Source: a virus
DNA: 61,953 bases
Direction: 5' to 3' (one strand)
IMG/VR virus record: IMGVR_UViG_3300021197_001137
Location: 1 to 61,953 of that record
Numbering within the stretch: the first letter of the stretch is position 1; every line of letters starts with the position of its first letter. The position numbers were made by a program, and so were the translations under genes. The notes under the pieces are model-generated. The model worked only from the letters and a program-made list of their open reading frames with translations. It was not told where the DNA came from and did not search any database. Below, piece by piece: positions 1 to 61,953 of the stretch.

Positions 1-3000
1 GAAATACCTGCTGATCAAGTACAAAGTGCTGTAAATAGAAATAAAATAGGAGCTGAGCTACCTTCAATGATTGGTACACAAATAAATAATAGGTTTTCCA
101 ACCTAGATCCATCCACTAGAGAGGAGTTTACATTTGATGTATTAGAAAAAATATTAAGGCCAAACAAACAAGGTGTTAACAAGGATTTACAATGGGACGG
201 CAGAGGAGACCTGTATGGCTTTTTAAATGGAAGAATAGGTCTTAGGATTAGAGATGCCGTTAGAGAAGATTACAATCGCCCAGAGGCTGAAAGAATGTAT
301 GTGGGGCGTATAGACGCTAAGCAAATAGAAGATTTAACAAAGGAGCCATCAACAGAGCCTACTACTGAGCCTACACCTAAAAAGAAATCTACAACCTCTG
401 AGGAGTCTGTAGAAAGAGGTCAAGCTACTTTTGACGAGCTAGACATTGTTGATGACGATTTAGTAAAAGATATTAAATCTGAGCTTGAAAAAGAAATTAG
501 GGTACGTGTTCAGAAAGGTACATTGTCAGAAACCGTTTCTGTTAAAAAAGGTAGAAATACATATATTGTATCGTGGCTAGAAGACTACATAAATAAGCAA
601 TTGTTCAAAAAGCTCCTTAAAAAAGTGGGTGCAATTAGTGGAACATATCCAGACACTGTAATACCCCCTGCTTATATTGACTTTTTGCAAGATCCCAAGA
701 CTTTTGATATTATAACAAAAGCTTTACCTATTAAAAGCATAAAGAAAAGCTATAGTAAGCTATTTGAAATAGAACGTATAGGTAGAGAAGTAACTGCAGA
801 AGGCAACCCTATATTTAGGATAAAGAAAATAGATAAAACTAAATTCTTTAAATACTTTGTAGATGGCAAAAAATCTACAATATTAGAAAGACAAAAGCAA
901 TTATTTAGAGAAATATTAACACCTGTAACAAAACAAATTGTTGCAGATATTGCGACTGTAGACAATCTAAGTTCATTAAAAGAAATACAGTCCTTGGCTC
1001 CATCTCAATCTGTAGATGTAGTAAATTCTATAGCTATTGAAGCTCAATTAAATGAGTTAGAATCTCAAATAGACAGATACAAAGGCGAAAAAACAGGATT
1101 TGATATTATTCAGTTTTCAAAAAGTTTAAGCAAGGAAGACAAAGCTGCTATTTCTAAAAAATTAGGTTATAAAAGCGATGGAGTTATAGCGATGGCTCAA
1201 TTAGCGGCGCAAATAATATCTCAAACAATAAGCCCTACAAGAAGAAAATACAATAAGTCTTTAAAGAGCATAGAAGAAAAACTTGGCCCTGAGCTTTGGG
1301 AAAAAGTTTGGAAAAACACTCTTAAAGATTATACTAATATACTTGATTCTTTTAAAGCAAAACAAGAGTATACTAATGGAGTATTAGCTGAACAAGTTGT
1401 TTGGGATGTTTTTTCTAAAACACCAGGTATTAAAGTTATTTCTAAAAGACCTGGAGATAAGTCAGGAGATACCTCAGCAGATATTATTATTAAGCATAAG
1501 CAAAAAGAATATATATTTGAAATAAAATACAATAAGACATCTAGGATAACTAGCACAAACATAAAAAATTACCACGATTCATCTAAAATGGAAACTACTC
1601 GTGAAATAGGTGAGGAAAGTAATAAAATAGTTATGGATGCTATAAAAAATAGCAAGCCATTACAAAGCTTTATTAGTAAGGTTGATAAATTTATGGCTAA
1701 AAATTATCCTGGTGAAAATTATATAACTGATTCAGGCTATATAGAGCTAACACCTAAGCAATATGAAGAATTAAATTTAGGAGACAGCCTATATAAAGAA
1801 TCTGTAACTTATATAAATGGCTTAAATGAAAAAATGGTAGAAGCCATATATAATGGAAAAGATACTCATTATATAGGATTTTTAGACATTGGTACATTTC
1901 ATGTAGGTGAAAATATAGCTGGGCTGCCGATACCTAAATTTGAGGGCGATCTATTTACTAGAGCATGGTTAAAAAAAGGTGCGCCTAAAGCCAATGGTAA
2001 AATGACATTCATACTTAAAATGTATGCCCAATTAACAACACCAGCTGCAGACGCTTTAGCCGAAGGGTCTACTATGTCTATAATAAGCTCTGATTCCATA
2101 AATAGCAATTTTAAAAGAATTCAGTTTTCTAAAAGTAAACCTGCGTGGGATCCATTTGATATGCGAGATGTGGTTACTATGGCATTGTTTGGTAAAACTA
2201 AAGCTTTTAAGAATAAACAAAGGTTTGAAAGAACTTATAAATATTTAACTCCTTCTCAACAAAAACAGGTACAGGAGGAAATGAAAAACCATAAATTATT
2301 GCAATTTAGCAAGACTATTAATAAAGCTAAAGCAATGATTAATAGACCCGACGCTCCTCAAAAAGGAATTAGCGTTTGGGATTTCGACGATACACTAGCA
2401 ACTACAAAAAGCAATGTATTATATACTTTACCAAATGGTACTAGAGGAAAAATAAATGCAACTGAGTTTGCATTGCAAGCCGATAGTCTTGAAAAGCAAG
2501 GCGCTGAATTTGATTTTAGTGAATTCAGCAAAGTAATGAAAGGCGCTAAAGGTCCTATGTTTGATAAAGCCATAGCTCGAAATAAAAAGTTTGGCAATGA
2601 CAATGTTTTTATTTTAACAGCTAGACCAGCGAATTCAAAATATGCTATACACGAGTTTTTAAAAGGTATTGGCTTAGATATCAAATTGGAAAACATAGTG
2701 GGCTTAGGCGACGGAACGGCCTTAGCTAAAGCACAATGGGTTGTTGGAAAAGTAGCCGAAGGCTATAACGATTTCTATTTTGCAGATGATGCTTACAAAA
2801 ATGTTAAAGCAGTGCAAGGGGTTCTTGAAGAGGCCGATGTTAAATCTAAAGTGCATCAAGCTAAAGTTCAATTCTCTAAAAACTTGAATAAAGATTTTAA
2901 TGACATTATACAAGACGTTACTGGCGTTTCTTCTAGTACTAAAGTATTTGAAGCTGCTAGTAAAGTTATAGGCAAAACAAAAGACAAATTTAAGTTTTTT

Positions 3001-4860
3001 GTACCATATTCTGCGGAGGATTTTGTTGGTTTGCTTTACCCTTTAATGGGCAAAGGTAAACAGGGAGACGCTCACGCTGCCTGGTTTAAGGAAGCTTTAT
3101 TAGATCCTTACGCTAAAGGGTATAGAGATTTTGAATCTTATAAGCAAAATGCTACAGCTATTGTTAAGCAACTTGTAAAAAGCTTTAAGGATGTTCCCTC
3201 GGGGTTAGAAAAAACTAATTCTACAGGTTTTACAAATGAAATGGCTTTAAGAGTTATATTGTGGGCAAAAAATGGTCACGAAATACCTGGTTTATCTAAG
3301 CAAGAGCGTAGTGATTTAATTAAGGTTGTTCAAGGTGATCAAGCTTTATTAAATTTTGCAAAACAAATACAATCTACTTTAGGTGGTTATCCTGAGCCTA
3401 CTAGCAATTGGTATGCTGGCACAATAACAACGGATGCTATTAACATGATAAACACATCTAAGAGAGCTGAGTTTTTGGAAGCTTGGCAGCAAAACGTAGA
3501 TGTGGTATTCTCTAAGGATAACATGAATAAACTTAGACTTCAATTTGGTGAAAACTACACAGAAGCTCTTGAAGACATGTTATACAGAATGAAGACCGGT
3601 CGTAACAGACCAATAGGAGCAAATAAGCTTACCAATAATTTTATGAATTGGGTAAATGACTCCGTTGGTACTATAATGTTCTTTAATACAAGATCTGCAT
3701 TGCTGCAAACATTATCTATTGTAAACTTTGTAAATTGGGGAGATAATAATCCTATTGCTGCAGCGGAAGCTTTTGCTAATCAAGATCAATTTTGGAAAGA
3801 CTTCAGTATGCTGTTTAATTCTGACTTTTTAAAACAAAGAAGATCCGGATTAAAGAATGATGTTAATGCTGACGACATAGCAAGAGCCGCAGAAACGGCA
3901 ACTAATAAATATAAAGCAGCACTTAGCGCAGTGTTAAAAGCTGGGTTTTTACCTACGCAAATAGCAGATAGTTTTGCTATAGCTATGGGTGGCGCATCTT
4001 TTGTTAGAAACAGAATAAATACTTATGTTTCACAAGGCATGTCAGAAAAGCAAGCTAAAGAAAAAGCTTTATTAGAGTTTCAAGAAATAGCAGAAGAAAC
4101 ACAACAGTCTTCAAGACCAGATAGAGTATCTCAACAGCAAGCAAGTCCATTAGGGCGTATTATATTAGCCTTTGCTAATACACCTATGCAATACATGAGG
4201 CTAACAAAGAAAGCTGTTTTAGATCTTAAAAACAGGCGTGGTGATGATAAAACTAATATAACTAAAATAATATATTATACAACGGTACAAAATATGATAT
4301 TCTCTTCATTGCAGTCAGCTATGTTTGCTGCTTTGTTTGAGGATGATGATGAGGAAATGATTGAGGATAAGCAACTAAGAGCGGCTAATTCTATGTTAGA
4401 TTCTCTGTTACGTGGTACCGGAGTATATGGGGCTATAGCTTCAACAATTAAAAATATATTATTTGAAGTAAATAAACAATCTAAAAAAGATCGACCAGAT
4501 TATACTCAAGCTGGCTTAAGGATGCTTAGTATATCCCCGCCTGTAGATTCTAAAATAAGAAAAGTACTTAGTACAGGTAGAGCTTTTAGTTATAAAACAA
4601 CTAGAGAAAAAATGGTTGGCTTTGGATTAGATAACCCCGCTTTTTATGCAATCGGCCAATCTGTATCTGCTTTTACTAACATTCCTTTGGATAGAGTTAT
4701 AAGAAAAATGGATAATGTTAGAATGGTATTTAGCGATGAAACTAAGTATTGGCAAAAGGTAGCATTGCTATTAGGATATAGCCAGTGGGATTTAGGATTG
4801 GTACAAAAGAAAGACACACCAAATAAGTTTGGAAAAACAAGCAAATGGAAAAAAAGATAA
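1..4860 (+). CDS. C-terminal part of a giant polyvalent virion protein
   Basis: The frame is open from base 1 and continues in frame from the open frame at the right edge (59704-61953), so on a circular molecule the two form one protein of about 2,369 residues. The first ATG inside this part is at 67. Modules seen: a PD-(D/E)XK nuclease-like core (Asp codon at 1480, E-x-K at 1519-1527); a HAD-superfamily phosphatase-like module (DFDDT 2380-2394, ILTAR 2611-2625, FADDA 2779-2793); and a long helical C-terminal part ending in a hydrophobic stretch (about 4270-4340) and acidic and basic tails. The motif [ILV]QFSK occurs at 1111, 2122, 2302 and 2869, the last two flanking the HAD module. By family knowledge such multi-enzyme proteins are packaged and injected with phage DNA. 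Enzymatic roles here are inferred, not shown. Confidence 0.8.
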   Translation, partial: EIPADQVQSAVNRNKIGAELPSMIGTQINNRFSNLDPSTREEFTFDVLEKILRPNKQGVNKDLQWDGRGDLYGFLNGRIGLRIRDAVREDYNRPEAERMYVGRIDAKQIEDLTKEPSTEPTTEPTPKKKSTTSEESVERGQATFDELDIVDDDLVKDIKSELEKEIRVRVQKGTLSETVSVKKGRNTYIVSWLEDYINKQLFKKLLKKVGAISGTYPDTVIPPAYIDFLQDPKTFDIITKALPIKSIKKSYSKLFEIERIGREVTAEGNPIFRIKKIDKTKFFKYFVDGKKSTILERQKQLFREILTPVTKQIVADIATVDNLSSLKEIQSLAPSQSVDVVNSIAIEAQLNELESQIDRYKGEKTGFDIIQFSKSLSKEDKAAISKKLGYKSDGVIAMAQLAAQIISQTISPTRRKYNKSLKSIEEKLGPELWEKVWKNTLKDYTNILDSFKAKQEYTNGVLAEQVVWDVFSKTPGIKVISKRPGDKSGDTSADIIIKHKQKEYIFEIKYNKTSRITSTNIKNYHDSSKMETTREIGEESNKIVMDAIKNSKPLQSFISKVDKFMAKNYPGENYITDSGYIELTPKQYEELNLGDSLYKESVTYINGLNEKMVEAIYNGKDTHYIGFLDIGTFHVGENIAGLPIPKFEGDLFTRAWLKKGAPKANGKMTFILKMYAQLTTPAADALAEGSTMSIISSDSINSNFKRIQFSKSKPAWDPFDMRDVVTMALFGKTKAFKNKQRFERTYKYLTPSQQKQVQEEMKNHKLLQFSKTINKAKAMINRPDAPQKGISVWDFDDTLATTKSNVLYTLPNGTRGKINATEFALQADSLEKQGAEFDFSEFSKVMKGAKGPMFDKAIARNKKFGNDNVFILTARPANSKYAIHEFLKGIGLDIKLENIVGLGDGTALAKAQWVVGKVAEGYNDFYFADDAYKNVKAVQGVLEEADVKSKVHQAKVQFSKNLNKDFNDIIQDVTGVSSSTKVFEAASKVIGKTKDKFKFFVPYSAEDFVGLLYPLMGKGKQGDAHAAWFKEALLDPYAKGYRDFESYKQNATAIVKQLVKSFKDVPSGLEKTNSTGFTNEMALRVILWAKNGHEIPGLSKQERSDLIKVVQGDQALLNFAKQIQSTLGGYPEPTSNWYAGTITTDAINMINTSKRAEFLEAWQQNVDVVFSKDNMNKLRLQFGENYTEALEDMLYRMKTGRNRPIGANKLTNNFMNWVNDSVGTIMFFNTRSALLQTLSIVNFVNWGDNNPIAAAEAFANQDQFWKDFSMLFNSDFLKQRRSGLKNDVNADDIARAAETATNKYKAALSAVLKAGFLPTQIADSFAIAMGGASFVRNRINTYVSQGMSEKQAKEKALLEFQEIAEETQQSSRPDRVSQQQASPLGRIILAFANTPMQYMRLTKKAVLDLKNRRGDDKTNITKIIYYTTVQNMIFSSLQSAMFAALFEDDDEEMIEDKQLRAANSMLDSLLRGTGVYGAIASTIKNILFEVNKQSKKDRPDYTQAGLRMLSISPPVDSKIRKVLSTGRAFSYKTTREKMVGFGLDNPAFYAIGQSVSAFTNIPLDRVIRKMDNVRMVFSDETKYWQKVALLLGYSQWDLGLVQKKDTPNKFGKTSKWKKR

Positions 4861-4864
4861 TAAT

Positions 4865-5095
4865 ATGAGCAAACCAATTACAGCAAAAACAAGCAAAGTA
4901 GGTGCTACTACATATTGTAATAAGTGCAAAGACAAGAACTGCAACTGTTCCAAGTCTTCTCCTGCAACAAGAAAAGATGCTTGCTATAGTAAAGTAAAAA
5001 GTAGATATAAAAAATGGCCTTCAGCTTATGCAAGTGGAGCTTTAGCAAAATGTAGAAAAGTAGGCGCTGCTAACTGGGGAAATAAATCTAAATAA
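4865..5095 (+). CDS. Small basic Cys-containing phage protein (76 aa)
   Basis: The ATG at 4865 is chosen because the in-frame ATG at 4829 lies inside the preceding gene. The protein is Lys/Arg-rich, with an N-terminal cysteine cluster (CNKCKDKNCNC) and a C-terminal block RYKKWPSAYASGALAKCRKV. Similar blocks are common in small proteins of marine phages and some algal viruses; no function is established that I can name. The N-terminus (MSKPITAKTSK) shares an x-P-[IV]-T motif with four other small virion-region proteins. It sits 4 bases after the giant polyvalent protein gene and 2 bases before the next gene, so it is part of the late operon and may be packaged. Confidence 0.75.
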   Translation: MSKPITAKTSKVGATTYCNKCKDKNCNCSKSSPATRKDACYSKVKSRYKKWPSAYASGALAKCRKVGAANWGNKSK

Positions 5096-5097
5096 CT

Positions 5098-5343
5098 ATG
5101 GCCTATAAATCACCATGCAAACAAGTTAGAAAAAGCAAAGAAGGACTTGCTTTAAAAAGATGGTTTGAAGAAGACTGGAAAACCCCAAAGGGTAATGAAG
5201 ATTACTCAGAAGGGGAAAACACATTCAGGCCAACTAAAAAAGTATCTAATAAAACACCAAAAACCTGGAGTGAAGTTACTCCCGAATCCAAAGCAAAAGC
5301 CCAAAAAGAAAAGAACACTAAAGGTAGAGTTACCAAATATTAA
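5098..5343 (+). CDS. Small basic phage protein, DUF5872-like (81 aa)
   Basis: Begins with MAYKSPCKQVRKSKEG, followed by KRWFEEDWKTPKG and FRPTKKVSNKTPKTWSE, a pattern I associate with the uncharacterised DUF5872-type proteins of phages and large DNA viruses. That assignment is from memory and moderate at best. It is rich in Lys, Pro and Ser, without membrane segments. It is tightly packed between the preceding small basic gene and the holin, suggesting late expression. An alternative start at 5165 in another frame is a shadow. Confidence 0.65.
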   Translation: MAYKSPCKQVRKSKEGLALKRWFEEDWKTPKGNEDYSEGENTFRPTKKVSNKTPKTWSEVTPESKAKAQKEKNTKGRVTKY

Positions 5344-5346
5344 AAC

Positions 5347-5505
5347 ATGAACTTACAAGAAATAAAGTTATACGCTATAAACGGTAGTACACTAGGAGTT
5401 ACAACCTTTACACAAATAGAGGATTGGTTAAAAATAATATTATTAGTAGTAACTATAGGTTATACTATATCTAAATGGTCAAAAGTGCGTGAGGAAGATA
5501 AATAA
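5347..5505 (+). CDS. Putative holin (52 aa, one membrane segment)
   Basis: A short gene starting at ATG 5347: an N-terminal polar part (MNLQEIKLYAINGS), one hydrophobic helix (WLKIILLVVTIGYTISKW) and a charged C-terminus (KVREEDK). This is the usual build of small single-spanning phage holins or spanins, and it overlaps the start of the amidase gene by 17 bases. Its role as the holin that releases the amidase to the peptidoglycan is inferred from topology and position. A second holin candidate of a different family lies at 37746-38147. Confidence 0.65.
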   Translation: MNLQEIKLYAINGSTLGVTTFTQIEDWLKIILLVVTIGYTISKWSKVREEDK

Positions 5506-5896
5506 AATAATAATACACTGTTCCGCTACAAAAGAAGGTGAAGATATATCCGCAGCTACTATAGATAGGTGGCATCGAGATAGAGGATGGAGCGGCATTG
5601 GTTATCATTATATTGTATCTTTAAACGGAAACATTGAGTACGGTAGGCCTATAGATAAGCAAGGGGCTCATGTAAAAAACCACAACAAGGGAAGTATTGG
5701 GATATGTTATATAGGAGGTCTAGATGAACATTTAGATCCAAAAGATACTAGAACGCCAGAGCAAAAAGAAAGCCTTCTATTACTTCTTAAAACATTAAAA
5801 AAAATGCATTCGAAAGCAACGATACATGGCCACAACGAATTCGCTAGAAAATCTTGTCCTTGTTTTGATGCTTATAATGAATATTGTTATATATAA
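5489..5896 (+). CDS. N-acetylmuramoyl-L-alanine amidase (endolysin)
   Basis: A 135-residue single-domain protein of the T7 lysozyme/Amidase_2 family, which cuts the amide bond between MurNAc and L-Ala in peptidoglycan. Visible zinc-site and family motifs: IIIHCSAT near the N-terminus, GIGYHYIV, GAHVKNHNKGSIGICYIGG in the middle, and IHGHNEF with KSCPCFD near the C-terminus. The length matches T7 lysozyme-type enzymes. The start is the GTG at 5489, inside the holin gene; no ATG is available before the catalytic HCSAT. No signal peptide, so it depends on a holin. It is the last plus-strand gene before the convergent terminator. Confidence 0.93.
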   Translation: MRKINKIIIHCSATKEGEDISAATIDRWHRDRGWSGIGYHYIVSLNGNIEYGRPIDKQGAHVKNHNKGSIGICYIGGLDEHLDPKDTRTPEQKESLLLLLKTLKKMHSKATIHGHNEFARKSCPCFDAYNEYCYI

Positions 5897-5926
5897 AAAA
5901 AGGGCACCGTTTCCAGCACCCTTTTT
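5897..5926. terminator. Bidirectional terminator between convergent arms
   Basis: An inverted repeat AAAAAGGG (5897-5904) / CCCTTTTT (5919-5926) around a 14-base loop. The A- and T-runs give a U-run on either transcript. It lies just after the amidase stop (5896) and before the nrdA stop (5944), where the plus and minus arms converge. Confidence 0.7.
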
Positions 5927-5943
5927 CTAACTAACTAAACAAA

Positions 5944-7665
5944 CTAACCATCACACGCAAGACAATCTTCACTCATCGCTTGCTGTGCAATATCTCCACG
6001 TAGAACACTCTCTGTTCTAGTATAATATAATGTTTTCACTCCTTTTTTCCACGCTTCAAAATGCACTTTATTTATCCATTTTGGCGTAGCTATAGCAGGA
6101 AAAGCTAAATTTAAACTAACAGATTGATCTATATACTGTTGTCTTATTCCTGCTTGATTAACCAACTCTAATTGATTAATTTCCTTAAACGTCTTAAATA
6201 CTTCTTTTGCAGGTATTTCGTGGGAGCCAATAGTAATATCATCAAGTTCAGATAAACCTTGAACGCTACCGCCATCTGCAAGTATCTTATCCCATGTTTC
6301 ATTTGTATTAATTTTAAGCTTCCTTAGCAACTTTACTAATGTAGGGTTTTTTCTTATAAAAGTACCTTTAGCCGATTGTTCTGTAAATACGTTGGCAGCC
6401 CAAGGCTCTATTCCTGGTGAAACATTGCCACCAAGCTTTGAATTACTAACAGTGGGAGCAATAGCGCGCAAATGAGTATTACGATAACCAGTACCAGCGC
6501 ACCACAAAGGTTCACCATAAATTTCAGCAAGATCTCTGGAAGCTCTTTCGCTTTCAATTTTAATCTGCGAAAATATTTTCCTAGTTTCAAACTGAGCAAG
6601 GAGACCTTCAAAAGGAGTTCCGTTTTCCTGGAGATAGGTGTGCCATCCGAGTACACCCAGCCCAAGCGCTCGTCCTTTAGTAGCAGAACGAATGGCATTT
6701 TCAAAACCTCTAAGTCCTTTGGCTCTTTGAATAAATTCCTCCATAACGCCATCGAGAAACCATATAGCGTCGTATATAAGGTTTGTACCTTTCCATTCTT
6801 CATATTTTGCTAGATTTAATGATGATAAACAACAAACAAAGCTGTGATTTTCATCTGTGTGTAATGTGATTTCAGAACATATATTTGTCATATGAACTTT
6901 TAATCCGTTTTCTTTATATGCTTTTGGATTTGATTTGTTAACATTTCCCTTAAACATGATATAAGGTTCTCCAGTTGCTTTTCGCTTTCTAAGTAGTTTA
7001 CTCCATCTATTTCTAGCATCCTTATCTCCTTGTTCAAGCTTTCGCATAAACTTATCGCCAATAATTGCGCATTGATGTAAATTAAGCGATTGTCTGTTAA
7101 CATCTCCTTTAGGTTCTCTGATTTCAAGCCACTCATCAAAATCGTCGTGCTCAATGTTAATATTAACTGAAGCAGCTCCTCGTCTGACAGACCCTTGATT
7201 AGTTGCAAGGATCGTTGAATCGTAGATTTTACAAAAAGGGACAACCCCGTCACTTGTTCCATTGCCTGTTATTTTTGCGCCAGCGGGTCTTATTTGATTT
7301 ATACCGATACCAACTCCACCGCCGTGCTTAGCGAGTAGCATCATTTCTAAATTCTTTTGGCCAATATCCTGTATCGAATCAGCAACGTCAATGCCGAAGC
7401 AACTAATAGGCAAGCCCCTATCAGTCCCAGTGTTTGAGAGTACCGGACTAGCAAGGCACAGCCAACCATTCCAGATGTAATTAAAAAATACCTCAGCCAT
7501 TTCAGGCTTATATAACCTACGAGCAACTGTTTTAGCGACTCGCATGTATGCTTCTCTAGGTGTTTCTCCGTCAAATAAATATCCCCCGGATATAGTCTTC
7601 TTGTATACGTCGTTATTACCCCACGCAGGGTAGTCTTCACCTTTTTTCCAGTTTTCATTCCACAT
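5944..7665 (-). CDS. nrdA: Ribonucleoside-diphosphate reductase, alpha subunit
   Basis: The large subunit of class I ribonucleotide reductase, which reduces NDPs to dNDPs for phage DNA synthesis. Key features: first redox Cys in LPISCFG, the radical-site motif NICSEI, the second Cys in FVCCLSSLNLA, the radical-transfer tyrosines in LYYTRTES, and the C-terminal CLACDG pair that exchanges with thioredoxin/glutaredoxin. At 573 residues it is much shorter than cellular NrdA (about 760) and starts directly at the barrel region (MWNENWKKGEDYPAWG), so the N-terminal ATP-cone allosteric domain is absent. Its ATG overlaps the stop of the upstream small membrane gene (TAATG), indicating translational coupling. 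Confidence 0.96.
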   Translation of the reverse strand: MWNENWKKGEDYPAWGNNDVYKKTISGGYLFDGETPREAYMRVAKTVARRLYKPEMAEVFFNYIWNGWLCLASPVLSNTGTDRGLPISCFGIDVADSIQDIGQKNLEMMLLAKHGGGVGIGINQIRPAGAKITGNGTSDGVVPFCKIYDSTILATNQGSVRRGAASVNINIEHDDFDEWLEIREPKGDVNRQSLNLHQCAIIGDKFMRKLEQGDKDARNRWSKLLRKRKATGEPYIMFKGNVNKSNPKAYKENGLKVHMTNICSEITLHTDENHSFVCCLSSLNLAKYEEWKGTNLIYDAIWFLDGVMEEFIQRAKGLRGFENAIRSATKGRALGLGVLGWHTYLQENGTPFEGLLAQFETRKIFSQIKIESERASRDLAEIYGEPLWCAGTGYRNTHLRAIAPTVSNSKLGGNVSPGIEPWAANVFTEQSAKGTFIRKNPTLVKLLRKLKINTNETWDKILADGGSVQGLSELDDITIGSHEIPAKEVFKTFKEINQLELVNQAGIRQQYIDQSVSLNLAFPAIATPKWINKVHFEAWKKGVKTLYYTRTESVLRGDIAQQAMSEDCLACDG

Positions 7666-7925
7666 TATTTTATAAAGTGTGTTATCCAGGCTATAAGCCC
7701 ATTAATATTTAATGCTACAAGATTCCATTGTTTTCGTGATGAGGTTTGTATAACCACACAAACAAAACCTATTATGTATAGCATTGGTTCAATTGTCCAT
7801 TGTGCTGCTATTAAAAAGCCTGCCCCCATATATCCAATACGGGAGGCAAACTTTTGATATGACGTTAACTTATTAGTATAAGCTAATAATCTCAGCATTC
7901 TTCTTTTAGTTATAGAGATCTTCAT
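7665..7925 (-). CDS. Small membrane protein between nrdB and nrdA (86 aa)
   Basis: An 86-residue protein with a basic N-terminus (MKISITKRRMLRLLAY), two hydrophobic segments (about residues 30-44 and 47-61) and a third weak one near the C-terminus (INGLIAWITHFI). It lies 23 bases after nrdB and overlaps nrdA by one base, so it is co-expressed with the reductase. I do not recognise the family. A membrane role is inferred only from hydropathy. Confidence 0.65.
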   Translation of the reverse strand: MKISITKRRMLRLLAYTNKLTSYQKFASRIGYMGAGFLIAAQWTIEPMLYIIGFVCVVIQTSSRKQWNLVALNINGLIAWITHFIK

Positions 7926-7948
7926 ATATTTCTTTTTCGGTTATAATA

Positions 7949-8917
7949 TTACCAAATGTCTTCGAAGTCTTCCCCTTCGCCAGCTTTTGAATAGTCCGTC
8001 GGCCTAATTGCGAAAAAATCAGTATGAGTGACCCCGCCGGTAAGATGATAGAACCAATCAAGATTAGACGCTGCGTTTTTGTCATACGCGAAATAGTTCC
8101 CAAGGTCAATGTAGCCAAGTTCAACAAGTTTTTCATTTGCTCTTTTCTTTATAAAATGTTTTAAATCATTAGCAGATATACCCTCTATATCTCCCATTTC
8201 AAACATCTTATCAATATACTTAGTTTCTAAAACCACCATTGTTTTAGCGGCTTTTATTATATCTTCTCTACATAAATTCAGTAATTGATCATTTTCATTG
8301 CACATATCTCGGAATAGTTTACACCCCATTTTACTATGCAATGATTCATCTCTTACTGACCACTTCATTTGTTGTCCGATTCCTTTGAGCAAGTTGCGTA
8401 GCTGAAAAGAATACAAAACAGCAAAAGCAGAATAAAGGCTGACTCCCTCGGCGAAAGCTGAAAATACTGCCAAACTTTTCGCAATACCCAAGCTGTCGTT
8501 GCCGCTGTAAGCAACCAAGTTATCGAACCTAGCACTCGTAGCAGGCTCGTGTAAAAACGCTTCATAATCTTCTAATTTTAATGTTTCATTTAAGTAGCTA
8601 TATGCTACGGCGTGAACAGTCTCTTGCGAGCCGAACATCATCGCCATTTGTTTAATCTCGTGTTTAGGAAACCACGATACGACGTTCTGGGTCCAATAAT
8701 CTGAAACAGCGCATTCGGTTTGCGCGAATCCAAGAAGTATGTTCCCAACGAGATTTTTTTCTTTTTTGTTAAGTTTTTCATTCCAATCTTTAATATCACT
8801 TTGCATTGAGATTTCTGTATGTAACCAAAATGCTTGTGCTTGTTTTAACCAACCTTCAGTGTAGTATTCAGGGTACTCAAACGGTTTATACGCTATGCGC
8901 TCATCAAACAACCCCAT
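7949..8917 (-). CDS. nrdB: Ribonucleoside-diphosphate reductase, beta subunit
   Basis: The 322-residue radical-generating subunit. Di-iron ligands are visible in order: TECAVSDYW, ETVHAVAY (Glu, His and the radical Tyr at His+4, as in Escherichia coli E115/H118/Y122), FAEGVSLY and RDESLH. The C-terminus ends EDFEDIW, the kind of tail that docks in NrdA. The conserved Tyr points to a tyrosyl-radical class Ia-type enzyme. The ATG overlaps the stop of the upstream 49-residue gene (TAATG). Confidence 0.96.
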   Translation of the reverse strand: MGLFDERIAYKPFEYPEYYTEGWLKQAQAFWLHTEISMQSDIKDWNEKLNKKEKNLVGNILLGFAQTECAVSDYWTQNVVSWFPKHEIKQMAMMFGSQETVHAVAYSYLNETLKLEDYEAFLHEPATSARFDNLVAYSGNDSLGIAKSLAVFSAFAEGVSLYSAFAVLYSFQLRNLLKGIGQQMKWSVRDESLHSKMGCKLFRDMCNENDQLLNLCREDIIKAAKTMVVLETKYIDKMFEMGDIEGISANDLKHFIKKRANEKLVELGYIDLGNYFAYDKNAASNLDWFYHLTGGVTHTDFFAIRPTDYSKAGEGEDFEDIW

Positions 8918-9066
8918 TAATTATCAATTTCAATTGCTAAATCTACAAAAGGTAGGTAAAACACGTGTGTCGTAAAATCTTTTTCTTTATATGATCTCGC
9001 CCCGAACAATATTCCAGGGTATAATCCTACAGTTATAATCCAACCTCTTTCTCTATTTTCCTCCAT
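8917..9066 (-). CDS. Small conserved-type protein upstream of nrdB (49 aa)
   Basis: A short gene with start at 9064-9066. It encodes a protein beginning MEENRERGWIITVGLYPGIL and continuing FGARSYKEKD...FVDLAIEIDN. The WIITVGLYPGILFG stretch is weakly hydrophobic. Its stop overlaps the nrdB start as TAATG, and its own start lies inside the end of the upstream gene, so it is translationally coupled on both sides. That is the best evidence that it is real. Function unknown. Confidence 0.6.
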   Translation of the reverse strand: MEENRERGWIITVGLYPGILFGARSYKEKDFTTHVFYLPFVDLAIEIDN

Positions 9067-9232
9067 AAACTTTTATATTATATCTATCCATTATTTCTAC
9101 TAATTCTTTATACTTAACTTTGCCTCTAACTTCCCAGCTCCATTTTACAAACTTATCAATTTGACGCTCCGCATACTTTTGTCTAGCTAATCTTTTCTTT
9201 TCGAAAGGATTATACTTATTGTCTCGTCGCAT
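9053..9232 (-). CDS. Small basic protein (59 aa)
   Basis: Starts at 9230-9232 with MRRDNKYNPFEKKRLARQ; it is strongly basic and then continues KYAERQIDKFVKWSWEV. It overlaps the end of the upstream endonuclease gene by 46 bases, unusually long for this arm, and I see no later start before the C-terminal third. It overlaps the downstream 49-residue gene by 14 bases. No recognisable family; nucleic-acid binding is possible from the charge but unproven. Confidence 0.5.
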   Translation of the reverse strand: MRRDNKYNPFEKKRLARQKYAERQIDKFVKWSWEVRGKVKYKELVEIMDRYNIKVYGGK

Positions 9233-9645
9233 TCTTTTTGATTTTGTGGTTTATATAATGTTACATTAGGAAATTGATTCATAACTAATCTTTTAAACAA
9301 TTTCCAACGCATTGGAAATGATTCGTTAGCTCTGCCTTTTGTTTCAATTATAAAATCATCACCAATAAAATCTGGTGTATATTTTATAGGTAATATACGC
9401 TTGCATCCTCTATTTTTATAATCACCTTTACCGTTAGACTGTCTTTCATATACTTCATTATCGAAATGAAAGCCAGCTAGTAAAACAAAAGTCTCTCCTT
9501 CGTATTTAGCTTTGATTTTTGCTTTTTTCAAAGCCATATACATATAACGCTCTAATCCCGAAGCGAAGTTAATCCCGTCATAAGTAACTTTTTTACTTAC
9601 AACAGGACCACGCTTCTTTTTTCTTTTATAAGGTCTCCTCTTCAT
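9187..9645 (-). CDS. PD-(D/E)XK endonuclease, T7 endonuclease I / DUF1064-like
   Basis: A 152-residue nuclease with the order expected for this fold: an N-terminal basic stretch, DGINFASGLERYMY (dG-x-F-x-S-x-x-E helix), then YTPDFIGDDFIIETKG (catalytic D...E-x-K) and a downstream RWKLFKRLV helix. Families with this arrangement resolve Holliday junctions and branched DNA (T7 gp3) or are the related DUF1064 nucleases; which one this is cannot be settled by eye. It lies among replication and recombination genes. It overlaps the upstream MazG-like gene by 20 bases. Confidence 0.8.
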   Translation of the reverse strand: MKRRPYKRKKKRGPVVSKKVTYDGINFASGLERYMYMALKKAKIKAKYEGETFVLLAGFHFDNEVYERQSNGKGDYKNRGCKRILPIKYTPDFIGDDFIIETKGRANESFPMRWKLFKRLVMNQFPNVTLYKPQNQKECDETISIILSKRKD

Positions 9646-9889
9646 GAACTTCGTAGTTTTTTAATAATGCTTCTTGAAGTTCCTCAGTAGTTGATTCTTT
9701 TAACTTTTGAAGATACAATACAGCATCCATTAATTCTTCTTGTAAATGATTAACCCATGCGAATATATTTGACTTATCGCCTTCAAGGGTTACTCCGTAC
9801 TTTGCAAAGCCCACATCCGATCTAGACACAAACTTATCTACAACACGTTCAACAACTGGGTCTCTAAATTCTATTTGTTTTTTACTCAT
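9626..9889 (-). CDS. MazG-like nucleotide pyrophosphohydrolase-type protein
   Basis: An 87-residue all-helical protein with the pattern DPVVERVVDKFVSRS...KYGVTLE...WVNHLQEELMDAVLYLQKL, a common phage/bacterial MazG-like small family. The EE..DA residues fit the acidic metal-binding helix of that superfamily. The role in nucleotide pool or ppGpp control is inferred from the superfamily. It overlaps the next upstream gene by 4 bases, and that gene carries a second MazG domain. Confidence 0.7.
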   Translation of the reverse strand: MSKKQIEFRDPVVERVVDKFVSRSDVGFAKYGVTLEGDKSNIFAWVNHLQEELMDAVLYLQKLKESTTEELQEALLKNYEVHEEETL

Positions 9890-10659
9890 AGTGTTTCTTT
9901 TACTCCTGTTTTAACAAATGTTCCATTGTGCATTACGCCTGTTCTTCTAGCTATTACATTGTAAGCTGTATCAACACAGTCTTCTATTTTAATACCTTCT
10001 AATTCAGCTAAATTAGTTAACACAACAACCATATCGCCAATCGCATCTACAATTTCAGCTTTATTTTCGTTAAGTAACGCAGCAGCTAACTCTCCAGCTT
10101 CTTCCATAAGCTTTACATATTGAGTATGTGAATTACCTTTGGCATATATACCTTTATCTTTAGCCCAAAATCTTATAAGATCAAATCTATCTGGTATTAC
10201 GTTTGGATCATGTTTTGGATTAAAAAAGGCTTCATAAAAAGCCTTGTTATAAATGTAGCTTCGATTATTATTATACATCGAGGTTTTAGCATTCTGCATT
10301 ATCCAGGGTATATGTTCTTTTTGTAATTTAAACTTAAACTCTGGTGTTTCCCATTCTATTCCTAAGTTATCTACAAGGTTGCCCTTGAGTTTATTTAATG
10401 GCACGGGAAATGTACTTGTTTGTTCTGTTGGATTTATTTTCATATTTGATTTGAATAAATTTTTATAAAGTGTCCGATCTTTTTTATAGCCATAAGACTG
10501 TTGAAGTTCTATCTCTTTGTTAGATATTAAATTAATATCATCACTTGTAAATAAAACTTCGTATTCGCCTGGACCATAACCTTGTTGCTCCGTAACTCTT
10601 TTATTAAGATTACGTGTAACTCCAATTTTTTTACCAGGAATGTGATAAATTTTATACAT
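9886..10659 (-). CDS. GIY-YIG-like plus MazG domain fusion protein
   Basis: 257 residues in two parts. The N-terminus (about 1-70: MYKIYHIPGKKIGVTRNLNKR...LQQSYGYKKDRTLY) has the layout of a GIY-YIG-type fold, including a basic R in TRNLNKR and a later Glu in EIELQ. The C-terminal half (about 165-250) is a MazG NTP pyrophosphohydrolase: EEAGELAAALLNENKAEIVDAIGDM gives the E-x-x-E and D-x-x-D metal-binding helices. The middle (about 75-160) is unassigned. MazG enzymes hydrolyse (d)NTPs or alarmones. The GIY-YIG assignment is weaker and may be non-catalytic. It is followed on its 3' side by the second, smaller MazG-like gene. Confidence 0.75.
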   Translation of the reverse strand: MYKIYHIPGKKIGVTRNLNKRVTEQQGYGPGEYEVLFTSDDINLISNKEIELQQSYGYKKDRTLYKNLFKSNMKINPTEQTSTFPVPLNKLKGNLVDNLGIEWETPEFKFKLQKEHIPWIMQNAKTSMYNNNRSYIYNKAFYEAFFNPKHDPNVIPDRFDLIRFWAKDKGIYAKGNSHTQYVKLMEEAGELAAALLNENKAEIVDAIGDMVVVLTNLAELEGIKIEDCVDTAYNVIARRTGVMHNGTFVKTGVKETL

Positions 10660-10667
10660 ATTTGTTT

Positions 10668-11516
10668 TTAGTTACCAACACTCAGCTCCGCTTTAATAGC
10701 AGGATAAGGATTGTATTTTAATAATTTTATTTCATCAGATTTAGGTATATATATTTCACCACCATACTGAGTGCACGAATATACACCTGGCGTTGTATAT
10801 ATGCCTTGGTCTAATTGTAATTTAGGTAGTACTCTTTTTGATCTGTCTAAATATACTTTAGCTTGTTCTAGATGATTATTATATAAATGACAATCACCAA
10901 GTTGACCAATTAATTTTCCAGCCTTTAACCCAGCACCTTTAGCTAGCATTTCTAATAATAAACCATACATCGCAATATCGTAAGGTAAACCTAAAAACAC
11001 ATCAGCTGAACGTTGTTGCCACATTAAATCAATAACTCCGTTATTAATATATACTTGAAAAGTATAATGGCATGGAGGCAAAACCATATCATTCATTTCA
11101 TGTGGAGCCCACGCGCTAACCATAAGACGTCTAGAATTTGGATTAGTACTTATGCTATACACAAGCTTTTCGAGCTGATCTACGCCGTTAAAATCACGCC
11201 ATTGTTTTCCATATACAGGGCCTAAAGTTTCATCAGTTCTGCCTGAACGTTCATAATCTGGTCGCCAATACTTAACTCCATTATCTTCTAAGTACTTAAG
11301 ATCAGTTCTGCCGTTTAATATCCAAAGCAATTCAGTTCTTGCAGCATTAAAGCTTATCTTCTTTCCTGTAAGTATAGGGAAGCCAAGTGACATATCATGC
11401 TTAACCGTTCTTCCGAAGACAGACTTCGTCCCAGTCCCTGTTCTGTCCGCCTTATTAAATCCTCCGTAGAGAATTCCTGCCATAAGTCCTCTATATTCAT
11501 TTTCTATATTTATCAT
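10668..11516 (-). CDS. thyA: Thymidylate synthase
   Basis: Converts dUMP to dTMP using methylene-tetrahydrofolate. At 282 residues it is full length compared with bacterial ThyA (about 264). Signatures: DRTGTGT loop near the N-terminus, FGRTVKHDMSLGFPILTGKK, the catalytic Cys in LPPCHYTFQVYI, and QRSADVFLGLPYDIA followed by GDCHLYNNH for the dUMP site. It sits among the nucleotide-metabolism genes of the early arm, 8 bases upstream of the GIY-YIG/MazG gene, and its start overlaps the preceding small gene by 20 bases. Confidence 0.97.
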   Translation of the reverse strand: MINIENEYRGLMAGILYGGFNKADRTGTGTKSVFGRTVKHDMSLGFPILTGKKISFNAARTELLWILNGRTDLKYLEDNGVKYWRPDYERSGRTDETLGPVYGKQWRDFNGVDQLEKLVYSISTNPNSRRLMVSAWAPHEMNDMVLPPCHYTFQVYINNGVIDLMWQQRSADVFLGLPYDIAMYGLLLEMLAKGAGLKAGKLIGQLGDCHLYNNHLEQAKVYLDRSKRVLPKLQLDQGIYTTPGVYSCTQYGGEIYIPKSDEIKLLKYNPYPAIKAELSVGN

Positions 11517-11772
11517 AATAATATTTACACATTTTATAGTATTCCGGCCAAATTGTTTTTCTACAATACTTGCTGGGCGACAAGTTAGGCTTTTCCCATT
11601 TTTTGTATGCTCCTAAACTAATAGCTATATGCCAGTGATCAGAATCTCCTTGTATTCCATATGGTGATATTCTTATATTATTATTTACACAATATTTATA
11701 CCACTTAAATTCTTCATCTGAATAAGTGTAAAGCGGCATAGGTTTTGTGCGTTTTCCATATATACTAGGCAT
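11497..11772 (-). CDS. Conserved-type phage protein of unknown function (91 aa)
   Basis: An aromatic-rich protein with the pattern YTYSDEEFKWYKYCVNNNIRISPYGIQGDSDHWHIAISLG and later TIWPEYYKMCKYYYDKYRK. I believe similar proteins occur in marine phages, but no function is known to me. It is packed between the primase-helicase stop (1 base apart) and thyA (20-base overlap), so it is co-transcribed with replication genes. Confidence 0.65.
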   Translation of the reverse strand: MPSIYGKRTKPMPLYTYSDEEFKWYKYCVNNNIRISPYGIQGDSDHWHIAISLGAYKKWEKPNLSPSKYCRKTIWPEYYKMCKYYYDKYRK

Positions 11773-13503
11773 CTATTCCCATGGCATTTTTTCACCAGCT
11801 AAATTAATTTGCTCGTGAGGTATAAAACAACCTGACTTTGGTTCCCATTTAAAATGAGCTTCAGCACCATTCTCTCCTAAGTTTTGAAACTTAATCTTTA
11901 ACACTTTGGCTTTTACGGTCTTTTGTTCGTAATCTCTATGAACTAATATACCGTGATAAGAAGCATCATACCATTCACCACCGCCTTTGATGTTATACAT
12001 AGTTGGTTCGTCAATCTTTCCAGTGGATTGATTTTTATACATCTTAGTAGGGTGGGCAACAATAAACACCAATACATCATACTTCTTAGCAAACATTTCT
12101 ATCTTGCTTAGGTATTCCATGGTGTACCTATTAACATCTTCAGTCTTACAGTCTATGTCCCTTACTTTATTAAATGGGTCTATAACTAAACATTTAATAC
12201 CTTTACGTTTAACTAGCTCAGCACCTTTTTTAAGTACTGATTCTAAAGTATAACGTTCCATATCGATGTGAAAGTAATTGCTATTGCAATGATCCGCTAT
12301 TTGATTCCATTTATCACCTCCAATATCATTCCTAGTTGGCATGCCTTGCCAAGTTTTACGCATTAACTTATGAGCATGTAAATATGTTGGTACGTTCTCT
12401 GGAGATGCGAAAGCTGTTTTCCAACCATAGTTCGCATTATATCCGACAACCATCTGATCCACGAAATCCGACTTGCCCGAAGAGGGTATGCCAGTAACAG
12501 TAATAAACTGACCAGTGTACGTCGAAAATATATTATCAAAGTTTTCCAAACCAATTTGAAAGCCAGGCTTGAAACCATTACGAACAAAGTCCGTGACTTC
12601 ATCTTCGATATCCCTGAACGTTGTAACATTCTCCAGTGGTACTGGCTTTGATCTTGAAATACGCTCTGATAGTTTTTCTTTTCCATACTTTAATAAATAT
12701 TCGTTAGCATCCTTACAGTCATCAAATGTAGCTATATAACATACTTCTGATCCTAGCCTACGTATTAGCTCAGTTTGTAACGCCTGTCCAGCTTCGTCTG
12801 AATCTACGGCTAAAATAACCTTTTCCTTGTCTTCGAAATAATCTATACAATTGTCTAAATAATCTAAATTGTTAGTATTAAGTGTTGCCCCATTAGGAAC
12901 AGATATAGCGTTAGTAATACCTGCCTCATGTAAAGCTAACACATCCATTTCGCCTTCAACTATAACACAATATTCATAGCCTACTATGCTGTCTATATTA
13001 TAGAATACTTTCTCAGCACCCTTATATAATTTAAAGTTCTTTCTTCCATCTCGGTATTTAACATTTGTTAATTCGCCGCCCATAAAATAATTGAACTTTA
13101 TTACATTCTCGGTTTTACCGGTCTGAGGCATATATTCAGGACCCTCTCCAATCTTTAGATCGAAGAGAGTTCCCTGAGATATACCACGAGTTTTAAACCA
13201 CTCAATTACTTGATCGCGTATAGCAAATGACTTATCAGGATATTCTGGATCGGGCTGTTCAGGTTTAACATATACCTTTTCAGCTTTACCTTTACGTTGA
13301 TAAGAATGTAATTGAAATGATGTATTACAATTATGACAAGTACCGAGACCCCGTTCCCAATCATAAGACGCACACTTTGCCTTTTGATTCTTGGGTTTTC
13401 TATCGTGAGAACAGTTGGGACATATACCCTGCTTCTTTCCCTCTTCAAGCTTATGTATATTGAATTCATCAATAACAAATCCATTGATCTCTAATGTCTG
13501 CAT
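11773..13503 (-). CDS. Primase-helicase (T7 gp4-like)
   Basis: A 576-residue bifunctional replication protein. N-terminal zinc-binding part: CPNC (about residue 23), a lone Cys in KCASYDW and CHNC (about 55). Toprim domain at about 155-245, with VIVEGEMDVLAL and ILAVDSDEAGQAL for metal-binding acidic residues. DnaB/gp4-type helicase domain from about residue 300: Walker A GIPSSGKSD, Walker B CLVIDPFNKV, and a C-terminal LKIKFQNLG segment. It should prime and unwind DNA at the phage fork. No phage DNA polymerase gene is visible in the window, so it presumably works with a host polymerase. Confidence 0.93.
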   Translation of the reverse strand: MQTLEINGFVIDEFNIHKLEEGKKQGICPNCSHDRKPKNQKAKCASYDWERGLGTCHNCNTSFQLHSYQRKGKAEKVYVKPEQPDPEYPDKSFAIRDQVIEWFKTRGISQGTLFDLKIGEGPEYMPQTGKTENVIKFNYFMGGELTNVKYRDGRKNFKLYKGAEKVFYNIDSIVGYEYCVIVEGEMDVLALHEAGITNAISVPNGATLNTNNLDYLDNCIDYFEDKEKVILAVDSDEAGQALQTELIRRLGSEVCYIATFDDCKDANEYLLKYGKEKLSERISRSKPVPLENVTTFRDIEDEVTDFVRNGFKPGFQIGLENFDNIFSTYTGQFITVTGIPSSGKSDFVDQMVVGYNANYGWKTAFASPENVPTYLHAHKLMRKTWQGMPTRNDIGGDKWNQIADHCNSNYFHIDMERYTLESVLKKGAELVKRKGIKCLVIDPFNKVRDIDCKTEDVNRYTMEYLSKIEMFAKKYDVLVFIVAHPTKMYKNQSTGKIDEPTMYNIKGGGEWYDASYHGILVHRDYEQKTVKAKVLKIKFQNLGENGAEAHFKWEPKSGCFIPHEQINLAGEKMPWE

Positions 13504-13520
13504 TTAATTTAATTTAATTG

Positions 13521-13631
13521 TTAATCCCCGTCTCTGCATTCTGGGCATATATCGCAAAAATCTATTTCTTCTTGCGACATACCAGCGTGACACATTTGAC
13601 ACGCTAGTTCGCCGTTGTTTTTATAGTGCAT
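13521..13631 (-). CDS. Zinc-ribbon mini-protein (36 aa)
   Basis: A tiny gene with four or more cysteines in metal-binding spacing: CQMCH, a short linker, then CDICPEC, ending CRDGD. Its ATG overlaps the SSB stop (TAATG, base 13631 shared), which is strong evidence for translation. The compact layout suggests one zinc ribbon/knuckle; a role with SSB or the primase-helicase is inference from position only. Confidence 0.65.
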   Translation of the reverse strand: MHYKNNGELACQMCHAGMSQEEIDFCDICPECRDGD

Positions 13632-13939
13632 TAAAACGGTAGATCATCTGCAGGCGCAGGAGCCGGAGCTGCCTGAGCTGGTTGGTCTTGCCTTGGAGCA
13701 GCAGCAACATTGTCACCGTTAGTCCATACTACTTGAACGTTTCCTAAATAAGTCTTGCCTTGTTTAGCTTCTCGCTCTTCCTTTGTTTGTGCTACAACAA
13801 TCGGACCTTGATTTCCAAATTGATCTACTTCATCATTGATAGTAATAGTCACAGGTAAATACTTACCTTTCTTTCCAATAATGATTTTGTCTTTTGGTAT
13901 CTCGTTCAGATTGATACTCGCTTTAATAATACTTGCCAT
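13631..13939 (-). CDS. ssb: Single-stranded DNA-binding protein-like
   Basis: 102 residues: a beta-rich body (MASIIKASINLNEIPKDKII, VTITINDEVDQFG, YLGNVQVVWTNGD), an Ala/Pro/Gln-rich linker, and the acidic tail DDLPF, which matches the DD(I/L)PF partner-binding tail of bacterial SSBs. It would coat ssDNA and recruit replication and recombination proteins. It lies between the primase-helicase and the exonuclease/Erf recombination pair. Confidence 0.85.
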   Translation of the reverse strand: MASIIKASINLNEIPKDKIIIGKKGKYLPVTITINDEVDQFGNQGPIVVAQTKEEREAKQGKTYLGNVQVVWTNGDNVAAAPRQDQPAQAAPAPAPADDLPF

Positions 13940-13941
13940 TT

Positions 13942-14118
13942 TTAATATTGATTTACTTGATTAAACATTCTTTGCAACTGTTTCTTTGTTGCGCCGCTAT
14001 TCCGCCTTAAGTTGTCTACGGCTTTTACATGGTTTTGATTGGTGTAAAAATTTGTAACATCGGTTTCAACTCCCGTTACTGTACATACTTTTGTTTGGTT
14101 TCTTCTGGTTCTTCCCAT
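13942..14118 (-). CDS. Small basic protein (58 aa)
   Basis: Encodes MGRTRRNQTKVCTVTGVETD, then VTNFYTNQNHVKAVDNLRRN and KKQLQRMFNQ. It is basic and polar without membrane segments. It starts 3 bases after the exonuclease stop and ends 2 bases before the SSB start, so it fills the operon gap exactly. Unrecognised; probably an accessory of the recombination block. Confidence 0.6.
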   Translation of the reverse strand: MGRTRRNQTKVCTVTGVETDVTNFYTNQNHVKAVDNLRRNSGATKKQLQRMFNQVNQY

Positions 14119-14121
14119 AAT

Positions 14122-14853
14122 TTAAAGGGTTTTGTTAATAAAATAATTGTTTGGATTAAAATCCGGGTTTTGGTAAAACAATTTATATTGTTCTGCCGCT
14201 TGTTGAACTTTGTCTGCGCCTCTTTCATAAAATTCAGGAGAGCAATCAAATATTCCTATTTGGTGTGTTGTTTTATCCATTACTATGAATAACATCTCAT
14301 AACCAAATAATTTACTATAAATATAAGCTTGAGAATCATAATTGTAACGGTAAGCTGAGCTTCTGAATCTTGTAATATCTCCGGTGGTTTTCAAATCAAT
14401 GATTAAACCTTCTTCATGATTTACAATATCCGCTTTACCTTTCCATTTCAATCCTTCTAATTCTGTAATCGCAGGCTGTTCATAATCTACTTTAGATCCT
14501 CTTATTAATCCTCTACAGATATCGTTTTCCATTAACTTATCTGTCATTAGATCAATTTGATCAACCTCTTTTTGTAGAAGACATAGCTCTCCGCCTGAGA
14601 TCTCTTTATACGCTTTGGTATTTCTAGTTGAACTTTCTACTATCTTGTACTTCTTTAACTTGTCTGGTTCAAGAATAGCAGTATGAAAGTAACCGCCAAC
14701 TAAAAAAGCTGCTGATGGTTTCATAGGTGTACCTAACGCTAAAGGGTTTGTCATTAAGGTTGATATGTCACTATTAGATAAGTATTGTTTCCCAAACTTA
14801 CCATAATAGTTTTCATCTTTCCTTAATTTTTCAATAGCTACTTTGTCGTCCAT
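14122..14853 (-). CDS. RecE/exonuclease VIII-like PD-(D/E)XK exonuclease
   Basis: A 243-residue nuclease of the RecB/RecE-like superfamily. Seen: SNSDISTLMTNPLALG (substrate-entry helix typical of this group), GGYFHTAILEPDK, the catalytic strand pair LKWKGKADIV and LIIDLKTTGDI (D...D-x-K), then SAYRYNYDSQAYIYSK (Q-x-x-x-Y motif). Such enzymes degrade one strand of a dsDNA end. The gene directly follows the Erf-like annealing protein with no intervening base, forming a classic two-component recombination module. Confidence 0.87.
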   Translation of the reverse strand: MDDKVAIEKLRKDENYYGKFGKQYLSNSDISTLMTNPLALGTPMKPSAAFLVGGYFHTAILEPDKLKKYKIVESSTRNTKAYKEISGGELCLLQKEVDQIDLMTDKLMENDICRGLIRGSKVDYEQPAITELEGLKWKGKADIVNHEEGLIIDLKTTGDITRFRSSAYRYNYDSQAYIYSKLFGYEMLFIVMDKTTHQIGIFDCSPEFYERGADKVQQAAEQYKLFYQNPDFNPNNYFINKTL

Positions 14854-15402
14854 TTATAGTGTTTTTAATTCTGCCTCTATCTCTTTAGATAAAGAATACT
14901 TAGCTTTTATAGCTTCAATTTTACCACCTGCTTTTACATAGTCGATCGCTTTACTATATGCTGGATCTTTTTTAGAGGTTAAGGTTTCTTTGTTTTTAGC
15001 TGCGGAAGCTCGTCCGTGTGAATTTGTAGCATCGCTGTCTGCTGTGTCGTCAATTAAAAATAAATTACCGAGCGCATACTTCTTGCCGTAACTAGAGGCA
15101 CTGCCAAACTTTTGAGGCATTTGCATACCTTTTTGGTTTAAATCAATACCTACAATAGCATTAGCGTGTATAGCATTATCGCCATCACTAATCGTTGCTT
15201 GTGAATTCATTATTGGAAATGGATCAAAACTGATAATTTCTTCATTGATTGTTACACTAACTCCTAACTCTAATAGATAGGGCTTTGTTGCTTCTAGGAT
15301 GTCTTCGGCTGATCTGAAGTTGTATTTGCCGAAGGAGTTAAATCTGGATTTTTTAGATTTAAACTTTGTCTGGATCGTTGCCAGTTTTTCATTTAAGGTC
15401 AT
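14854..15402 (-). CDS. erf: Erf-like single-strand annealing protein
   Basis: 182 residues with the ERF-family pattern: KYNFRSAEDILEATKPYLLELG, then the signature GSASSYGKKYALGNLFLIDD followed by DTADSDA, and a variable basic C-terminal tail. Erf-type proteins anneal complementary ssDNA exposed by the partner exonuclease, for genome circularisation and recombination. One copy of the dispersed GTGTATAGCA word (15166-15175) lies within this gene. Confidence 0.87.
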   Translation of the reverse strand: MTLNEKLATIQTKFKSKKSRFNSFGKYNFRSAEDILEATKPYLLELGVSVTINEEIISFDPFPIMNSQATISDGDNAIHANAIVGIDLNQKGMQMPQKFGSASSYGKKYALGNLFLIDDTADSDATNSHGRASAAKNKETLTSKKDPAYSKAIDYVKAGGKIEAIKAKYSLSKEIEAELKTL

Positions 15403-15463
15403 ATGGTTTGTGGTTTTCTTATTTATATAATTACGTATTTTTTCTATTTGTTAAGCACTTAAA

Positions 15464-16216
15464 CTAAAGATAATCAATCACTTGAGTTGCGTCAACGTTA
15501 GCGATAAGACAGTCAATAGCTTCTTTTTTAATTTGAGAAACTATCACTGTTGCAGTAGGAACTTTTAAATTTATATAGTCTGCTATTTCTTTAGCCGAAT
15601 GTTTATCACAATCTAATCCGTAAAATAATCTAACAACATCATATTGCTTTTGGGTTAGGTGTTCTTTCATTAAGCTAAGTAAATATGCATTAAGTATATT
15701 TATATTATAGGGTTCTGAATTATCTGCAAGCTGGTAGGCCATGTGTTCATCATCATTGTCGGTAGGGACATCGTAGCTTGTGAATATACTATTAAAGAAT
15801 AGCGAAACCATTTTATCATCATCCGGGTTTTTTCTAATCTCTTGTAGCTTGTGTTCAGGTATTTTAATATCACCTCGATTAATATCTATTGCGCGTCTTA
15901 TTGATCCTTTAATTCTTTTACTAAAGAAACTTTTTAAAGTTTTTTCAATATCTTCAGAATCAATTAATAGATCCCAATCTAATTTGTCTACCGCCATTAT
16001 TAAACCTTTGTTTCCTTCTTGTATTAAATCGTTAATACTTAAAACGCCGGAAGCTTGTTGTGAGGTTGAAAATTTACGAGCTAAGTTTTCTACTAATGGC
16101 ATAAACTTAATTATCATTTCATCTCTAGTATAATAGTCGTAAAACTTTTCAGGAGGCATAGAAGCTTTTAAATCTTCTTTATATCTTATATAGTTTTGTA
16201 TGTTATATTTTTTCAT
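15464..16216 (-). CDS. RNA polymerase sigma factor (sigma-70 family)
   Basis: 250 residues. Region 2 at about 30-115: MPLVENLARKFS, INDLIQEGNKGLIMAVDKLD (core-binding and -10 helix) and RIKGSIRRAIDINRGDIKIP. Region 4 at about 185-240: LTQKQYDVVRLFYGLDCDKHSAKEIADYINL with a recognition helix VPTATVIVSQIKKEAI. It lacks region 1.1. It could redirect host RNA polymerase to phage promoters. Its own promoter-like element ends only 4 bases before the ATG, implying a very short or leaderless mRNA. Confidence 0.9.
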   Translation of the reverse strand: MKKYNIQNYIRYKEDLKASMPPEKFYDYYTRDEMIIKFMPLVENLARKFSTSQQASGVLSINDLIQEGNKGLIMAVDKLDWDLLIDSEDIEKTLKSFFSKRIKGSIRRAIDINRGDIKIPEHKLQEIRKNPDDDKMVSLFFNSIFTSYDVPTDNDDEHMAYQLADNSEPYNINILNAYLLSLMKEHLTQKQYDVVRLFYGLDCDKHSAKEIADYINLKVPTATVIVSQIKKEAIDCLIANVDATQVIDYL

Positions 16217-16220
16217 CTTT

Positions 16221-16256
16221 TATATTATCGAAACAAGATCGTTTTTAGTTTGCAAA
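16221..16256 (-). promoter_or_regulatory. Early promoter element 1 (before the sigma factor gene)
   Basis: Minus-strand TTTGCAAAC (16256-16248), central ACG, and CGATAATATA (16230-16221), separated by exactly 18 bases between the TTTGCAAA and CGATA boxes. It overlaps the last codons (FAN-stop) of the upstream HTH gene. The sigma ATG is at 16216, so the transcript may be leaderless. Confidence 0.8.
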
Positions 16257-16880
16257 CGGATTAACTTGTTGATTAAGTAATTCTTTTTCTTTTTTAAGTT
16301 CGTTACTCATATTTCTATATATGGTTCTAGTTGAACAACCTAAAGTATCTGCTAATTTAGCAACAGTTATTTTAATTTCATTGTCGTTTATTAATAGCAT
16401 TGCATCGTATATTTCATTTTCAGTAATGCCTTTACGACCGACTAACTTGCCAACTATAGAAAGCTTTTGTCGCATATCTAAACCGGTAAAGTCTTTAAAT
16501 ATAACTTTGCGCAGTTTATTAGGTGGTGGTTTTTCTAAATCCATAAGAGATACATCGTACACCATACTTTGTAGCAATTGATCTGATACTTTAAATGTTA
16601 CAAATCCTGTTCGCTTATCACATATGTATTTAGCTAACGCATTAAAGCCTTCTTGATCCAACTGAGGATTAAGATACCATAATACATACAAATGCCATTT
16701 AAGGCTCCTATATGTATTTATTTTGGCTCGTGAGTTGAACAGTGTATAGCATTGGTGCGTGCCGTCTTCGTAGTGCCATCCCCAATCAAATGTTTGTGTT
16801 GGTCTATCGGTTATAGGGTTTCGCCTGTATATTATACGATGCCTCTCTAGGTATTTGGTATTTCGGTCGTATTGTGACAT
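16245..16880 (-). CDS. HTH DNA-binding protein, probable transcription or replication regulator
   Basis: 211 residues. The C-terminal third (about 150-200) has a clear helix-turn-helix: ITVAKLADTLGCSTRTIYRNMS, followed by a charged helix KKEKELLNQQ. The N-terminal part (TFDWGWHYEDGTHQCYTLFN, RSLKWHLYVLWYLNPQ) is unassigned. The gene is just upstream of the sigma gene, and its last codons form the TTTGCAAAC box of that gene's promoter. A repeat TGTGACATTAGGTTGTTA overlaps its own start codon (16873-16890) and recurs at 22949 and 24666, so autoregulation is plausible. Confidence 0.75.
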   Translation of the reverse strand: MSQYDRNTKYLERHRIIYRRNPITDRPTQTFDWGWHYEDGTHQCYTLFNSRAKINTYRSLKWHLYVLWYLNPQLDQEGFNALAKYICDKRTGFVTFKVSDQLLQSMVYDVSLMDLEKPPPNKLRKVIFKDFTGLDMRQKLSIVGKLVGRKGITENEIYDAMLLINDNEIKITVAKLADTLGCSTRTIYRNMSNELKKEKELLNQQVNPFAN

Positions 16881-16919
16881 TAGGTTGTTACTATTAATTA
16901 TATATTATCTATCGTCGCA

Positions 16920-17141
16920 TTAGTAGATTAAAATCTTTAATCTTCTGTTGTACTTTCTTAAAAGCTTTGCTTTATTTTCTATGTTGCCATGCAAAACAGT
17001 TATGTTTTTATTAAAACTATATTCTCCTTTGAATGAAGCAGATACTATCTCATTATGAAGTAGTAGTATTCTGTTTTCTAGAAACCTTACGTGCTTTACT
17101 TTTCTTCTGTTCTTTTTGTATCTTCGTATTAATGTTTGCAT
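16920..17141 (-). CDS. Small highly basic protein (73 aa)
   Basis: MQTLIRRYKKNRRKVKHVRF at the N-terminus, then a helical charged body ending KLLRKYNRRLKILIY. Very Lys/Arg-rich, so possibly nucleic-acid binding. It overlaps the preceding gene's end by 13 bases, which supports translation by coupling. Unrecognised. Confidence 0.6.
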   Translation of the reverse strand: MQTLIRRYKKNRRKVKHVRFLENRILLLHNEIVSASFKGEYSFNKNITVLHGNIENKAKLLRKYNRRLKILIY

Positions 17142-17623
17142 AATTCGTTGATGTTATGTGGTCGTATAATTTTTTGCTCATCTTTATTTTTTACTGTGTG
17201 TTTTTCGTTTTCGTAATAATTCCAATATCCCAACACGCTGTTGCCCGATACTTTGTATTGATCAGGCATACATTGTGGTGGTTGCTTAAATTCATCATTA
17301 GGTATATTGTTAGGCAATGTGTATAGCAAATCACGGCACTTAGTTATTGTTAAGTGATGTTTGCCATACCGCTTAGTATATTCTTGACCCAAAGCCAGCA
17401 TGTGCTCATAAGCCCACATATACGCTTCAGCCGAGGATCTTACCCATATAGCTGAAGGGTGGTTTTTATGTGTAGCTTTGTACGGTATATCAATGTTGGA
17501 ACCAAGCTCGTGATGTGCCGTACATAATAATTGTGCGGTTTCAAGAATCATTTTAACAACGTGCTTGTTGTATTGATATTGTGCTGCTTTCTTAGGGTCG
17601 TGAGACAAATAAAAGATATTCAT
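17129..17623 (-). CDS. Conserved phage protein, pyrimidine-dimer glycosylase-like (Pyr_excise type)
   Basis: 164 residues beginning MNIFYLSHDPKKAAQYQYNKHVVKMILETAQLL, then HKNHPSAIWVRSSAEAYMW, RYGKHHLT and PPQCMPDQYKVSGNSVLGYWNYY. I know this architecture from many marine phages, where it is often labelled pyrimidine dimer DNA glycosylase (Pyr_excise). The annotation by family is moderate and the chemistry here unproven. If right, it repairs UV damage, useful in sunlit water. It carries a GTGTATAGCA copy at 17319-17328. Confidence 0.65.
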   Translation of the reverse strand: MNIFYLSHDPKKAAQYQYNKHVVKMILETAQLLCTAHHELGSNIDIPYKATHKNHPSAIWVRSSAEAYMWAYEHMLALGQEYTKRYGKHHLTITKCRDLLYTLPNNIPNDEFKQPPQCMPDQYKVSGNSVLGYWNYYENEKHTVKNKDEQKIIRPHNINELCKH

Positions 17624-17624
17624 A

Positions 17625-17915
17625 TTAAAGTCTTTTAAGTTTATTTTCTAGTATTTTTAATTTGTTATGTATTATAGCTGCTTTTTCGTATTGTTCATTT
17701 TCTTCGTAAGATGACAATAGGGTCATAAGTCTAGCTATCTCAGCGAGTATTAACTCTTCTTCATTAACTAATCTAGCATTACCAAAACCGTCTTGTGTTA
17801 GTTCATTAAGATCTGTTGTAAACTGTTGATCCCATTCTTTTTGCTTTTCTATAAGCCCTTCTAACACTAATTCAGCAACGCGATTAGCTAATTTTTCTAG
17901 TTCTTCTTCGTTCAT
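17625..17915 (-). CDS. Coiled-coil protein with UVR-like motif (96 aa)
   Basis: Acidic helical protein: MNEEELEKLANRVAELVLEG, then EEELILAEIARLMTLLSSYEENEQYEKAAIIHNKLKILENKL, which resembles the UVR interaction motif of UvrB/UvrC-type proteins (yEkAA-x-x-x-x-k-I). It starts one base into the stop of the upstream KTSC gene and ends one base before the glycosylase-like gene. The function is unknown; a repair-protein contact is speculation. Confidence 0.6.
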   Translation of the reverse strand: MNEEELEKLANRVAELVLEGLIEKQKEWDQQFTTDLNELTQDGFGNARLVNEEELILAEIARLMTLLSSYEENEQYEKAAIIHNKLKILENKLKRL

Positions 17916-18142
17916 TAATTTAATTTAGTATAAGTAAATTTACCTAATATAAATTGATTTAAAAATTTACCTTTAGAACCAGATTCAAATAAACCTCGCC
18001 AAAAGAATAGAGGTATACTAGAATATTTGTATATACCATCGTTGGTAAAATAAACTATCATTTCATTTTTGTTTAAATTGTACTCAGCACTACTTATAGC
18101 GGTTGAGTCGTCAATCATAAGTGTTTCAATTGTGTTTGCCAT
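17915..18142 (-). CDS. KTSC-domain protein (75 aa)
   Basis: Fits the small KTSC domain: SSAEYNLNKNEMIVYFTNDGIYKYSSIP followed by FESGSKGKFLNQFI. KTSC domains occur alone in phages or fused to lysyl-tRNA synthetase and nucleases, and may bind RNA; no specific role is known here. First gene after promoter element 2; its ATG lies 14 bases from the ATAATATA box. Confidence 0.75.
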   Translation of the reverse strand: MANTIETLMIDDSTAISSAEYNLNKNEMIVYFTNDGIYKYSSIPLFFWRGLFESGSKGKFLNQFILGKFTYTKLN

Positions 18143-18156
18143 ATTTATTTATTTAT

Positions 18157-18192
18157 TATATTATCTATTATTATTCGTATTATGTTTGCAAA
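18157..18192 (-). promoter_or_regulatory. Early promoter element 2
   Basis: Minus strand TTTGCAAAC, ACG and AGATAATATA with the same 18-base spacing as the other nine; this is the only copy with AGATA instead of CGATA. It lies between the Gp88-like gene stop (18193) and the KTSC gene. Confidence 0.75.
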
Positions 18193-18798
18193 TTAATGGA
18201 ATACTAATCCCACTTTGTTAGTTCTATTAAACCATCTTGTGGCGTAGAGGTCAACAGATGAAGCATCAGTATAGCCAGCAGATACAAGATCGCTATGACT
18301 AGAAAAGATTTTGGTATGTCTGTGTTTTCTTTCATTTATTAAATGTTTTTGTTTACCTGAGTCACTAAATATGATATCGTAATTATCTGGTAATGAAGAC
18401 TTTAGAATCATATCGATCATATTGGTATAACTGTAAAACCGCACGTCCGGATTGTGTATAGCAATCTCTATCCACTTTTTTAGATATGCGCGAGAGTAGT
18501 AATCGCCACTATCATGGACTCTGACGTAATCAGGTTTCTTCTTACGTATTTCAGCGTTCATAGCTTCGACAAAGTTGTCAGTCTTTGTTAACTGATAACG
18601 CTTTTCAAACGCCGGTTTTACATTAGACCAGATGTAGGCTCCTTTCTTGGCATAACAGAATTTAACGCAACTGTCAGCCATGGGGCACGTCAGTTTCCCG
18701 CTAGCAGATTTGTAGGCAGGAATACCGAAGTTAAAAACCCGAAGCCCGAGTTCTTTAGATGTCTTTTTTAATTTAGAGTTTTGAGTAAGTAAATTCAT
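18193..18798 (-). CDS. Gene 88-like phage protein (Cys motif)
   Basis: 201 residues. Starts MNLLTQNSKLKKTSKELGL, followed by TCPMADSCVKFCYAKKGAYIW (C-x5-C-x3-CYA), VRVHDSGDYYSRAYLKKWIEIA and FYSYTNM. This pattern matches the phage 'Gene 88' family (mycobacteriophage gp88 and relatives) as I remember it; the cysteine cluster suggests metal or Fe-S binding. Function unknown. It carries a GTGTATAGCA copy at 18454-18463. Confidence 0.65.
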   Translation of the reverse strand: MNLLTQNSKLKKTSKELGLRVFNFGIPAYKSASGKLTCPMADSCVKFCYAKKGAYIWSNVKPAFEKRYQLTKTDNFVEAMNAEIRKKKPDYVRVHDSGDYYSRAYLKKWIEIAIHNPDVRFYSYTNMIDMILKSSLPDNYDIIFSDSGKQKHLINERKHRHTKIFSSHSDLVSAGYTDASSVDLYATRWFNRTNKVGLVFH

Positions 18799-18800
18799 AA

Positions 18801-19064
18801 TTAATCTAATAATACCATATAAGCTTCTGAGTTGTTCGATCTAAACCAACTAAGTGCTTTATGAAATTCACTAATTTGTTTTCTTGTTACGGTTTTAGGT
18901 GCAACCTCCATGACATACTGAGTACCCATTATAAAATCGTACATAGATAACTCGACGTTATTTAGTGTATAGCATTCGCCACTGAAAACGTTTTGTACTT
19001 CATCGCCTTTGTCGTATATTATACCTTTAAACCATGCAGGTAACTTTGTTTTATTCTTCGTCAT
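18801..19064 (-). CDS. Conserved phage protein of unknown function (87 aa)
   Basis: The start is set at 19062-19064 (MTKNKTKLPAWFKGIIY), because the longer frame to 19100 only adds codons inside the upstream gene. Core: GDEVQNVFSGECYTLNNVELSMYDFIMGTQ then TVTRKQISEFHKALSWFRSNN...AYMVLLD, a pattern I associate with marine phage and cyanophage small proteins. It overlaps the upstream gene by 14 bases. The dispersed word GTGTATAGCA is at 18965-18974. Confidence 0.65.
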   Translation of the reverse strand: MTKNKTKLPAWFKGIIYDKGDEVQNVFSGECYTLNNVELSMYDFIMGTQYVMEVAPKTVTRKQISEFHKALSWFRSNNSEAYMVLLD

Positions 19065-19407
19065 TGTCTTGTACTTTAAATACTGATTCAACATAGTCAC
19101 ATATAGCTTCTTCTAAATCGTCGGTGTAATTAAACTCTAAACTACCCAATTCTAGCTGGTTGTTATAGTTAATCTCAAAGTCATACTCGTAGTTATCTGT
19201 ATTGCTAAAGTCATAATTACTTACGGCTTCATAAACCTGTTGACGCATGGCGTCACGAGTTTCTTTAGTTATTACTGGTTTACTTACATCTTCAAGATCT
19301 TGTGTTGCTTGATTAAGTTGTTTTTGAAGTTCGTCTTGATCGGTTTTAAATTGAGCTAACGCTGCGGTTAACTCTTTTACTTTTAATTCTAATTGTTCTT
19401 TAGTCAT
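19051..19407 (-). CDS. Coiled-coil acidic protein (118 aa)
   Basis: N-terminal half is a coiled coil (MTKEQLELKVKELTAALAQF...LQKQLNQATQDLED); the C-terminal half is acidic and aromatic (YDFEINYNNQLELGSLEFNY, DDLEEAICDYVESVF). No known domain. Operon neighbour 3 bases from the next upstream gene. Confidence 0.6.
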   Translation of the reverse strand: MTKEQLELKVKELTAALAQFKTDQDELQKQLNQATQDLEDVSKPVITKETRDAMRQQVYEAVSNYDFSNTDNYEYDFEINYNNQLELGSLEFNYTDDLEEAICDYVESVFKVQDNDEE

Positions 19408-19410
19408 GAT

Positions 19411-19629
19411 TTATAATTTATTATTTAATTCTATTATTTTAGCGATATATTTCCATACTTCACGATCACGTAAAGTACCAGTATACAATAAAGCCATTTG
19501 TTCGTGATCTAAACCACCATATAATTTATTTTGAATATCGCTTTTTAATCGGTCAATATCAAAATTTAACATGGCTATTTTAGCGAAGGCTTTATTGCTT
19601 GCTCGTTCTTGTAATTCGGTATTACTCAT
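19411..19629 (-). CDS. Small helical protein (72 aa)
   Basis: MSNTELQERASNKAFAKIAM then LNFDIDRLKSDIQNKLYGG and LRDREVWKYIAKIIELNNKL. Predicted mostly helical, charged and soluble. Overlaps the upstream gene by 8 bases, consistent with coupled translation. Unrecognised. Confidence 0.55.
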   Translation of the reverse strand: MSNTELQERASNKAFAKIAMLNFDIDRLKSDIQNKLYGGLDHEQMALLYTGTLRDREVWKYIAKIIELNNKL

Positions 19630-19876
19630 AATCTTTTGAGATTAAGATGTTGTCACCGTACTTAAAATCCCACGCTGAAACTTTGATAAGCTCAAGGTTG
19701 GAAAACGTGTATAGCGAGCTAATGTCACTAATTTTTAAGTTTTGATAAAACGTAGTGCTTGAGAAAGCTTCAACTATGCTTTCCACACTTGTTTGATACT
19801 TTGCATTTTCAGGTGAATGTAATGCTTCTTTGATTTCAGGTCTTAGCCTTTCGTAAACTGTAAGTCTTCTACTCAT
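19622..19876 (-). CDS. Small protein of unknown function (84 aa)
   Basis: MSRRLTVYERLRPEIKEALH, then a Ser/Thr-rich middle and LYTFSNLELIKVSAWDFKYG. First gene after promoter element 3, with a leader of AAATTAAATTAAATAAAT before the ATG, typical of Bacteroidetes genes lacking a Shine-Dalgarno. A GTGTATAGCG variant of the dispersed word is at 19707-19716. Unrecognised. Confidence 0.55.
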   Translation of the reverse strand: MSRRLTVYERLRPEIKEALHSPENAKYQTSVESIVEAFSSTTFYQNLKISDISSLYTFSNLELIKVSAWDFKYGDNILISKDYE

Positions 19877-19896
19877 ATTTATTTAATTTAATTTAT

Positions 19897-19932
19897 TATA
19901 TTATCGTTACTCTGTCGTATTTTGTTTGCAAA
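19897..19932 (-). promoter_or_regulatory. Early promoter element 3
   Basis: TTTGCAAAC (from 19932), ACG and CGATAATATA (to 19897) on the minus strand with 18-base spacing; drives the genes from 19876 downward. Confidence 0.8.
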
Positions 19933-19933
19933 A

Positions 19934-20137
19934 TTAATCTTGGTATCTTTTAAGTGTCATACTATTTACCTTATTAATGATTTCATTACCCACTGAAGTG
20001 AAATAACCAGGTGCATATATAGATCTTTTACCATCAGCCTCAGCGGCTAATACATCTTTTTCTGCTTCTTCGATAGCGTGTCTTAACGCTGTTTGTATGA
20101 AATACTTTTCAAATCCGTTAAATTTAGTTTTACTCAT
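19934..20137 (-). CDS. Small helical protein (67 aa)
   Basis: MSKTKFNGFEKYFIQTALRH then AIEEAEKDVLAAEADGKRS and GYFTSVGNEIINKVNSMTLK. A soluble helical protein; similar short proteins are seen in marine phages, function unknown. It lies between the 3' end of the structured RNA (about 20157) and promoter element 3, so it may be read from the RNA's promoter. Confidence 0.55.
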   Translation of the reverse strand: MSKTKFNGFEKYFIQTALRHAIEEAEKDVLAAEADGKRSIYAPGYFTSVGNEIINKVNSMTLKRYQD

Positions 20138-20156
20138 TTTATTTAATTTTAAATTA

Positions 20157-20545
20157 GTGGACGTGGCAGGAATCGAACCTGCGTTTTCAAAGGGTAATAA
20201 CTATTGAGTGTTTTTAGATTCCTGAGTTCATAACGATCCCTCGCCAGTTCACTTGCATTATCACTCGCATTACTACTCGATACTTTGAGCTAACCATTTC
20301 ACGCCCAAATACCCAGACATTTCCTAAGCGCGGTGCACCACTGTCGTTAAACCGGTGCGCGTCTTTGTTATTTATTCGCTGGGTTTGCTAGCTATTCACT
20401 TATGTAATTTAGGTACCATTTATCGTGGTATCTTTACGGTATATACCCACCTAAATCCTAATTAAGTTACTCGTCTAGCTATTTACGTCGCCAAGCTCTG
20501 TGAACACTAACAGATACTTTTTGGCTGACGATAGTTATTTATTTT
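20157..20545 (-). ncRNA. Candidate structured RNA with a tRNA-like 3' end
   Basis: About 390 bases without a supportable gene, starting just after promoter element 4. The 3' end carries a canonical T-arm (stem GCAGG/CCTGC, loop TTCGATT, 20163-20185 region) followed by CACGTCC and a discriminator A. Inside are strong helices: ATTTAGGT/ACCTAAAT closing GGTATATACC and TACCA-CGATAAA-TGGTA hairpins (20408-20457), and CAAACCCAG pairing with CTGGG-TATTTG. A distal pairing CTGTTAGTG (near 20510) with CACT-C-AATAG (near 20200) resembles the long P2 helix of tmRNA. I find no standard tag peptide ending in LAA and no clean GGACGTG 5' acceptor strand. A GGGCGTG at 20304-20298 could pair with CACGTCC (one G-U), giving a 149-base tRNA-like unit. 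Possibilities: divergent tmRNA, interrupted tRNA, or a new tRNA-like RNA. Confidence 0.6.
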
Positions 20546-20554
20546 TTGTTCATA

Positions 20555-20590
20555 TATATTATCGTATAGGTGACGTTTTACGTTTGCAAA
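20555..20590 (-). promoter_or_regulatory. Early promoter element 4 (drives the structured RNA)
   Basis: TTTGCAAAC, ACG and CGATAATATA at standard 18-base spacing. The first supportable gene downstream is 400 bases away, so the element appears dedicated to the noncoding RNA. Confidence 0.8.
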
Positions 20591-20591
20591 T

Positions 20592-20780
20592 TTACATCTT
20601 CCTAGTTTGATGGTACATAATTTCGATCGCTCGTTGCATTGTCTCAGCGTGTATAGCAACGTAATCATCGCCATCTGCCTCATATTCAGATAGTTGCCAA
20701 TCTACGCTATCATACATTAGTTCTAGTGTAACGTCAGCAACACCTTGCGCTACTTCGTTAAGGTTTATTTTTTCAGTCAT
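20592..20780 (-). CDS. Small acidic protein (62 aa)
   Basis: The start is set at 20778-20780 (MTEKINLNEVAQGVADVTLE), which overlaps the preceding gene's stop by 8 bases; a frame extending to 20825 merely reads through that gene. The rest is acidic (WQLSEYEADGDDYVAIHAET). GTGTATAGCA copy at 20649-20658. Function unknown. Confidence 0.55.
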   Translation of the reverse strand: MTEKINLNEVAQGVADVTLELMYDSVDWQLSEYEADGDDYVAIHAETMQRAIEIMYHQTRKM

Positions 20781-20940
20781 ATTCATAAATTTCTGGGTCG
20801 GTATGTGCCATCCACTCGATACCACTTAACCTAAAACCCCGGTCAATAATTACTTCTTCATATCCTTCGGTACTCATACCCTCTAATACTTCTATACGAG
20901 ATACGAGACCATTTTCAAAATCTAATATTGTTATATACAT
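20773..20940 (-). CDS. Small acidic protein (55 aa)
   Basis: A short gene with ATG at 20938-20940 encoding MYITILDFENGLVSRIEVLE then GYEEVIIDRGFRLSGIEWMA and a final acidic tail. It ends within the start of the next gene and begins 5 bases after the stop of the preceding one, fitting the operon. Similar 'MYxTIxDYE' mini-proteins occur in marine phages as far as I recall; no role known. Confidence 0.55.
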   Translation of the reverse strand: MYITILDFENGLVSRIEVLEGMSTEGYEEVIIDRGFRLSGIEWMAHTDPEIYEYD

Positions 20941-20945
20941 GGTGT

Positions 20946-21140
20946 TTAGAATAATGAGGAGTATACTTCCTCGTTAACAAAATCATAGTGCTCATCATTG
21001 ATGAAGTCTATTTCTTTTTCACTTAGCTCTCTACCGTCATAGTTTGCGGCTACTAAAAATGCATCTACAAAATCTGGGTAGTCTGCGAAATCGATCCCGT
21101 CGAATTCCATATTTTCTACTTTTCTTAAATCTAATTTCAT
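20946..21140 (-). CDS. Small acidic protein (64 aa)
   Basis: Very acidic: DGIDFADYPDFVDAFLVAAN and LSEKEIDFINDEHYDFVNEE. Resembles short acidic proteins of marine phages (pattern D-Y-P-D-F-x-D-A). Unknown role; acidic mimicry of DNA is possible but speculative. One base from the next upstream gene. Confidence 0.6.
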   Translation of the reverse strand: MKLDLRKVENMEFDGIDFADYPDFVDAFLVAANYDGRELSEKEIDFINDEHYDFVNEEVYSSLF

Positions 21141-21141
21141 A

Positions 21142-21417
21142 CTATTTACAGTTTTCTTCGTTAAAATCTAGTAATCTTCTTACTCGATCGGCATGGTTAG
21201 GTATTAACTTTCTTTCATAGTTAAACCCCCACTTGCTTTTTGGGTCATACCAGTTTTTAGTTTGTCTATTTATTTGGTACATTAACCGTTTTTTGTGGTA
21301 ATAGTTATCTGATTTAGTAGATACTCTTACATAACCACTAGGGTAAGTTGCACCAATTCTTCCATCACTCAATTTAAAATGTAGAGCTCCATCTTTAGTT
21401 ACTTTAATTAATTCCAT
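21142..21417 (-). CDS. Small protein of unknown function (91 aa)
   Basis: MELIKVTKDGALHFKLSDGR then IGATYPSGYVRVSTKS, a basic aromatic stretch (NYYHKKRLMYQINRQTKNWY) and a charged C-terminus. The beta-rich N-terminal half could be a small barrel. Overlaps the upstream gene by 10 bases. Unrecognised. Confidence 0.55.
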   Translation of the reverse strand: MELIKVTKDGALHFKLSDGRIGATYPSGYVRVSTKSDNYYHKKRLMYQINRQTKNWYDPKSKWGFNYERKLIPNHADRVRRLLDFNEENCK

Positions 21418-21638
21418 CTTTTCGTATTATCTTTTAAATAGTTAATATTAGGGTTTGCATCTATACTTTTAGCGACACTTTGCCTTAATTCCCACTCACG
21501 TTTGCGATAAACGGGATCGGTACACCACTTTTTCCAGGCTTTACTTACTTGTTTTTCACCGTATTTTGCTTCAAACTCTTTAACTTGTTTGAGTTTAGCG
21601 GCGATCTGGTCGGCTGGGTAATCTTTATACTGGGACAT
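21408..21638 (-). CDS. Small basic protein (76 aa)
   Basis: The start is chosen at 21636-21638 (MSQYKDYPADQIAAKLKQVK), because the longer frame to 21779 lies wholly inside the upstream gene. Helical and basic: EFEAKYGEKQVSKAWKKWCT, DPVYRKREWELRQSVAKSID. Overlaps its upstream neighbour by 14 bases. Unrecognised. Confidence 0.55.
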   Translation of the reverse strand: MSQYKDYPADQIAAKLKQVKEFEAKYGEKQVSKAWKKWCTDPVYRKREWELRQSVAKSIDANPNINYLKDNTKRWN

Positions 21639-21819
21639 AGGTGAATCCTTTATAGTTAAACCAGTTTGTAATACCGTCTTGGTCTTTGTCTTCATTATAT
21701 ATAAAGGCAAATGTGTTTGGTAAATTACCGATAGTGTACGGTTTGTATTGTGTACCGTTGAGGTGAATGTGTATAGCACCTGTAGTACTATCTTTCTTAA
21801 ATTTAATTGTGTTCGTCAT
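21625..21819 (-). CDS. Small protein of unknown function (64 aa)
   Basis: Start at 21817-21819 (MTNTIKFKKDSTTGAIHIHL), preceded by an A/T leader (TTAAAACTATTATG). Beta-rich: NGTQYKPYTIGNLPNTFAFI then NWFNYKGFTYVPV. GTGTATAGCA copy at 21769-21778 read as A-I-H codons. Unrecognised. Confidence 0.5.
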   Translation of the reverse strand: MTNTIKFKKDSTTGAIHIHLNGTQYKPYTIGNLPNTFAFIYNEDKDQDGITNWFNYKGFTYVPV

Positions 21820-21836
21820 AATAATAGTTTTAATAA

Positions 21837-21926
21837 TTAATACCAAGTTGTTTCAGAAGGAGCCTTACCTACTTCTATTTTTATACTTTTTATTTTAAGT
21901 ATTACAGTGTGAATAAATTTTCTCAT
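21837..21926 (-). CDS. Possible mini-protein (29 aa)
   Basis: ATG at 21924-21926, eight bases past the ATAATATA box of promoter element 5, encoding MRKFIHTVILKIKSIKIEVG and ending SETTWY. Amphipathic and basic. The position immediately downstream of a promoter is the main support; it could also be a leader peptide. Confidence 0.4.
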   Translation of the reverse strand: MRKFIHTVILKIKSIKIEVGKAPSETTWY

Positions 21927-21934
21927 ATTTTTAT

Positions 21935-21970
21935 TATATTATCGTTAGGTGTTCGTTTTTAGTTTGCAAA
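21935..21970 (-). promoter_or_regulatory. Early promoter element 5
   Basis: TTTGCAAAC, ACG and CGATAATATA at 18-base spacing on the minus strand; the TTTGCAAAC box encodes the last codons (FAN-stop) of the upstream gene. Confidence 0.8.
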
Positions 21971-22258
21971 TTTGAATTCTTTAATATATACTTTTTTACC
22001 TGTTACTTCTTGTACACCACCATTTACTGCTTTTACAACAGATCGAATTAGGTGCATTGGGCTATTATAGTCATATATACAATCTGGTAAGTTAGGTCCA
22101 CGCCATCCACATTGCATGTTACTTATAGCGAAGCTTGTACCTTGGCTATTGGTGAAACTATAACCCACCATTCCGCTTTCGTTTTCGTACACAAATAGTG
22201 TTTTAGGGTTCGATCCACTGCGTTGTGCAGTATTTACTTTAGCAATTAGTTTTCTCAT
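21959..22258 (-). CDS. Small protein of unknown function (99 aa)
   Basis: MRKLIAKVNTAQRSGSNPKT then LFVYENESGMVGYSFTNSQG, MQCGWRGPNLPDCIYDYNSP and a basic C-terminus ending KEFKFAN. Beta-rich with two or three Cys. The last four codons form promoter element 5, so gene end and promoter are fused. Unrecognised. Confidence 0.55.
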   Translation of the reverse strand: MRKLIAKVNTAQRSGSNPKTLFVYENESGMVGYSFTNSQGTSFAISNMQCGWRGPNLPDCIYDYNSPMHLIRSVVKAVNGGVQEVTGKKVYIKEFKFAN

Positions 22259-22260
22259 AA

Positions 22261-22515
22261 TTATATAGTTTTAAAAGTTTTTTCATGATAAAAGGTGTGA
22301 ATACGGTTTGAGAATTTTTGGTCACTCCAGAGCTTGGTGTGGGAATAAGTTCTGCCTTTACTACCAGCACCTTTACTTTTAACTCTCAGACGAAAGTATT
22401 CTTTCTCCGTCAACCCGCTACAGAAATCACCTTTAGTTACTTCTAATCGGTGCTTGCGGTTCTTCTCTATTCTTGAGTTTTTAACGTACTCACACGCTTC
22501 TTTCATTGTCATCAT
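22261..22515 (-). CDS. Small basic protein (84 aa)
   Basis: MMTMKEACEYVKNSRIEKNR then KHRLEVTKGDFCSGLTEKEY and SKGAGSKGRTYSHTKLWSDQ. Highly basic with a Gly/Lys-rich middle; ATGs at residues 1, 2 and 4 make the exact start uncertain. Separated by 2 bases from the downstream gene. Unrecognised. Confidence 0.55.
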   Translation of the reverse strand: MMTMKEACEYVKNSRIEKNRKHRLEVTKGDFCSGLTEKEYFRLRVKSKGAGSKGRTYSHTKLWSDQKFSNRIHTFYHEKTFKTI

Positions 22516-22518
22516 AAT

Positions 22519-22602
22519 CTACTTATTATTGTTTATTAGCCACATTAACTGTGCATACTCTTCATACTCTAATTCACTATTAAATCCGTAATATTCTTTC
22601 AT
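22519..22602 (-). CDS. Possible mini-protein (27 aa)
   Basis: ATG at 22600-22602, encoding MKEYYGFNSELEYEEYAQLM and ending WLINNNK. It sits exactly between two neighbours (2 bases from the upstream stop, 3 from the downstream start), which supports it. Acidic, helical, unrecognised. Confidence 0.45.
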   Translation of the reverse strand: MKEYYGFNSELEYEEYAQLMWLINNNK

Positions 22603-22604
22603 AA

Positions 22605-22808
22605 TTACTTTGTTGTAAAGGTTGATGGAAATTGGGATACCATAAATTTCGCTAAGCCTAATCCGTCGTTTGCCTGCTCCGCTATGTATTTAGCGATATT
22701 ATCTTGCATTTCAAATAAGTCATCTTGGCAATATTGGTCACACAAGAAGAATCGGTCGTTACCCATTAACTCACAAAGTTTAGTGATAAATAATACATTT
22801 TTAGTCAT
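22605..22808 (-). CDS. Small protein of unknown function (67 aa)
   Basis: MTKNVLFITKLCELMGNDRF then FLCDQYCQDDLFEMQDNIAK and YIAEQANDGLGLAKFMVSQF. Three Cys and a helical amphipathic C-terminus. First gene after promoter element 6. Unrecognised. Confidence 0.55.
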   Translation of the reverse strand: MTKNVLFITKLCELMGNDRFFLCDQYCQDDLFEMQDNIAKYIAEQANDGLGLAKFMVSQFPSTFTTK

Positions 22809-22832
22809 AATAGTTGTTATTTTAAATTCATA

Positions 22833-22868
22833 TATATTATCGATTCGGTGACGTAATTTGTTTGCAAA
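22833..22868 (-). promoter_or_regulatory. Early promoter element 6
   Basis: Minus-strand TTTGCAAAC, ACG, CGATAATATA at the constant 18-base spacing; located 24 bases upstream of the 22808 start codon. Confidence 0.8.
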
Positions 22869-22981
22869 AAAGTATACACTTTGTTTAGTAGTAAAAATAG
22901 TAGTACAGGTATTACTCTCTATCTCTAAGTACCTAAAAAAAAATATACTGTGACAATAGGTTGTTAAGTATAATATAGTAA

Positions 22982-23059
22982 CTAGCTAATGTCGCACTTT
23001 TCTTCGTGCCCTTCGTCTACCGAAAGTTCTTTTTGATCGTATTTCACCGTGTATAGCAT
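22982..23059 (-). CDS. Weak mini-gene candidate (25 aa or longer)
   Basis: From ATG 23057-23059 the frame encodes MLYTVKYDQKELSVDEGHEE and ends KCDIS. The frame is open upstream for about 25 more codons without an ATG (a TTG start is possible). The GTGTATAGCA words here fall on Leu-Tyr-Thr codons. No RBS or coupling evidence. Confidence 0.25.
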   Translation of the reverse strand: MLYTVKYDQKELSVDEGHEEKCDIS

Positions 23060-23155
23060 TTCGAAACACTCACGTAGGACGGAGTCTACTCTTCCGGTGT
23101 ATAGCAAATATACCCAGGCCAAAAAGATCTGTTTATTTATTTACCCATCAAGGTA

Positions 23156-23213
23156 GTGTCGGGCACTCACTTTCGTGAGGTAGAGTTTTATGGTCATTCA
23201 CCAACCCGAACAC
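23156..23213 (-). ncRNA. Structured 3'UTR or small RNA element
   Basis: On the minus-strand transcript, 18 bases after the stop of the 23232-23540 gene: an outer stem GTG-T-TCGGG / CCCGA-CAC (8 bp, one bulged T; 23213-23205 with 23163-23156) enclosing a hairpin CTCAC-GAAA-GTGAG with a GNRA tetraloop (23079-side stem at 23175-23179 and 23166-23170). No U-run follows, so it is not a plain terminator; a stability or regulatory element is possible. Confidence 0.5.
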
Positions 23214-23231
23214 CCCTGAGGGAAAGTAAAC

Positions 23232-23540
23232 CTATTTTTCAAGGTCTACTCTATCAATTACTACTTGTCTCACATTACTTGGCATATCAGTACTTTGAGA
23301 CCAATACCCTCTTTTAATCCAACAAGGCATGATGTTTAGTTTAGGTAACATTACTTTTAATACCTCATCATGATTATAGGTAATCTTTTGATTTTTGTTG
23401 TTGGTAAAGGTAATGATTTGATTTCTACCGTACCAACTTTTTCTTACCACAAAGTTTTTTCGAGTGATTGGTGGAAAGATTGCTGATAATTCTTTCTTTG
23501 ATAGTTTTGAAATTGATTTGTTTAATAATTCAGTGTTCAT
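23232..23540 (-). CDS. Small basic protein (102 aa)
   Basis: MNTELLNKSISKLSKKELSA then RKNFVVRKSWYGRNQIITFT and NHDEVLKVMLPKLNIMPCWI. Basic with alternating beta and helical segments, no membrane segment. First full-length gene after promoter elements 7 and 8, with a 40-base A/T leader. Unrecognised. Confidence 0.6.
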   Translation of the reverse strand: MNTELLNKSISKLSKKELSAIFPPITRKNFVVRKSWYGRNQIITFTNNKNQKITYNHDEVLKVMLPKLNIMPCWIKRGYWSQSTDMPSNVRQVVIDRVDLEK

Positions 23541-23581
23541 AATTTATTGTATTTAAAGATTAATATTTATTTATTTTCATT

Positions 23582-23617
23582 TATATTATCGAATACTATT
23601 CGTACTTTGTTTGCAAA
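23582..23617 (-). promoter_or_regulatory. Early promoter element 7
   Basis: TTTGCAAAC, ACG, CGATAATATA at 18-base spacing; drives the 23540 gene. It is 52 bases downstream of element 8, so the two act in tandem. Confidence 0.8.
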
Positions 23618-23669
23618 TTTGGTTTTATTATTTTAATTTTAGTATTCATAGTTTTATTTGTTATTCATA

Positions 23670-23705
23670 TATATTATCGAAAACTATACGTACTACGTTT
23701 GCAAA
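23670..23705 (-). promoter_or_regulatory. Early promoter element 8 (tandem with element 7)
   Basis: Same three-box element. Directly upstream of it on the minus strand are three GTATAGCA words (23737-23707), the core of the dispersed motif. Between elements 8 and 7 an ATG at 23647-23649 opens a 17-codon leader frame (MNTKIKIIKPNLQTKYE) that reads through element 7. Confidence 0.8.
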
Positions 23706-23706
23706 G

Positions 23707-23737
23707 TGCTATACGCAGTATGCTATACATGCTATAC
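23707..23737. repeat. Triple GTATAGCA cluster
   Basis: Plus-strand TGCTATAC at 23707, 23721 and 23730, i.e. three minus-strand GTATAGCA copies within 31 bases, adjacent to the TTTGCAAA box of promoter element 8 and in opposite orientation to the dispersed copies. Looks like a protein-binding cluster. Confidence 0.7.
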
Positions 23738-23810
23738 GCGTTGCGTACCGCGGAGTATACTCTTCCGCTCCTATTTCAAAAGCAGGCCGTAAGCCAGGAT
23801 CCCGAACCTG

Positions 23811-23981
23811 TTACTGATCCAGGATCTCGACGCCGATCACTTTGCTCGTGATCTCATTGCTGTAGCACACACGCAGATAGTTATCCAGATGCTGCTCGTT
23901 GCTGAACCGAACCACGCGACTGTTGTAGTTGCCGCGCCAGTTCTTCGTGTCGATACGAACCAGCATTCTAGTAGAAGTCAT
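23811..23981 (-). CDS. Small protein in GC-rich patch (56 aa)
   Basis: ATG at 23979-23981 encodes MTSTRMLVRIDTKNWRGNYN then SRVVRFSNEQHLDNYLRVCY and SNEITSKVIGVEILDQ. Overlaps the upstream mini-gene by 14 bases (coupled). Codons end in C/G far more often than in neighbouring genes (for example runs of CTG, AAC, CAG, ATC), so this gene looks compositionally foreign. Function unknown. Confidence 0.6.
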   Translation of the reverse strand: MTSTRMLVRIDTKNWRGNYNSRVVRFSNEQHLDNYLRVCYSNEITSKVIGVEILDQ

Positions 23982-24087
23982 AGTATATATCCAGCACTTC
24001 AGATCGTTGCTCAGATGTTAATTTCGAATAGCACTTCTTGTAGATTCGCATGCTAATTTTGTAAAGGGTGTAAGAATAGTTTGACAT
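23968..24087 (-). CDS. Small basic protein (39 aa)
   Basis: ATG at 24085-24087, encoding MSNYSYTLYKISMRIYKKCY then SKLTSEQRSEVLDIYYDFY. First gene after promoter element 9, with an A/T-rich leader. Part of the GC-rich cluster. Similar 'YYxxxY' mini-proteins may exist in marine phages; no function known. Confidence 0.5.
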   Translation of the reverse strand: MSNYSYTLYKISMRIYKKCYSKLTSEQRSEVLDIYYDFY

Positions 24088-24114
24088 AATTATTATTTTT
24101 ATTTGTTATACATT

Positions 24115-24150
24115 TATATTATCGTTGTTTACTCGTGTTGCGTTTGCAAA
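24115..24150 (-). promoter_or_regulatory. Early promoter element 9
   Basis: TTTGCAAAC, ACG, CGATAATATA at 18-base spacing, between the membrane mini-protein stop (24154) and the 24087 start. Confidence 0.8.
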
Positions 24151-24153
24151 GCT

Positions 24154-24312
24154 CTAGCCGTAGATGCCAAAGCTGGATGGAGCGCCGTGCTCGATCATGT
24201 GCGCTACGATCGCGATCAGGCTCAGGCCGATGAATGCTGTCGTGCCGTATACCACGATGCCAGCTGCGATGTTAATGATCTTGTTGTGGTGGAATGTTCT
24301 ATTAGTTTTCAT
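24154..24312 (-). CDS. Small membrane protein (52 aa), first early gene
   Basis: The ATG at 24310-24312 is chosen over upstream in-frame ATGs that lie inside promoter element 10. Encodes MKTNRTFHHNKIINIAAGIV, then a hydrophobic helix (about residues 14-38, VVYGTTAFIGLSLIAIVAHM) and a short tail EHGAPSSFGIYG. It is the first gene of the early arm, so likely expressed immediately on infection. A host-takeover or superinfection-exclusion role is speculation based on position and topology. Confidence 0.6.
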   Translation of the reverse strand: MKTNRTFHHNKIINIAAGIVVYGTTAFIGLSLIAIVAHMIEHGAPSSFGIYG

Positions 24313-24334
24313 AAGTATTATTTTTTTATTCATA

Positions 24335-24370
24335 TATATTATCGAGTGGATAGCGTAGTACGTTTGCAAA
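24335..24370 (-). promoter_or_regulatory. Early promoter element 10 (outermost)
   Basis: TTTGCAAAC, ACG, CGATAATATA at 18-base spacing; the most upstream copy, bordering the divergent control region. Confidence 0.8.
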
Positions 24371-24747
24371 AGTCTAGATCAGATCCAGATCAGGTCCAGC
24401 ATCCAGGACCGTGGACCGCAGCCGAGGACCAGGACCCTGCCCAGGAAAAGCCTCGAATCCTGCACGGGATCCCGCAGCTAGTTGCTCCGGACAGTCACGA
24501 CCCGGACCAGGCTAAGACCAGGAACCAGGGCCAAACCCCAGGAAAAAGCACGGGGGCTGGGAAAAAAAGTTGAGTTCCCGTTTTCCGAAAAAAAAATGTA
24601 TAGCATAGCGTAACACAACAATTCTAGGTATCTAACAAAAAATTTTTTAATATTTTTTTTAATAGTATGACATTAGGTAGTTATGTATAAATAGTAGTTA
24701 TCTACTGTCACATTTAATTAATTAAAAAACACGTAATCATACAAAGT
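24371..24747. other. Divergent control region, possible replication origin
   Basis: No gene is supportable on either strand. The first 200 bases are GC-rich, with iterated GACCAGG words (near 24427, 24507, 24520), GGACC/CCAGG repeats and two CCCAGGAAAA copies. From about 24580 the DNA turns extremely AT-rich (AAAAAATTTTTTAATATTTT, near 24639), as in a DNA-unwinding element. It also has an ATGTATAGCA word (24596), a TATGACATTAGGTAGTTA repeat (24666-24683) and a hairpin AGTAG-TTAT-CTACT just after it. Early and late arms diverge here; an origin or master switch is inferred. Confidence 0.5.
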
Positions 24748-25014
24748 ATGAGCTATATACCATCTCCACTTAGACAACAACTCAGCCCAACAGCTAGAAG
24801 AAACAAGGCTGCAAGAGATAAAGCATACGCGATGTCTCCAGCTAGAAAAGCTAAAAAAGCTCACGCTCAAAGAGAGCGCAGAAAAAATCCTGAGGAAGCG
24901 AAAGGACAAGATTTTGACCACAAAAGACAAGCGTTTGTTTCCGTTAGATCTAACAGGGGTAATGAAGGGCAAGGAACCAGAAGCGAAAGCGGCGCAAACT
25001 ATAACACTGATTAA
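24748..25014 (+). CDS. Small basic phage protein, HNH-like remnant (88 aa)
   Basis: First late gene. MSYIPSPLRQQLSPTARRNK then SPARKAKKAHAQRERRKNPE and GQDFDHKRQAFVSVRSNRGN. The 'GxDxDHK' part resembles small phage proteins with an HNH-like core (gkDvdHkdg-N), but the full HNH set is not present, so nuclease activity is doubtful. Strongly basic; may be virion-associated. Confidence 0.55.
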   Translation: MSYIPSPLRQQLSPTARRNKAARDKAYAMSPARKAKKAHAQRERRKNPEEAKGQDFDHKRQAFVSVRSNRGNEGQGTRSESGANYNTD

Positions 25015-25025
25015 ACATATTTAAC

Positions 25026-25472
25026 ATGGCAAGAATATCCACATATTCACAAGACGCGTCAATATCAGCAGATGATTTGTTGGTAGGTTCAGATGCAGAA
25101 GATTCAAACATTACTAAAAACTATAGGATAGGTGACCTAAAGTCATCTGTTTGCGGTTACAAGGAGTATGTAATTGCATTCTCTCAATCTGGTACTAATA
25201 ACCCAGTTATTACAGAATTTCAAAACAACACCGGTCTTACTATTACATGGGTAAGGGCGGCTCCAGGTGTGTATGATGGTACACCAGACACTAATTTTGA
25301 TATTACAAAAACATGGGTTCAAGTAACTGGTGGTACTAGCGAAAATACAACGCTACATCTTAAAGAGATTAATGCTTCTAAAATAAGACTAATAAATATG
25401 GCTTTAGATGGTAACCCCACACCACAAGATGGTTTAGATAATGGCTTTCTAGAACTTAGAATATACAACTAA
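25026..25472 (+). CDS. Appendage/tail protein with MARISTY start (148 aa)
   Basis: MARISTYSQDASISADDLLV then GSDAEDSNITKNYRIGDLKS, an N-terminal module shared with the next gene (MARISTYGIDAKPELGDKVI...TKNYTLGEIS), typical of marine phage tail-fibre or appendage bases. The remaining part is beta-rich. The paired module suggests duplication of an attachment domain. Confidence 0.65.
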   Translation: MARISTYSQDASISADDLLVGSDAEDSNITKNYRIGDLKSSVCGYKEYVIAFSQSGTNNPVITEFQNNTGLTITWVRAAPGVYDGTPDTNFDITKTWVQVTGGTSENTTLHLKEINASKIRLINMALDGNPTPQDGLDNGFLELRIYN

Positions 25473-25476
25473 TTAG

Positions 25477-26193
25477 ATGGCTAGAATAAGCACATATGGA
25501 ATAGACGCAAAACCCGAGTTAGGAGATAAGGTAATTGGTACTGATCAAGGTGCTAACCAAGCAACTAAGAATTATACATTAGGTGAAATATCCGACCTTA
25601 TTAATAATACTAATAGCTTAGGTGTTGCAGATCAAGCTGTATTTGCTTTTCAATGGGACTTATCTCAAGGAAGAGATCCAGGCACTATTAGTTTTGCCTC
25701 CGGAGGAGGTATCAATACTAGTTTTGGTAATATAACCAGTATACTTTTAAGCAAAACTGGCGCAGGGGGAAAAGATATAAAAAATTTTTTGCCGCTATTC
25801 GCTGGCAAGGATATAATAATAGCACAAACAAATAATGTAAATAGCTTTGGTCACTATAAAGTAGCGACAATAGTAGACTATGTGCCAGACACAAACTTTT
25901 TAGAAGTTACATTAGAATTATATACGAGCAACGGTGCCATATTAAAGGATAAGCACTATATATTTAGTGAATTTGTAAACCCTGAAAGTGATGAGGGCGA
26001 TAAAAACTTCACATTCACTCAAAATAGCGCGGCACAAATATGGTCAATAACACATAACCTAGGAAAAAACCCCTCAGTATCAGTTGCGGACACAGCAGGC
26101 AGTTGGGTGGTAGGACAGGTTGATTACATAAACGATAACGAATTAACAATAACATTTAACGCTCCCTTTCCAGGGGTGGCATACTTAAACTAA
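25477..26193 (+). CDS. Appendage/tail protein with MARISTY start (238 aa)
   Basis: Shares the MARISTY...GTD...TKNYTLG N-terminal module with the preceding gene, then a beta-rich body (PGTISFASGGGINTSFGNIT) and a C-terminal domain FTFTQNSAAQIWSITHNLGK, a pattern common at the ends of phage fibre proteins (W-x-I-x-H-N-L-G-k). The same type of ending (TFNHGLGDDVIVQLYD) appears in the next gene. Virion appendage role inferred. Confidence 0.7.
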   Translation: MARISTYGIDAKPELGDKVIGTDQGANQATKNYTLGEISDLINNTNSLGVADQAVFAFQWDLSQGRDPGTISFASGGGINTSFGNITSILLSKTGAGGKDIKNFLPLFAGKDIIIAQTNNVNSFGHYKVATIVDYVPDTNFLEVTLELYTSNGAILKDKHYIFSEFVNPESDEGDKNFTFTQNSAAQIWSITHNLGKNPSVSVADTAGSWVVGQVDYINDNELTITFNAPFPGVAYLN

Positions 26194-26197
26194 CAAC

Positions 26198-28081
26198 ATG
26201 GCATTAAATTTTTTAACTGGTTTAGATGTACAAGGTAATGTAAACATCAACCAAAAAGAACTGCGAAACGCAGTAGTACAAAACCTAGGTACAGCGCCTG
26301 GTTCACCTTTAGCCGGTCAAATATATTATGACACAGGGGATAACAAAATAAAGCTTTATAATGGGGCATCCTGGTTAACCGTACCAGATGGAACAGGGGC
26401 CAACAACTATTTAACGGGTTTATCATTTAATACTGGTAACGGGGTTCTTACCGCAACTAGACAAGGCTTGTCAGATATTACTGTTGACTTAGACGGTAGG
26501 TATGCTTTAAGTTCAGCTATTCCTACGGTTGGAAACGGAGAATTAACGGTTAGTGGTACAGGGGTACTTAGCGGTACAACCACATTTACAGCGAACCAAT
26601 CAGGTGATTCTTCTGTTGATATTACACATGACAATGTAACCAGATCAAATACTACTTCTACACAAAGCAGTAACGTATTTACGGTAATAGATAATATCTC
26701 ATCAAGTGCCCAAGGACACATAACAGCTGTAAATACCAAAACGGTAACTGTATCAGATGATGATACTACTTCTTTGCCGATTAAAGACGCAGGTGGTACT
26801 ACTAAGTTCACTTCAACTGACGCTACTGGTTTAAGATTTGAGGGCGGAACAAATGTAACAGTAGGATTTACATCAGCTGATCAAACAGTAAAAATAAATA
26901 GTACAGATCAATACCAAGGTACAGTAACAGGCATAGGTACAGCTACTTCAGGTACAATAGCGATAGCAGGTACGTCTGCTGTTCCCACTGTATCAACTAT
27001 TACAGCAGCTGTTGCCAATAATGGTACAGCCTTAGCTACCGGGGACCAAATCTATGATTTTGTAACCGGGCAAATTGCAAATTTACCATCCGGTTTATCA
27101 TTTGAAGGAAGCTGGAACGCAAATACAGATTCACCTTCTTTAGCGGGTACAACTCCAGACAGCGGTACATTTTATATTGTAAGTGTTGACGGTAGTACGA
27201 ACCTATCTGGAATTACGGATTGGAAAGTTGGAGATTGGGCTATATATGTTTCAGACGGAGCTGGATCTGACGGTTGGCAAAAAATTGACAATACTTCGAC
27301 ACTATCTGGATCTGGTGCTGCTGGGCAATTAACATATTGGACAGGTACTGCAAATGTAGCTGGGGACGCAGGATTAACGTATAATGCAACTTCAAATAAT
27401 CTAACAGTTGGAAATAACATTACAGCTGGCGGGACTATGACAGCTTCAGGAGGAAACTCTGGAGAATGGAATACCGCATATGACAACATGATCACAGCTG
27501 TAGGGGTATCTGGTACAGCAACCAAAACAATTACTTTAACACAACAAGATGGAGGCACGCTAACAGCAAACTGGACAGATATTGGAGAATCAGGGACTGT
27601 AACAGGTGTTACTGGAGTTTCTCCTATACAAGTTACGTCTTCTTCAACAACACCAGCTGTTTCCATACTTACGGCAACAGGATCTCAAATTGGAGCAGGT
27701 AATGTTTCTCCGGGTGAAGGTATTGACGTATCATACTCTGGAGGTACAGCTACAGTATCAGGTGAAAATTCAACACCAACAAACAAAGGTATTGTAATTG
27801 TTGCCGGGAGCGGTGATATAAGTGTAACTTATTCAAACGGTACCGCTACTATAGGATCTACGGCGCAATCCGCTAATACATATGCTGCAACTATTACTGA
27901 TTCAGTTTCGGGTACAACTTTTAACCACGGCTTAGGTGATGATGTAATCGTACAACTATACGATGCAACTACCAAAGAAACTGTTTATGCAGATGTTCAA
28001 AGAAACGGTAGTTACCTAAATATAACATTCGCGTCTACACCAACGAACTCAATTAGAGTATTAGTTCAGAAAATAGGTTAA
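26198..28081 (+). CDS. Tail fibre/appendage protein (627 aa)
   Basis: MALNFLTGLDVQGNVNINQK at the start, then GTAPGSPLAGQIYYDTGDNK (a common fibre module 'G-x-I-Y-Y-N/D-T'), long Gly/Ser/Thr-rich beta repeats such as SGTVTGVTGVSPI, and a C-terminal GTTFNHGLGDDVIVQLYDAT head-like domain. Low complexity and lack of Cys are typical of trimeric fibres that bind host surfaces. The shadow frames on the other strand are not genes. Confidence 0.8.
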   Translation: MALNFLTGLDVQGNVNINQKELRNAVVQNLGTAPGSPLAGQIYYDTGDNKIKLYNGASWLTVPDGTGANNYLTGLSFNTGNGVLTATRQGLSDITVDLDGRYALSSAIPTVGNGELTVSGTGVLSGTTTFTANQSGDSSVDITHDNVTRSNTTSTQSSNVFTVIDNISSSAQGHITAVNTKTVTVSDDDTTSLPIKDAGGTTKFTSTDATGLRFEGGTNVTVGFTSADQTVKINSTDQYQGTVTGIGTATSGTIAIAGTSAVPTVSTITAAVANNGTALATGDQIYDFVTGQIANLPSGLSFEGSWNANTDSPSLAGTTPDSGTFYIVSVDGSTNLSGITDWKVGDWAIYVSDGAGSDGWQKIDNTSTLSGSGAAGQLTYWTGTANVAGDAGLTYNATSNNLTVGNNITAGGTMTASGGNSGEWNTAYDNMITAVGVSGTATKTITLTQQDGGTLTANWTDIGESGTVTGVTGVSPIQVTSSSTTPAVSILTATGSQIGAGNVSPGEGIDVSYSGGTATVSGENSTPTNKGIVIVAGSGDISVTYSNGTATIGSTAQSANTYAATITDSVSGTTFNHGLGDDVIVQLYDATTKETVYADVQRNGSYLNITFASTPTNSIRVLVQKIG

Positions 28082-28095
28082 TAAAACCAAACTAA

Positions 28096-30150
28096 ATGGC
28101 AATTAAATTTTTAAATACAGTAGCCGTTGATACAGATGTTCTATATGTTGATGCGAGTAGTAATCGCGTAGGAATTGGGACCACAAGTCCTAGCAGAAAG
28201 CTACATATACACGCTGATAGTGGTAACGCGTATTTACAATTAACGCAAGCAGCCACAGGTACAACGTCTAATGATGGATTTCAAATATCAATGGGTACGG
28301 GCCAAGTTAACTTTATTAACAGGGAGAACGGTAACATGGTTTTTGAAACCAACAATACCGAAAGAATGCGTATTGCAAATACGGGTAGTGTAGGTATTGC
28401 GACGACTTCCCCAGACTATAAGTTAGAGGTAAATGGAACTTTAGGAGTCTCAAGAACAGATGGTATAATTTTTGCCGGAAGCGCAGGCTCAGGGTTAGGG
28501 AACAAAATAACCTCGGACACTTCTAATAATTTAATTTTTAGCACTTCTCTGCCAAGTGCTCCATACACTACTACCGAAAAAGCTCGTATTACAAATGCAG
28601 GTGATGTAGGAATCGGGACAGCTTCGCCTACAAGTTTTGGTACTGGCAGTCGTTTAATTACAGTTCAAGCAGCAAGTGGCGGAGGTTATGGAGGTCTTCT
28701 CGCAAAAACAGATAGTGTTACAGGTCAAATATGGGCTAACGAAGGGGGACCAAATGTTTTTATGGGTACAAGAACAAACCACCCGTTAATACTTACTACG
28801 AATAATACAGAAAAAGCAAGAATAGATACTTCTGGCAAAGTTGGGATTGGGACGACTGCTCCTAGCGAGAAATTGCACGTTAATGGAAATATAAGAACAA
28901 ACTCAACGCAGGGTTATTACGGTTCATTCTTGCAAGCAATATCAAGTACTGGGTTAAAAATTGGTAATGATGACTTTAGTGGATATGCCTTCTTTAATAA
29001 TAACGGTAACACAGGTATAGGCACCGAAAGCCCTAGCACGAAGCTTCACATAGGGCCAACCGTTTCGGGTAGTACAGTCGAAGAGTTTAGAATACAAACT
29101 GGCACTTCATCTGGTTATGGGGGAACAGCGATAATTAATTTATTAACAGGCCAATATGGCAACTCTGGTATATACTTTGGAGACTCATCCCAAGGTTACT
29201 CAAATCAACCGGCTTTTATAGAATTTCAAGACTCCCCTAGTACGCTAATATACAAAGCGCCGGCTACGTCGGGCTCTCATATATTCAAGATAGGTACAGC
29301 TGAAAAAATGAGGATCAACTATAATGGAAAAGTAGGTGTTAACACAACCAACCCTCTTGCTCAATTTCACGTAGACGGTGAAACTTATTTTAGAGATAAT
29401 TTCTTTGTTGCAAAATCTGGAACTATAGGAACCTCTAATACGATAGAGGTCAAGGTGGCGGGTACTTCAAATGGTGATGCACAGATTAGAATTGGTGATG
29501 TTAATGATTATTGGGGTGGTACAAACAGTTATAGTACATGGAATACTACTGATAGGACTTTAGTACATGGGTTAGATGTAGGGATAAATTGTGACCCCAA
29601 AAACATGCTACATATATTTAAAGGTAACCTTTATTTAGATAACTCAGGATTAAGAGATTCTAATGGAGACTACGGTGTAGCAGGTCAAAATTTAAAATCC
29701 AAAGGTCAAGGAACTGTAGAGTACAGTTGGGAAAAAATGACACTAACTTCTGTATTCTATGCAAGTAGTTTTCAGTCTGGTAGTGTTATATATATGCCCT
29801 TTGGCGTGACATCTGAAACCACTACTAATCAATACTATAATAACTTTGTTGCTCCATATAATGGAAGAGTTAGACAAATAAGAATAAAACACATCAGCGG
29901 ATCTACTCCTACTGCTACGAGCTTTTCATCATTCAGAGTCTATGTAAATGGAAGTTTAACCGGTAATGTAACACCAACTACTACCAGTGGTGGTTCAAAT
30001 GGAATGATGGGAGTCGCAGAATATTCAGATACCGCTGCTACATTTAATGCAGGAGACAGGGTTCAATTTGCCTATGTAGCATCTGGAAGCACCGGGCACA
30101 TCTACGGAGCTACGGCAACATTTATAATAGAATACACAGAAAACAAATAA
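28096..30150 (+). CDS. Tail fibre protein with repeated VGIGTTSP motifs (684 aa)
   Basis: Contains at least five [16 protein letters not shown]-like repeats (about 28165, 28390, 28608, 28842, 29018), each followed by a beta segment and spaced roughly 200 bases apart, as in marine phage fibre shafts. The C-terminal 150 residues ([20 protein letters not shown] through [18 protein letters not shown]) form a compact beta head likely used for receptor contact. [19 protein letters not shown] is the attachment end. Receptor binding is inferred. Confidence 0.82.
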
Positions 30151-30152
30151 AT

Positions 30153-30818
30153 ATGGCGACACTAAATGATAATATAAAACTTAACAAGCCATTATATAAA
30201 AACAATCCTAGTATAGATAAACCTAGGAAAGACGGAAATGGTCAGGTTGAAACACCTCAAAAAGAAACAAATGAACTTTCAGCTGCATCAACAATTATAG
30301 ATATTGTAGACGATAATGCTAAATTTGAAATTACTAAGGGCCTTGTTAACAACATAGAGCAGATACGGGAAGACTTAGAGGAGTTGTACACGTGGACAAT
30401 TAGTGCCTTTGGCAAAAACTCAGCAACAGCAGCTTCTCAAGGACCTAAAGGTGATACTGGGGCGCAAGGCCCTAAGGGTAACACCGGCAACACAGGGTCA
30501 ACAGGCTCAACCGGGGCAACAGGTCCGCAGGGGCCAGCCGGCAGCAACGGATCAAACGGAACTGACGGAAGTAATGGAGCTAAGGGAGACAAAGGAGACA
30601 CTGGTTCAACTGGGCCACAAGGAGCTACCGGACCGCAAGGAGCAACAGGCGCAGCCGGTAGTGATGCAAGCATAAACGTTACCGATTGTAAAGGAACGGT
30701 AACGGGAACAGTTCAAAATATTAAAATTTGTGATGGATATATAGATATAAACTGGGTAAACGTTAAGGGAACATCACAAACACCCATAAGATGCGCAACA
30801 CAGGTAATTAAAAAATAA
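30153..30818 (+). CDS. Collagen-like fibre protein (221 aa)
   Basis: N-terminal polar segment and a short helix ([20 protein letters not shown]), then about 25 Gly-X-Y triplets ([20 protein letters not shown] onward), and a C-terminal domain with two Cys ([20 protein letters not shown]). Gly-X-Y stretches form triple helices in phage fibres. Shadow frames over the repeat are not genes. Confidence 0.85.
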
Positions 30819-30822
30819 AAAA

Positions 30823-31143
30823 ATGATAACATACGATTGGAATTGTAAAACAGTAGACGTATATCCTCAAGCGGAAGGCGAAACAGATGTAGTATATAAC
30901 GTACATTGGACTGTAATAGGAACAAAAGAAGACTATTCAGCAACAAGTATTGGAACTCAAATAGTAGCAGTAGATCCTGAAACTGAGTTTATTCCTTTTG
31001 ATGAACTAACAAACGAAATTGTAGTTGGTTGGACAAAAGACGCTATGGGGGTAGAGGAAGTTCAAGCCATTGAAGACGGCATTGCTTCTCAAATAAATGA
31101 ACTAGAAAATCCAACTTCTGTAACTATGACAATAGGAGATTAA
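30823..31143 (+). CDS. Small phage protein, DUF7936-like (106 aa)
   Basis: MITYDWNCKTVDVYPQAEGE then VVYNVHWTVIGTKEDYSATS, EFIPFDELTNEIVVGWTKDA and EVQAIEDGIASQINELENPT. I recall this layout as a domain of unknown function frequent beside marine phage fibres (possibly DUF7936). Soluble; role unknown, likely appendage or chaperone by position. Confidence 0.65.
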   Translation: MITYDWNCKTVDVYPQAEGETDVVYNVHWTVIGTKEDYSATSIGTQIVAVDPETEFIPFDELTNEIVVGWTKDAMGVEEVQAIEDGIASQINELENPTSVTMTIGD

Positions 31144-31223
31144 AGTAAATGAATTTTCACGTAATAATAAAACCATAACCTGCCTCGTAAAGGCAACCAA
31201 ATAATAACATAAAACCAAAACCA

Positions 31224-31541
31224 ATGACAATTTATTACCAGACTAACTCGTGGTCTAGTCAATCACAACCAGATGAAAACCGTTTAAAGCTATGGGAACA
31301 TATAGCTAACAAAGCAAATTGGAGAATAGTCCAACTTCCAAATGGTTATTACCAAACAGAATACAAGGACATCGATTGCCCTTGTGATCCAGAAAAAGAT
31401 ACTTGCTGTGAAAAATGGCATGATGTTACAAGGCGAGAAACTATGGAAGCCGCTGAAACATCAATAGATAAAACTATTGAACATTACGAAAAAAAATTAG
31501 AATTTTTAAACGGCCCGAAAGTAGTAAAAACATTTAAGTAA
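31224..31541 (+). CDS. Small conserved phage protein (105 aa)
   Basis: MTIYYQTNSWSSQSQPDENR then LKLWEHIANKANWRIVQLPN and HDVTRRETMEAAETSIDKTI, with four Cys in CPCDPEKDTCC. The pattern Y-x-T-N-S-W...V-Q-L-P-N-G...V-T-R-R-E is familiar from marine phages. Function unknown. The 80 bases before it hold only a weak TGCCT-CGTAA-AGGCA hairpin. Confidence 0.65.
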   Translation: MTIYYQTNSWSSQSQPDENRLKLWEHIANKANWRIVQLPNGYYQTEYKDIDCPCDPEKDTCCEKWHDVTRRETMEAAETSIDKTIEHYEKKLEFLNGPKVVKTFK

Positions 31542-31564
31542 CAATATAATAAAAATTTAATTTA

Positions 31565-33121
31565 ATGGAATTTAATAATCCTAGTGATATTGTAAAAACA
31601 CTAACCTTTGGTAAAAGTGCAAAGGAACAAATAATGCAAGGCGTTGAAAAATTATCAAACGCAGTAAAGAGCACCTTGGGTGCATCTGGAAAATGCGTGA
31701 TTTATGAAGACGCTCTTGGCCGACCGGTAATAACAAAAGACGGAGTAACCGTTGCAGACAGCGTAGTCTTATTACATCCGGTTGAAAACATAGGGGCAAC
31801 TCTTATAAAAGAAGCCGCTAATAACACAGTAAAAGAAGCAGGCGACGGTACGACTACGGCCACCGTTCTAGCCGACTCATTATTAAAAATTGCTAACGAA
31901 AAGTTACATGAAGAAAAAGTTAGAGACATTAAAGCAGGCATTCTTAGTTGTGCTGATAAAATTAAAATACATCTTGATAAGACCAGTACTCCTGTTAAGG
32001 GCGCTATGCTTAAGAACGTTGCTATTATTAGCTGCAACAACGACGAAGAACTTGGAACCAAAATTGGAGAAGCTTACGAAAAAGTTGGACCTAATGGAGT
32101 CATATTAATGGAGGAGTCTGAAACAAATGAAACATATGTTGATTTTGTTGAAGGCGCTCAATTTGATTCTAAAATTAAATCACCTCATTTAGCTACTGAC
32201 AAAGATAAAGGAACATCTACTTTAGATAATCCTTTAGTTCTTATAGTTTCATCGCCGATACCCAATATCAGGAGAATACAAAATGTTTTAGAACATGCCA
32301 TAAAAAATAAAAGAAGCTTATTAATTGTAGCCGAGGTAGAACAACAACCATTTGCAACATTAGTTGCTAATAAGGTAAAAGGCAATATAAGAGTTAATAT
32401 TGTAGACCCTCCTGGCTTTGGGCCAACAAGAGTTAAGTCAATAGAAGATTTAGCAATATTGACAGGAGCCACAGTTATAAACGAAGAGCTAGGCGATGAT
32501 TTAGATTTAATAGATGTATCAGTACTAGGGGAAGCGGTAAAGTCCGTTACAGACGACAAGAGCACTGTTCTACAGGTTCATGAACCAGACAACGAGGTTA
32601 AAGAAAGAATAAAATTAGTAGAAAGCAAAATAAAAGAAGAAACAAACCCGTTTTTTAGAAAAAAATTAGAGCAAAGGTTGTCAATGCTAACCGGCCGTGT
32701 AGGCATTATAAAAGTAGGAGGAAACTCTAAGGTTGAATTAAAAGAAAAAAAAGATAGGGTAGAAGACGCTATTTATGCAACAAAGGCAGCTTATAAAGAA
32801 GGCATTGTTGCTGGCGGCGGTGTAGCTTTACTAAATGCTTCTAAAAAAATTAAACCAGCTAATAAAGGAGAAGAGATTTTGCTTAAAGCGATACAAGCTC
32901 CTTATTACACAATATTAGATAACGCTGGTATAGTTGAAATAAAAAAGCCAACAACAAAAAATAGGGGTATTGATGTTAAAACCGGCAAGGAAGTTAATAT
33001 GCTTACCGCTGGGATTATAGACCCCGTGTTGGTAACAAAGTCAGCCCTTAAAAACGCAGTTAGTGTTGTAACCACCATAATATCTGCTGATTGCGTAATA
33101 AGTAATAAAAGACTAGCGTAA
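31565..33121 (+). CDS. groEL: GroEL-like chaperonin (phage-encoded)
   Basis: 518 residues, a full Cpn60 (cellular GroEL about 548). ATP-site motifs: ITKDGVTVADSV, AGDGTTTATVLAD, and VEDAIYATKAAYKEGIVAGG near the C-terminus. The apical region is present, but the Gly-Met tail of bacterial GroEL is missing. The divergent sequence (for example IISCNNDEELGTKIGEAYEK) argues for long residence in phages rather than recent capture. The groES-like gene follows with TAATG overlap. It presumably folds abundant or difficult virion proteins, replacing or supplementing host GroEL. Confidence 0.95.
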   Translation: MEFNNPSDIVKTLTFGKSAKEQIMQGVEKLSNAVKSTLGASGKCVIYEDALGRPVITKDGVTVADSVVLLHPVENIGATLIKEAANNTVKEAGDGTTTATVLADSLLKIANEKLHEEKVRDIKAGILSCADKIKIHLDKTSTPVKGAMLKNVAIISCNNDEELGTKIGEAYEKVGPNGVILMEESETNETYVDFVEGAQFDSKIKSPHLATDKDKGTSTLDNPLVLIVSSPIPNIRRIQNVLEHAIKNKRSLLIVAEVEQQPFATLVANKVKGNIRVNIVDPPGFGPTRVKSIEDLAILTGATVINEELGDDLDLIDVSVLGEAVKSVTDDKSTVLQVHEPDNEVKERIKLVESKIKEETNPFFRKKLEQRLSMLTGRVGIIKVGGNSKVELKEKKDRVEDAIYATKAAYKEGIVAGGGVALLNASKKIKPANKGEEILLKAIQAPYYTILDNAGIVEIKKPTTKNRGIDVKTGKEVNMLTAGIIDPVLVTKSALKNAVSVVTTIISADCVISNKRLA

Positions 33122-33378
33122 TGAAAGCAATCAATTATTATTTAATAGTAGATAAAATAAAAGAAGCCCCCTCAAAAATAGCAGGATTGGAGCTTACTGA
33201 AAAGCAAAACTCAGATGTTAGGTATTTAAGAGCTGAGGTTATAAGCGTTGGAGAAAATGTTCCTATAATAAAAAAAGGTGACATAATAAGATACGATAAA
33301 CACGCAGGTCATGGAATTGAATGGAAAGAAAGATTGTATTATGTTTTAAAAGCGCCTGATGTAGTTATTATAGAATGA
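33121..33378 (+). CDS. groES: GroES-like co-chaperonin (phage-encoded)
   Basis: 85 residues with Cpn10 layout: N-terminal strand MKAINYYLIVDKIKEAPSKI, mobile-loop region (residues about 17-30), YLRAEVISVGENVPIIKKGD, IIRYDKHAGHGIEWKERLYY and VLKAPDVVIIE. It is shorter than bacterial GroES (about 97). Its ATG overlaps the groEL stop (TAATG), so a matched phage chaperonin pair is likely. A second protein with a GroES-like segment occurs at 38623. Confidence 0.9.
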   Translation: MKAINYYLIVDKIKEAPSKIAGLELTEKQNSDVRYLRAEVISVGENVPIIKKGDIIRYDKHAGHGIEWKERLYYVLKAPDVVIIE

Positions 33379-33815
33379 GAGTAACAGGCCAAGACATAAG
33401 AGATATGAATTTGTTTAAGTATTACAGGCTCGTGCGTAAATGGGCTTGTAAAACTTATAACTTAAAGGACGCGGATTTAGAGCTTCTAGTATATCTTGAT
33501 TGCAAAAAACTGTTCACAAGAAACGATTTTATAAACGGAACATACACTTATAGTTGGGATAAAAATCGGTGGGAAAGATTAAGAAGGGACGGATGGATAG
33601 ATGTGTTTAAAGAACGCAACAGAACAACTTCGAAATTTGCGGTTTATAAAGTTTCGCATAAGGGGATAAACCTTATAATGCGAATGTATAGAATATTATT
33701 GGGGCAAGAGGATATGCCCACGTCGCAAAGAAGCGCATTTTATAAAAATAAATCATATACGGACAAAGTTTTTAATAAGGCTATAGATGATATGATACAT
33801 GACAACGAACGGTAA
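33375..33815 (+). CDS. Winged-helix-like phage protein (146 aa)
   Basis: MRVTGQDIRDMNLFKYYRLV then RKWACKTYNLKDADLELLVY, LDCKKLFTRNDFINGTYTYS, WERLRRDGWIDVFKERN and TSKFAVYKVSHKG. The helix-helix-strand order suggests a MarR-like winged helix, and the basic C-terminus (FYKNKSYTDKVFNKAIDDMI) could bind DNA. I recall similar late-region proteins in flavobacterial phages. Overlaps groES by 4 bases. Confidence 0.6.
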   Translation: MRVTGQDIRDMNLFKYYRLVRKWACKTYNLKDADLELLVYLDCKKLFTRNDFINGTYTYSWDKNRWERLRRDGWIDVFKERNRTTSKFAVYKVSHKGINLIMRMYRILLGQEDMPTSQRSAFYKNKSYTDKVFNKAIDDMIHDNER

Positions 33816-34207
33816 TGAGTTTTAAACTTAAAAATTTTTCAGATCTTGTTGGTATAGACAAAGAATCATCTACTTATGGAACCCCTGTATTTAAAAAAGA
33901 TTTAAAAGGTACCGTAATTGCAGAGGCTAATAACGATGGGACGATATTCGTAGACGAGCAAGCCGATAGCCCTACAAAGAAAAAAGCGGTTGATCATGAA
34001 AAAATACATTTGGATCAATTGCGAACCGGTAGGCTACAGTACGATGATAACACTTTAACATGGAAAACTGATACTAGAAGCCCAGCTAGAGTGTACAAAA
34101 GAGAAAACGGTAAATTAATAGATACAAAAACAGGCGAATCAAAAGAGGAGGGAGATCCCACTTTAGAATGGGAGCATGAAGCCTATTTCCCTAAAAATAA
34201 AAAATAG
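33815..34207 (+). CDS. Minimal zincin-like metallopeptidase (130 aa)
   Basis: The core VDHEKIHLDQLRTGRLQYDD carries H-E-K-I-H (HExxH zinc motif), and a downstream EWEHEAYFPKN gives a plausible Glu third ligand. Preceded by beta strands (KGTVIAEANNDGTIFVDEQA). Similar small zincins are frequent in phage structural clusters. A processing or maturation role is inferred. Overlaps the preceding gene by one base. Confidence 0.7.
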   Translation: MSFKLKNFSDLVGIDKESSTYGTPVFKKDLKGTVIAEANNDGTIFVDEQADSPTKKKAVDHEKIHLDQLRTGRLQYDDNTLTWKTDTRSPARVYKRENGKLIDTKTGESKEEGDPTLEWEHEAYFPKNKK

Positions 34208-34211
34208 CATT

Positions 34212-34478
34212 ATGTCATACAAAGCAACACCAATAACTTACAAAGCAAAATCCAGTCTATTAAGGGCTGACCAATCGTTGATAGACGGCGCAGCTGATTT
34301 AGGAGATTCTAAGTCTTTTAAAAATTATAGCGAAGAAGTAGGCGATAAATTTGATGACGAAAACAGAGGAGAGGTTTCCGAAGTTGCTGATTACACTAAA
34401 GACACAGAAGAAAAGAAAAGTAAAAACCAAGCAGACAACGCGGTAGAGGTTGATTCCACTAAAACCCCTAAGGTTTAA
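34212..34478 (+). CDS. Small acidic/basic virion-type protein (88 aa)
   Basis: The start is set at the ATG 34212 (MSYKATPITYKAKSSLLRAD), which bears the x-P-I-T-x-K motif shared by five small proteins of this region; the longer frame from 34176 only overlaps the previous gene. The rest is charged and disordered (NYSEEVGDKFDDENRGEVSE). Function unknown, probably virion-associated. Confidence 0.6.
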   Translation: MSYKATPITYKAKSSLLRADQSLIDGAADLGDSKSFKNYSEEVGDKFDDENRGEVSEVADYTKDTEEKKSKNQADNAVEVDSTKTPKV

Positions 34479-34497
34479 AATAAATAAAACAAACGAT

Positions 34498-35514
34498 ATG
34501 CCATCACCAATAACTAACAGAATAAAAAGACACCCTTCATTTGGTCCTTTAAAAAAGGATAAGAAAAATGATCCTAAAACGGAAACTTTTACAGAGGGTA
34601 AAACAGAAATAACAAAAGAAAACGTAGAAGGCGATAAAACCGAAGGAAAAGTAGTTAAAGCTTCTTCTAATCGCTGTGGTACCCAAGCTGAAAAAGACGC
34701 AGGAAAAGTAAAGCAAACATGCGAGGAAAGTGGTTTTTCAAGTTTATCTGCTGAAGAAGTTAAAGCCTCTGAAATAAAGCAAGGGTTAAGAACTGAGGAC
34801 ACCGTTACTTGTCCAGAAGGTTCTACTAAAGATGCGGATGGTAATTGTGTAAAAGAAACAAAAACGACTACCCCGGGCTCAAGAGGTGATGTGTATACTG
34901 AAACAGAATCTAGAATACTAAGACCTTACGAGATACGTCAATTAAATAGATCAGGAAGAATAGCTGATAATAGAATCTCATCCTCAAGCAAACGTTTAAC
35001 AAATTTAGGAGCTACACAAGATGCTGACGGAAATTGGTCGATGCCCGAAGGTGCTTCTGCTAAAGACATGCGTAAGTTTAATAAATTTAAATCAAAGTTT
35101 CAAAGAAACTCCATGCAGAAATCTAATGTAGATCGCGGTGTAAAGTCAGGTAGAGGCTTTGGTGAATTAATACATTCTGGTCAAAGAAAAACGACTCAGT
35201 CTGAAATTAATAAAGACCCCGGTAGTGTTAAGGCACAAGAAAAATTAAATGCTGATAGAGCTGCTTTTGAAGCAGAGCAAGCTGAAAGAGAAGCTTCAGT
35301 AAATAATATAACTACCTCAACAACAAAGCCTTCTGATCAATCTATTACGCCAGGTGAAAATCCTTTTTCTGAAATGATGAAAAAATTTGAAGAAGATAAA
35401 CAACAAGGGAATTATTCTTTTGGCAATTATAATGTAGGCGGCGGTACTACTCAAAGAAGTGGATTGTTTGCTAAAAAAGGGCCTATGAAAAAGTCATTCT
35501 TTAAAAATAAATAG
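34498..35514 (+). CDS. Disordered virion-type protein (338 aa)
   Basis: Start at 34498 (MPSPITNRIKRHPSFGPLKK), carrying the P-I-T-x-[KR] tag; upstream in-frame codons belong to the overlap. Contains two short Cys segments (NRCGTQAEKDAG, VTCPEGSTKDADGNC), an Arg-rich middle (RILRPYEIRQLNRSGR) and a Gly/Lys-rich end (KKGPMKKSFFKNK). Mostly disordered; likely packaged, function unknown. Confidence 0.6.
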   Translation: MPSPITNRIKRHPSFGPLKKDKKNDPKTETFTEGKTEITKENVEGDKTEGKVVKASSNRCGTQAEKDAGKVKQTCEESGFSSLSAEEVKASEIKQGLRTEDTVTCPEGSTKDADGNCVKETKTTTPGSRGDVYTETESRILRPYEIRQLNRSGRIADNRISSSSKRLTNLGATQDADGNWSMPEGASAKDMRKFNKFKSKFQRNSMQKSNVDRGVKSGRGFGELIHSGQRKTTQSEINKDPGSVKAQEKLNADRAAFEAEQAEREASVNNITTSTTKPSDQSITPGENPFSEMMKKFEEDKQQGNYSFGNYNVGGGTTQRSGLFAKKGPMKKSFFKNK

Positions 35515-35516
35515 TT

Positions 35517-35927
35517 ATGGCATATATACAAAAACCCAAATCAAGTTGCCTTAAAAAAGCGCTTGTAGGAAATCAACACAATCTGCCTGAATTTTTAAAA
35601 GAAGAAATCAAAGCCACCCCAGAATCCCCAGCAAAGAAAAAAGGAGGAGCGCCATCCCGTAAAAAATCTAAAGGTTATTACAACGAAGTTAGATCTAAAA
35701 CAAAAGAAGGGGCTGCTGCGGGAGGTGGAATGACACAAGCTGGTGTTAATAAATATAAAAAAGACAATCCCGGTAGTAAGCTTAAAACTGCTGTTACTAA
35801 CTGTAAAGCTAAAGTAGGCACAAAACCTTATAAAAGACAAAAAGCATTTTGTTCTAGATCTAAAAGTTGGAATGGCGAAAGAGGTCGCGCGGCAAGAAGA
35901 AGATGGTGCTGCAGTCGATTTAGTTAA
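35517..35927 (+). CDS. Basic Cys-containing protein with NPGSKLKTAVT motif (136 aa)
   Basis: MAYIQKPKSSCLKKALVGNQ, then SPAKKKGGAPSRKKSKGYYN and a C-terminal block GVNKYKKDNPGSKLKTAVTN followed by KRQKAFCSRSKSWNGERGR. The block occurs as a stand-alone domain in many marine phages and some large viruses (I recall it as DUF6321-like; low certainty). Very basic, probably nucleic-acid binding inside the virion. Confidence 0.65.
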   Translation: MAYIQKPKSSCLKKALVGNQHNLPEFLKEEIKATPESPAKKKGGAPSRKKSKGYYNEVRSKTKEGAAAGGGMTQAGVNKYKKDNPGSKLKTAVTNCKAKVGTKPYKRQKAFCSRSKSWNGERGRAARRRWCCSRFS

Positions 35928-35938
35928 AATATAATATT

Positions 35939-36094
35939 ATGGAATCAAAAGGACTAGGAGACTCAATAGAAAAATTTACAAAAGCAACTGGAATAAAAAA
36001 ACTTGCGGATAAGATACCCGGAGGATGTGGTTGCGAAAAAAGAAAACAAACATTAAATAAATATTTCCCATATAAAAACAAACAAAATGGCTGA
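35939..36094 (+). CDS. Small Cys-containing protein (51 aa)
   Basis: ATG at 35939; encodes MESKGLGDSIEKFTKATGIK then KLADKIPGGCGCEKRKQTLN and KYFPYKNKQNG. The GLGDxIEKxTxATGIK...CGC-x-K-R-x-x-x-L-N-x-x-F-P-Y pattern is one I know from flavobacterial and marine phages, function unknown. It overlaps the next gene by 8 bases. Confidence 0.7.
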   Translation: MESKGLGDSIEKFTKATGIKKLADKIPGGCGCEKRKQTLNKYFPYKNKQNG

Positions 36095-37052
36095 ATCAAA
36101 AAAGAGCGGGTATAGTTGCCAACCGGTTACCGCTAAAATAAAACAAACTACTAAAGGCGGAATGAAGGTTGAGCAACCATTAATAGGTCAGTATGCTCCA
36201 GTTCAAATGAATAGCCCTGCTAAAAACATTATAGTTAGAGGAGCAGGACAGTTAATTAAACAAGGAGCTAAAAAAGCATTACCTGCTATTAGAAAAGGAG
36301 GAGCCGAAGCTTTAAAGAAAGGTAAAAACCTACTAGGAAAAACAGGAGGAGCAAAGGAATTTGTGCCTAAGAAAAGTTTAAAGCAAAGAGCAGGTAGATT
36401 TATTAAAAACGCAATAACTGGTGGTATAGGATATGCTGCTATAGACGCTATATTTGGCGGTAGTAGTGACGGTGCGACTGGCGCTTTATTTGACAAAGTA
36501 GACAAGTCAGCTGAAACGAAGCCTACGGTTACGCCAAAGCCAGGAACAACTACCAAAAAGAAGCCTTATGTTAAGCCAGGAGGTAAAGCTACGGGCAGCA
36601 TGAAAGACTACAAAATAGGTAGTAAAGAAAGATACGACGAATACGAAGCTAGAGGATGGGCTCATGATGACACAACTAAAGGTTATAAGCCTAAAAAGAA
36701 AGAAGCTAAAGTGTCTACAATAAAACCAAAAGGTATTGAAACATCTGCAAAACAACCTAAGGTAAGTATAGAAACCAAATCTCCATCCATTCCAGAAACG
36801 TCTAAGCCAAGTAAAAAAGATCTTTACACTGCAAAGAAAAAAGGTAAAGCAGGAGCAAGAAAAACAGCAAAAGCAGCAGATAAAGAGGCACAAGCTAAAA
36901 AAGCTTTAGCAGAAGGCAATACAAAAAAAGCCGCTAGAAAACAAAGATCAGCAGACAGAAAGAAATCAAAAGCTAAAAAGAAGTTTTCACAAGCAGCACA
37001 AGCTATTGAGGTGAAATCACCAGCTATGAAAAAAGGGTCTAAAAAATACTAA
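36087..37052 (+). CDS. Lysine-rich virion-type protein (321 aa)
   Basis: MAESKKSGYSCQPVTAKIKQ (P-V-T-x-K tag), then SPAKNIIVRGAGQLIKQGAK, a Gly/Ala segment (NAITGGIGYAAIDAIFGGSS) that could touch a membrane, and a long Lys/Ala-rich tail (KKKGKAGARKTAKAADKEAQ) ending SPAMKKGSKKY. Histone-like tail composition. DNA condensation or injection role is only inferred. Confidence 0.6.
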   Translation: MAESKKSGYSCQPVTAKIKQTTKGGMKVEQPLIGQYAPVQMNSPAKNIIVRGAGQLIKQGAKKALPAIRKGGAEALKKGKNLLGKTGGAKEFVPKKSLKQRAGRFIKNAITGGIGYAAIDAIFGGSSDGATGALFDKVDKSAETKPTVTPKPGTTTKKKPYVKPGGKATGSMKDYKIGSKERYDEYEARGWAHDDTTKGYKPKKKEAKVSTIKPKGIETSAKQPKVSIETKSPSIPETSKPSKKDLYTAKKKGKAGARKTAKAADKEAQAKKALAEGNTKKAARKQRSADRKKSKAKKKFSQAAQAIEVKSPAMKKGSKKY

Positions 37053-37057
37053 TCACA

Positions 37058-37744
37058 ATGAAAGCATCTCCGATAACATCAAAGATAAAAAGAGCAGAGA
37101 CTGCCCCTGTAAAAATGGACGGCAAAACCTCTGAAAACAAAGCCACTGAGGGGTCAGGGATGCAATCAGATAAACCAGAAGAAAAAAGCTGGGGTAATGT
37201 GATAGGACACGGAATTTTAGATGTAGTAGGATTAGTTCCAGTTGTCGGCGAATTAGCTGATGGTGCTAATGCTGCGTGGTATGCCTCAGAAGGTGACTAT
37301 ACTAATGCAGCTTTATCAGCAGCCGCGATGGTGCCATTTGCAGGTTGGGGCGCAACAGGAGCTAAGCTCGGAATGAAGGGTTATAAAAGTTTATCTAAAA
37401 CGGCTAAAGTTGTTGACAAAGTAGCCAACACTAAAGTGGGTAAATTTACAGGCCTAAATAAACCGACAAAAGCAGCTAAATTTTACGGGCCAGGCAGATA
37501 TGAAGCGAAACCTTCTTCAACACAATCTAGCCCAGATCCAAGCCCTAAAGCAAACAAAAGTCTTGGATCAAACAGAGTGTCTCAAGGTGCTTCGTCTTGG
37601 AAAAAAGCAGTAGCCAACAACAAGTCAGGTACATCTTTAACTAATTTAATAAAACAACGTAATAACGCGAAAAAAGGCTCTGCAGAATATGCAAAGGCAC
37701 AAAACGCTATAAACAAGGCTTACGGGGTTAAAAAACGTTATTAG
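37058..37744 (+). CDS. Virion-type protein with pre-toxin (TG)-like segment (228 aa)
   Basis: MKASPITSKIKRAETAPVKM (P-I-T tag). The middle (about residues 45-112) reads GHGILDVVGLVPVVGELADG, ANAAWYASEGDYTNAALSAA and AMVPFAGWGATGAKLGMKGY, which closely resembles the glycine-rich pre-toxin 'TG' segment placed before toxin domains in Rhs, colicin-like and other polymorphic toxins. The C-terminus is basic and disordered (KKAVANNKSGTSLTNLIKQR). No toxin domain is visible. It could help pass DNA or protein through the host inner membrane. Confidence 0.65.
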   Translation: MKASPITSKIKRAETAPVKMDGKTSENKATEGSGMQSDKPEEKSWGNVIGHGILDVVGLVPVVGELADGANAAWYASEGDYTNAALSAAAMVPFAGWGATGAKLGMKGYKSLSKTAKVVDKVANTKVGKFTGLNKPTKAAKFYGPGRYEAKPSSTQSSPDPSPKANKSLGSNRVSQGASSWKKAVANNKSGTSLTNLIKQRNNAKKGSAEYAKAQNAINKAYGVKKRY

Positions 37745-37745
37745 C

Positions 37746-38147
37746 ATGAAAAAAATATGGGAATGGCTAACTGGTAATGTTATAAAAGAAGTTGGTGATG
37801 TTATTGATAAACTTACAACCACTAAAGAGGAAAAGCTAAATGCTCAGCGTTTGATAACCGAAATACTTGAAAAAGCGGACAAAGAAGCTCAGGAGCAAGT
37901 AACGGCAAGATGGGAATCAGATATGAAGTCCGACTCTTTTTTGTCTAAAAATATACGCCCTATGGTACTTATATATTTAACCGTTATATTTACTGTCTGT
38001 GCTTTTTTTGATGGCAATGTTGGAGAATTTGCGATAGCAGAAGAATATATACCTATATTTCAAACACTGCTAGTTACAGTGTACGGGGCTTATTTTGTAG
38101 GTCGTTCTTGGGAAAAAGCTAAATCAATTACCTCTAAAAATACGTAA
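37746..38147 (+). CDS. Holin, 3TM (GTA-type) family (133 aa)
   Basis: N-terminal amphipathic part (MKKIWEWLTGNVIKEVGDVI) and charged helix, the signature RWESDMKSDSFLSKNIRPMV, then two hydrophobic helices (LIYLTVIFTVCAFF and IFQTLLVTVYGAYFVG) and a basic tail. This matches the 3TM holin family found in gene-transfer agents and marine phages. It lies among virion genes, far from the amidase, whose neighbour (5347) is another holin candidate. Confidence 0.8.
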   Translation: MKKIWEWLTGNVIKEVGDVIDKLTTTKEEKLNAQRLITEILEKADKEAQEQVTARWESDMKSDSFLSKNIRPMVLIYLTVIFTVCAFFDGNVGEFAIAEEYIPIFQTLLVTVYGAYFVGRSWEKAKSITSKNT

Positions 38148-38183
38148 TAAATAAAATAAGTATTAACAATTAAATTAAATAAA

Positions 38184-38426
38184 ATGGCAAAAAAATTAAA
38201 AAAAGAAGATTTAACAAATCTACAAGTAGCAGTAAACAAAGTTAACCAAATACAATTACAAGTAGGCGGACTAGAATTACAGAAACACGAGCTAATGCAC
38301 ACTATAGCAAAAGCTCAGACGGAATTAGCTGATGTTCAAAACGATTTAAAAGAAAAGTACGGAGACATTAGTGTTGATATTAATACTGGTGAAATAGCAG
38401 AGAATGGGGCTGATAAGAAAAATTAG
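38184..38426 (+). CDS. Coiled-coil protein (80 aa)
   Basis: MAKKLKKEDLTNLQVAVNKV then NQIQLQVGGLELQKHELMHT and IAKAQTELADVQNDLKEKYG, ending in an acidic DINTGEIAENGADKKN. Long coiled coil; the pattern is common in T4-like and marine phages as a structural accessory. Unknown role. Confidence 0.65.
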   Translation: MAKKLKKEDLTNLQVAVNKVNQIQLQVGGLELQKHELMHTIAKAQTELADVQNDLKEKYGDISVDINTGEIAENGADKKN

Positions 38427-38622
38427 TATTGGAAGAGATTATAAGAATGATGCCATGCACTACTCTGTTGGACAGGAAGTGTATGGTAATCATGTTATAG
38501 ATAGTATAGTAGAAGAAGACGAAAAGTATTCTATATATATAACAAAAGCAAAAGAAGTTATTCCGTGGAAAGACTTCAACAAAAATATGGCTATCGCGGT
38601 TGAATATAATTTACATTATTAA
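38404..38622 (+). CDS. Small conserved phage protein (72 aa)
   Basis: MGLIRKISIGRDYKNDAMHY then SVGQEVYGNHVIDSIVEEDE and KEVIPWKDFNKNMAIAVEYN. Familiar layout (kisIGxDYK...aMHY...G-Q...W-K-x-F-N...VEYN) in marine phages, without assigned function. The start overlaps the coiled-coil gene by 23 bases. Confidence 0.65.
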   Translation: MGLIRKISIGRDYKNDAMHYSVGQEVYGNHVIDSIVEEDEKYSIYITKAKEVIPWKDFNKNMAIAVEYNLHY

Positions 38623-39222
38623 ATGAAAGGTATGTTCGATTTTATAATTGAACCCAAAGAATCTCGATATAATAATCTTAAAAATATAGGTGACAGTAGT
38701 TTAATATTAAATACTGAATTACAGAATCATCAATACGTTAGTCGAGAGGGGGTTGTTATAGCTGAGCCATCCGTTAACACAACAGGAGTAAAGAAAGGGG
38801 ACACCGTAGTTGTGCACCATAATGTTTTTAGAAGATATAGGGACATTAGGGGTAAAGAGAAAAACGGTAAATGTTATTATAAAGATAACATGTATATTGT
38901 TTCCCCTGATCTTATATTTGGCAAAATTAAAGAAAATAAAATATATCCTTTAACTGGCTTTAATTTTATTAAGCCGATTAAAGAAGATAAAATGTTTTCA
39001 ATTGACTTTGAAAAACCTTTAATAGGTATACTAAAATACAAAGATAGTAGCTTAAAAGTTATGACCATTGGTGACTTAGTGGGGTTTAGGCCTGGGTCTG
39101 AATACGAGTTTTTCTTAAATAAAGAAAGATTATACAGAGTACCAACCAATTCAATTACAATTAAATATGAATATCAAGGAAACGAAGAAGAATATAATCC
39201 AAGCTGGGCACAAAGCAGTTGA
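38623..39222 (+). CDS. Structural accessory with GroES-like segment (199 aa)
   Basis: MKGMFDFIIEPKESRYNNLK at the N-terminus, then VVIAEPSVNTTGVKKGDTVV followed by VHHNVFRRYRDIRGKEKNGK, a chaperonin-10-like beta segment seen in phage capsid-region proteins ('kkGDtVvvHHNvFR'). The C-terminal half is beta-rich. Starts directly after the preceding stop and overlaps the next gene by 56 bases. Role unclear; possibly a capsid accessory or co-chaperonin relative. Confidence 0.6.
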   Translation: MKGMFDFIIEPKESRYNNLKNIGDSSLILNTELQNHQYVSREGVVIAEPSVNTTGVKKGDTVVVHHNVFRRYRDIRGKEKNGKCYYKDNMYIVSPDLIFGKIKENKIYPLTGFNFIKPIKEDKMFSIDFEKPLIGILKYKDSSLKVMTIGDLVGFRPGSEYEFFLNKERLYRVPTNSITIKYEYQGNEEEYNPSWAQSS

Positions 39223-39442
39223 AGAATTAATAAAGGTAGCCAAGGAAGCTATAGTTGATTCAGATGATGACATATCAGCTGACAGATTAAAGAACGCGGC
39301 TGCTACAAAAAAATTAGCCATATTCGATGCTTTTGAGATACTCACACGTATACAGGAAGAAGAAGCTATTCTTGAAAATAAACCTAAAGAAGAAGATAAA
39401 AAGAAAACTTTTTCGGGGTTTGCAGAAAGACGTAGTAAATAA
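39167..39442 (+). CDS. Putative small terminase subunit (91 aa)
   Basis: MNIKETKKNIIQAGHKAVEE then LIKVAKEAIVDSDDDISADR and LKNAAATKKLAIFDAFEILT; helical and charged, ending with AERRSK. It lies directly before the large terminase with a one-base overlap (the TerL ATG begins at its last base), the usual terS location, and the helical N-terminus could bind DNA. Assignment rests mainly on position. Confidence 0.6.
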   Translation: MNIKETKKNIIQAGHKAVEELIKVAKEAIVDSDDDISADRLKNAAATKKLAIFDAFEILTRIQEEEAILENKPKEEDKKKTFSGFAERRSK

Positions 39443-41655
39443 TGTACGAGCAAACTTTATATAAGATAATAACCCCCATTAAAAAAAACACGCTAACTAG
39501 ATTAAATAAAGCAAAAAAATGGAGGTATGGCTACAACAAAGAACACGATGTTGTTGTAATAAGCAAGACTGGACAAATAGGCGATATATATAATATACAA
39601 AATTTAAAAATAGCGTTGCCTAAGGAACCGGCTAAAATAGATAAGTCACAAGATAAATGGACAGCAGAAGAATATCCTAAAGAACTAAAACAAATACAAA
39701 GCGTTTTTGATTGGCGAGATTATCCTGATGACTTCAAAGAAAAATGGGAACCATATATAGATGAACAATTTAAACGCAGAGAAGAAGGCCATTGGTTCAA
39801 TAATAAGAATGTGGCTACTTACATTACTGGTACTCACTTTATGTACCTGCAGCACTCCAAAATTGATGTTGGGAAGCCAGACTTTAGGGAAGCAAACAGA
39901 TTATTCTTTATATTCTGGGAGGCTTGCAAAGCAGACTCACGATCTTACGGAATGTGCTATCTTAAAAACCGTCGTTCAGGATTTTCATTTATGTCTTCAG
40001 CAGAGACCGTTAATTTGGCGACAATTACTTCAGATGCACGGTACGGTATCTTGTCTAAGTCTGGAGCCGATGCTAAGAAAATGTTCACAGATAAGGTCGT
40101 CCCTATATCTGTCAACTACCCGTTCTTTTTCAAACCCATCCAGGACGGTATGGACAGGCCCAAAACCGAACTTGCCTATAGAATACCCGCCAGTAGACTC
40201 ACTAGAAAATCCATACAAAATAAACAAGATCAGGAATTATTGGAGGGGCTCGACACCACGATCGACTGGAAGAACACAGGTGATAACTCCTACGACGGCG
40301 AGAAGCTTAAACTCCTCGTCCACGATGAATCGGGTAAATGGGAAAGGCCCGACAACATCCTCAACAACTGGAGGGTTACGAAAACAACGTTAAGATTAGG
40401 AGCTAGAATTATTGGTAAGTGTATGATGGGATCAACATCAAACGCTTTAGATAAGGGTGGCGAAAACTTTAAAAAACTATATAATGATTCTGATGTTTCC
40501 AAAAGAAATAGAAATGGACAAACAAAGTCAGGACTCTATTCTTTGTTCATTCCTATGGAGTGGAATTACGAAGGATTCATTGACTCTTTTGGGATGCCTG
40601 TCTTCAACACCCCATCAGAACATCGCGAGGACCCTCATGGAGACGTTATTGACGTCGGAGTAATAGAACATTGGAATAACGAAGCAGAAGGATTAAAAGG
40701 CGACCAAGACGCTTTAAACGAGTTTTACAGGCAGTTTCCACGTACAGAGGAGCACGCTTTTAGAGATGAAACGAAAAACAGCATATTTAACTTAGTAAAA
40801 ATATACGAACAAATAGATTATAATGAAGATTTGCGTAATACCTCTGTTATAACCACCGGTAGTTTTTCTTGGCAAAACGGTATAAAAGATAGTAGGGTTA
40901 AATTTACGCCGAATCCAAACGGTAGGTTTAAAGTGAGCTGGATTCCATCAGATAGCGTTCAAAATAATCAGATTGTAAAGAACGGAAGAAAATTTCCTGG
41001 AAATGAGCACATAGGTGCTTTTGGTTGTGATAGTTACGATATATCAGGCACAACAGACGGTAGAGGATCTAAAGGAGCTTTGCATGGTTTAACTAAGTTT
41101 AGTTTAGAGGATCATCCGCCGAATGCATTTTTTTTAGAATATGTAGCTAGGCCTCAAACTGCGGAGATGTTTTTTGAGGATGTGCTGATGGCATGTGTAT
41201 TTTACGGAATGCCTTTGCTTTGCGAAAACAATAAACCTAGATTACTTTATTATTTAAAAAGAAGAGGCTATAGAGGCTATTCAATGAATAGACCTGATAA
41301 AATATGGAATAAATTATCTGTAGCGGAAAAAGAAATTGGTGGTATACCAAATTCAAGCGAGGACATTAAACAAGCGCACGCCGCTGCTATTGAGTCTTAT
41401 ATAGATCAATATGTAGGCGTAAAATCAGACGGGCAATACGGTAATATGTATTTTAATGATACGTTGAACGATTGGGCTAAGTTTGATATAAACAAAAGAA
41501 CAAAATTTGATGCAGCTATAAGTTCAGGGTTAGCCATAATGGCTTGTAATAAAAATTTATATAAACCTGTTCCTCAAATGCAAAAAAGAAAGTTAAATTT
41601 AAAAATAGCTAAATACACCAACAGCGGTGCATTTTCGAAATTAATAGAAAAATAA
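39442..41655 (+). CDS. terL: Terminase large subunit
   Basis: 737 residues, crAss-like/flavobacterial podovirus type. ATPase part: a divergent P-loop near YLKNRRSGFSFMSS, Walker B LKLLVHDESG (D-E), coupling segment CMMGSTSNALDKGGENF. Nuclease part: AFGCDSYDISGTTDGRGSKG and later FDAAISSGLAIM near the C-terminus. It packages DNA into proheads through the portal encoded next. A stretch at about 40080-40385, covering Walker B, uses C-ending codons far more than the rest of the gene, suggesting a recombinant patch. Confidence 0.9.
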   Translation: MYEQTLYKIITPIKKNTLTRLNKAKKWRYGYNKEHDVVVISKTGQIGDIYNIQNLKIALPKEPAKIDKSQDKWTAEEYPKELKQIQSVFDWRDYPDDFKEKWEPYIDEQFKRREEGHWFNNKNVATYITGTHFMYLQHSKIDVGKPDFREANRLFFIFWEACKADSRSYGMCYLKNRRSGFSFMSSAETVNLATITSDARYGILSKSGADAKKMFTDKVVPISVNYPFFFKPIQDGMDRPKTELAYRIPASRLTRKSIQNKQDQELLEGLDTTIDWKNTGDNSYDGEKLKLLVHDESGKWERPDNILNNWRVTKTTLRLGARIIGKCMMGSTSNALDKGGENFKKLYNDSDVSKRNRNGQTKSGLYSLFIPMEWNYEGFIDSFGMPVFNTPSEHREDPHGDVIDVGVIEHWNNEAEGLKGDQDALNEFYRQFPRTEEHAFRDETKNSIFNLVKIYEQIDYNEDLRNTSVITTGSFSWQNGIKDSRVKFTPNPNGRFKVSWIPSDSVQNNQIVKNGRKFPGNEHIGAFGCDSYDISGTTDGRGSKGALHGLTKFSLEDHPPNAFFLEYVARPQTAEMFFEDVLMACVFYGMPLLCENNKPRLLYYLKRRGYRGYSMNRPDKIWNKLSVAEKEIGGIPNSSEDIKQAHAAAIESYIDQYVGVKSDGQYGNMYFNDTLNDWAKFDINKRTKFDAAISSGLAIMACNKNLYKPVPQMQKRKLNLKIAKYTNSGAFSKLIEK

Positions 41656-41659
41656 ATAT

Positions 41660-44086
41660 ATGGCTGAGTCAGTTGTAAAATCTTATTTTCCGAGTCAAAT
41701 AGCGAGCGATGAAGAAAAAATGTCATTAGAATATGGCAAGAAAATCGGGCGTGCTATCGAAAGCGAGTGGTTCTCTTCGGATAACGGTATTGGTAGATTT
41801 AGAAGCAATCAAAATACATTTCATAATTTAAGATTGTATGCAAGAGGGGAACAAGGTGTTCAAAAATATAAAGATGAGTTATCTATAAACGGAGACCTAT
41901 CTTATTTAAACTTAGATTGGAAACCAGTTCCTGTGATTCCAAAGTTTGTAGATATAGTTGTAAACGGAATATCTGAAAGAACATTTGATGTTAAAGCATA
42001 TTCGCAAGATCCTTTTGGAGTAGAAAAACGTACTAAGTACATGGAGTCTCTTATTAGAGACATGGAAACTAAAGACTTAAACGAATTCGTAAGAAAGGAA
42101 TTTGGTGTAAATCTTTTTGAGAATGCGCCAGAGGTTGTGCCTAAAAATCAAGAAGAGTTAGAGGTACATATGCAACTTACATATAAGCAGCAGGTTGAAA
42201 TAGCAGAAGAGCAAGCTATCAATGTATTACTTGAAGGAAACAAATATGATTTAACTAAGCGCAGATGTAATTACGATCTTACTACAATAGGCATTGCCTC
42301 AGTTAAAAATACATTTAGTAAATCAGAAGGCGTAGTAATAGACTACGTTGATCCTGTAAATTTAGTTTGGTCATATACTGATTCACCTTATTTTGATGAT
42401 ATTTATTATGTGGGTGAAGTTAAAAGTGTACATATAAATGAACTTAAAAAGCAATTTCCTTATTTAACAAATGAAGATTTAGGACAGTTATCGCAACAAT
42501 CATATAAGGCTAATGGGTTTTATGATAGAACGTTGACAAATGATAATGAGGATGACGCTAATACCGTGCAAGTTTTATACTTTAATTATAAAACATATAC
42601 TAATGAAGTATATAAAGTAAAGGAGTTAGCAACAGGAGCATCTAAAATTATACCCAAAGATGATCAGTTTAACCCCCCTGAAAAAATAATGCAAGAGCAT
42701 AAGATTGAAAAAATATCTCAATCCTTAGAAGTATTATATGAGGGCGTTAAAGTTTTGGGTGGTAGAATGCTTAAATGGGAGTTGGCAACTAATATGATTC
42801 GTCCTAAAAGCGATTATACTAAAGTAAAAATGAACTATAGTATTGTTGCCCCTAGAATGTATAAAGGGCGTATTGAGAGTTTAGTTAGTAGAATAACTGG
42901 CTTTGCAGATATGATTCAGCTTACTCATTTAAAATTACAGCAAGTAATGTCAAGAATGGTACCCGATGGGGTTTATCTTGATGCTGACGGGCTAGCTGAA
43001 ATTGATTTAGGTAACGGTACAAACTATAATCCGCAAGAAGCTTTAAACATGTTTTTCCAAACGGGATCAGTAATTGGTAGATCATTTACCCAAGAAGGTG
43101 ATATGAATCCAGGCAAGGTTCCTATACAAGAAATACAATCTGGATCTGGAGGAGCAAAGTTGCAAAGTTTAATAGGTACTTACAATTATTATTTACAGAT
43201 GATAAGAGATGTTACCGGGTTAAATGAAGCTAGAGACGGCAGTACTCCCGACAGCAGAGCGCTAGTAGGTGTACAAAAAATGGCAGCTGCGAATAGTAAT
43301 ACGGCAACTAGACATATATTAAACGGAGGTTTGTTTTTAACAGCGGATCTTTGTGAAGGTCTTTCTTTAAGGATTTCAGATATAATAGAGTATTCTCCAA
43401 CAAGAGAGGCTTTTATTCATAAAATAGGAAATCAAAATGTAGCGGTTCTTCAAGAGATGGGGGATTTATATTTATATGATTTTGGTATTTTTATACAGCT
43501 ATCCCCAGATGAAGAAGAAAAGCAAATGCTTGAAAACAATATTCAAGTCGCTGTGCAAGCTGGACTAATTGATCTATCTGACGCTATAGATTTAAGAGAG
43601 ATTAAAAACCTCAAACTTGCAAATCAATTGCTAAAAATACGCAGAGATCAAAAACAAAAGAAAGATCAAAAGATACAGCAAGAAAATATTCAAGCGCAAG
43701 CGCAGGCTAATGCTCAAGCGCAACAGGTGGCAGCTCAAGCTGAAGTACAGAAGAGCCAAGCTTTAACAGAACAAAAAATAGGCTTAGAGCAAGCAAAAGC
43801 ACAAATAGATACTCAAAAATTAATGCAGGAAGCTGCTCTTAAAAAAGAGCTAATGCAATTAGAGTTTCAAATGAATATGCAACTTAAAGGCTTAGAGGTC
43901 TCTGGAAGAAAGTCTGAGATACAGGAAAAAGAAGATAGAAAAGATGACCGAACAAAAATACAAGCAACACAGCAAAGTGAATTAATAAATCAAAGAAAAA
44001 ACGATTTACCGCCTAAAAATTTCGAATCCAGTGGAAACGATATACTTAGCGGAGATTTCGACTTAGGTTCTTTCGACCCTAAGTAA
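41660..44086 (+). CDS. Portal protein
   Basis: 808 residues. Body features: YARGEQGVQKYKDELSINGD, LNLDWKPVPVIPKFVDIVVN, a conserved KRRCNYDLTTIGIASVKNTF segment, IDYVDPVNLVWSYTDSPYFD, and VTGLNEARDGSTPDSRALVG. The C-terminus (about 670-800) is a long Gln/Ala-rich coiled coil (QAQAQANAQAQQVAAQAEVQ), as in crAss-like portals. Follows terL by 4 bases; forms the dodecameric packaging and ejection ring. Confidence 0.87.
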   Translation: MAESVVKSYFPSQIASDEEKMSLEYGKKIGRAIESEWFSSDNGIGRFRSNQNTFHNLRLYARGEQGVQKYKDELSINGDLSYLNLDWKPVPVIPKFVDIVVNGISERTFDVKAYSQDPFGVEKRTKYMESLIRDMETKDLNEFVRKEFGVNLFENAPEVVPKNQEELEVHMQLTYKQQVEIAEEQAINVLLEGNKYDLTKRRCNYDLTTIGIASVKNTFSKSEGVVIDYVDPVNLVWSYTDSPYFDDIYYVGEVKSVHINELKKQFPYLTNEDLGQLSQQSYKANGFYDRTLTNDNEDDANTVQVLYFNYKTYTNEVYKVKELATGASKIIPKDDQFNPPEKIMQEHKIEKISQSLEVLYEGVKVLGGRMLKWELATNMIRPKSDYTKVKMNYSIVAPRMYKGRIESLVSRITGFADMIQLTHLKLQQVMSRMVPDGVYLDADGLAEIDLGNGTNYNPQEALNMFFQTGSVIGRSFTQEGDMNPGKVPIQEIQSGSGGAKLQSLIGTYNYYLQMIRDVTGLNEARDGSTPDSRALVGVQKMAAANSNTATRHILNGGLFLTADLCEGLSLRISDIIEYSPTREAFIHKIGNQNVAVLQEMGDLYLYDFGIFIQLSPDEEEKQMLENNIQVAVQAGLIDLSDAIDLREIKNLKLANQLLKIRRDQKQKKDQKIQQENIQAQAQANAQAQQVAAQAEVQKSQALTEQKIGLEQAKAQIDTQKLMQEAALKKELMQLEFQMNMQLKGLEVSGRKSEIQEKEDRKDDRTKIQATQQSELINQRKNDLPPKNFESSGNDILSGDFDLGSFDPK

Positions 44087-44118
44087 TAATAATAGTAATA
44101 ATTATATAATATTTTATC

Positions 44119-45303
44119 ATGTCAGAACAAGTAGAAAACCAAACTGCTACTGAAGAAGTAGTAGAACAAAAACAGGATAGCCCTATGTCTGTTGACGATG
44201 GGGTCATTAAGGTTAATTTATCCGAATTAAACAAGCCACAAGAGGATGCCATTCCAGAACAAGAAGCAAATGCAGGCGATGTTCCTGTCGAGCAACCCGA
44301 AGACAAGGGAAGTAGCGAAGAAGTGGTTGAAGAAATACCACAACAACAAGAGCCCGTTCAAAATGAAGAGCAACCCGTTTTACAAGAAATAACTAACGAA
44401 GAGGTTGAAGAGCAAGTTGAAGAGCTTACTGAGCAGGTTGAACAAGCTATAGTCGAGTCGGACGCTGGTATTGAATTACCAGAAAATATTCAAAAAGTTG
44501 TAGACTTTATGAATGAAACCGGCGGTAGTTTACAGGACTACGTTAAGTTAAATACTAATTATTCAGAACTAAGCGAATCACAATTACTTAGAGAATACTA
44601 CGAAACCACAAGACCTCATCTAGATTCAGAAGAAATAAGCTTTCTAATGGAAGATAACTTTTCCTATGACGAAGAGATAGATGAAGAAAGGATGGTTAGA
44701 AAAAAGAAAATAGCTTACAAAGAAGAATTAGCAAAAGCTAAAAGCCATTTAGATGGTTTAAAAAGTAAGTATTACGAAGAAATAAAAGCAGGATCGAGAT
44801 TAAATCCTGAACAAAAAAAAGCGGTTGAATTTTTTGATCGCTATAAAAAAGAAAACGAAGAAGCAATTAAGGTAGCTGAAGAGCAGGCTTCTACATTTAA
44901 TACTCAAACCAAAAAATTATTTTCAGAGAACTTCAAAGGTTTTGATTTTTCAGTCGGAGATAAAAAATTTAGGTACAATGTTAATGATGTAGAGACTGTA
45001 CGCAATACTCAAAGCGACATTAATAATTTTGTCAAGAAGTTCTTGAATGATAAAAATGAAATGTCAGATGCTGGAGGGTATCACAAGTCTTTATTTACCG
45101 CCATGAACGCTGATAAGATTGCAAATCACTTTTACGAGCAAGGCAAAGCCGATGCTATGAAAGAATCTGTTTCGAAAGCCAAGAACATTGATATGAGTCC
45201 GAGAGGGGCTCATGAAGAAGTCACTGCTCCTAATGGCTGGAAAGTAAGATCTGTATCAGGTGGAAAAACAGCCGCTTCGTTTAAAATTAGAAAACGAAAA
45301 TAA
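44119..45303 (+). CDS. Capsid scaffold/prohead protein
   Basis: 394 residues. The N-terminal 130 residues are Glu/Gln/Val-rich and disordered (EEVVEEIPQQQEPVQNEEQP), then a helical body (LAKAKSHLDGLKSKYYEEIK) and a basic C-terminus (AASFKIRKRK) likely to bind capsid protein. Position between portal and major capsid protein is the usual place for a scaffold. No protease motif seen. Confidence 0.72.
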   Translation: MSEQVENQTATEEVVEQKQDSPMSVDDGVIKVNLSELNKPQEDAIPEQEANAGDVPVEQPEDKGSSEEVVEEIPQQQEPVQNEEQPVLQEITNEEVEEQVEELTEQVEQAIVESDAGIELPENIQKVVDFMNETGGSLQDYVKLNTNYSELSESQLLREYYETTRPHLDSEEISFLMEDNFSYDEEIDEERMVRKKKIAYKEELAKAKSHLDGLKSKYYEEIKAGSRLNPEQKKAVEFFDRYKKENEEAIKVAEEQASTFNTQTKKLFSENFKGFDFSVGDKKFRYNVNDVETVRNTQSDINNFVKKFLNDKNEMSDAGGYHKSLFTAMNADKIANHFYEQGKADAMKESVSKAKNIDMSPRGAHEEVTAPNGWKVRSVSGGKTAASFKIRKRK

Positions 45304-45325
45304 TAACCATTAAAAAAATAATAAA

Positions 45326-46756
45326 ATGGCAGGATCATTTACGGGTAGCGCAGGAGCATTAGCTCACTTAACGCCACGCCCAACACAAACTTTGTTTAAT
45401 GATAATTACTTATCATTAGATGACATGAAATTTACACAACAGTTCTTACCAGAAGTGTATGAAAAAGAAGTGGAGAGATACGGAAATCGTACTATCTCTG
45501 GATTCTTAAGAATGGTAGGAGCAGAAATGCCTATGGCTTCTGATACAGTAGTATGGTCTGAACAAGGACGTTTGCATATTGCTTACGATGACGTAGAGGT
45601 TACAACTACAACTGTAGTTATACCAGCAGGAGCAAATGCTACTAACAAAAACCTTATTGGAGCTGGAGCTACAATAGCAGTTTCTAATGAAGCTGGTACT
45701 GTAGTAGAAAAGGCTTATGTTAAAAAAGTAGTTGTAGCAGGAACTGGAGTTGCAACTTTAACGGTAGCAGGTTACAAAGGAAACTTAACACCGGTAGCTG
45801 CAGGAAAAGGAAAAGTATTTGTATACGGTTCTGAATATGGAAAAGGTTCTGCTAACGCGGGAACTTCTGTAGACGCTGCTTTTGAGCAATTTAATAACAA
45901 GCCAATTATCCTTAGAGATAAGTACAATGTAAACGGTTCTGACACCGCTCAAATCGGGTGGGTAGAAGTAACTACTGAAATTGGAACATCAGGGTATTTA
46001 TGGTATTTGAAATCAGAGCACGAAGCTCGAATCCGTTTTGAAGACCAATTAGAAATGGCAATGATTGAAGCTGAAAAAGCAACTGTAACAATCAACACTG
46101 ACCCAATTAATGAATTTGGAGGTGGTAATGTTATATCAGGTTCTGACGGACTTTTTGCTGCTATTGAGGCAAGAGGATTAGTTTATGAAGGAGCTGATTT
46201 TGACGGAACAGCTGCTGGAGAGGGTATTACAGAATTTGATACTATTTTAGCGGAGCTTGATAAGCAAGGAGCTATTGAAGAGAATATGATGTTCTTAGAT
46301 AGGGGTACTGCTTTGAGTATCGACAACATGTTAGCTGCACAAAATTCTTACGGAGCAAATGGTACATCTTATGGTGTATTTGAGAACTCTGAAGATATGG
46401 CACTTAACTTAGGATTTTCTGGTTTCAGACGTGGATCTTACGATTTCTACAAAACAGACTGGAAATACTTAAACGACGCTACAACTCGTGGTTTAGTTGG
46501 GGATATCGAAGGTGTTATTGTTCCTGCTGGAACTTCAACAGTTTACGACCAAATGCTAGGACAGAATATTTCAAGACCTTTCTTACACATTCGCTACAGA
46601 GCTTCTGAAGCTGATGATCGTAGATTAAAATCTTGGATTACTGGATCAGTAGGAGGAAACTACACTAGTGACGAAGACGCAATGAACGTACATTTCTTAT
46701 CAGAAAGATGTTTATGTGTGCAAGCCGCTAACAACTTTGTATTATTGAAAAAATAG
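45326..46756 (+). CDS. Major capsid protein
   Basis: 476 residues, crAss-like/HK97-type. MAGSFTGSAGALAHLTPRPT then FNDNYLSLDDMKFTQQFLPE, EKEVERYGNRTISGFLRMVG, a central Gly/Val-rich insertion domain (about 90-200) and a C-terminal FLSERCLCVQAANNFVLLKK. Follows the scaffold, precedes a strong hairpin. More C-ending codons and fewer rare ones than neighbours, consistent with high expression. Confidence 0.88.
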   Translation: MAGSFTGSAGALAHLTPRPTQTLFNDNYLSLDDMKFTQQFLPEVYEKEVERYGNRTISGFLRMVGAEMPMASDTVVWSEQGRLHIAYDDVEVTTTTVVIPAGANATNKNLIGAGATIAVSNEAGTVVEKAYVKKVVVAGTGVATLTVAGYKGNLTPVAAGKGKVFVYGSEYGKGSANAGTSVDAAFEQFNNKPIILRDKYNVNGSDTAQIGWVEVTTEIGTSGYLWYLKSEHEARIRFEDQLEMAMIEAEKATVTINTDPINEFGGGNVISGSDGLFAAIEARGLVYEGADFDGTAAGEGITEFDTILAELDKQGAIEENMMFLDRGTALSIDNMLAAQNSYGANGTSYGVFENSEDMALNLGFSGFRRGSYDFYKTDWKYLNDATTRGLVGDIEGVIVPAGTSTVYDQMLGQNISRPFLHIRYRASEADDRRLKSWITGSVGGNYTSDEDAMNVHFLSERCLCVQAANNFVLLKK

Positions 46757-46776
46757 TACTAAATTAATGTAATCGT

Positions 46777-46801
46777 TACCCTCGTTTTATTAACGGGGGT
46801 A
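46777..46801 (+). terminator. Hairpin after the major capsid gene
   Basis: A 10-bp stem TACCCTCGTT / AACGGGGGTA (one T-G pair) with loop TTATT, ending 45 bases past the capsid stop and followed by a T-rich stretch (CTTTACTTTTATAA). Likely a terminator or mRNA-stabilising 3' structure. Confidence 0.7.
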
Positions 46802-46838
46802 GCCTTTACTTTTATAAATTATTTAATTATATTATATC

Positions 46839-47678
46839 ATGGCTAAAAAAGCTAAAGAAGCAGAAACACCTATTGAGGTTGCACCTCAGCCAATTGCTAA
46901 AAAAGAAGCAATTAAAAAACAAATTATAGAAGCACCAAAGAAACCTGTGTTTGAGTTTAAGGACAGGGTTTATGTGCTAAAAGGAGACAAGCACCCTATA
47001 GTGTATTCAATGCAATCCAAACATTCTTCAAGAAAGCCTTTGCTTTATTTTGATAAAGAACTTGGTTTTCAAAGAGAATTAAGATATGCAACTAATCAAA
47101 AATCACCTTTTGCCGACGAACAAAAAGGTAATGCTACATTAGGCAGAATAGTTTTTAGGGATGGCACTTTAACCGTACCTAAAGAAAATGTAATACTTCA
47201 AAAATTTCTTTCAATATATCATCCAAACAAAGACGTTAAATACTATGAGCATGACCCTGTGTCTATATCAGAAAACGAAATTGATTGGATTGAGTTGGAA
47301 TTGCAGGCTTTAACAGCTGCTAAAGCAATGTCCACTGAAGAAGCTGAAGCTATACTAAGGGTTGAAATTGGAAGTAAAGTCTCTGGGCTTTCTTCAAGTG
47401 AACTTAAGAGAGATCTTATGATATTTGCAAAAAGAAATCCAACTTTATTTATAAATTTAGCAACTGATGACAACGTGCATTTAAGAAACGTTGGAGCTAA
47501 AGCAGTAGAAGCTAAAATTATAACCTTATCCCCTGATCAAAGAACATTTACTTATGGGGAAACAAATAGAAAATTAATGACTGTTCCTTTTGATGAACAT
47601 CCATATTCAGCGTTAGCTGCGTATTTTAAGACAGATGAAGGTATGGAAGTTTACAAAGTTATAGTAAATAAAATTTAG
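46839..47678 (+). CDS. Capsid-associated structural protein (279 aa)
   Basis: A Lys/Ala/Glu-rich tail (MAKKAKEAETPIEVAPQPIA) then FEFKDRVYVLKGDKHPIVYS, FDKELGFQRELRYATNQKSP, GRIVFRDGTLTVPKENVILQ and a C-terminal helical domain (LKRDLMIFAKRNPTLFINLA). crAss-like phages have a similar gene after the capsid gene (head or capsid auxiliary). Role inferred from location. Confidence 0.65.
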   Translation: MAKKAKEAETPIEVAPQPIAKKEAIKKQIIEAPKKPVFEFKDRVYVLKGDKHPIVYSMQSKHSSRKPLLYFDKELGFQRELRYATNQKSPFADEQKGNATLGRIVFRDGTLTVPKENVILQKFLSIYHPNKDVKYYEHDPVSISENEIDWIELELQALTAAKAMSTEEAEAILRVEIGSKVSGLSSSELKRDLMIFAKRNPTLFINLATDDNVHLRNVGAKAVEAKIITLSPDQRTFTYGETNRKLMTVPFDEHPYSALAAYFKTDEGMEVYKVIVNKI

Positions 47679-47693
47679 TAAGTTACTTTATAG

Positions 47694-47724
47694 TAGTTAA
47701 GCTGCTTTAAAGGTGGCTTAACTA
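47694..47724 (+). terminator. Hairpin between capsid-auxiliary and connector genes
   Basis: Stem TAGTTAAGCTGC / GTGGCTTAACTA (12 bp including T-G and G-T pairs) with loop TTTAAAG, followed by a short A/T run. Candidate terminator or processing hairpin. Confidence 0.6.
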
Positions 47725-47746
47725 TTATAAATTAAAAACACATCAC

Positions 47747-48508
47747 ATGGCTGTAAGCATAAACACTGTTTATCAAAGAGTATTAGGAATACTCAACAAA
47801 GAGCAACGAGGGTATGTTACGCCTCAAGAGTTTAATTTATTTGCAAATCAAGCGCAAATGGATTTATTTGAGCAATACTTTTATGATATTAATCAATTCG
47901 GGAGAGTACCAGGAAATTCTACAGAATTTTCCGATATGCTTAGGTTGCTTAATGAAAAAATAGCATTGTTTGAAACTAAAGCAGTTTTAAATTATCAAGC
48001 TGGAACCGACGGGTTTTTTACATTGCCTTCAAACCTATATAGACTTGGCACAATTATATATGCTAATTCTACTACTAGAAATATATTAGATCCTACCCTG
48101 GGGCCTAATACGCCTGTTACAACAACAGAAGATGTAATAGCGGAACGTATAAATCCTAATGAGTTCCTGTACATAAATTCTTCCCCATTAACAAAACCTA
48201 AAAATGTACGCCCTATATACACGGCGGACGATAGAGGCGTTAAAGTATACGGTGACCAAGAAATACAATCTGGAGTTAGCGCTACATATATAAAGCAGCC
48301 ATCTCCGGTAACTTGGGGCTATCAAATAGTATTTAATGAACCTTTATATGACGTTAATACTACCACTAATTTTGAGTTGCACCCTTCAGAGGAAACTGAG
48401 TTAGTTATAAAAATATTAGAAATGTCTGGAATACTTATAAAAGATCTTAATCTATATCAAGTATTTGACAAAGAAGAACAGGAAACTATTCAACAACAAA
48501 AATCTTAA
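47747..48508 (+). CDS. Head-tail connector/ring protein (253 aa)
   Basis: MAVSINTVYQRVLGILNKEQ then RGYVTPQEFNLFANQAQMDL and FEQYFYDINQFGR, a start I recognise in crAss-like and flavobacterial podoviruses downstream of the capsid gene. The rest is beta-rich (FFTLPSNLYRLGTIIYANST) with a helical C-terminus. Likely a ring of the head-tail interface; assignment by similarity of layout. Confidence 0.68.
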   Translation: MAVSINTVYQRVLGILNKEQRGYVTPQEFNLFANQAQMDLFEQYFYDINQFGRVPGNSTEFSDMLRLLNEKIALFETKAVLNYQAGTDGFFTLPSNLYRLGTIIYANSTTRNILDPTLGPNTPVTTTEDVIAERINPNEFLYINSSPLTKPKNVRPIYTADDRGVKVYGDQEIQSGVSATYIKQPSPVTWGYQIVFNEPLYDVNTTTNFELHPSEETELVIKILEMSGILIKDLNLYQVFDKEEQETIQQQKS

Positions 48509-48511
48509 TAC

Positions 48512-49405
48512 ATGGGCTTAATAACAGAAAACAACGAGCAATATTACTTAGGCCCGGACGGACAATGGAACAGTTGGGATGAAAATTATGGTAATTACCA
48601 ATTTATAACAATAAAAGATATTATAAATAATTTTATGATTTCTTATGTAGGTGAGGATAAGATTATACCTAAATTAAAAAGAACCGACGTTGTGTTTCAT
48701 GCAATGCGTGGAATACAAGAATTTAGCTTTGATATATTGCCTTCAATTAAATCGCAAGAGATCGAATTAGGGCCAACCTTAGGCATGGTTTTGCCTCAAG
48801 ACTACGTTAACTATGTAAAACTAACCTGGACTGATTCTAACGGCTTAGAACACGTTATATATCCAGCTATAAATACCTCTAATCCTATACCTATACTACA
48901 GGACGATCGTTTTCAGTATTTATTTGACGAGCAAAACAGACAATTGCTTTTAGCGGAAGATTCTGAAACACAAAAAAGATTTCAAGATAAAACACATAAA
49001 GGCGACGGTATAGGGGAAACACACAGACCAAGTTTTGGAAGAAGATATGGTCTTACTCCGTCCAACGCCCAGTCAAATGGGGTATTTTATATAGATCAAG
49101 TTTCAGGTATTATATATTTTGACTCTAGTCTTTGCAATAAAATTATTACTTTAAAATATATTTCAGACGGGTTAGATTGTAAAGACGAGGATATGACTTT
49201 GCATAAGTTTGCAGAGGAAGCGATGTATAAGCACATAGCTCATTCAGTTTTATCTACTCGTTCTAATGTACCAGAGTATTTAGTAGCTAGGTTTAAAAAA
49301 GAAAAAGCCGCGGCTAAAAGAAATGCAAAATTAAGATTATCAAATATAAAAATAGAAGAAATTGCTCAAGTCATGCGCAATAAATCCAAGCAAATAAAAC
49401 ATTAA
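48512..49405 (+). CDS. Tail-tube/connector protein, T7 gp11-like position (297 aa)
   Basis: FITIKDIINNFMISYVGEDK and RTDVVFHAMRGIQEFSFDIL form a helical start common to podovirus 'tail tubular protein A'-type connectors, followed by beta segments (LGMVLPQDYVNYVKLTWTDS) and a basic C-terminus (RFKKEKAAAKRNAKLRLSNI). Lies 3 bases after the ring protein and 3 before the large tail protein. Family assignment by layout. Confidence 0.7.
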   Translation: MGLITENNEQYYLGPDGQWNSWDENYGNYQFITIKDIINNFMISYVGEDKIIPKLKRTDVVFHAMRGIQEFSFDILPSIKSQEIELGPTLGMVLPQDYVNYVKLTWTDSNGLEHVIYPAINTSNPIPILQDDRFQYLFDEQNRQLLLAEDSETQKRFQDKTHKGDGIGETHRPSFGRRYGLTPSNAQSNGVFYIDQVSGIIYFDSSLCNKIITLKYISDGLDCKDEDMTLHKFAEEAMYKHIAHSVLSTRSNVPEYLVARFKKEKAAAKRNAKLRLSNIKIEEIAQVMRNKSKQIKH

Positions 49406-49408
49406 CAC

Positions 49409-52400
49409 ATGCCAGAGTTTGTACGCTTATTTCAAGCCGGTAGAATGAACAAAGACCTCGACGAGAGGTTAGTTCCAAACGGTGAATATCGAGATGCTTT
49501 AAATTTAGATTTAGCTAACTCAGAGGGCAGTAATGTGGGGGCTCTTCAAAACTTAAAGGGAACATTAGAATTAAGAGGAAAGTCAGGTAGAAGTTTAGAA
49601 TGGGAAGATAATTTCATAGACTCCTTGCAAAACGCTTCTTGTATAGGATCATATGTAGATCCCTCAACAGAAAAAATATACTGGTTTATAGCATCTGACG
49701 GAGTTAGCGCTATAGCGGAATATGATCAAACTCAAAATGTAGTATTTCCTATTTTAGTTGACACTAATAATATATTAAAGTTTAGCCCGTCTTATCTTAT
49801 AACTGGCATAAATATAATAGAAGGCATTCTTTTGTTTACTGATGATCAAATGGAGCCTAAAAAAATTAATATTGAAAAATTTAGAACTGGCTCCACTGAC
49901 TTTGCAACTCATTCAAAAATACCTGATTACAATCCGTTATCAGAAACTTATAACAATAATTTAGCAGGAAGGCCAGACTTTGCGGAAGAAGACATTACGC
50001 TTATAAAAAAATCACCTCTTACCGCTCCAACACTCAATTTAGCCGCAAGTAAGTTTGGTGCTGATATTCCAGGAACAGGCGTGACGCCGGTTTCAACACT
50101 ATTTACTACTTCAGGTTTAGAAAACTTTACATACATACCAGATACAGTAGAAGCCGCGGGAGATACAGAATCTATGCCTACTCACGGGGTGTATGAAGAT
50201 AATATTGAAACTGATCCAAATTATTATAGCGACAGTAATTTACCTAGCAACTATGGGCAGGGAATAAATATAACGGTAAGCTCTTCTATTGAGGGGGTGT
50301 GGAATGAAGGTGATATAATTTTATTATCAGGATCTTATAGTAACGAGTACAATGAAACTTTTTCATATGAAATTAGGCTTTTAGTTGTTTCTATAATCAA
50401 CCCGGTCAATATAAAGGTAAAAATACTTTCTATTAGCCCAGAAATACAGGTTTTTGAAAACCCAGTTATATGGGATTGTATTTTAGAGGAAAAGGAACCC
50501 TTATTTGAATACGTTTTTCCAAGATTTGCATATAGATGGAAATATGAAGATGGAGAGTATTCTTGTTATTCAACGTTTAGCGATGTGGCTTTTGTAGGAG
50601 CAGAGTTTGCATACCTGTCATCAGACGGGCATAACAAAGGCATGTCCAATAATATTAGAAAGCTAATAGTTGAAAACTTAACTTGGGGTAGCGACGAGGT
50701 TATAGAATTAGATATTCTTTACAAAGAAGATAGCTCACCTGCTGTTTACGTTGTAGATACATTAAAAAAGAAAAATTACTCTCCTTATTTTGGGGTAGAT
50801 AGTTTACCCACGGATTTTAATATAATATCTGAAATAATCGGTAACATAGTAGAATCTAACCAGCTTTTACGACCATGGGATAACGTTCCAAGAAAAGCAA
50901 AGTCACAAGAAGTGATAGGAAACAGGGTTGTATTTGCTAATTATTTACAAAATTATCCTGTTACTACGGTTAGCTTAAACGCCGCGGCTTTAAGTCAGCC
51001 TCACCCAGATCAATCCTCCGATAACGATTATAATAGAGCTAAAAAATCTATAAAGTCAATAAGGAACTACCAAACAGGCGTTGTTTTTAAAGACGAGTAT
51101 GGCAGAGAAACACCTGTGGTTACAGATTCTTCTGCTGGCGTTGATTTTTCCGTATTTAATTCAAATGACATTAATAAAATAGAGTTATCTCCTTCCGGGG
51201 ACGCTCCAGATTGGGCTACTCATTATAAGTTTTTTATAAAAGATATATCTAATGAATATTATAATTTAGCTTTAGATAGATTTTACCCCGCTGAAGATGG
51301 CAATGTTTGGCTGTCGTTCCCTTCGTCCGAAAGAAACAAAGTAACAGAGGACACTTATTTGATACTTAAAAAGCAGCACGCAACGCCTGAGTCTGTGGAA
51401 GAGCTTTTAAAATATAGAATACTCTCTATATCCAACGAAGCGCCTACATTTATAAAAAGAAGAAGAAAAGCAATTGGTAGGTCTGACGTAACCACTATAT
51501 CTTCAGCTAGACCTCAAGTAGGCAGTGTATTTTTTAAATTTACTGGACCTTCCGCTGATGCAGATCCTAATTTTGCAGGAGGTTTTTCTTCTAATGCTTC
51601 TTTGCGCATAAGTTTTGGTTCAAATTCAACAGATGTTTATGAGATACAATCTGGTGGACCAACAGGGGCTGGTAATCAATATGGTGTTTCTATAGACACA
51701 CCTTTAGGGGATGAAGCCTTTTTCTTAAATTCTTTACCAGTAGGCTCATCAATAACTATAGTTTTATTTGAAGAGGAAGATAAAGAATTGCCGGAATTTA
51801 GCGGTAGGTTTTTTGCTAAAATAAATAGAGATGTTGGGTTTGAAAAGAATGTGGTCGACACATTCCCTATACAAGAGGATGAGTACGGTATAAAAAATTC
51901 TTTTCAAGTTTTACCATTTAAAACCCAAGGAAACGGCGACAGTTCTCAACAAGCTGTGTGGTATGATAAAGGTAATAATTCCGGTAGCAGCAGCAGAAGA
52001 AGGCCTCATGGTCACCAATGCCCTTGGAAATACCCGGGAGAATGTGCTGACAAGACAAAGTGGACCGTAATGGTACATGGATTACTCAGAGAGGATAGAA
52101 ACAATCCTGCTTCGTGGCTTGGAGGATCAATGGAAGATCTTTCTAAAGTTGGCACTTATATTAGGTTTGCAGATGCCGCTGGAAATATAGGGCAAATATA
52201 TAGTATAAGAGCAACAGATAGAGCATTTAAGAGAAGAGGTCTGAGGTCAAGCAATTCAAACTATGACAACTTCAGTAATGGTAGAAATCAATGGAATATA
52301 ACATTTAACGAACCATACGAGGACTTCGGCTTATTTTCAAATAGAGTGGGATCAAACCCTATAGCTCAAATACAAATATTAGAAAAAGTTCCTAAAGAAG

Positions 52401-54736
52401 AAAATAAAACATTGTCTTCTACGGACCCGGCTATATTTGAAACAGAACCTAAAGAGGCTATTGATTTAGATATATACTATGAAGCTAGCGATGCTTTACC
52501 AATATCTCAATTTAATCAGCCTTACACCTTAAGTTATTACAATGCTTTTAGCTTTGGGAATGGAGTAGAGTCAAATAGAATTAGAGATGATTTTAATGCG
52601 GCTACAATAGCTAAAGGTGTAAAAGCTTCTTCTATAATAGATGAGCCTTATGCTGCAGAAAGAAGGGGCAGTGGATTTATATTTTCACAAATATTTAATT
52701 CAACTTCTGGAATTAATAGACTTAATCAGTTCATACAAGCGGAAGCTATAACAAAAGATTTGAACCCGGTACATGGTACAATACAAAAACTACATGCCCG
52801 TGATACTGATCTAATTACCCTTTGCGAGGACAAGTGTTTTAGAATTTTAGCAAATAAAGACGCTTTATTTAACGCTGATGGTAATTCTCAGTTAACCGGT
52901 AACAAAGCAGTTTTAGGACAAAGTGTACCGTATGCAGGAAACTATGGTATATCTAAAAACCCAGAGTCTTTTGCGTCTCATGCTTTTAGAGCTTACTTCT
53001 CAGACAAAAATCGAGGAGCGGTTATTAGACTATCTAGAGATGGTATTACTGTTATTTCCGAGAAGGGCATGGAGGATTTCTTTGCGGATAATACTTATAC
53101 TTCTACAAAAATTATAGGAAGCTATGACGAAGATAAAGATTTATACAATATAACTTTAAATAAGCTTTCTAATGATTGGGAAAAAATACTTTCTCAAGAC
53201 AAAGAATATAATTTGACCGTAGAGTGTGATTCTCAAACAGAACCTAATAGCGTTTGTGAAGCTACTACAGTGTCTTTTAAAGAAAAAGTAGACGGTTGGA
53301 CAAGCAGAAAAAGTTTTATTCCGGAAAGTGGGGTTTCTTTAAATAATGAATATTATACATTTAAAAATGGTTTAATGCACCACCACAACGGAGGAAGCAT
53401 TAGAAATAATTTTTACGGAATACAATACAATAGTACTGTAAATGTTCTTTTTAATGAAATGCCACAAGTTGTAAAAGGTTTTAGTGCTTTAAATTACACA
53501 GGAACAGTCGCTCGTGAAATAGAATATTTATATAATAACGTATGGTACTCTATAGCTGAAATAAATGCTAGTCAAATAATCCCTACAGCATCCAGAATTA
53601 AAAGAGAAGGCTGGTATACTAATTACATTAGAACAAATTTAGAGGCTGGAGAGGTTAAAGAATTTGAAAATAAAGAGGGGAAATATTTTAACTACATAAA
53701 AGCTTTGCATGTGTGTAAGCTAGGAGACGGGATAGGCGAACCCGATGTGGTAGACCCTGACCCTCAAAATTATATTCTTACGGTTACTATAGACCCTGAA
53801 TGCAGTGGGTCTGGAGGCACTGTGCCTGATACAACACAGTTTTTTATTAATATATGGGATAACACTAAAAATGACCCAATTTATGATTTAAACATAGAAT
53901 CACTAACAACTGCACAAGAAGTTAAATGTGCTATAGAGGATCATTACAATTTAGTAAATCAAAATTACACCGGCGTTTTAAACGATGGAACCGCATTTTC
54001 ATATGTTTTAGCAGATGGTTTACAGCCAGGCACTCAAATGTACAACAACTTAACTAATGAGCCTATTACTAGCGCAGGGGCTTATTTGTTTGTTGGTGTC
54101 GGCCAATATTTAGCAGCATTAACGGTGGATCACGCTGGGTTAGACTATAACAACTCTACGCCTGTTCCGCTTACATATTATGTAATGATACTAAATTCTA
54201 GCGGGGTAATAGCTTCATATACACAATATAGTACACTAACAGCGTGTCAAGGCGATCCAGATAGATCACTAAGAGGCACAGGTGCGCTTAGTAGTCCTAT
54301 GCCGGGTGTTTCTGGTTATAATTTTAGTATACCTTTCAAGACAAGCCAACAGGTCGTATGTGGTATTAAACAATTTATGATAACCTACAATAGTCTGGAT
54401 CCTCAAGAAAGAAATCAAGGATGGAGTGTACCTACTCTTTATTGGTATGGGCCAGGTGATTTTCAAGTTGGAACGCAGCTTTATAGCTACACGGTCGCTC
54501 AAGGTTTTTTCAAAAAGAATCACAATTCACAAGGTAACCCTGGCGCATTTGGTAGAAAAGAAGTTTATAGATTAGGAAATGCTTGGAATGGGCAGTTAAT
54601 GCATCCTTTTGGTAACTACTGGACATCAAGCACAACTGTAGATGATGAATGGTTTATAATTACCACCAACACTCTTGGAGTTATAACCGCGATAGAGCAA
54701 TACAATACATTTGACTTTAATTGTACAACGCCATAA
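49409..54736 (+). CDS. Large tail nozzle/stabilisation protein (1775 aa)
   Basis: MPEFVRLFQAGRMNKDLDER then LVPNGEYRDALNLDLANSEG, the start of podovirus nozzle/tail tubular B-type proteins (compare T7 gp12, P22 gp10). The body is a long beta-rich chain, with KIYWFIASDGVSAIAEYD and later SHAFRAYFSDKNRGAVIRLS propeller-like blades. The last 350 residues contain extra modules with Cys (HVCKLGDGIGEP, ECSGSGGTVPD, ITAIEQYNTFDFNC) resembling those of the next gene and probably forming an adhesive extension. Confidence 0.78.
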   Translation: MPEFVRLFQAGRMNKDLDERLVPNGEYRDALNLDLANSEGSNVGALQNLKGTLELRGKSGRSLEWEDNFIDSLQNASCIGSYVDPSTEKIYWFIASDGVSAIAEYDQTQNVVFPILVDTNNILKFSPSYLITGINIIEGILLFTDDQMEPKKINIEKFRTGSTDFATHSKIPDYNPLSETYNNNLAGRPDFAEEDITLIKKSPLTAPTLNLAASKFGADIPGTGVTPVSTLFTTSGLENFTYIPDTVEAAGDTESMPTHGVYEDNIETDPNYYSDSNLPSNYGQGINITVSSSIEGVWNEGDIILLSGSYSNEYNETFSYEIRLLVVSIINPVNIKVKILSISPEIQVFENPVIWDCILEEKEPLFEYVFPRFAYRWKYEDGEYSCYSTFSDVAFVGAEFAYLSSDGHNKGMSNNIRKLIVENLTWGSDEVIELDILYKEDSSPAVYVVDTLKKKNYSPYFGVDSLPTDFNIISEIIGNIVESNQLLRPWDNVPRKAKSQEVIGNRVVFANYLQNYPVTTVSLNAAALSQPHPDQSSDNDYNRAKKSIKSIRNYQTGVVFKDEYGRETPVVTDSSAGVDFSVFNSNDINKIELSPSGDAPDWATHYKFFIKDISNEYYNLALDRFYPAEDGNVWLSFPSSERNKVTEDTYLILKKQHATPESVEELLKYRILSISNEAPTFIKRRRKAIGRSDVTTISSARPQVGSVFFKFTGPSADADPNFAGGFSSNASLRISFGSNSTDVYEIQSGGPTGAGNQYGVSIDTPLGDEAFFLNSLPVGSSITIVLFEEEDKELPEFSGRFFAKINRDVGFEKNVVDTFPIQEDEYGIKNSFQVLPFKTQGNGDSSQQAVWYDKGNNSGSSSRRRPHGHQCPWKYPGECADKTKWTVMVHGLLREDRNNPASWLGGSMEDLSKVGTYIRFADAAGNIGQIYSIRATDRAFKRRGLRSSNSNYDNFSNGRNQWNITFNEPYEDFGLFSNRVGSNPIAQIQILEKVPKEENKTLSSTDPAIFETEPKEAIDLDIYYEASDALPISQFNQPYTLSYYNAFSFGNGVESNRIRDDFNAATIAKGVKASSIIDEPYAAERRGSGFIFSQIFNSTSGINRLNQFIQAEAITKDLNPVHGTIQKLHARDTDLITLCEDKCFRILANKDALFNADGNSQLTGNKAVLGQSVPYAGNYGISKNPESFASHAFRAYFSDKNRGAVIRLSRDGITVISEKGMEDFFADNTYTSTKIIGSYDEDKDLYNITLNKLSNDWEKILSQDKEYNLTVECDSQTEPNSVCEATTVSFKEKVDGWTSRKSFIPESGVSLNNEYYTFKNGLMHHHNGGSIRNNFYGIQYNSTVNVLFNEMPQVVKGFSALNYTGTVAREIEYLYNNVWYSIAEINASQIIPTASRIKREGWYTNYIRTNLEAGEVKEFENKEGKYFNYIKALHVCKLGDGIGEPDVVDPDPQNYILTVTIDPECSGSGGTVPDTTQFFINIWDNTKNDPIYDLNIESLTTAQEVKCAIEDHYNLVNQNYTGVLNDGTAFSYVLADGLQPGTQMYNNLTNEPITSAGAYLFVGVGQYLAALTVDHAGLDYNNSTPVPLTYYVMILNSSGVIASYTQYSTLTACQGDPDRSLRGTGALSSPMPGVSGYNFSIPFKTSQQVVCGIKQFMITYNSLDPQERNQGWSVPTLYWYGPGDFQVGTQLYSYTVAQGFFKKNHNSQGNPGAFGRKEVYRLGNAWNGQLMHPFGNYWTSSTTVDDEWFIITTNTLGVITAIEQYNTFDFNCTTP

Positions 54737-54749
54737 CAAATAAAACAAT

Positions 54750-56927
54750 ATGCCAGTTACTCATAATAATTACATTTTTTCACCTGCTGTTTATACGGTT
54801 ATAGAGAATGGTAACCTAGTATTAGAAGTAGGATCTGCAACTATAACAATTTCTGCGGCAAATGGATATGCTGTTAGTGCAGGGGACTTTTCTTTAGACC
54901 CTAGTTTTTCTAACCCATATGTGGATAGCGTTAGTTTTACTCAAAGTGGCGATAACGTTATATGCACTGTTGTTTTTAAACCAAATGTAACAATGCCTTC
55001 TTCAAATTTAACAATACCTTTATGTATTATTGGGGAAGCTAATGTTAATTTGGTTCTTATTTCAGGCACCTACACTTCTGTTGTGGGGGCAAACATAACG
55101 CCTGTTAGTCAGACTGATGTTCCTTACGCTGGTTCCGGCAGCCCAGGGCAGACTGTATCTTTATTTTCTAAAACTTTTACTGCAGATACGGGGTACTACA
55201 TGAATGTAGCTCCCAGCGCTCAAATAATAGAAGGCAACCAGTCTAATTATACTATAAGCCAAACACCTGGGTATAATTCCGAAAATCAGTTAACATCTAT
55301 TGGGTATGAAATTTCATACACATTCCCAATTAGTGATGTTTCAGGAGATGAGATTAGACTTAATATACCTAAAGCAAGCGCAATATACGTACCTTCTCAG
55401 GAGATAACAGCATGGTCAATACCTTTATCTGTAATACCAGATTTTGGTGATACTAGATTATTGAATGTATCAGGTGAAGAAGGAGCAGTGTATAGCATAA
55501 CTTTAACAGATGGTATTACAACACAGAACATAGCCCAGAATATTACAATGGGTGCTTCTGGCCTTCAACAATATAATATTGAGTTTTTGGAAAATGCTAC
55601 AAATTCAAATATTAATTGGACATTAAGCATAACTGGAGATATAGCTTCTTCTGTAAATACTCCTATAGAGCTTGTTCAGGCAAATAAAATTCAAGGTTAT
55701 TGGGAGCCTAAAACATCTAGTAATTTACAAGGAGGATTTAGCGTAGAAAATATAGGTGATTATATAGCCGCGCCAGCACCAAATTCAGATATGGCTATTG
55801 TTGAAATACAATGGATTATATCCTCAATAAACGGATCGCCTTTAGCTATTAGCCAGGACATCGGCAATATGCCTTGGGAAAATTTTGAAAATGTAGTAAA
55901 AGAAGTCACAGGCGCTTCTGCAGGAACAGCCACAATGAGCAGCACTGCGGGAATTGTGTCGGGCATGAGATTTAATTTTGACGGCTCAACTACTGCACCT
56001 CTTGATGCCACAGTAACAAGCGTTACCTCAAATAGTATAACTTATATACCAGCGTCTCTTAGCTTAAATAGTGCTGTTGAAATTACCTTTACAAATGCTA
56101 ATGGATTTAATTTTGATCCTTCTGGATTAACATCTGAGCTGTTAACTCCTCCAACTTCGGCGGTTGTTAATGGTCAAATAATAGTCGAAAGATTTGGAGA
56201 TACAAATACAACCTTTAAATTAGACTTAGATAATCTATTCGAAATTGTTTCTTTAAATAGCGTGTTTTTATTGCAAGGTAAATCATCCAACGAAGCTTGT
56301 TGTAGCCTTTCCTCTACGGAATACTTTATGGACACTGCGTCGTTTACAACAGCCACAAAAATATTTGAAGACAACGCTGGCCAAATTTTAGCTCAAGGGC
56401 CGTTATATTATTCTAGTAATGGAGTTCACAGATTATGGAGTGGCGCAGAATTTTCAACCGGACCTGTAAATTGCGTTAGCTGCTCTGCAAATGGACCATA
56501 CACTTTACAATATGATTCAAGCCCTGGCACCGGCTCTTGCTGCACAACAACATCTGCAACTGTTTATTTAGATACGACGTTATTGTCCACAGCAACTGAA
56601 ATATATACAGACGCCTCGGGTACGGTTACTACTCAAAGTGGTAGTTACTCTGATGGGACTATATATAGAAATTACGATGCGACCACCTCAACTTTCCAAA
56701 CAGCAGCCATTGCATGTCCTGATTGTTATACCGCATTAACGCTGTGTTACGCAACAACTCAAACAGCTCTTTGCTGTGGTAACAAGCAATCAGTAACGGT
56801 CTATGTTCCTGCAGGGGAAAACTTTACAACGGCTACAAATTTCTACGCTACTACCGCGTTAAGCGGAGGTGCTCTAGCTCCTAACGGGTATTATAGCGAA
56901 GACTTTAATTGTTCAATTCAACCTTAA
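54750..56927 (+). CDS. Cys-rich adhesin-like tail protein (725 aa)
   Basis: An Ig-like beta N-terminal part (about 1-500), then three C-terminal repeats of about 65-75 residues, each with a CC pair: ACCSLSSTEYFMDTASFTTA, SCCTTTSATVYLDTTLLSTA and LCCGNKQSVTVYVPAGENFT; the first two end in C-x-x-C (CVSC, CPDC). Disulfide-type or metal cross-links are likely. Position after the tail protein suggests a tail tip or receptor-binding element. Confidence 0.7.
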   Translation: MPVTHNNYIFSPAVYTVIENGNLVLEVGSATITISAANGYAVSAGDFSLDPSFSNPYVDSVSFTQSGDNVICTVVFKPNVTMPSSNLTIPLCIIGEANVNLVLISGTYTSVVGANITPVSQTDVPYAGSGSPGQTVSLFSKTFTADTGYYMNVAPSAQIIEGNQSNYTISQTPGYNSENQLTSIGYEISYTFPISDVSGDEIRLNIPKASAIYVPSQEITAWSIPLSVIPDFGDTRLLNVSGEEGAVYSITLTDGITTQNIAQNITMGASGLQQYNIEFLENATNSNINWTLSITGDIASSVNTPIELVQANKIQGYWEPKTSSNLQGGFSVENIGDYIAAPAPNSDMAIVEIQWIISSINGSPLAISQDIGNMPWENFENVVKEVTGASAGTATMSSTAGIVSGMRFNFDGSTTAPLDATVTSVTSNSITYIPASLSLNSAVEITFTNANGFNFDPSGLTSELLTPPTSAVVNGQIIVERFGDTNTTFKLDLDNLFEIVSLNSVFLLQGKSSNEACCSLSSTEYFMDTASFTTATKIFEDNAGQILAQGPLYYSSNGVHRLWSGAEFSTGPVNCVSCSANGPYTLQYDSSPGTGSCCTTTSATVYLDTTLLSTATEIYTDASGTVTTQSGSYSDGTIYRNYDATTSTFQTAAIACPDCYTALTLCYATTQTALCCGNKQSVTVYVPAGENFTTATNFYATTALSGGALAPNGYYSEDFNCSIQP

Positions 56928-56936
56928 TATATAATT

Positions 56937-57275
56937 ATGGCAAACGAAAATTTTAGACAGCAAACAGCGCTCGGTTTAACTAATGGAACTTGTGCAAATT
57001 GCGGCGGAACGCAGCCTGCTTATTATGAAGTTAATTTATGCGGGGGCTTAGGCAATAACAAAATTGTTTCAGGAACACAGGGGTTTTCTGGCGGAAGTTT
57101 GCAAACAATGAGCAACACTTACTCGGTGGGAGACTTTGTTTGTGTGACAACTAGCTCTTCTGGGGCGAGAATAAGAGCAGAAATTATAAGTACTACATCA
57201 ATAGGGGTTATTCAATATTATATTGATTTTGGACAACCCACAGCAAATAGTTGCATGGCATGTTTCCAACCTTAA
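56937..57275 (+). CDS. Small Cys-containing tail-region protein (112 aa)
   Basis: MANENFRQQTALGLTNGTCA then NCGGTQPAYYEVNLCGGLGN, ending SCMACFQP: five Cys in all, in two C-x-x-C pairs (CANC, CMAC) plus one. Beta-rich body. Shares the Cys-based theme of the preceding adhesin; likely part of the same appendage. Confidence 0.6.
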   Translation: MANENFRQQTALGLTNGTCANCGGTQPAYYEVNLCGGLGNNKIVSGTQGFSGGSLQTMSNTYSVGDFVCVTTSSSGARIRAEIISTTSIGVIQYYIDFGQPTANSCMACFQP

Positions 57276-57287
57276 AAAAATTAACAT

Positions 57288-57617
57288 ATGGCTATATTTA
57301 ATATAGAATTCACAAATCCACTTCCTCAAGGAATACAAGTAGGTCATATAGCTTGGTATCTAGATGCTTCTGAAGGAGTAGAAGTACAAATGGGACCAAT
57401 CGTGGCTATAGGGGTAAACCCTATACAAATAGTAGTAGATGCGCCCGACGGGGTATCACCTCCTGATTCTACAGATTTTATATTTTATGCTATAAATCCG
57501 ATAGGAGAAGTTGGATCATTAAAAGGGTATTTTGCTGAGGCACAATTTACAAACGATTCATTAGAATATGCTGAGTTATTTTCTACCGCTTCGGAGGTAT
57601 TTGAAAGTAGTAAATAA
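57288..57617 (+). CDS. Small beta-rich structural protein (109 aa)
   Basis: MAIFNIEFTNPLPQGIQVGH then IAWYLDASEGVEVQMGPIVA and SPPDSTDFIFYAINPIGEVG, with an acidic C-terminus. Acidic, beta-rich, no Cys. Fibronectin-like or jelly-roll small tail component is possible; unrecognised. Confidence 0.55.
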   Translation: MAIFNIEFTNPLPQGIQVGHIAWYLDASEGVEVQMGPIVAIGVNPIQIVVDAPDGVSPPDSTDFIFYAINPIGEVGSLKGYFAEAQFTNDSLEYAELFSTASEVFESSK

Positions 57618-57650
57618 TACGTAATAATAAAACTATAAAAACTTAATATA

Positions 57651-58310
57651 ATGATAGGACAGATAGTAGGCGGGTTAACTGGTATTGCTAGCGGTATAAT
57701 CGGCTCTGGTAAAAGAAAAAGAGAGCAAAGAAGAGCTCAAGCGGAGTTTAACAGGAACAAGGCCGCATTTCAAAACTTAGATACATCCAATGTGTACACA
57801 AATATGCAGAACACTATGGAGGATCTTACGGTTAACCAAGAAGCTGCACAATTTCAAGCTCAGCAGGCTAATCAAGGCTTAGCTAATATAATGGGTAATC
57901 TACAAGGATCAGCTGGGGGATCAGGTATTGCAGCTTTAGCTCAATCGCTAGCCGGGCAGCAGGCTCAACAGGTTAAACAAGCCTCTATTGATATTGGTAG
58001 ACAAGAACAATCAAACCAAATGGCTGAAAGACAGCAAGCGTCTAATTTACAATTATACGAGAAAAAAGGAGAATTAATATCTAGAGACGCTGAAAGAGAA
58101 AAAGCAAGTACGCTATTAGGTATGTCTCAACAAAGACTAGGAGCTGCTAATAAAGCCAGACAAGATGCTACAAATGCAATTGTTGGCGGTATTGGCGGTG
58201 TAGTAGGAGGAGTAGCAGGTGCTGCAACCATGGGAGGCGGCGGAAGTATGCTCGGAGGTAATGGATTTGGACAAAACCTATTGAGTGGTTTAGGTTTAGG
58301 TCAAGGCTAA
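57651..58310 (+). CDS. Internal virion (ejection) protein, T7 gp14-like (219 aa)
   Basis: N-terminal hydrophobic Gly/Ile segment (MIGQIVGGLTGIASGIIGSG), a basic stretch (KRKREQRRAQAEFNRNKAAF), long Gln/Ala helices (QAQQANQGLANIMGNLQGSA) and a Gly-rich end with a possible membrane segment (VGGIGGVVGGVAGAATMGGG). This build matches inner-core/ejection proteins that form a channel in the host membrane. Assigned by composition and position. Confidence 0.7.
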   Translation: MIGQIVGGLTGIASGIIGSGKRKREQRRAQAEFNRNKAAFQNLDTSNVYTNMQNTMEDLTVNQEAAQFQAQQANQGLANIMGNLQGSAGGSGIAALAQSLAGQQAQQVKQASIDIGRQEQSNQMAERQQASNLQLYEKKGELISRDAEREKASTLLGMSQQRLGAANKARQDATNAIVGGIGGVVGGVAGAATMGGGGSMLGGNGFGQNLLSGLGLGQG

Positions 58311-58322
58311 AATAATAATAAT

Positions 58323-59699
58323 ATGGCAGACAACGCATTAATTAAAGGAGCCGCTCTTGTTGGAGCGAGTAAACAATCCACCTGGGGAGACGCTTTTCAA
58401 AAAAGTCTTGCCTCGACTATGGCTGTAGGAGCTAAGCAAATGGCTATAAAGCAGGCAAAAAAAGCAGCTATAAACAACAAAGTAGCTAATTATATAGAAT
58501 CTTTAAACTCTGAGTTTGACGTTACACAATTAGACCCTACACAACAAAGTGCTGTAACAAATTATCTGGTACAACAGAAAAGAATTTATGCAGATACCGC
58601 TATGAGAGTATCTAATCTAGAGCCGGATCACCCTATGTATATGGAAGGTGTGTCTCAACTAAACGAGATTAGAAATTCTTTTACAAACTTAGCAGCGGAA
58701 TTAAACACTTACAAAGAAGACAAGCTTAACTATGTTAAAGACTTCGATAACGGCATGCTTAGTGAAGGCAACAATATAGGCACGTTAGGTTCCGCATCTA
58801 ATATATATACAGGGGAAAGCACTTTGGGTATTGGTAAAGGTGGAGCTTTAAACTTTTGGAATGAAGACGGTGGCGAGTTTAAATCTTATCGTCAAACAAA
58901 AAAGCCTTTTCTTAAAGACTTCGATGGTGCTAATAAGATCATGCAGATAAACGAAAATGTTTATAATTCAGGTAAAGTTTTACAGGGCGCCCGTAAGAAC
59001 ATGATACGCCAGCAGGTTAGCCAACTAATTACACAAGGAGGTAGAAATAGCTTATTGTCACTTGCATCGGATGACTTTGTTGTACAGGGTGGATTGAATT
59101 TAGAAGATCCGTCTTTATTTGAACCCGAAAACGAAGACTTATTAAGAGAGGAAGTTCTTAATAGTTATATGAATGCTTTTGTAGATTCATCTATTCAAGG
59201 AGCAAACGACAAGAGACCATCTAGCCGTAGAGGTACTGGTGGATATAGTGGTGCCTTGAGAGACGAAATAAACTTAGGCCAACCAAGAGCCCAAGAAGCT
59301 TTAGATCTTTCACAGTCAACCGCAGGAGATGCTACTTCTATAGCCAGAGCAGCTAACAGTTTAGACCCTACTGATAAAAATATAAAATATAAAAGTAGAG
59401 CAGAGTTTTACGAAGAGTACTTAGCGGGTCAAGACGAAAAAGACAGTGAAGAAGCACAAAAGAAATTTACAGAAATGTATGGCGATTCACAGATGTTTAG
59501 ATACAATTATACTAACCCTTCTTATTCTAGGGGTATATCTGTAGATGTAAACGACCCTTCATCTGTTTATAAATTTTATATACAAAACTCAAATTTCGGC
59601 AAAAAAGCAGAGGGTCATTTTATAAATTCCTATCCTTCAGGTAACAACAATAATGAAGCGCCGAAAAACACTAATACAGGATCCTTAGATAATCTTTAA
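58323..59699 (+). CDS. Internal virion protein (458 aa)
   Basis: MADNALIKGAALVGASKQST then GDAFQKSLASTMAVGAKQMA and long helices (AVTNYLVQQKRIYADTAMRV, VSQLNEIRNSFTNLAAELNT), as in podovirus core proteins adjoining the ejection protein and the giant polyvalent protein. C-terminus disordered (NNNNEAPKNTNTGSLDNL). Likely ejected into the host with the DNA. Confidence 0.68.
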   Translation: MADNALIKGAALVGASKQSTWGDAFQKSLASTMAVGAKQMAIKQAKKAAINNKVANYIESLNSEFDVTQLDPTQQSAVTNYLVQQKRIYADTAMRVSNLEPDHPMYMEGVSQLNEIRNSFTNLAAELNTYKEDKLNYVKDFDNGMLSEGNNIGTLGSASNIYTGESTLGIGKGGALNFWNEDGGEFKSYRQTKKPFLKDFDGANKIMQINENVYNSGKVLQGARKNMIRQQVSQLITQGGRNSLLSLASDDFVVQGGLNLEDPSLFEPENEDLLREEVLNSYMNAFVDSSIQGANDKRPSSRRGTGGYSGALRDEINLGQPRAQEALDLSQSTAGDATSIARAANSLDPTDKNIKYKSRAEFYEEYLAGQDEKDSEEAQKKFTEMYGDSQMFRYNYTNPSYSRGISVDVNDPSSVYKFYIQNSNFGKKAEGHFINSYPSGNNNNEAPKNTNTGSLDNL

Positions 59700-59703
59700 T
59701 TGA

Positions 59704-61953
59704 ATGGAAAAATTATTTGAAGCACTGCGAGACAGCGGTCAATATACTAAATCTTTCTCTGACTTTCAATCACAATTTGGTAGTCAAGAGGGCCAAGAAA
59801 AACTATACGGAGCTCTAAAAGAATCAGGAAGTTACACTAAAACATTTGGTGATTTTACTTCTCAATTTTTTAATACAGCAGAGCCAGTAAAGACAAACGA
59901 CTCTGCAAGTGCGGATCCAGCTGTGGAGTCAAACCAAAACGCTACGGGATCCAAATCGGAAGATGGTTCATTGGGGTCACAGCCTGAATTAACTACATGG
60001 CAAAGTATAAAAAATAGCCTTAGTAATGTTGCTGAAAATTTTGACGACGTACTTGAATTTTGGGGAGACGACGGGGGAAAAGATGCTGCAAAAGATATTG
60101 CAACAAATGCTATTTATTCCTCTATATTTGGACAAAAAAATTTAGAAAATAAAGATGCTTTTATCGGCGGGGATATTGGTGCTGAAAATACTTTAAATGC
60201 TTTAAAAAGGTACGAGGAAGACCAAAAAGAAATGAAGCAAACTAAAGGCATAATCGAATCTTATAATAAAGGTGATTATGGTGGCATGGTTGCTGGTGCT
60301 GTAAACGCTGTTACCAACGGTTTCGGGAGCATGGTTTACGGGATAGGAACAGGATTTATGGGCTATATGGCTGATTTTACAGCAAGAAATTATGCCGAAT
60401 ACAACAAACAAAAAGCTGAAAATTTAGGTATTTCATTAGAGGAGCTTGTTAAAAGTGGCGAGGCTGAAACTGTTGTTCCAGTTGCTTTAGGCACTGCTAA
60501 TATGGCAGCAGAAGTTATAGGTGATGCAATGGTGGCCGCGGCAGTAGTTGGGACTAGGGGTAAAATTAAAGGTCCGGCGGCATTTGCAGTTAGAAAACTT
60601 CCTAAGCAATTGCTTAACAAAATAATGTACAATAAAAAAGCGAAAGCAGCTTTAACTATATTTGGAACGGGGGTTGGCGAATTTGCAACAGAGATAACAC
60701 AACACGGTACTGACGCTGTAAATGACGAATTAGGTAGAGTTGCAGGTACTAAAGAGAATTCTAAAGCAATTGAAGCGTTCTACAATGCTATTACTAGCGA
60801 AGAAGGTTTAGAAGCGGGATTACAAGGATTAGTAGGAGCTGGCGGTATGGTCGGTGGATCATATAGTATTAAAGCTATGAACTCAGTTAGGCAAACCGTT
60901 GATGGCGATATGCTAGATAAAAACCTAGAGTCTTTATCGGCAAAGCAACTAGAGTTCGCTAAAGCTACAGACGAAACCGTTAAAGAAGGCATACAAGCTG
61001 AAATAGATGCTATAGAAGAAAATATAGCTAACCAAGTTATTAGAGGTAATAAAATATACAACAGTCTAACAAATGGGCAAATATCAGAGCTAGAAAGTTA
61101 TAGCGATCTTGCTGATGCAGCAGCTTATAAGATTACTGAATTAAATAAAAAACGTAGATTAAACCAAATATCTGAATCAGAATATAATGTAGCCAAACAA
61201 GGGTTTGAGTCTCAATATAACAGCGCAAAGCAAAGCATATCTGATATGAAGCTTAACGAAAATATTGATTTCTTAAAAACAACTGTTAAAAAAGAAGGCT
61301 TCGCTAAGGACATAGAAGCAACTGTGCTTAATTCTACTCTAGAAACTAAAGCAGCAATGGAAAACCTGAGTGAGGTTGACAAAGCTAATAAGCAGGAGTA
61401 TTTTGACAGCGCTGGTAATGTAGCAGGATTTACTGTGGGTGGCAAAATTTTTGTTAACAAAGAGGCCGCTAGAAATACGGGACAAATTAATGTAGCTAAG
61501 CATGAATTTTTACATAAAATAATAAATGCTAAAGTAGGCGGAGTTAAAGCGCAGGAAGCTATGGTTAAGGGTCTGCGTAGAGCATTGAGTTCTAAACAAA
61601 GAAAAATAGTAGATCAAGCTTTATTGAATAGAGATTACAAGACAAAACAAGAGTTTAACACAGAGTATGTGCAGGTTCTTTCAGATTTAATAGCAACTGA
61701 AAAAATATCTTTTGAAAAATCCGCGCTAGGAAAGATGGGGGATGCAATAAAAAGGTTTTTTGTTGGTAATGGTTTTGAAAAAATAAGTTTTGAAGACAGT
61801 AAAGGTGTATTAAACTTTATTAAAGATTATAGCAAAAATACAAAAGAATTAAGCACTGAAGCCAAGCAAGCGATAGGAGACACTAATCTTGCAGAAGAAG
61901 GTAACTTGCAGTTTTCTAAAACTCAATTAGAAAATACTAAAAAGAAATTAAGC
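59704..61953 (+). CDS. N-terminal part of the giant polyvalent virion protein (zincin)
   Basis: ATG at 59704; the frame is open to the right edge and fuses in frame with the one at base 1. It begins with two tandem repeats of about 27 residues (EKLFEALRDSGQYTKSFSDF / EKLYGALKESGSYTKTFGDF), a short module often found at the N-terminus of such proteins. Hydrophobic Gly/Ala segments follow (GMVAGAVNAVTNGFGSMVYG, GTANMAAEVIGDAMVAAAVV), then a coiled region and a metallopeptidase module: NVAKHEFLHKIINAKV gives HExxH (HEFLH at 61501-61515, residues 600-604). The first QFSK motif is at 61909-61920, near the junction. The zincin may process the polyprotein or host targets (inferred). Confidence 0.85.
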   Translation, partial: MEKLFEALRDSGQYTKSFSDFQSQFGSQEGQEKLYGALKESGSYTKTFGDFTSQFFNTAEPVKTNDSASADPAVESNQNATGSKSEDGSLGSQPELTTWQSIKNSLSNVAENFDDVLEFWGDDGGKDAAKDIATNAIYSSIFGQKNLENKDAFIGGDIGAENTLNALKRYEEDQKEMKQTKGIIESYNKGDYGGMVAGAVNAVTNGFGSMVYGIGTGFMGYMADFTARNYAEYNKQKAENLGISLEELVKSGEAETVVPVALGTANMAAEVIGDAMVAAAVVGTRGKIKGPAAFAVRKLPKQLLNKIMYNKKAKAALTIFGTGVGEFATEITQHGTDAVNDELGRVAGTKENSKAIEAFYNAITSEEGLEAGLQGLVGAGGMVGGSYSIKAMNSVRQTVDGDMLDKNLESLSAKQLEFAKATDETVKEGIQAEIDAIEENIANQVIRGNKIYNSLTNGQISELESYSDLADAAAYKITELNKKRRLNQISESEYNVAKQGFESQYNSAKQSISDMKLNENIDFLKTTVKKEGFAKDIEATVLNSTLETKAAMENLSEVDKANKQEYFDSAGNVAGFTVGGKIFVNKEAARNTGQINVAKHEFLHKIINAKVGGVKAQEAMVKGLRRALSSKQRKIVDQALLNRDYKTKQEFNTEYVQVLSDLIATEKISFEKSALGKMGDAIKRFFVGNGFEKISFEDSKGVLNFIKDYSKNTKELSTEAKQAIGDTNLAEEGNLQFSKTQLENTKKKLS

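What the first reader, a model, noticed from the sequence alone, without database searches (positions are those of the whole stretch)
20157..20545. Unclassified 390-base structured RNA with a tRNA T-arm and acceptor-like 3' end
It has its own promoter, no gene, several long helices and a canonical T-arm (GCAGG TTCGATT CCTGC) followed by CACGTCC-A. The layout and length resemble tmRNA, including a possible long P2-type pairing between the 5' and 3' parts. But the expected 5' acceptor strand and an LAA-type tag peptide are not seen. A 149-base sub-unit from GGGCGTG (20304) to the 3' end could also close as an oversized tRNA-like fold. It may be a divergent phage tmRNA, an intron-bearing tRNA, or a new tRNA-mimic RNA.
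Basis: partly seen in the sequence, partly recalled or inferred. Interest (0 to 1): 0.75.

Follow-up and report, generated by a model that had tools for sequence, protein, structure and literature searches.

The report
Phage tRNA-like RNA with swappable hairpins
A group of bacterial viruses carries a previously undescribed RNA that ends in a mock tRNA (of the type found in tmRNA, but without its message part) and holds folded hairpin pieces that the viruses appear to swap among themselves like building blocks.

Summary
The feature is real, on the minus strand. Its 3' part (20306-20155) is a complete tRNA-like domain (TLD): 7-bp acceptor GGGCGTG/CACGTCC with a G3:U70 wobble and A73, a 10-nt D-like stretch without a D stem, a long arm in place of the anticodon arm, and a T-arm. 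About 105 units were found, mostly in one clade of 50-70 kb phages related to Flavobacterium/Cellulophaga podophages; pairing in the arm covaries strongly. It scores better as tmRNA than as tRNA, but below Rfam's tmRNA cut-off, and has no tag ORF: a tmRNA-type TLD without its message, not a tmRNA. The arm and the hairpins upstream are nested, interchangeable modules: the same helix sits in the TLD arm of one phage and in a free upstream hairpin of another. The TLD often follows a 62-aa zinc-ribbon-like gene; here about 45 codons of that gene are deleted while its promoter and the RNA remain. Best explanation: a tRNA-processed, probably alanylatable natural 'tRNA scaffold' holding swappable RNA payloads. 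Expression, processing and payload function are inferred, not shown.

The parts
20555..20590 (-). Promoter-like element TTTGCAAAC-N18-GATAATATA shared with other early/middle units of this phage
   Evidence: 10 exact copies in the window, all minus strand, 0.27 expected at up to 3 mismatches; conserved leader before the 62-aa gene in relatives
20479..20532 (-). Remnant of a 62-aa Cys4 zinc-ribbon-like gene: last codons and TAG stop; about 45 codons deleted from the start codon on, with an AT microhomology at the junction
   Evidence: Homology of leader and of gene 3' end meets at 20531/20532; tblastn only to residues 31-62 with a stop inside; no excess synonymous constraint
20387..20479 (-). 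Hairpin module A: adapter GACGAGTAACTTAATTAGG ... ACATAAGTGAAT carrying plug M (about 20457-20406)
   Evidence: Found in many relatives with different plugs; covariation of the flanking helices; plug M also in TLD arms of L009/L011/L022/L105
20311..20384 (-). Hairpin module C: ACCCAGCGAATAAATAAC ... TTAGGAAATGTCTGGGT, carrying plug P (GACGCGCACCGGT ... AGTGGTGCACCGCGC)
   Evidence: 97% identical in L034, 91% in L002; plug P also found in another adapter in L071
20155..20306 (-). tRNA-like domain of tmRNA type (whole unit, including the CTA trailer 20157-20155)
   Evidence: tmRNA model 1-374, 32.3 bits, E 3e-11, below gathering; family of 105 units; model R1
20300..20306 (-). 5' acceptor strand GGGCGTG (G3 pairs with U70)
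   Evidence: 7 bp with 20165-20159; G:U third pair in 56 of 58 units
20290..20299 (-). D-like linker AAATGGTTAG, no D stem
   Evidence: Near-constant in the family; 10 nt, tmRNA linkers are 10-13 nt (PMC1168896)
20186..20289 (-). Long P2-type arm (in place of an anticodon arm): outer helix TCAAAG/CTTTGA, module H, plug I
   Evidence: 20284-20191 is 98% identical to a free upstream hairpin in L042; arm pairs covary in the family
20166..20182 (-). T-arm GCAGG-TTCGATT-CCTGC
   Evidence: Direct reading; T stem 100% paired in 58 units
20158..20165 (-). 3' acceptor strand CACGTCC and discriminator A (A73)
   Evidence: Direct reading; followed by CTA in 82 of 88 units

Best explanation
It is a phage-encoded small RNA that ends in a tmRNA-type tRNA-like domain without a message domain. 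Shown by sequence: the TLD fold with G3:U70 and A73, its spread through a phage clade, covariation of the arm, absence of a tag, a repeated promoter-like element, a tRNA-type 3' trailer, and interchangeable nested helices in the arm and upstream. Inferred: the transcript starts after the element at 20590-20555 and runs through the hairpins to the TLD; host RNase P cuts before G20306; tRNA 3' processing removes the CTA trailer and CCA is added; alanyl-tRNA synthetase can charge it. The TLD then serves as a natural 'tRNA scaffold': a nuclease-resistant frame whose anticodon arm is replaced by payload helices, as in engineered tRNA scaffolds. The payload hairpins diversify by exchange between phages and most likely bind or decoy host factors; that last step is the least certain.
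For: TLD anatomy and tmRNA-over-tRNA scores. 105 units, mostly in one phage clade. Arm covariation: 123 double-change cells against 46 in shuffles. G:U third pair in 56 of 58; L116 changes three acceptor pairs by compensation but keeps G3:U70. G3:U70 is the AlaRS identity element, fully conserved in tmRNA (PMC3985003). Encoded trailer CTA in 82 of 88 units, as in tRNA-Met genes of the same phages. Base before the acceptor A or T in 69 of 72. The same modules occur in TLD arms and in upstream hairpins; adapter A covaries. The window phage lost the adjacent gene but kept promoter and RNA. Engineered tRNA scaffolds stabilise inserts in this way (PMC3753655).
Against: No expression or processing data. 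Cleavage by RNase P before the TLD would separate the upstream hairpins from the scaffold, so for those the scaffold idea needs either no cleavage or another role. The deletion of the neighbouring gene may be recent and prove little. Some unselected long relatives lack the RNA (G055, G070, G073), so it is dispensable.
Confidence: 0.5

Rival explanations
1. The TLD is only a 3'-end processing and stabilising signal: RNase P cuts before it and leaves a defined 3' end on the upstream mRNA or hairpin RNA, which is the functional product (in principle like the mascRNA element of MALAT1).
For: In many relatives the acceptor begins right at or within a few nt of a stop codon; modules lie almost only upstream of the TLD.
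Against: In many relatives there is nothing but a short gene end upstream, and the TLD arm itself carries the same modules as the upstream part, so the arm is more than a signal.
Confidence: 0.2
2. Decoy of trans-translation: the message-less TLD is alanylated and bound by SmpB and EF-Tu and competes with host tmRNA during infection.
For: tmRNA-type TLD with G3:U70; no phage SmpB, so host SmpB would be the partner (0 of 34 contigs).
Against: The D-like loop GGTTAG differs from the tmRNA loop GGTTTCGAC seen in L065/L072/L095, a region in contact with SmpB (PMC3985003); does not explain the swapping modules.
Confidence: 0.13
3. Decoy or sponge for tRNA-targeting host defences or toxins that read the acceptor or T-arm, with the arm free to vary.
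For: tRNA-like half conserved, arm hypervariable; located in a region of small early genes on the minus strand.
Against: No direct evidence for any target; conserved adapters in the variable part suggest specific binding there too.
Confidence: 0.1
4. A working divergent tmRNA, or one piece of a two-piece tmRNA, whose tag lies elsewhere.
For: Full-length alignment to the tmRNA model, 32 bits, E 3e-11; genuine phage tmRNAs with the same acceptor exist in other phages (L065, L072); phage tmRNAs, including two-piece ones, are known (PMC9004378).
Against: No tag in any frame of the window unit or of the 174 nt upstream; relatives of 64-68 nt have no room for one; below gathering.
Confidence: 0.03
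5. A tRNA interrupted by an intron, or a decayed host tmRNA end captured as a phage attachment site.
For: T-arm and acceptor look like a tRNA/tmRNA 3' end.
Against: No anticodon arm or intron-model hit; both acceptor strands are kept; no tyrosine integrase in 31 contigs; arm pairs covary.
Confidence: 0.02

Closest known systems
tmRNA (Rfam RF00023), tRNA-like domain
   Same: Acceptor with G3:U70 and A73, 10-nt linker with GG and no D stem, long P2 arm, T-arm preceded by AC
   Different: No tag ORF, no message domain or pseudoknots, 64-184 nt instead of about 250-425, D-like loop GGTTAG instead of GGTTTCGAC, below the gathering score, interchangeable arm
Mitochondrial tmRNA of jakobids (PMC3985003, PMC1168896)
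   Same: tmRNA TLD that has lost tag and pseudoknots
   Different: Organelle gene; not in phages; no module exchange known to me; here upstream modules and a highly variable arm
Phage tmRNAs (e.g. OM43 phage Melnitz, PMC9004378; L065 and L072 here)
   Same: tmRNA-type TLD encoded by a phage, in L065/L072 with the identical acceptor
   Different: Those carry a message piece or tag (..FALAA in L065/L072); this RNA does not
Engineered tRNA scaffold for RNA expression (PMC3753655)
   Same: tRNA acceptor and T-arm as frame, insert in place of the anticodon arm
   Different: Natural, tmRNA-type linker without D stem, inserts evolved and exchanged among phages
Large phage-associated RNAs such as GOLLD and ROOL (from memory, a lead only)
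   Same: Structured phage RNAs with variable peripheral parts, sometimes near tRNAs
   Different: No Rfam hit to any such family in the window or in 12 module-rich relatives

Membership tests
tmRNA (RF00023) | Score at or above the Rfam gathering score (47 bits) | tested here: not met
   Window 32.3 bits; of 50 contigs only L065, L072 and L095 exceed it
tmRNA (RF00023) | tRNA-like domain with G3:U70, A73, T-arm, no D stem | tested here: met
tmRNA (RF00023) | Resume codon and tag ORF | tested here: not met
   No tag in three frames of the TLD unit or the upstream part; 64-68-nt relatives have no room
tmRNA (RF00023) | Pseudoknots PK1-PK4 | tested here: inconclusive
   Not searched as such; the shortest relatives (64-68 nt) have no room for them
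tmRNA (RF00023) | Alanylation and SmpB binding | not testable with these tools
   Only the identity pair G3:U70 is seen; no phage SmpB
Permuted tmRNA (RF04321) | Acceptor piece and tag piece in permuted order, score at cut-off | tested here: not met
   21.3 bits against 47, T-arm region only; both acceptor strands lie in normal order
tRNA (RF00005) | Cloverleaf with D stem and anticodon arm; score of 29 bits or more | tested here: not met
   ARAGORN none; 14.5 bits, T-arm only, in the window; relatives 14.5-29 bits
Group I or other intron-bearing tRNA | Anticodon arm split by a recognisable intron | tested here: not met
   No intron model in Rfam scans; no anticodon arm
Any other Rfam 15 family | Match at gathering score | tested here: not met
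   None in the window; only two ordinary tRNAs in 12 related loci

The most novel reading that the evidence does not exclude
A new class of phage RNA built from interchangeable, nested hairpin cassettes that plug into shared internal-loop adapters and into a tRNA-like 3' scaffold: an evolving combinatorial RNA payload system, probably acting on host factors, exchanged by recombination across a phage clade.
Probability: 0.45. Interest if true: 0.88.

Novelty: new variant of a known kind. Interest (0 to 1): 0.74.

Why it matters
A tmRNA-type tRNA-like domain lives here without its message in viruses, so the gain or loss of the message domain can be studied outside mitochondria. The RNA also evolves by exchanging whole nested helices between positions while short internal-loop adapters stay fixed, a natural counterpart of the laboratory tRNA scaffold. 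If the payloads act on host proteins, these phages hold a library of natural RNA ligands. The family is absent from Rfam 15 and mostly invisible to tRNA/tmRNA finders.

Tried and rejected
Single-sequence folding of the 390 nt as one unit: z -1.7, no global 5'-3' closure. BLAST against isolated phages: only T-arm matches, mostly to ordinary tRNA genes. Isolates elemoE_6-9C and phi18:3: no hit with R1; phi38:1 and Gundel_1 only weak ones (20-25 bits); MW202828 a weak one that reads as a tRNA-Leu-like gene. The idea that the gene's 3' end belongs to the RNA: no extra synonymous constraint, 0.53 against 0.54. Attachment-site origin: no tyrosine integrase. Phage SmpB: none. Sigma-70/terminator scan: nothing useful. 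Literature searches in the open library found no description of this RNA. Prevalence could not be measured well: most unselected terminase relatives are fragments; of five of 42 kb or more, two carry it. A D-loop pattern meant to free the acceptor mostly fetched class II tRNAs, but also L116.

Full report
WHAT IS THERE. The finding lies on the minus strand. Reading 5' to 3': a promoter-like element (20590-20555), a leader, a 54-nt remnant of a protein gene ending in TAG (20532-20479), two local hairpin modules (20479-20387 and 20384-20311) and a tRNA-like domain (TLD, 20306-20155). ARAGORN, and Rfam at gathering thresholds, find nothing in the whole window. At a relaxed threshold the TLD aligns end to end to the tmRNA model with 32.3 bits, E 3e-11, gathering score 47.

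THE FAMILY. A 24-nt 3' pattern hits 61 stretches of viral contigs, a looser 3' pattern 102, and an independent 5' pattern, GGGCGTGAAATGGTTAG, 36 stretches, nearly all of them the same loci. Among one genome for each of 84,980 bacterial and archaeal species a 28-nt version occurs three times, in MAG contigs that carry the same 62-aa phage gene beside it. I extracted 105 distinct units. Apart from the true tmRNAs they run from 64 to 184 nt, because only the arm between the D-like linker and the T-arm varies. Of 50 sampled contigs 39 have a terminase 68-90% identical to the window's. Cultured relatives by terminase are Flavobacterium (45%), Cellulophaga (38%) and Tenacibaculum (32%) phages; an uncultured podovirus is at 62%.

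STRUCTURE EVIDENCE. On 58 trimmed distinct units (A1) acceptor and T stems are 100% paired and all five P2 pairs change on both sides: 123 double-change cells against 46 in shuffles, covariation score 0.280 against 0.090; sliding the partners destroys it. The third acceptor pair is G:U in 56 of 58. Part of the acceptor conservation is forced by my search patterns, but the 5' strand was free and G3 is kept. L116, found with a pattern that leaves the acceptor free, has GGGTGCG/CGCATCC: three pairs changed by compensation, G3:U70 kept. In tmRNA this pair is fully conserved and is the AlaRS determinant (PMC3985003). The window unit alone is not unusually stable (z -1.4); six short relatives fold better than shuffles (z -1.9 to -3.8).

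tmRNA OR tRNA. At the same places the tmRNA model outscores the tRNA model: window 32.3 against 14.5, G001 37.8 against 26.8, G003 35.6 against 15.6, G009 41.9 against 26.0, G017 45.2 against 27.0, G045 40.2 against 29.0. A 10-nt linker without D stem fits tmRNA (10-13 nt, PMC1168896). Three contigs exceed the tmRNA cut-off: L065 and L072 are true tmRNAs (242 nt, frames ending ..NAKQNQFALAA* and ..NANKNQFALAA*), and L095 is a 136-nt tmRNA-like RNA with the usual GGGTTTCGAC loop but no evident tag. They were fetched through the shared 3' end CACGTCCACTA, so the common acceptor is not independent proof of descent. The window unit has no tag in any frame. Membership in tmRNA therefore fails; resemblance to its TLD stands.

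MODULES. Window 20284-20191, inside the TLD arm, is 98% identical to a separate hairpin upstream of the TLD in L042. Window 20453-20406, in an upstream hairpin, is 77-81% identical to the TLD arms of L009, L011, L022 and L105. Window 20383-20290 is 97% identical in L034. Pattern catalogues show elements I, J, M, N, C and H in both positions, and plug P in two different adapters. Adapter A (GACGAGTAGCTTAATTAGG ... ACATAAGTGAAT) is nearly invariant in its loops while the helices on both sides covary: 44 double-change cells against 12.2 in shuffles, 95.2% of cells paired, including a C:G to G:C swap in the middle helix. Its plug ranges from a 7-nt stub (L030) to 70 nt. Fixed internal loops with exchanged helices are what recombining, structurally selected RNA would give. 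No tyrosine integrase was found in 31 contigs, so ordinary phage recombination is the likely means (inference).

CONTEXT. The TLD often follows, by 0-500 nt, a 62-aa Cys4 protein (..EVSASVHRAWRRK*) without Pfam or PHROG match; in other phages it sits behind other small genes. In the window this gene has lost about 45 codons: the leader and the last 54 nt are joined at an AT microhomology. The last codons show no excess synonymous constraint in relatives, so the remnant is a scar rather than part of the RNA. The motif TTTGCAAAC-N18-GATAATATA occurs 10 times exactly, all on the minus strand (0.27 expected at up to 3 mismatches), so the RNA is expected to be made with the other minus-strand genes (inference); the phage encodes a sigma-factor-like protein (15464-16216).

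PROCESSING. The encoded 3' end is A-CTA in 82 of 88 units (A-CTA was part of the pattern, but not). Many tRNA-Met genes in the same loci also have a discriminator followed by CTA. This points to tRNA-type 3' trimming and CCA addition. The base before the acceptor is A or T in 69 of 72, which RNase P tolerates. None of this is shown biochemically.

MECHANISM. Best explanation: a tRNA-processed, probably alanylatable scaffold that protects structured payloads, the natural analogue of the laboratory tRNA scaffold in which a foreign RNA replaces the anticodon arm (PMC3753655). The payloads probably bind or decoy host factors. Rivals are a processing signal for the upstream transcript, a decoy for SmpB/AlaRS, a decoy for tRNA-targeting defences and, nearly excluded, a working tmRNA. 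A message-less tmRNA TLD has a precedent in jakobid mitochondria. I put the structural and family claims at about 0.9, the scaffold mechanism at 0.5, and a host-factor role of the payloads at 0.4.

LIMITS. No expression data were available. Sampling is biased to units with the CACGTCC 3' strand. Only five long terminase relatives were not chosen by the RNA itself; two have it. The open literature library held no description of this RNA, but most subscription papers are not in it.

Noticed in passing
window 16221-24370 (minus strand): Ten exact copies of TTTGCAAAC-N18-GATAATATA, all on the minus strand: probably the phage's early/middle promoter, perhaps read by its own sigma-factor-like protein (15464-16216).
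   Followed up: partly
L065 and L072 (242-nt units): True phage tmRNAs with tags ending ..NQFALAA and the same acceptor stem as the family, over the Rfam cut-off at about 111-112 bits.
   Followed up: partly
L095, 136-nt unit starting near 3219 (+): tmRNA-like RNA over the Rfam cut-off (52.7 bits) with no evident tag: a possible second message-less tmRNA, outside the window's phage clade.
   Followed up: partly
L009, L025, L034, L037, L071, upstream of the TLD: A second tRNA-like module with T-arm and short acceptor (AACTAG ... TGAGGTTCGAATCCTCA-CTAGTTAC), itself with a variable insert.
   Followed up: partly
L207, L223, L066: Adapter A modules with no family TLD within 600 nt downstream: the hairpin modules may also exist without the tRNA-like end.
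   Followed up: no
L043, L056, L061: A second TLD type with acceptor AGGCGTG/CACGYCT and T as discriminator base, in loci that also hold the main type.
   Followed up: no
L001, L024, L025, L033, L059 and others, gene upstream of the TLD: A conserved 62-aa Cys4 zinc-ribbon-like phage protein without Pfam or PHROG match, ending ..VHRAWRRK*, found in 33 of 48 contigs searched, the window's remnant included.
   Followed up: partly
window 31565-33121 (+): Phage-encoded GroEL-like chaperonin (PF00118, phrog_5725).
   Followed up: no
window 67-4860 (+): 1597-aa protein with only a weak match to a phage polynucleotide kinase family (E 0.00045).
   Followed up: no
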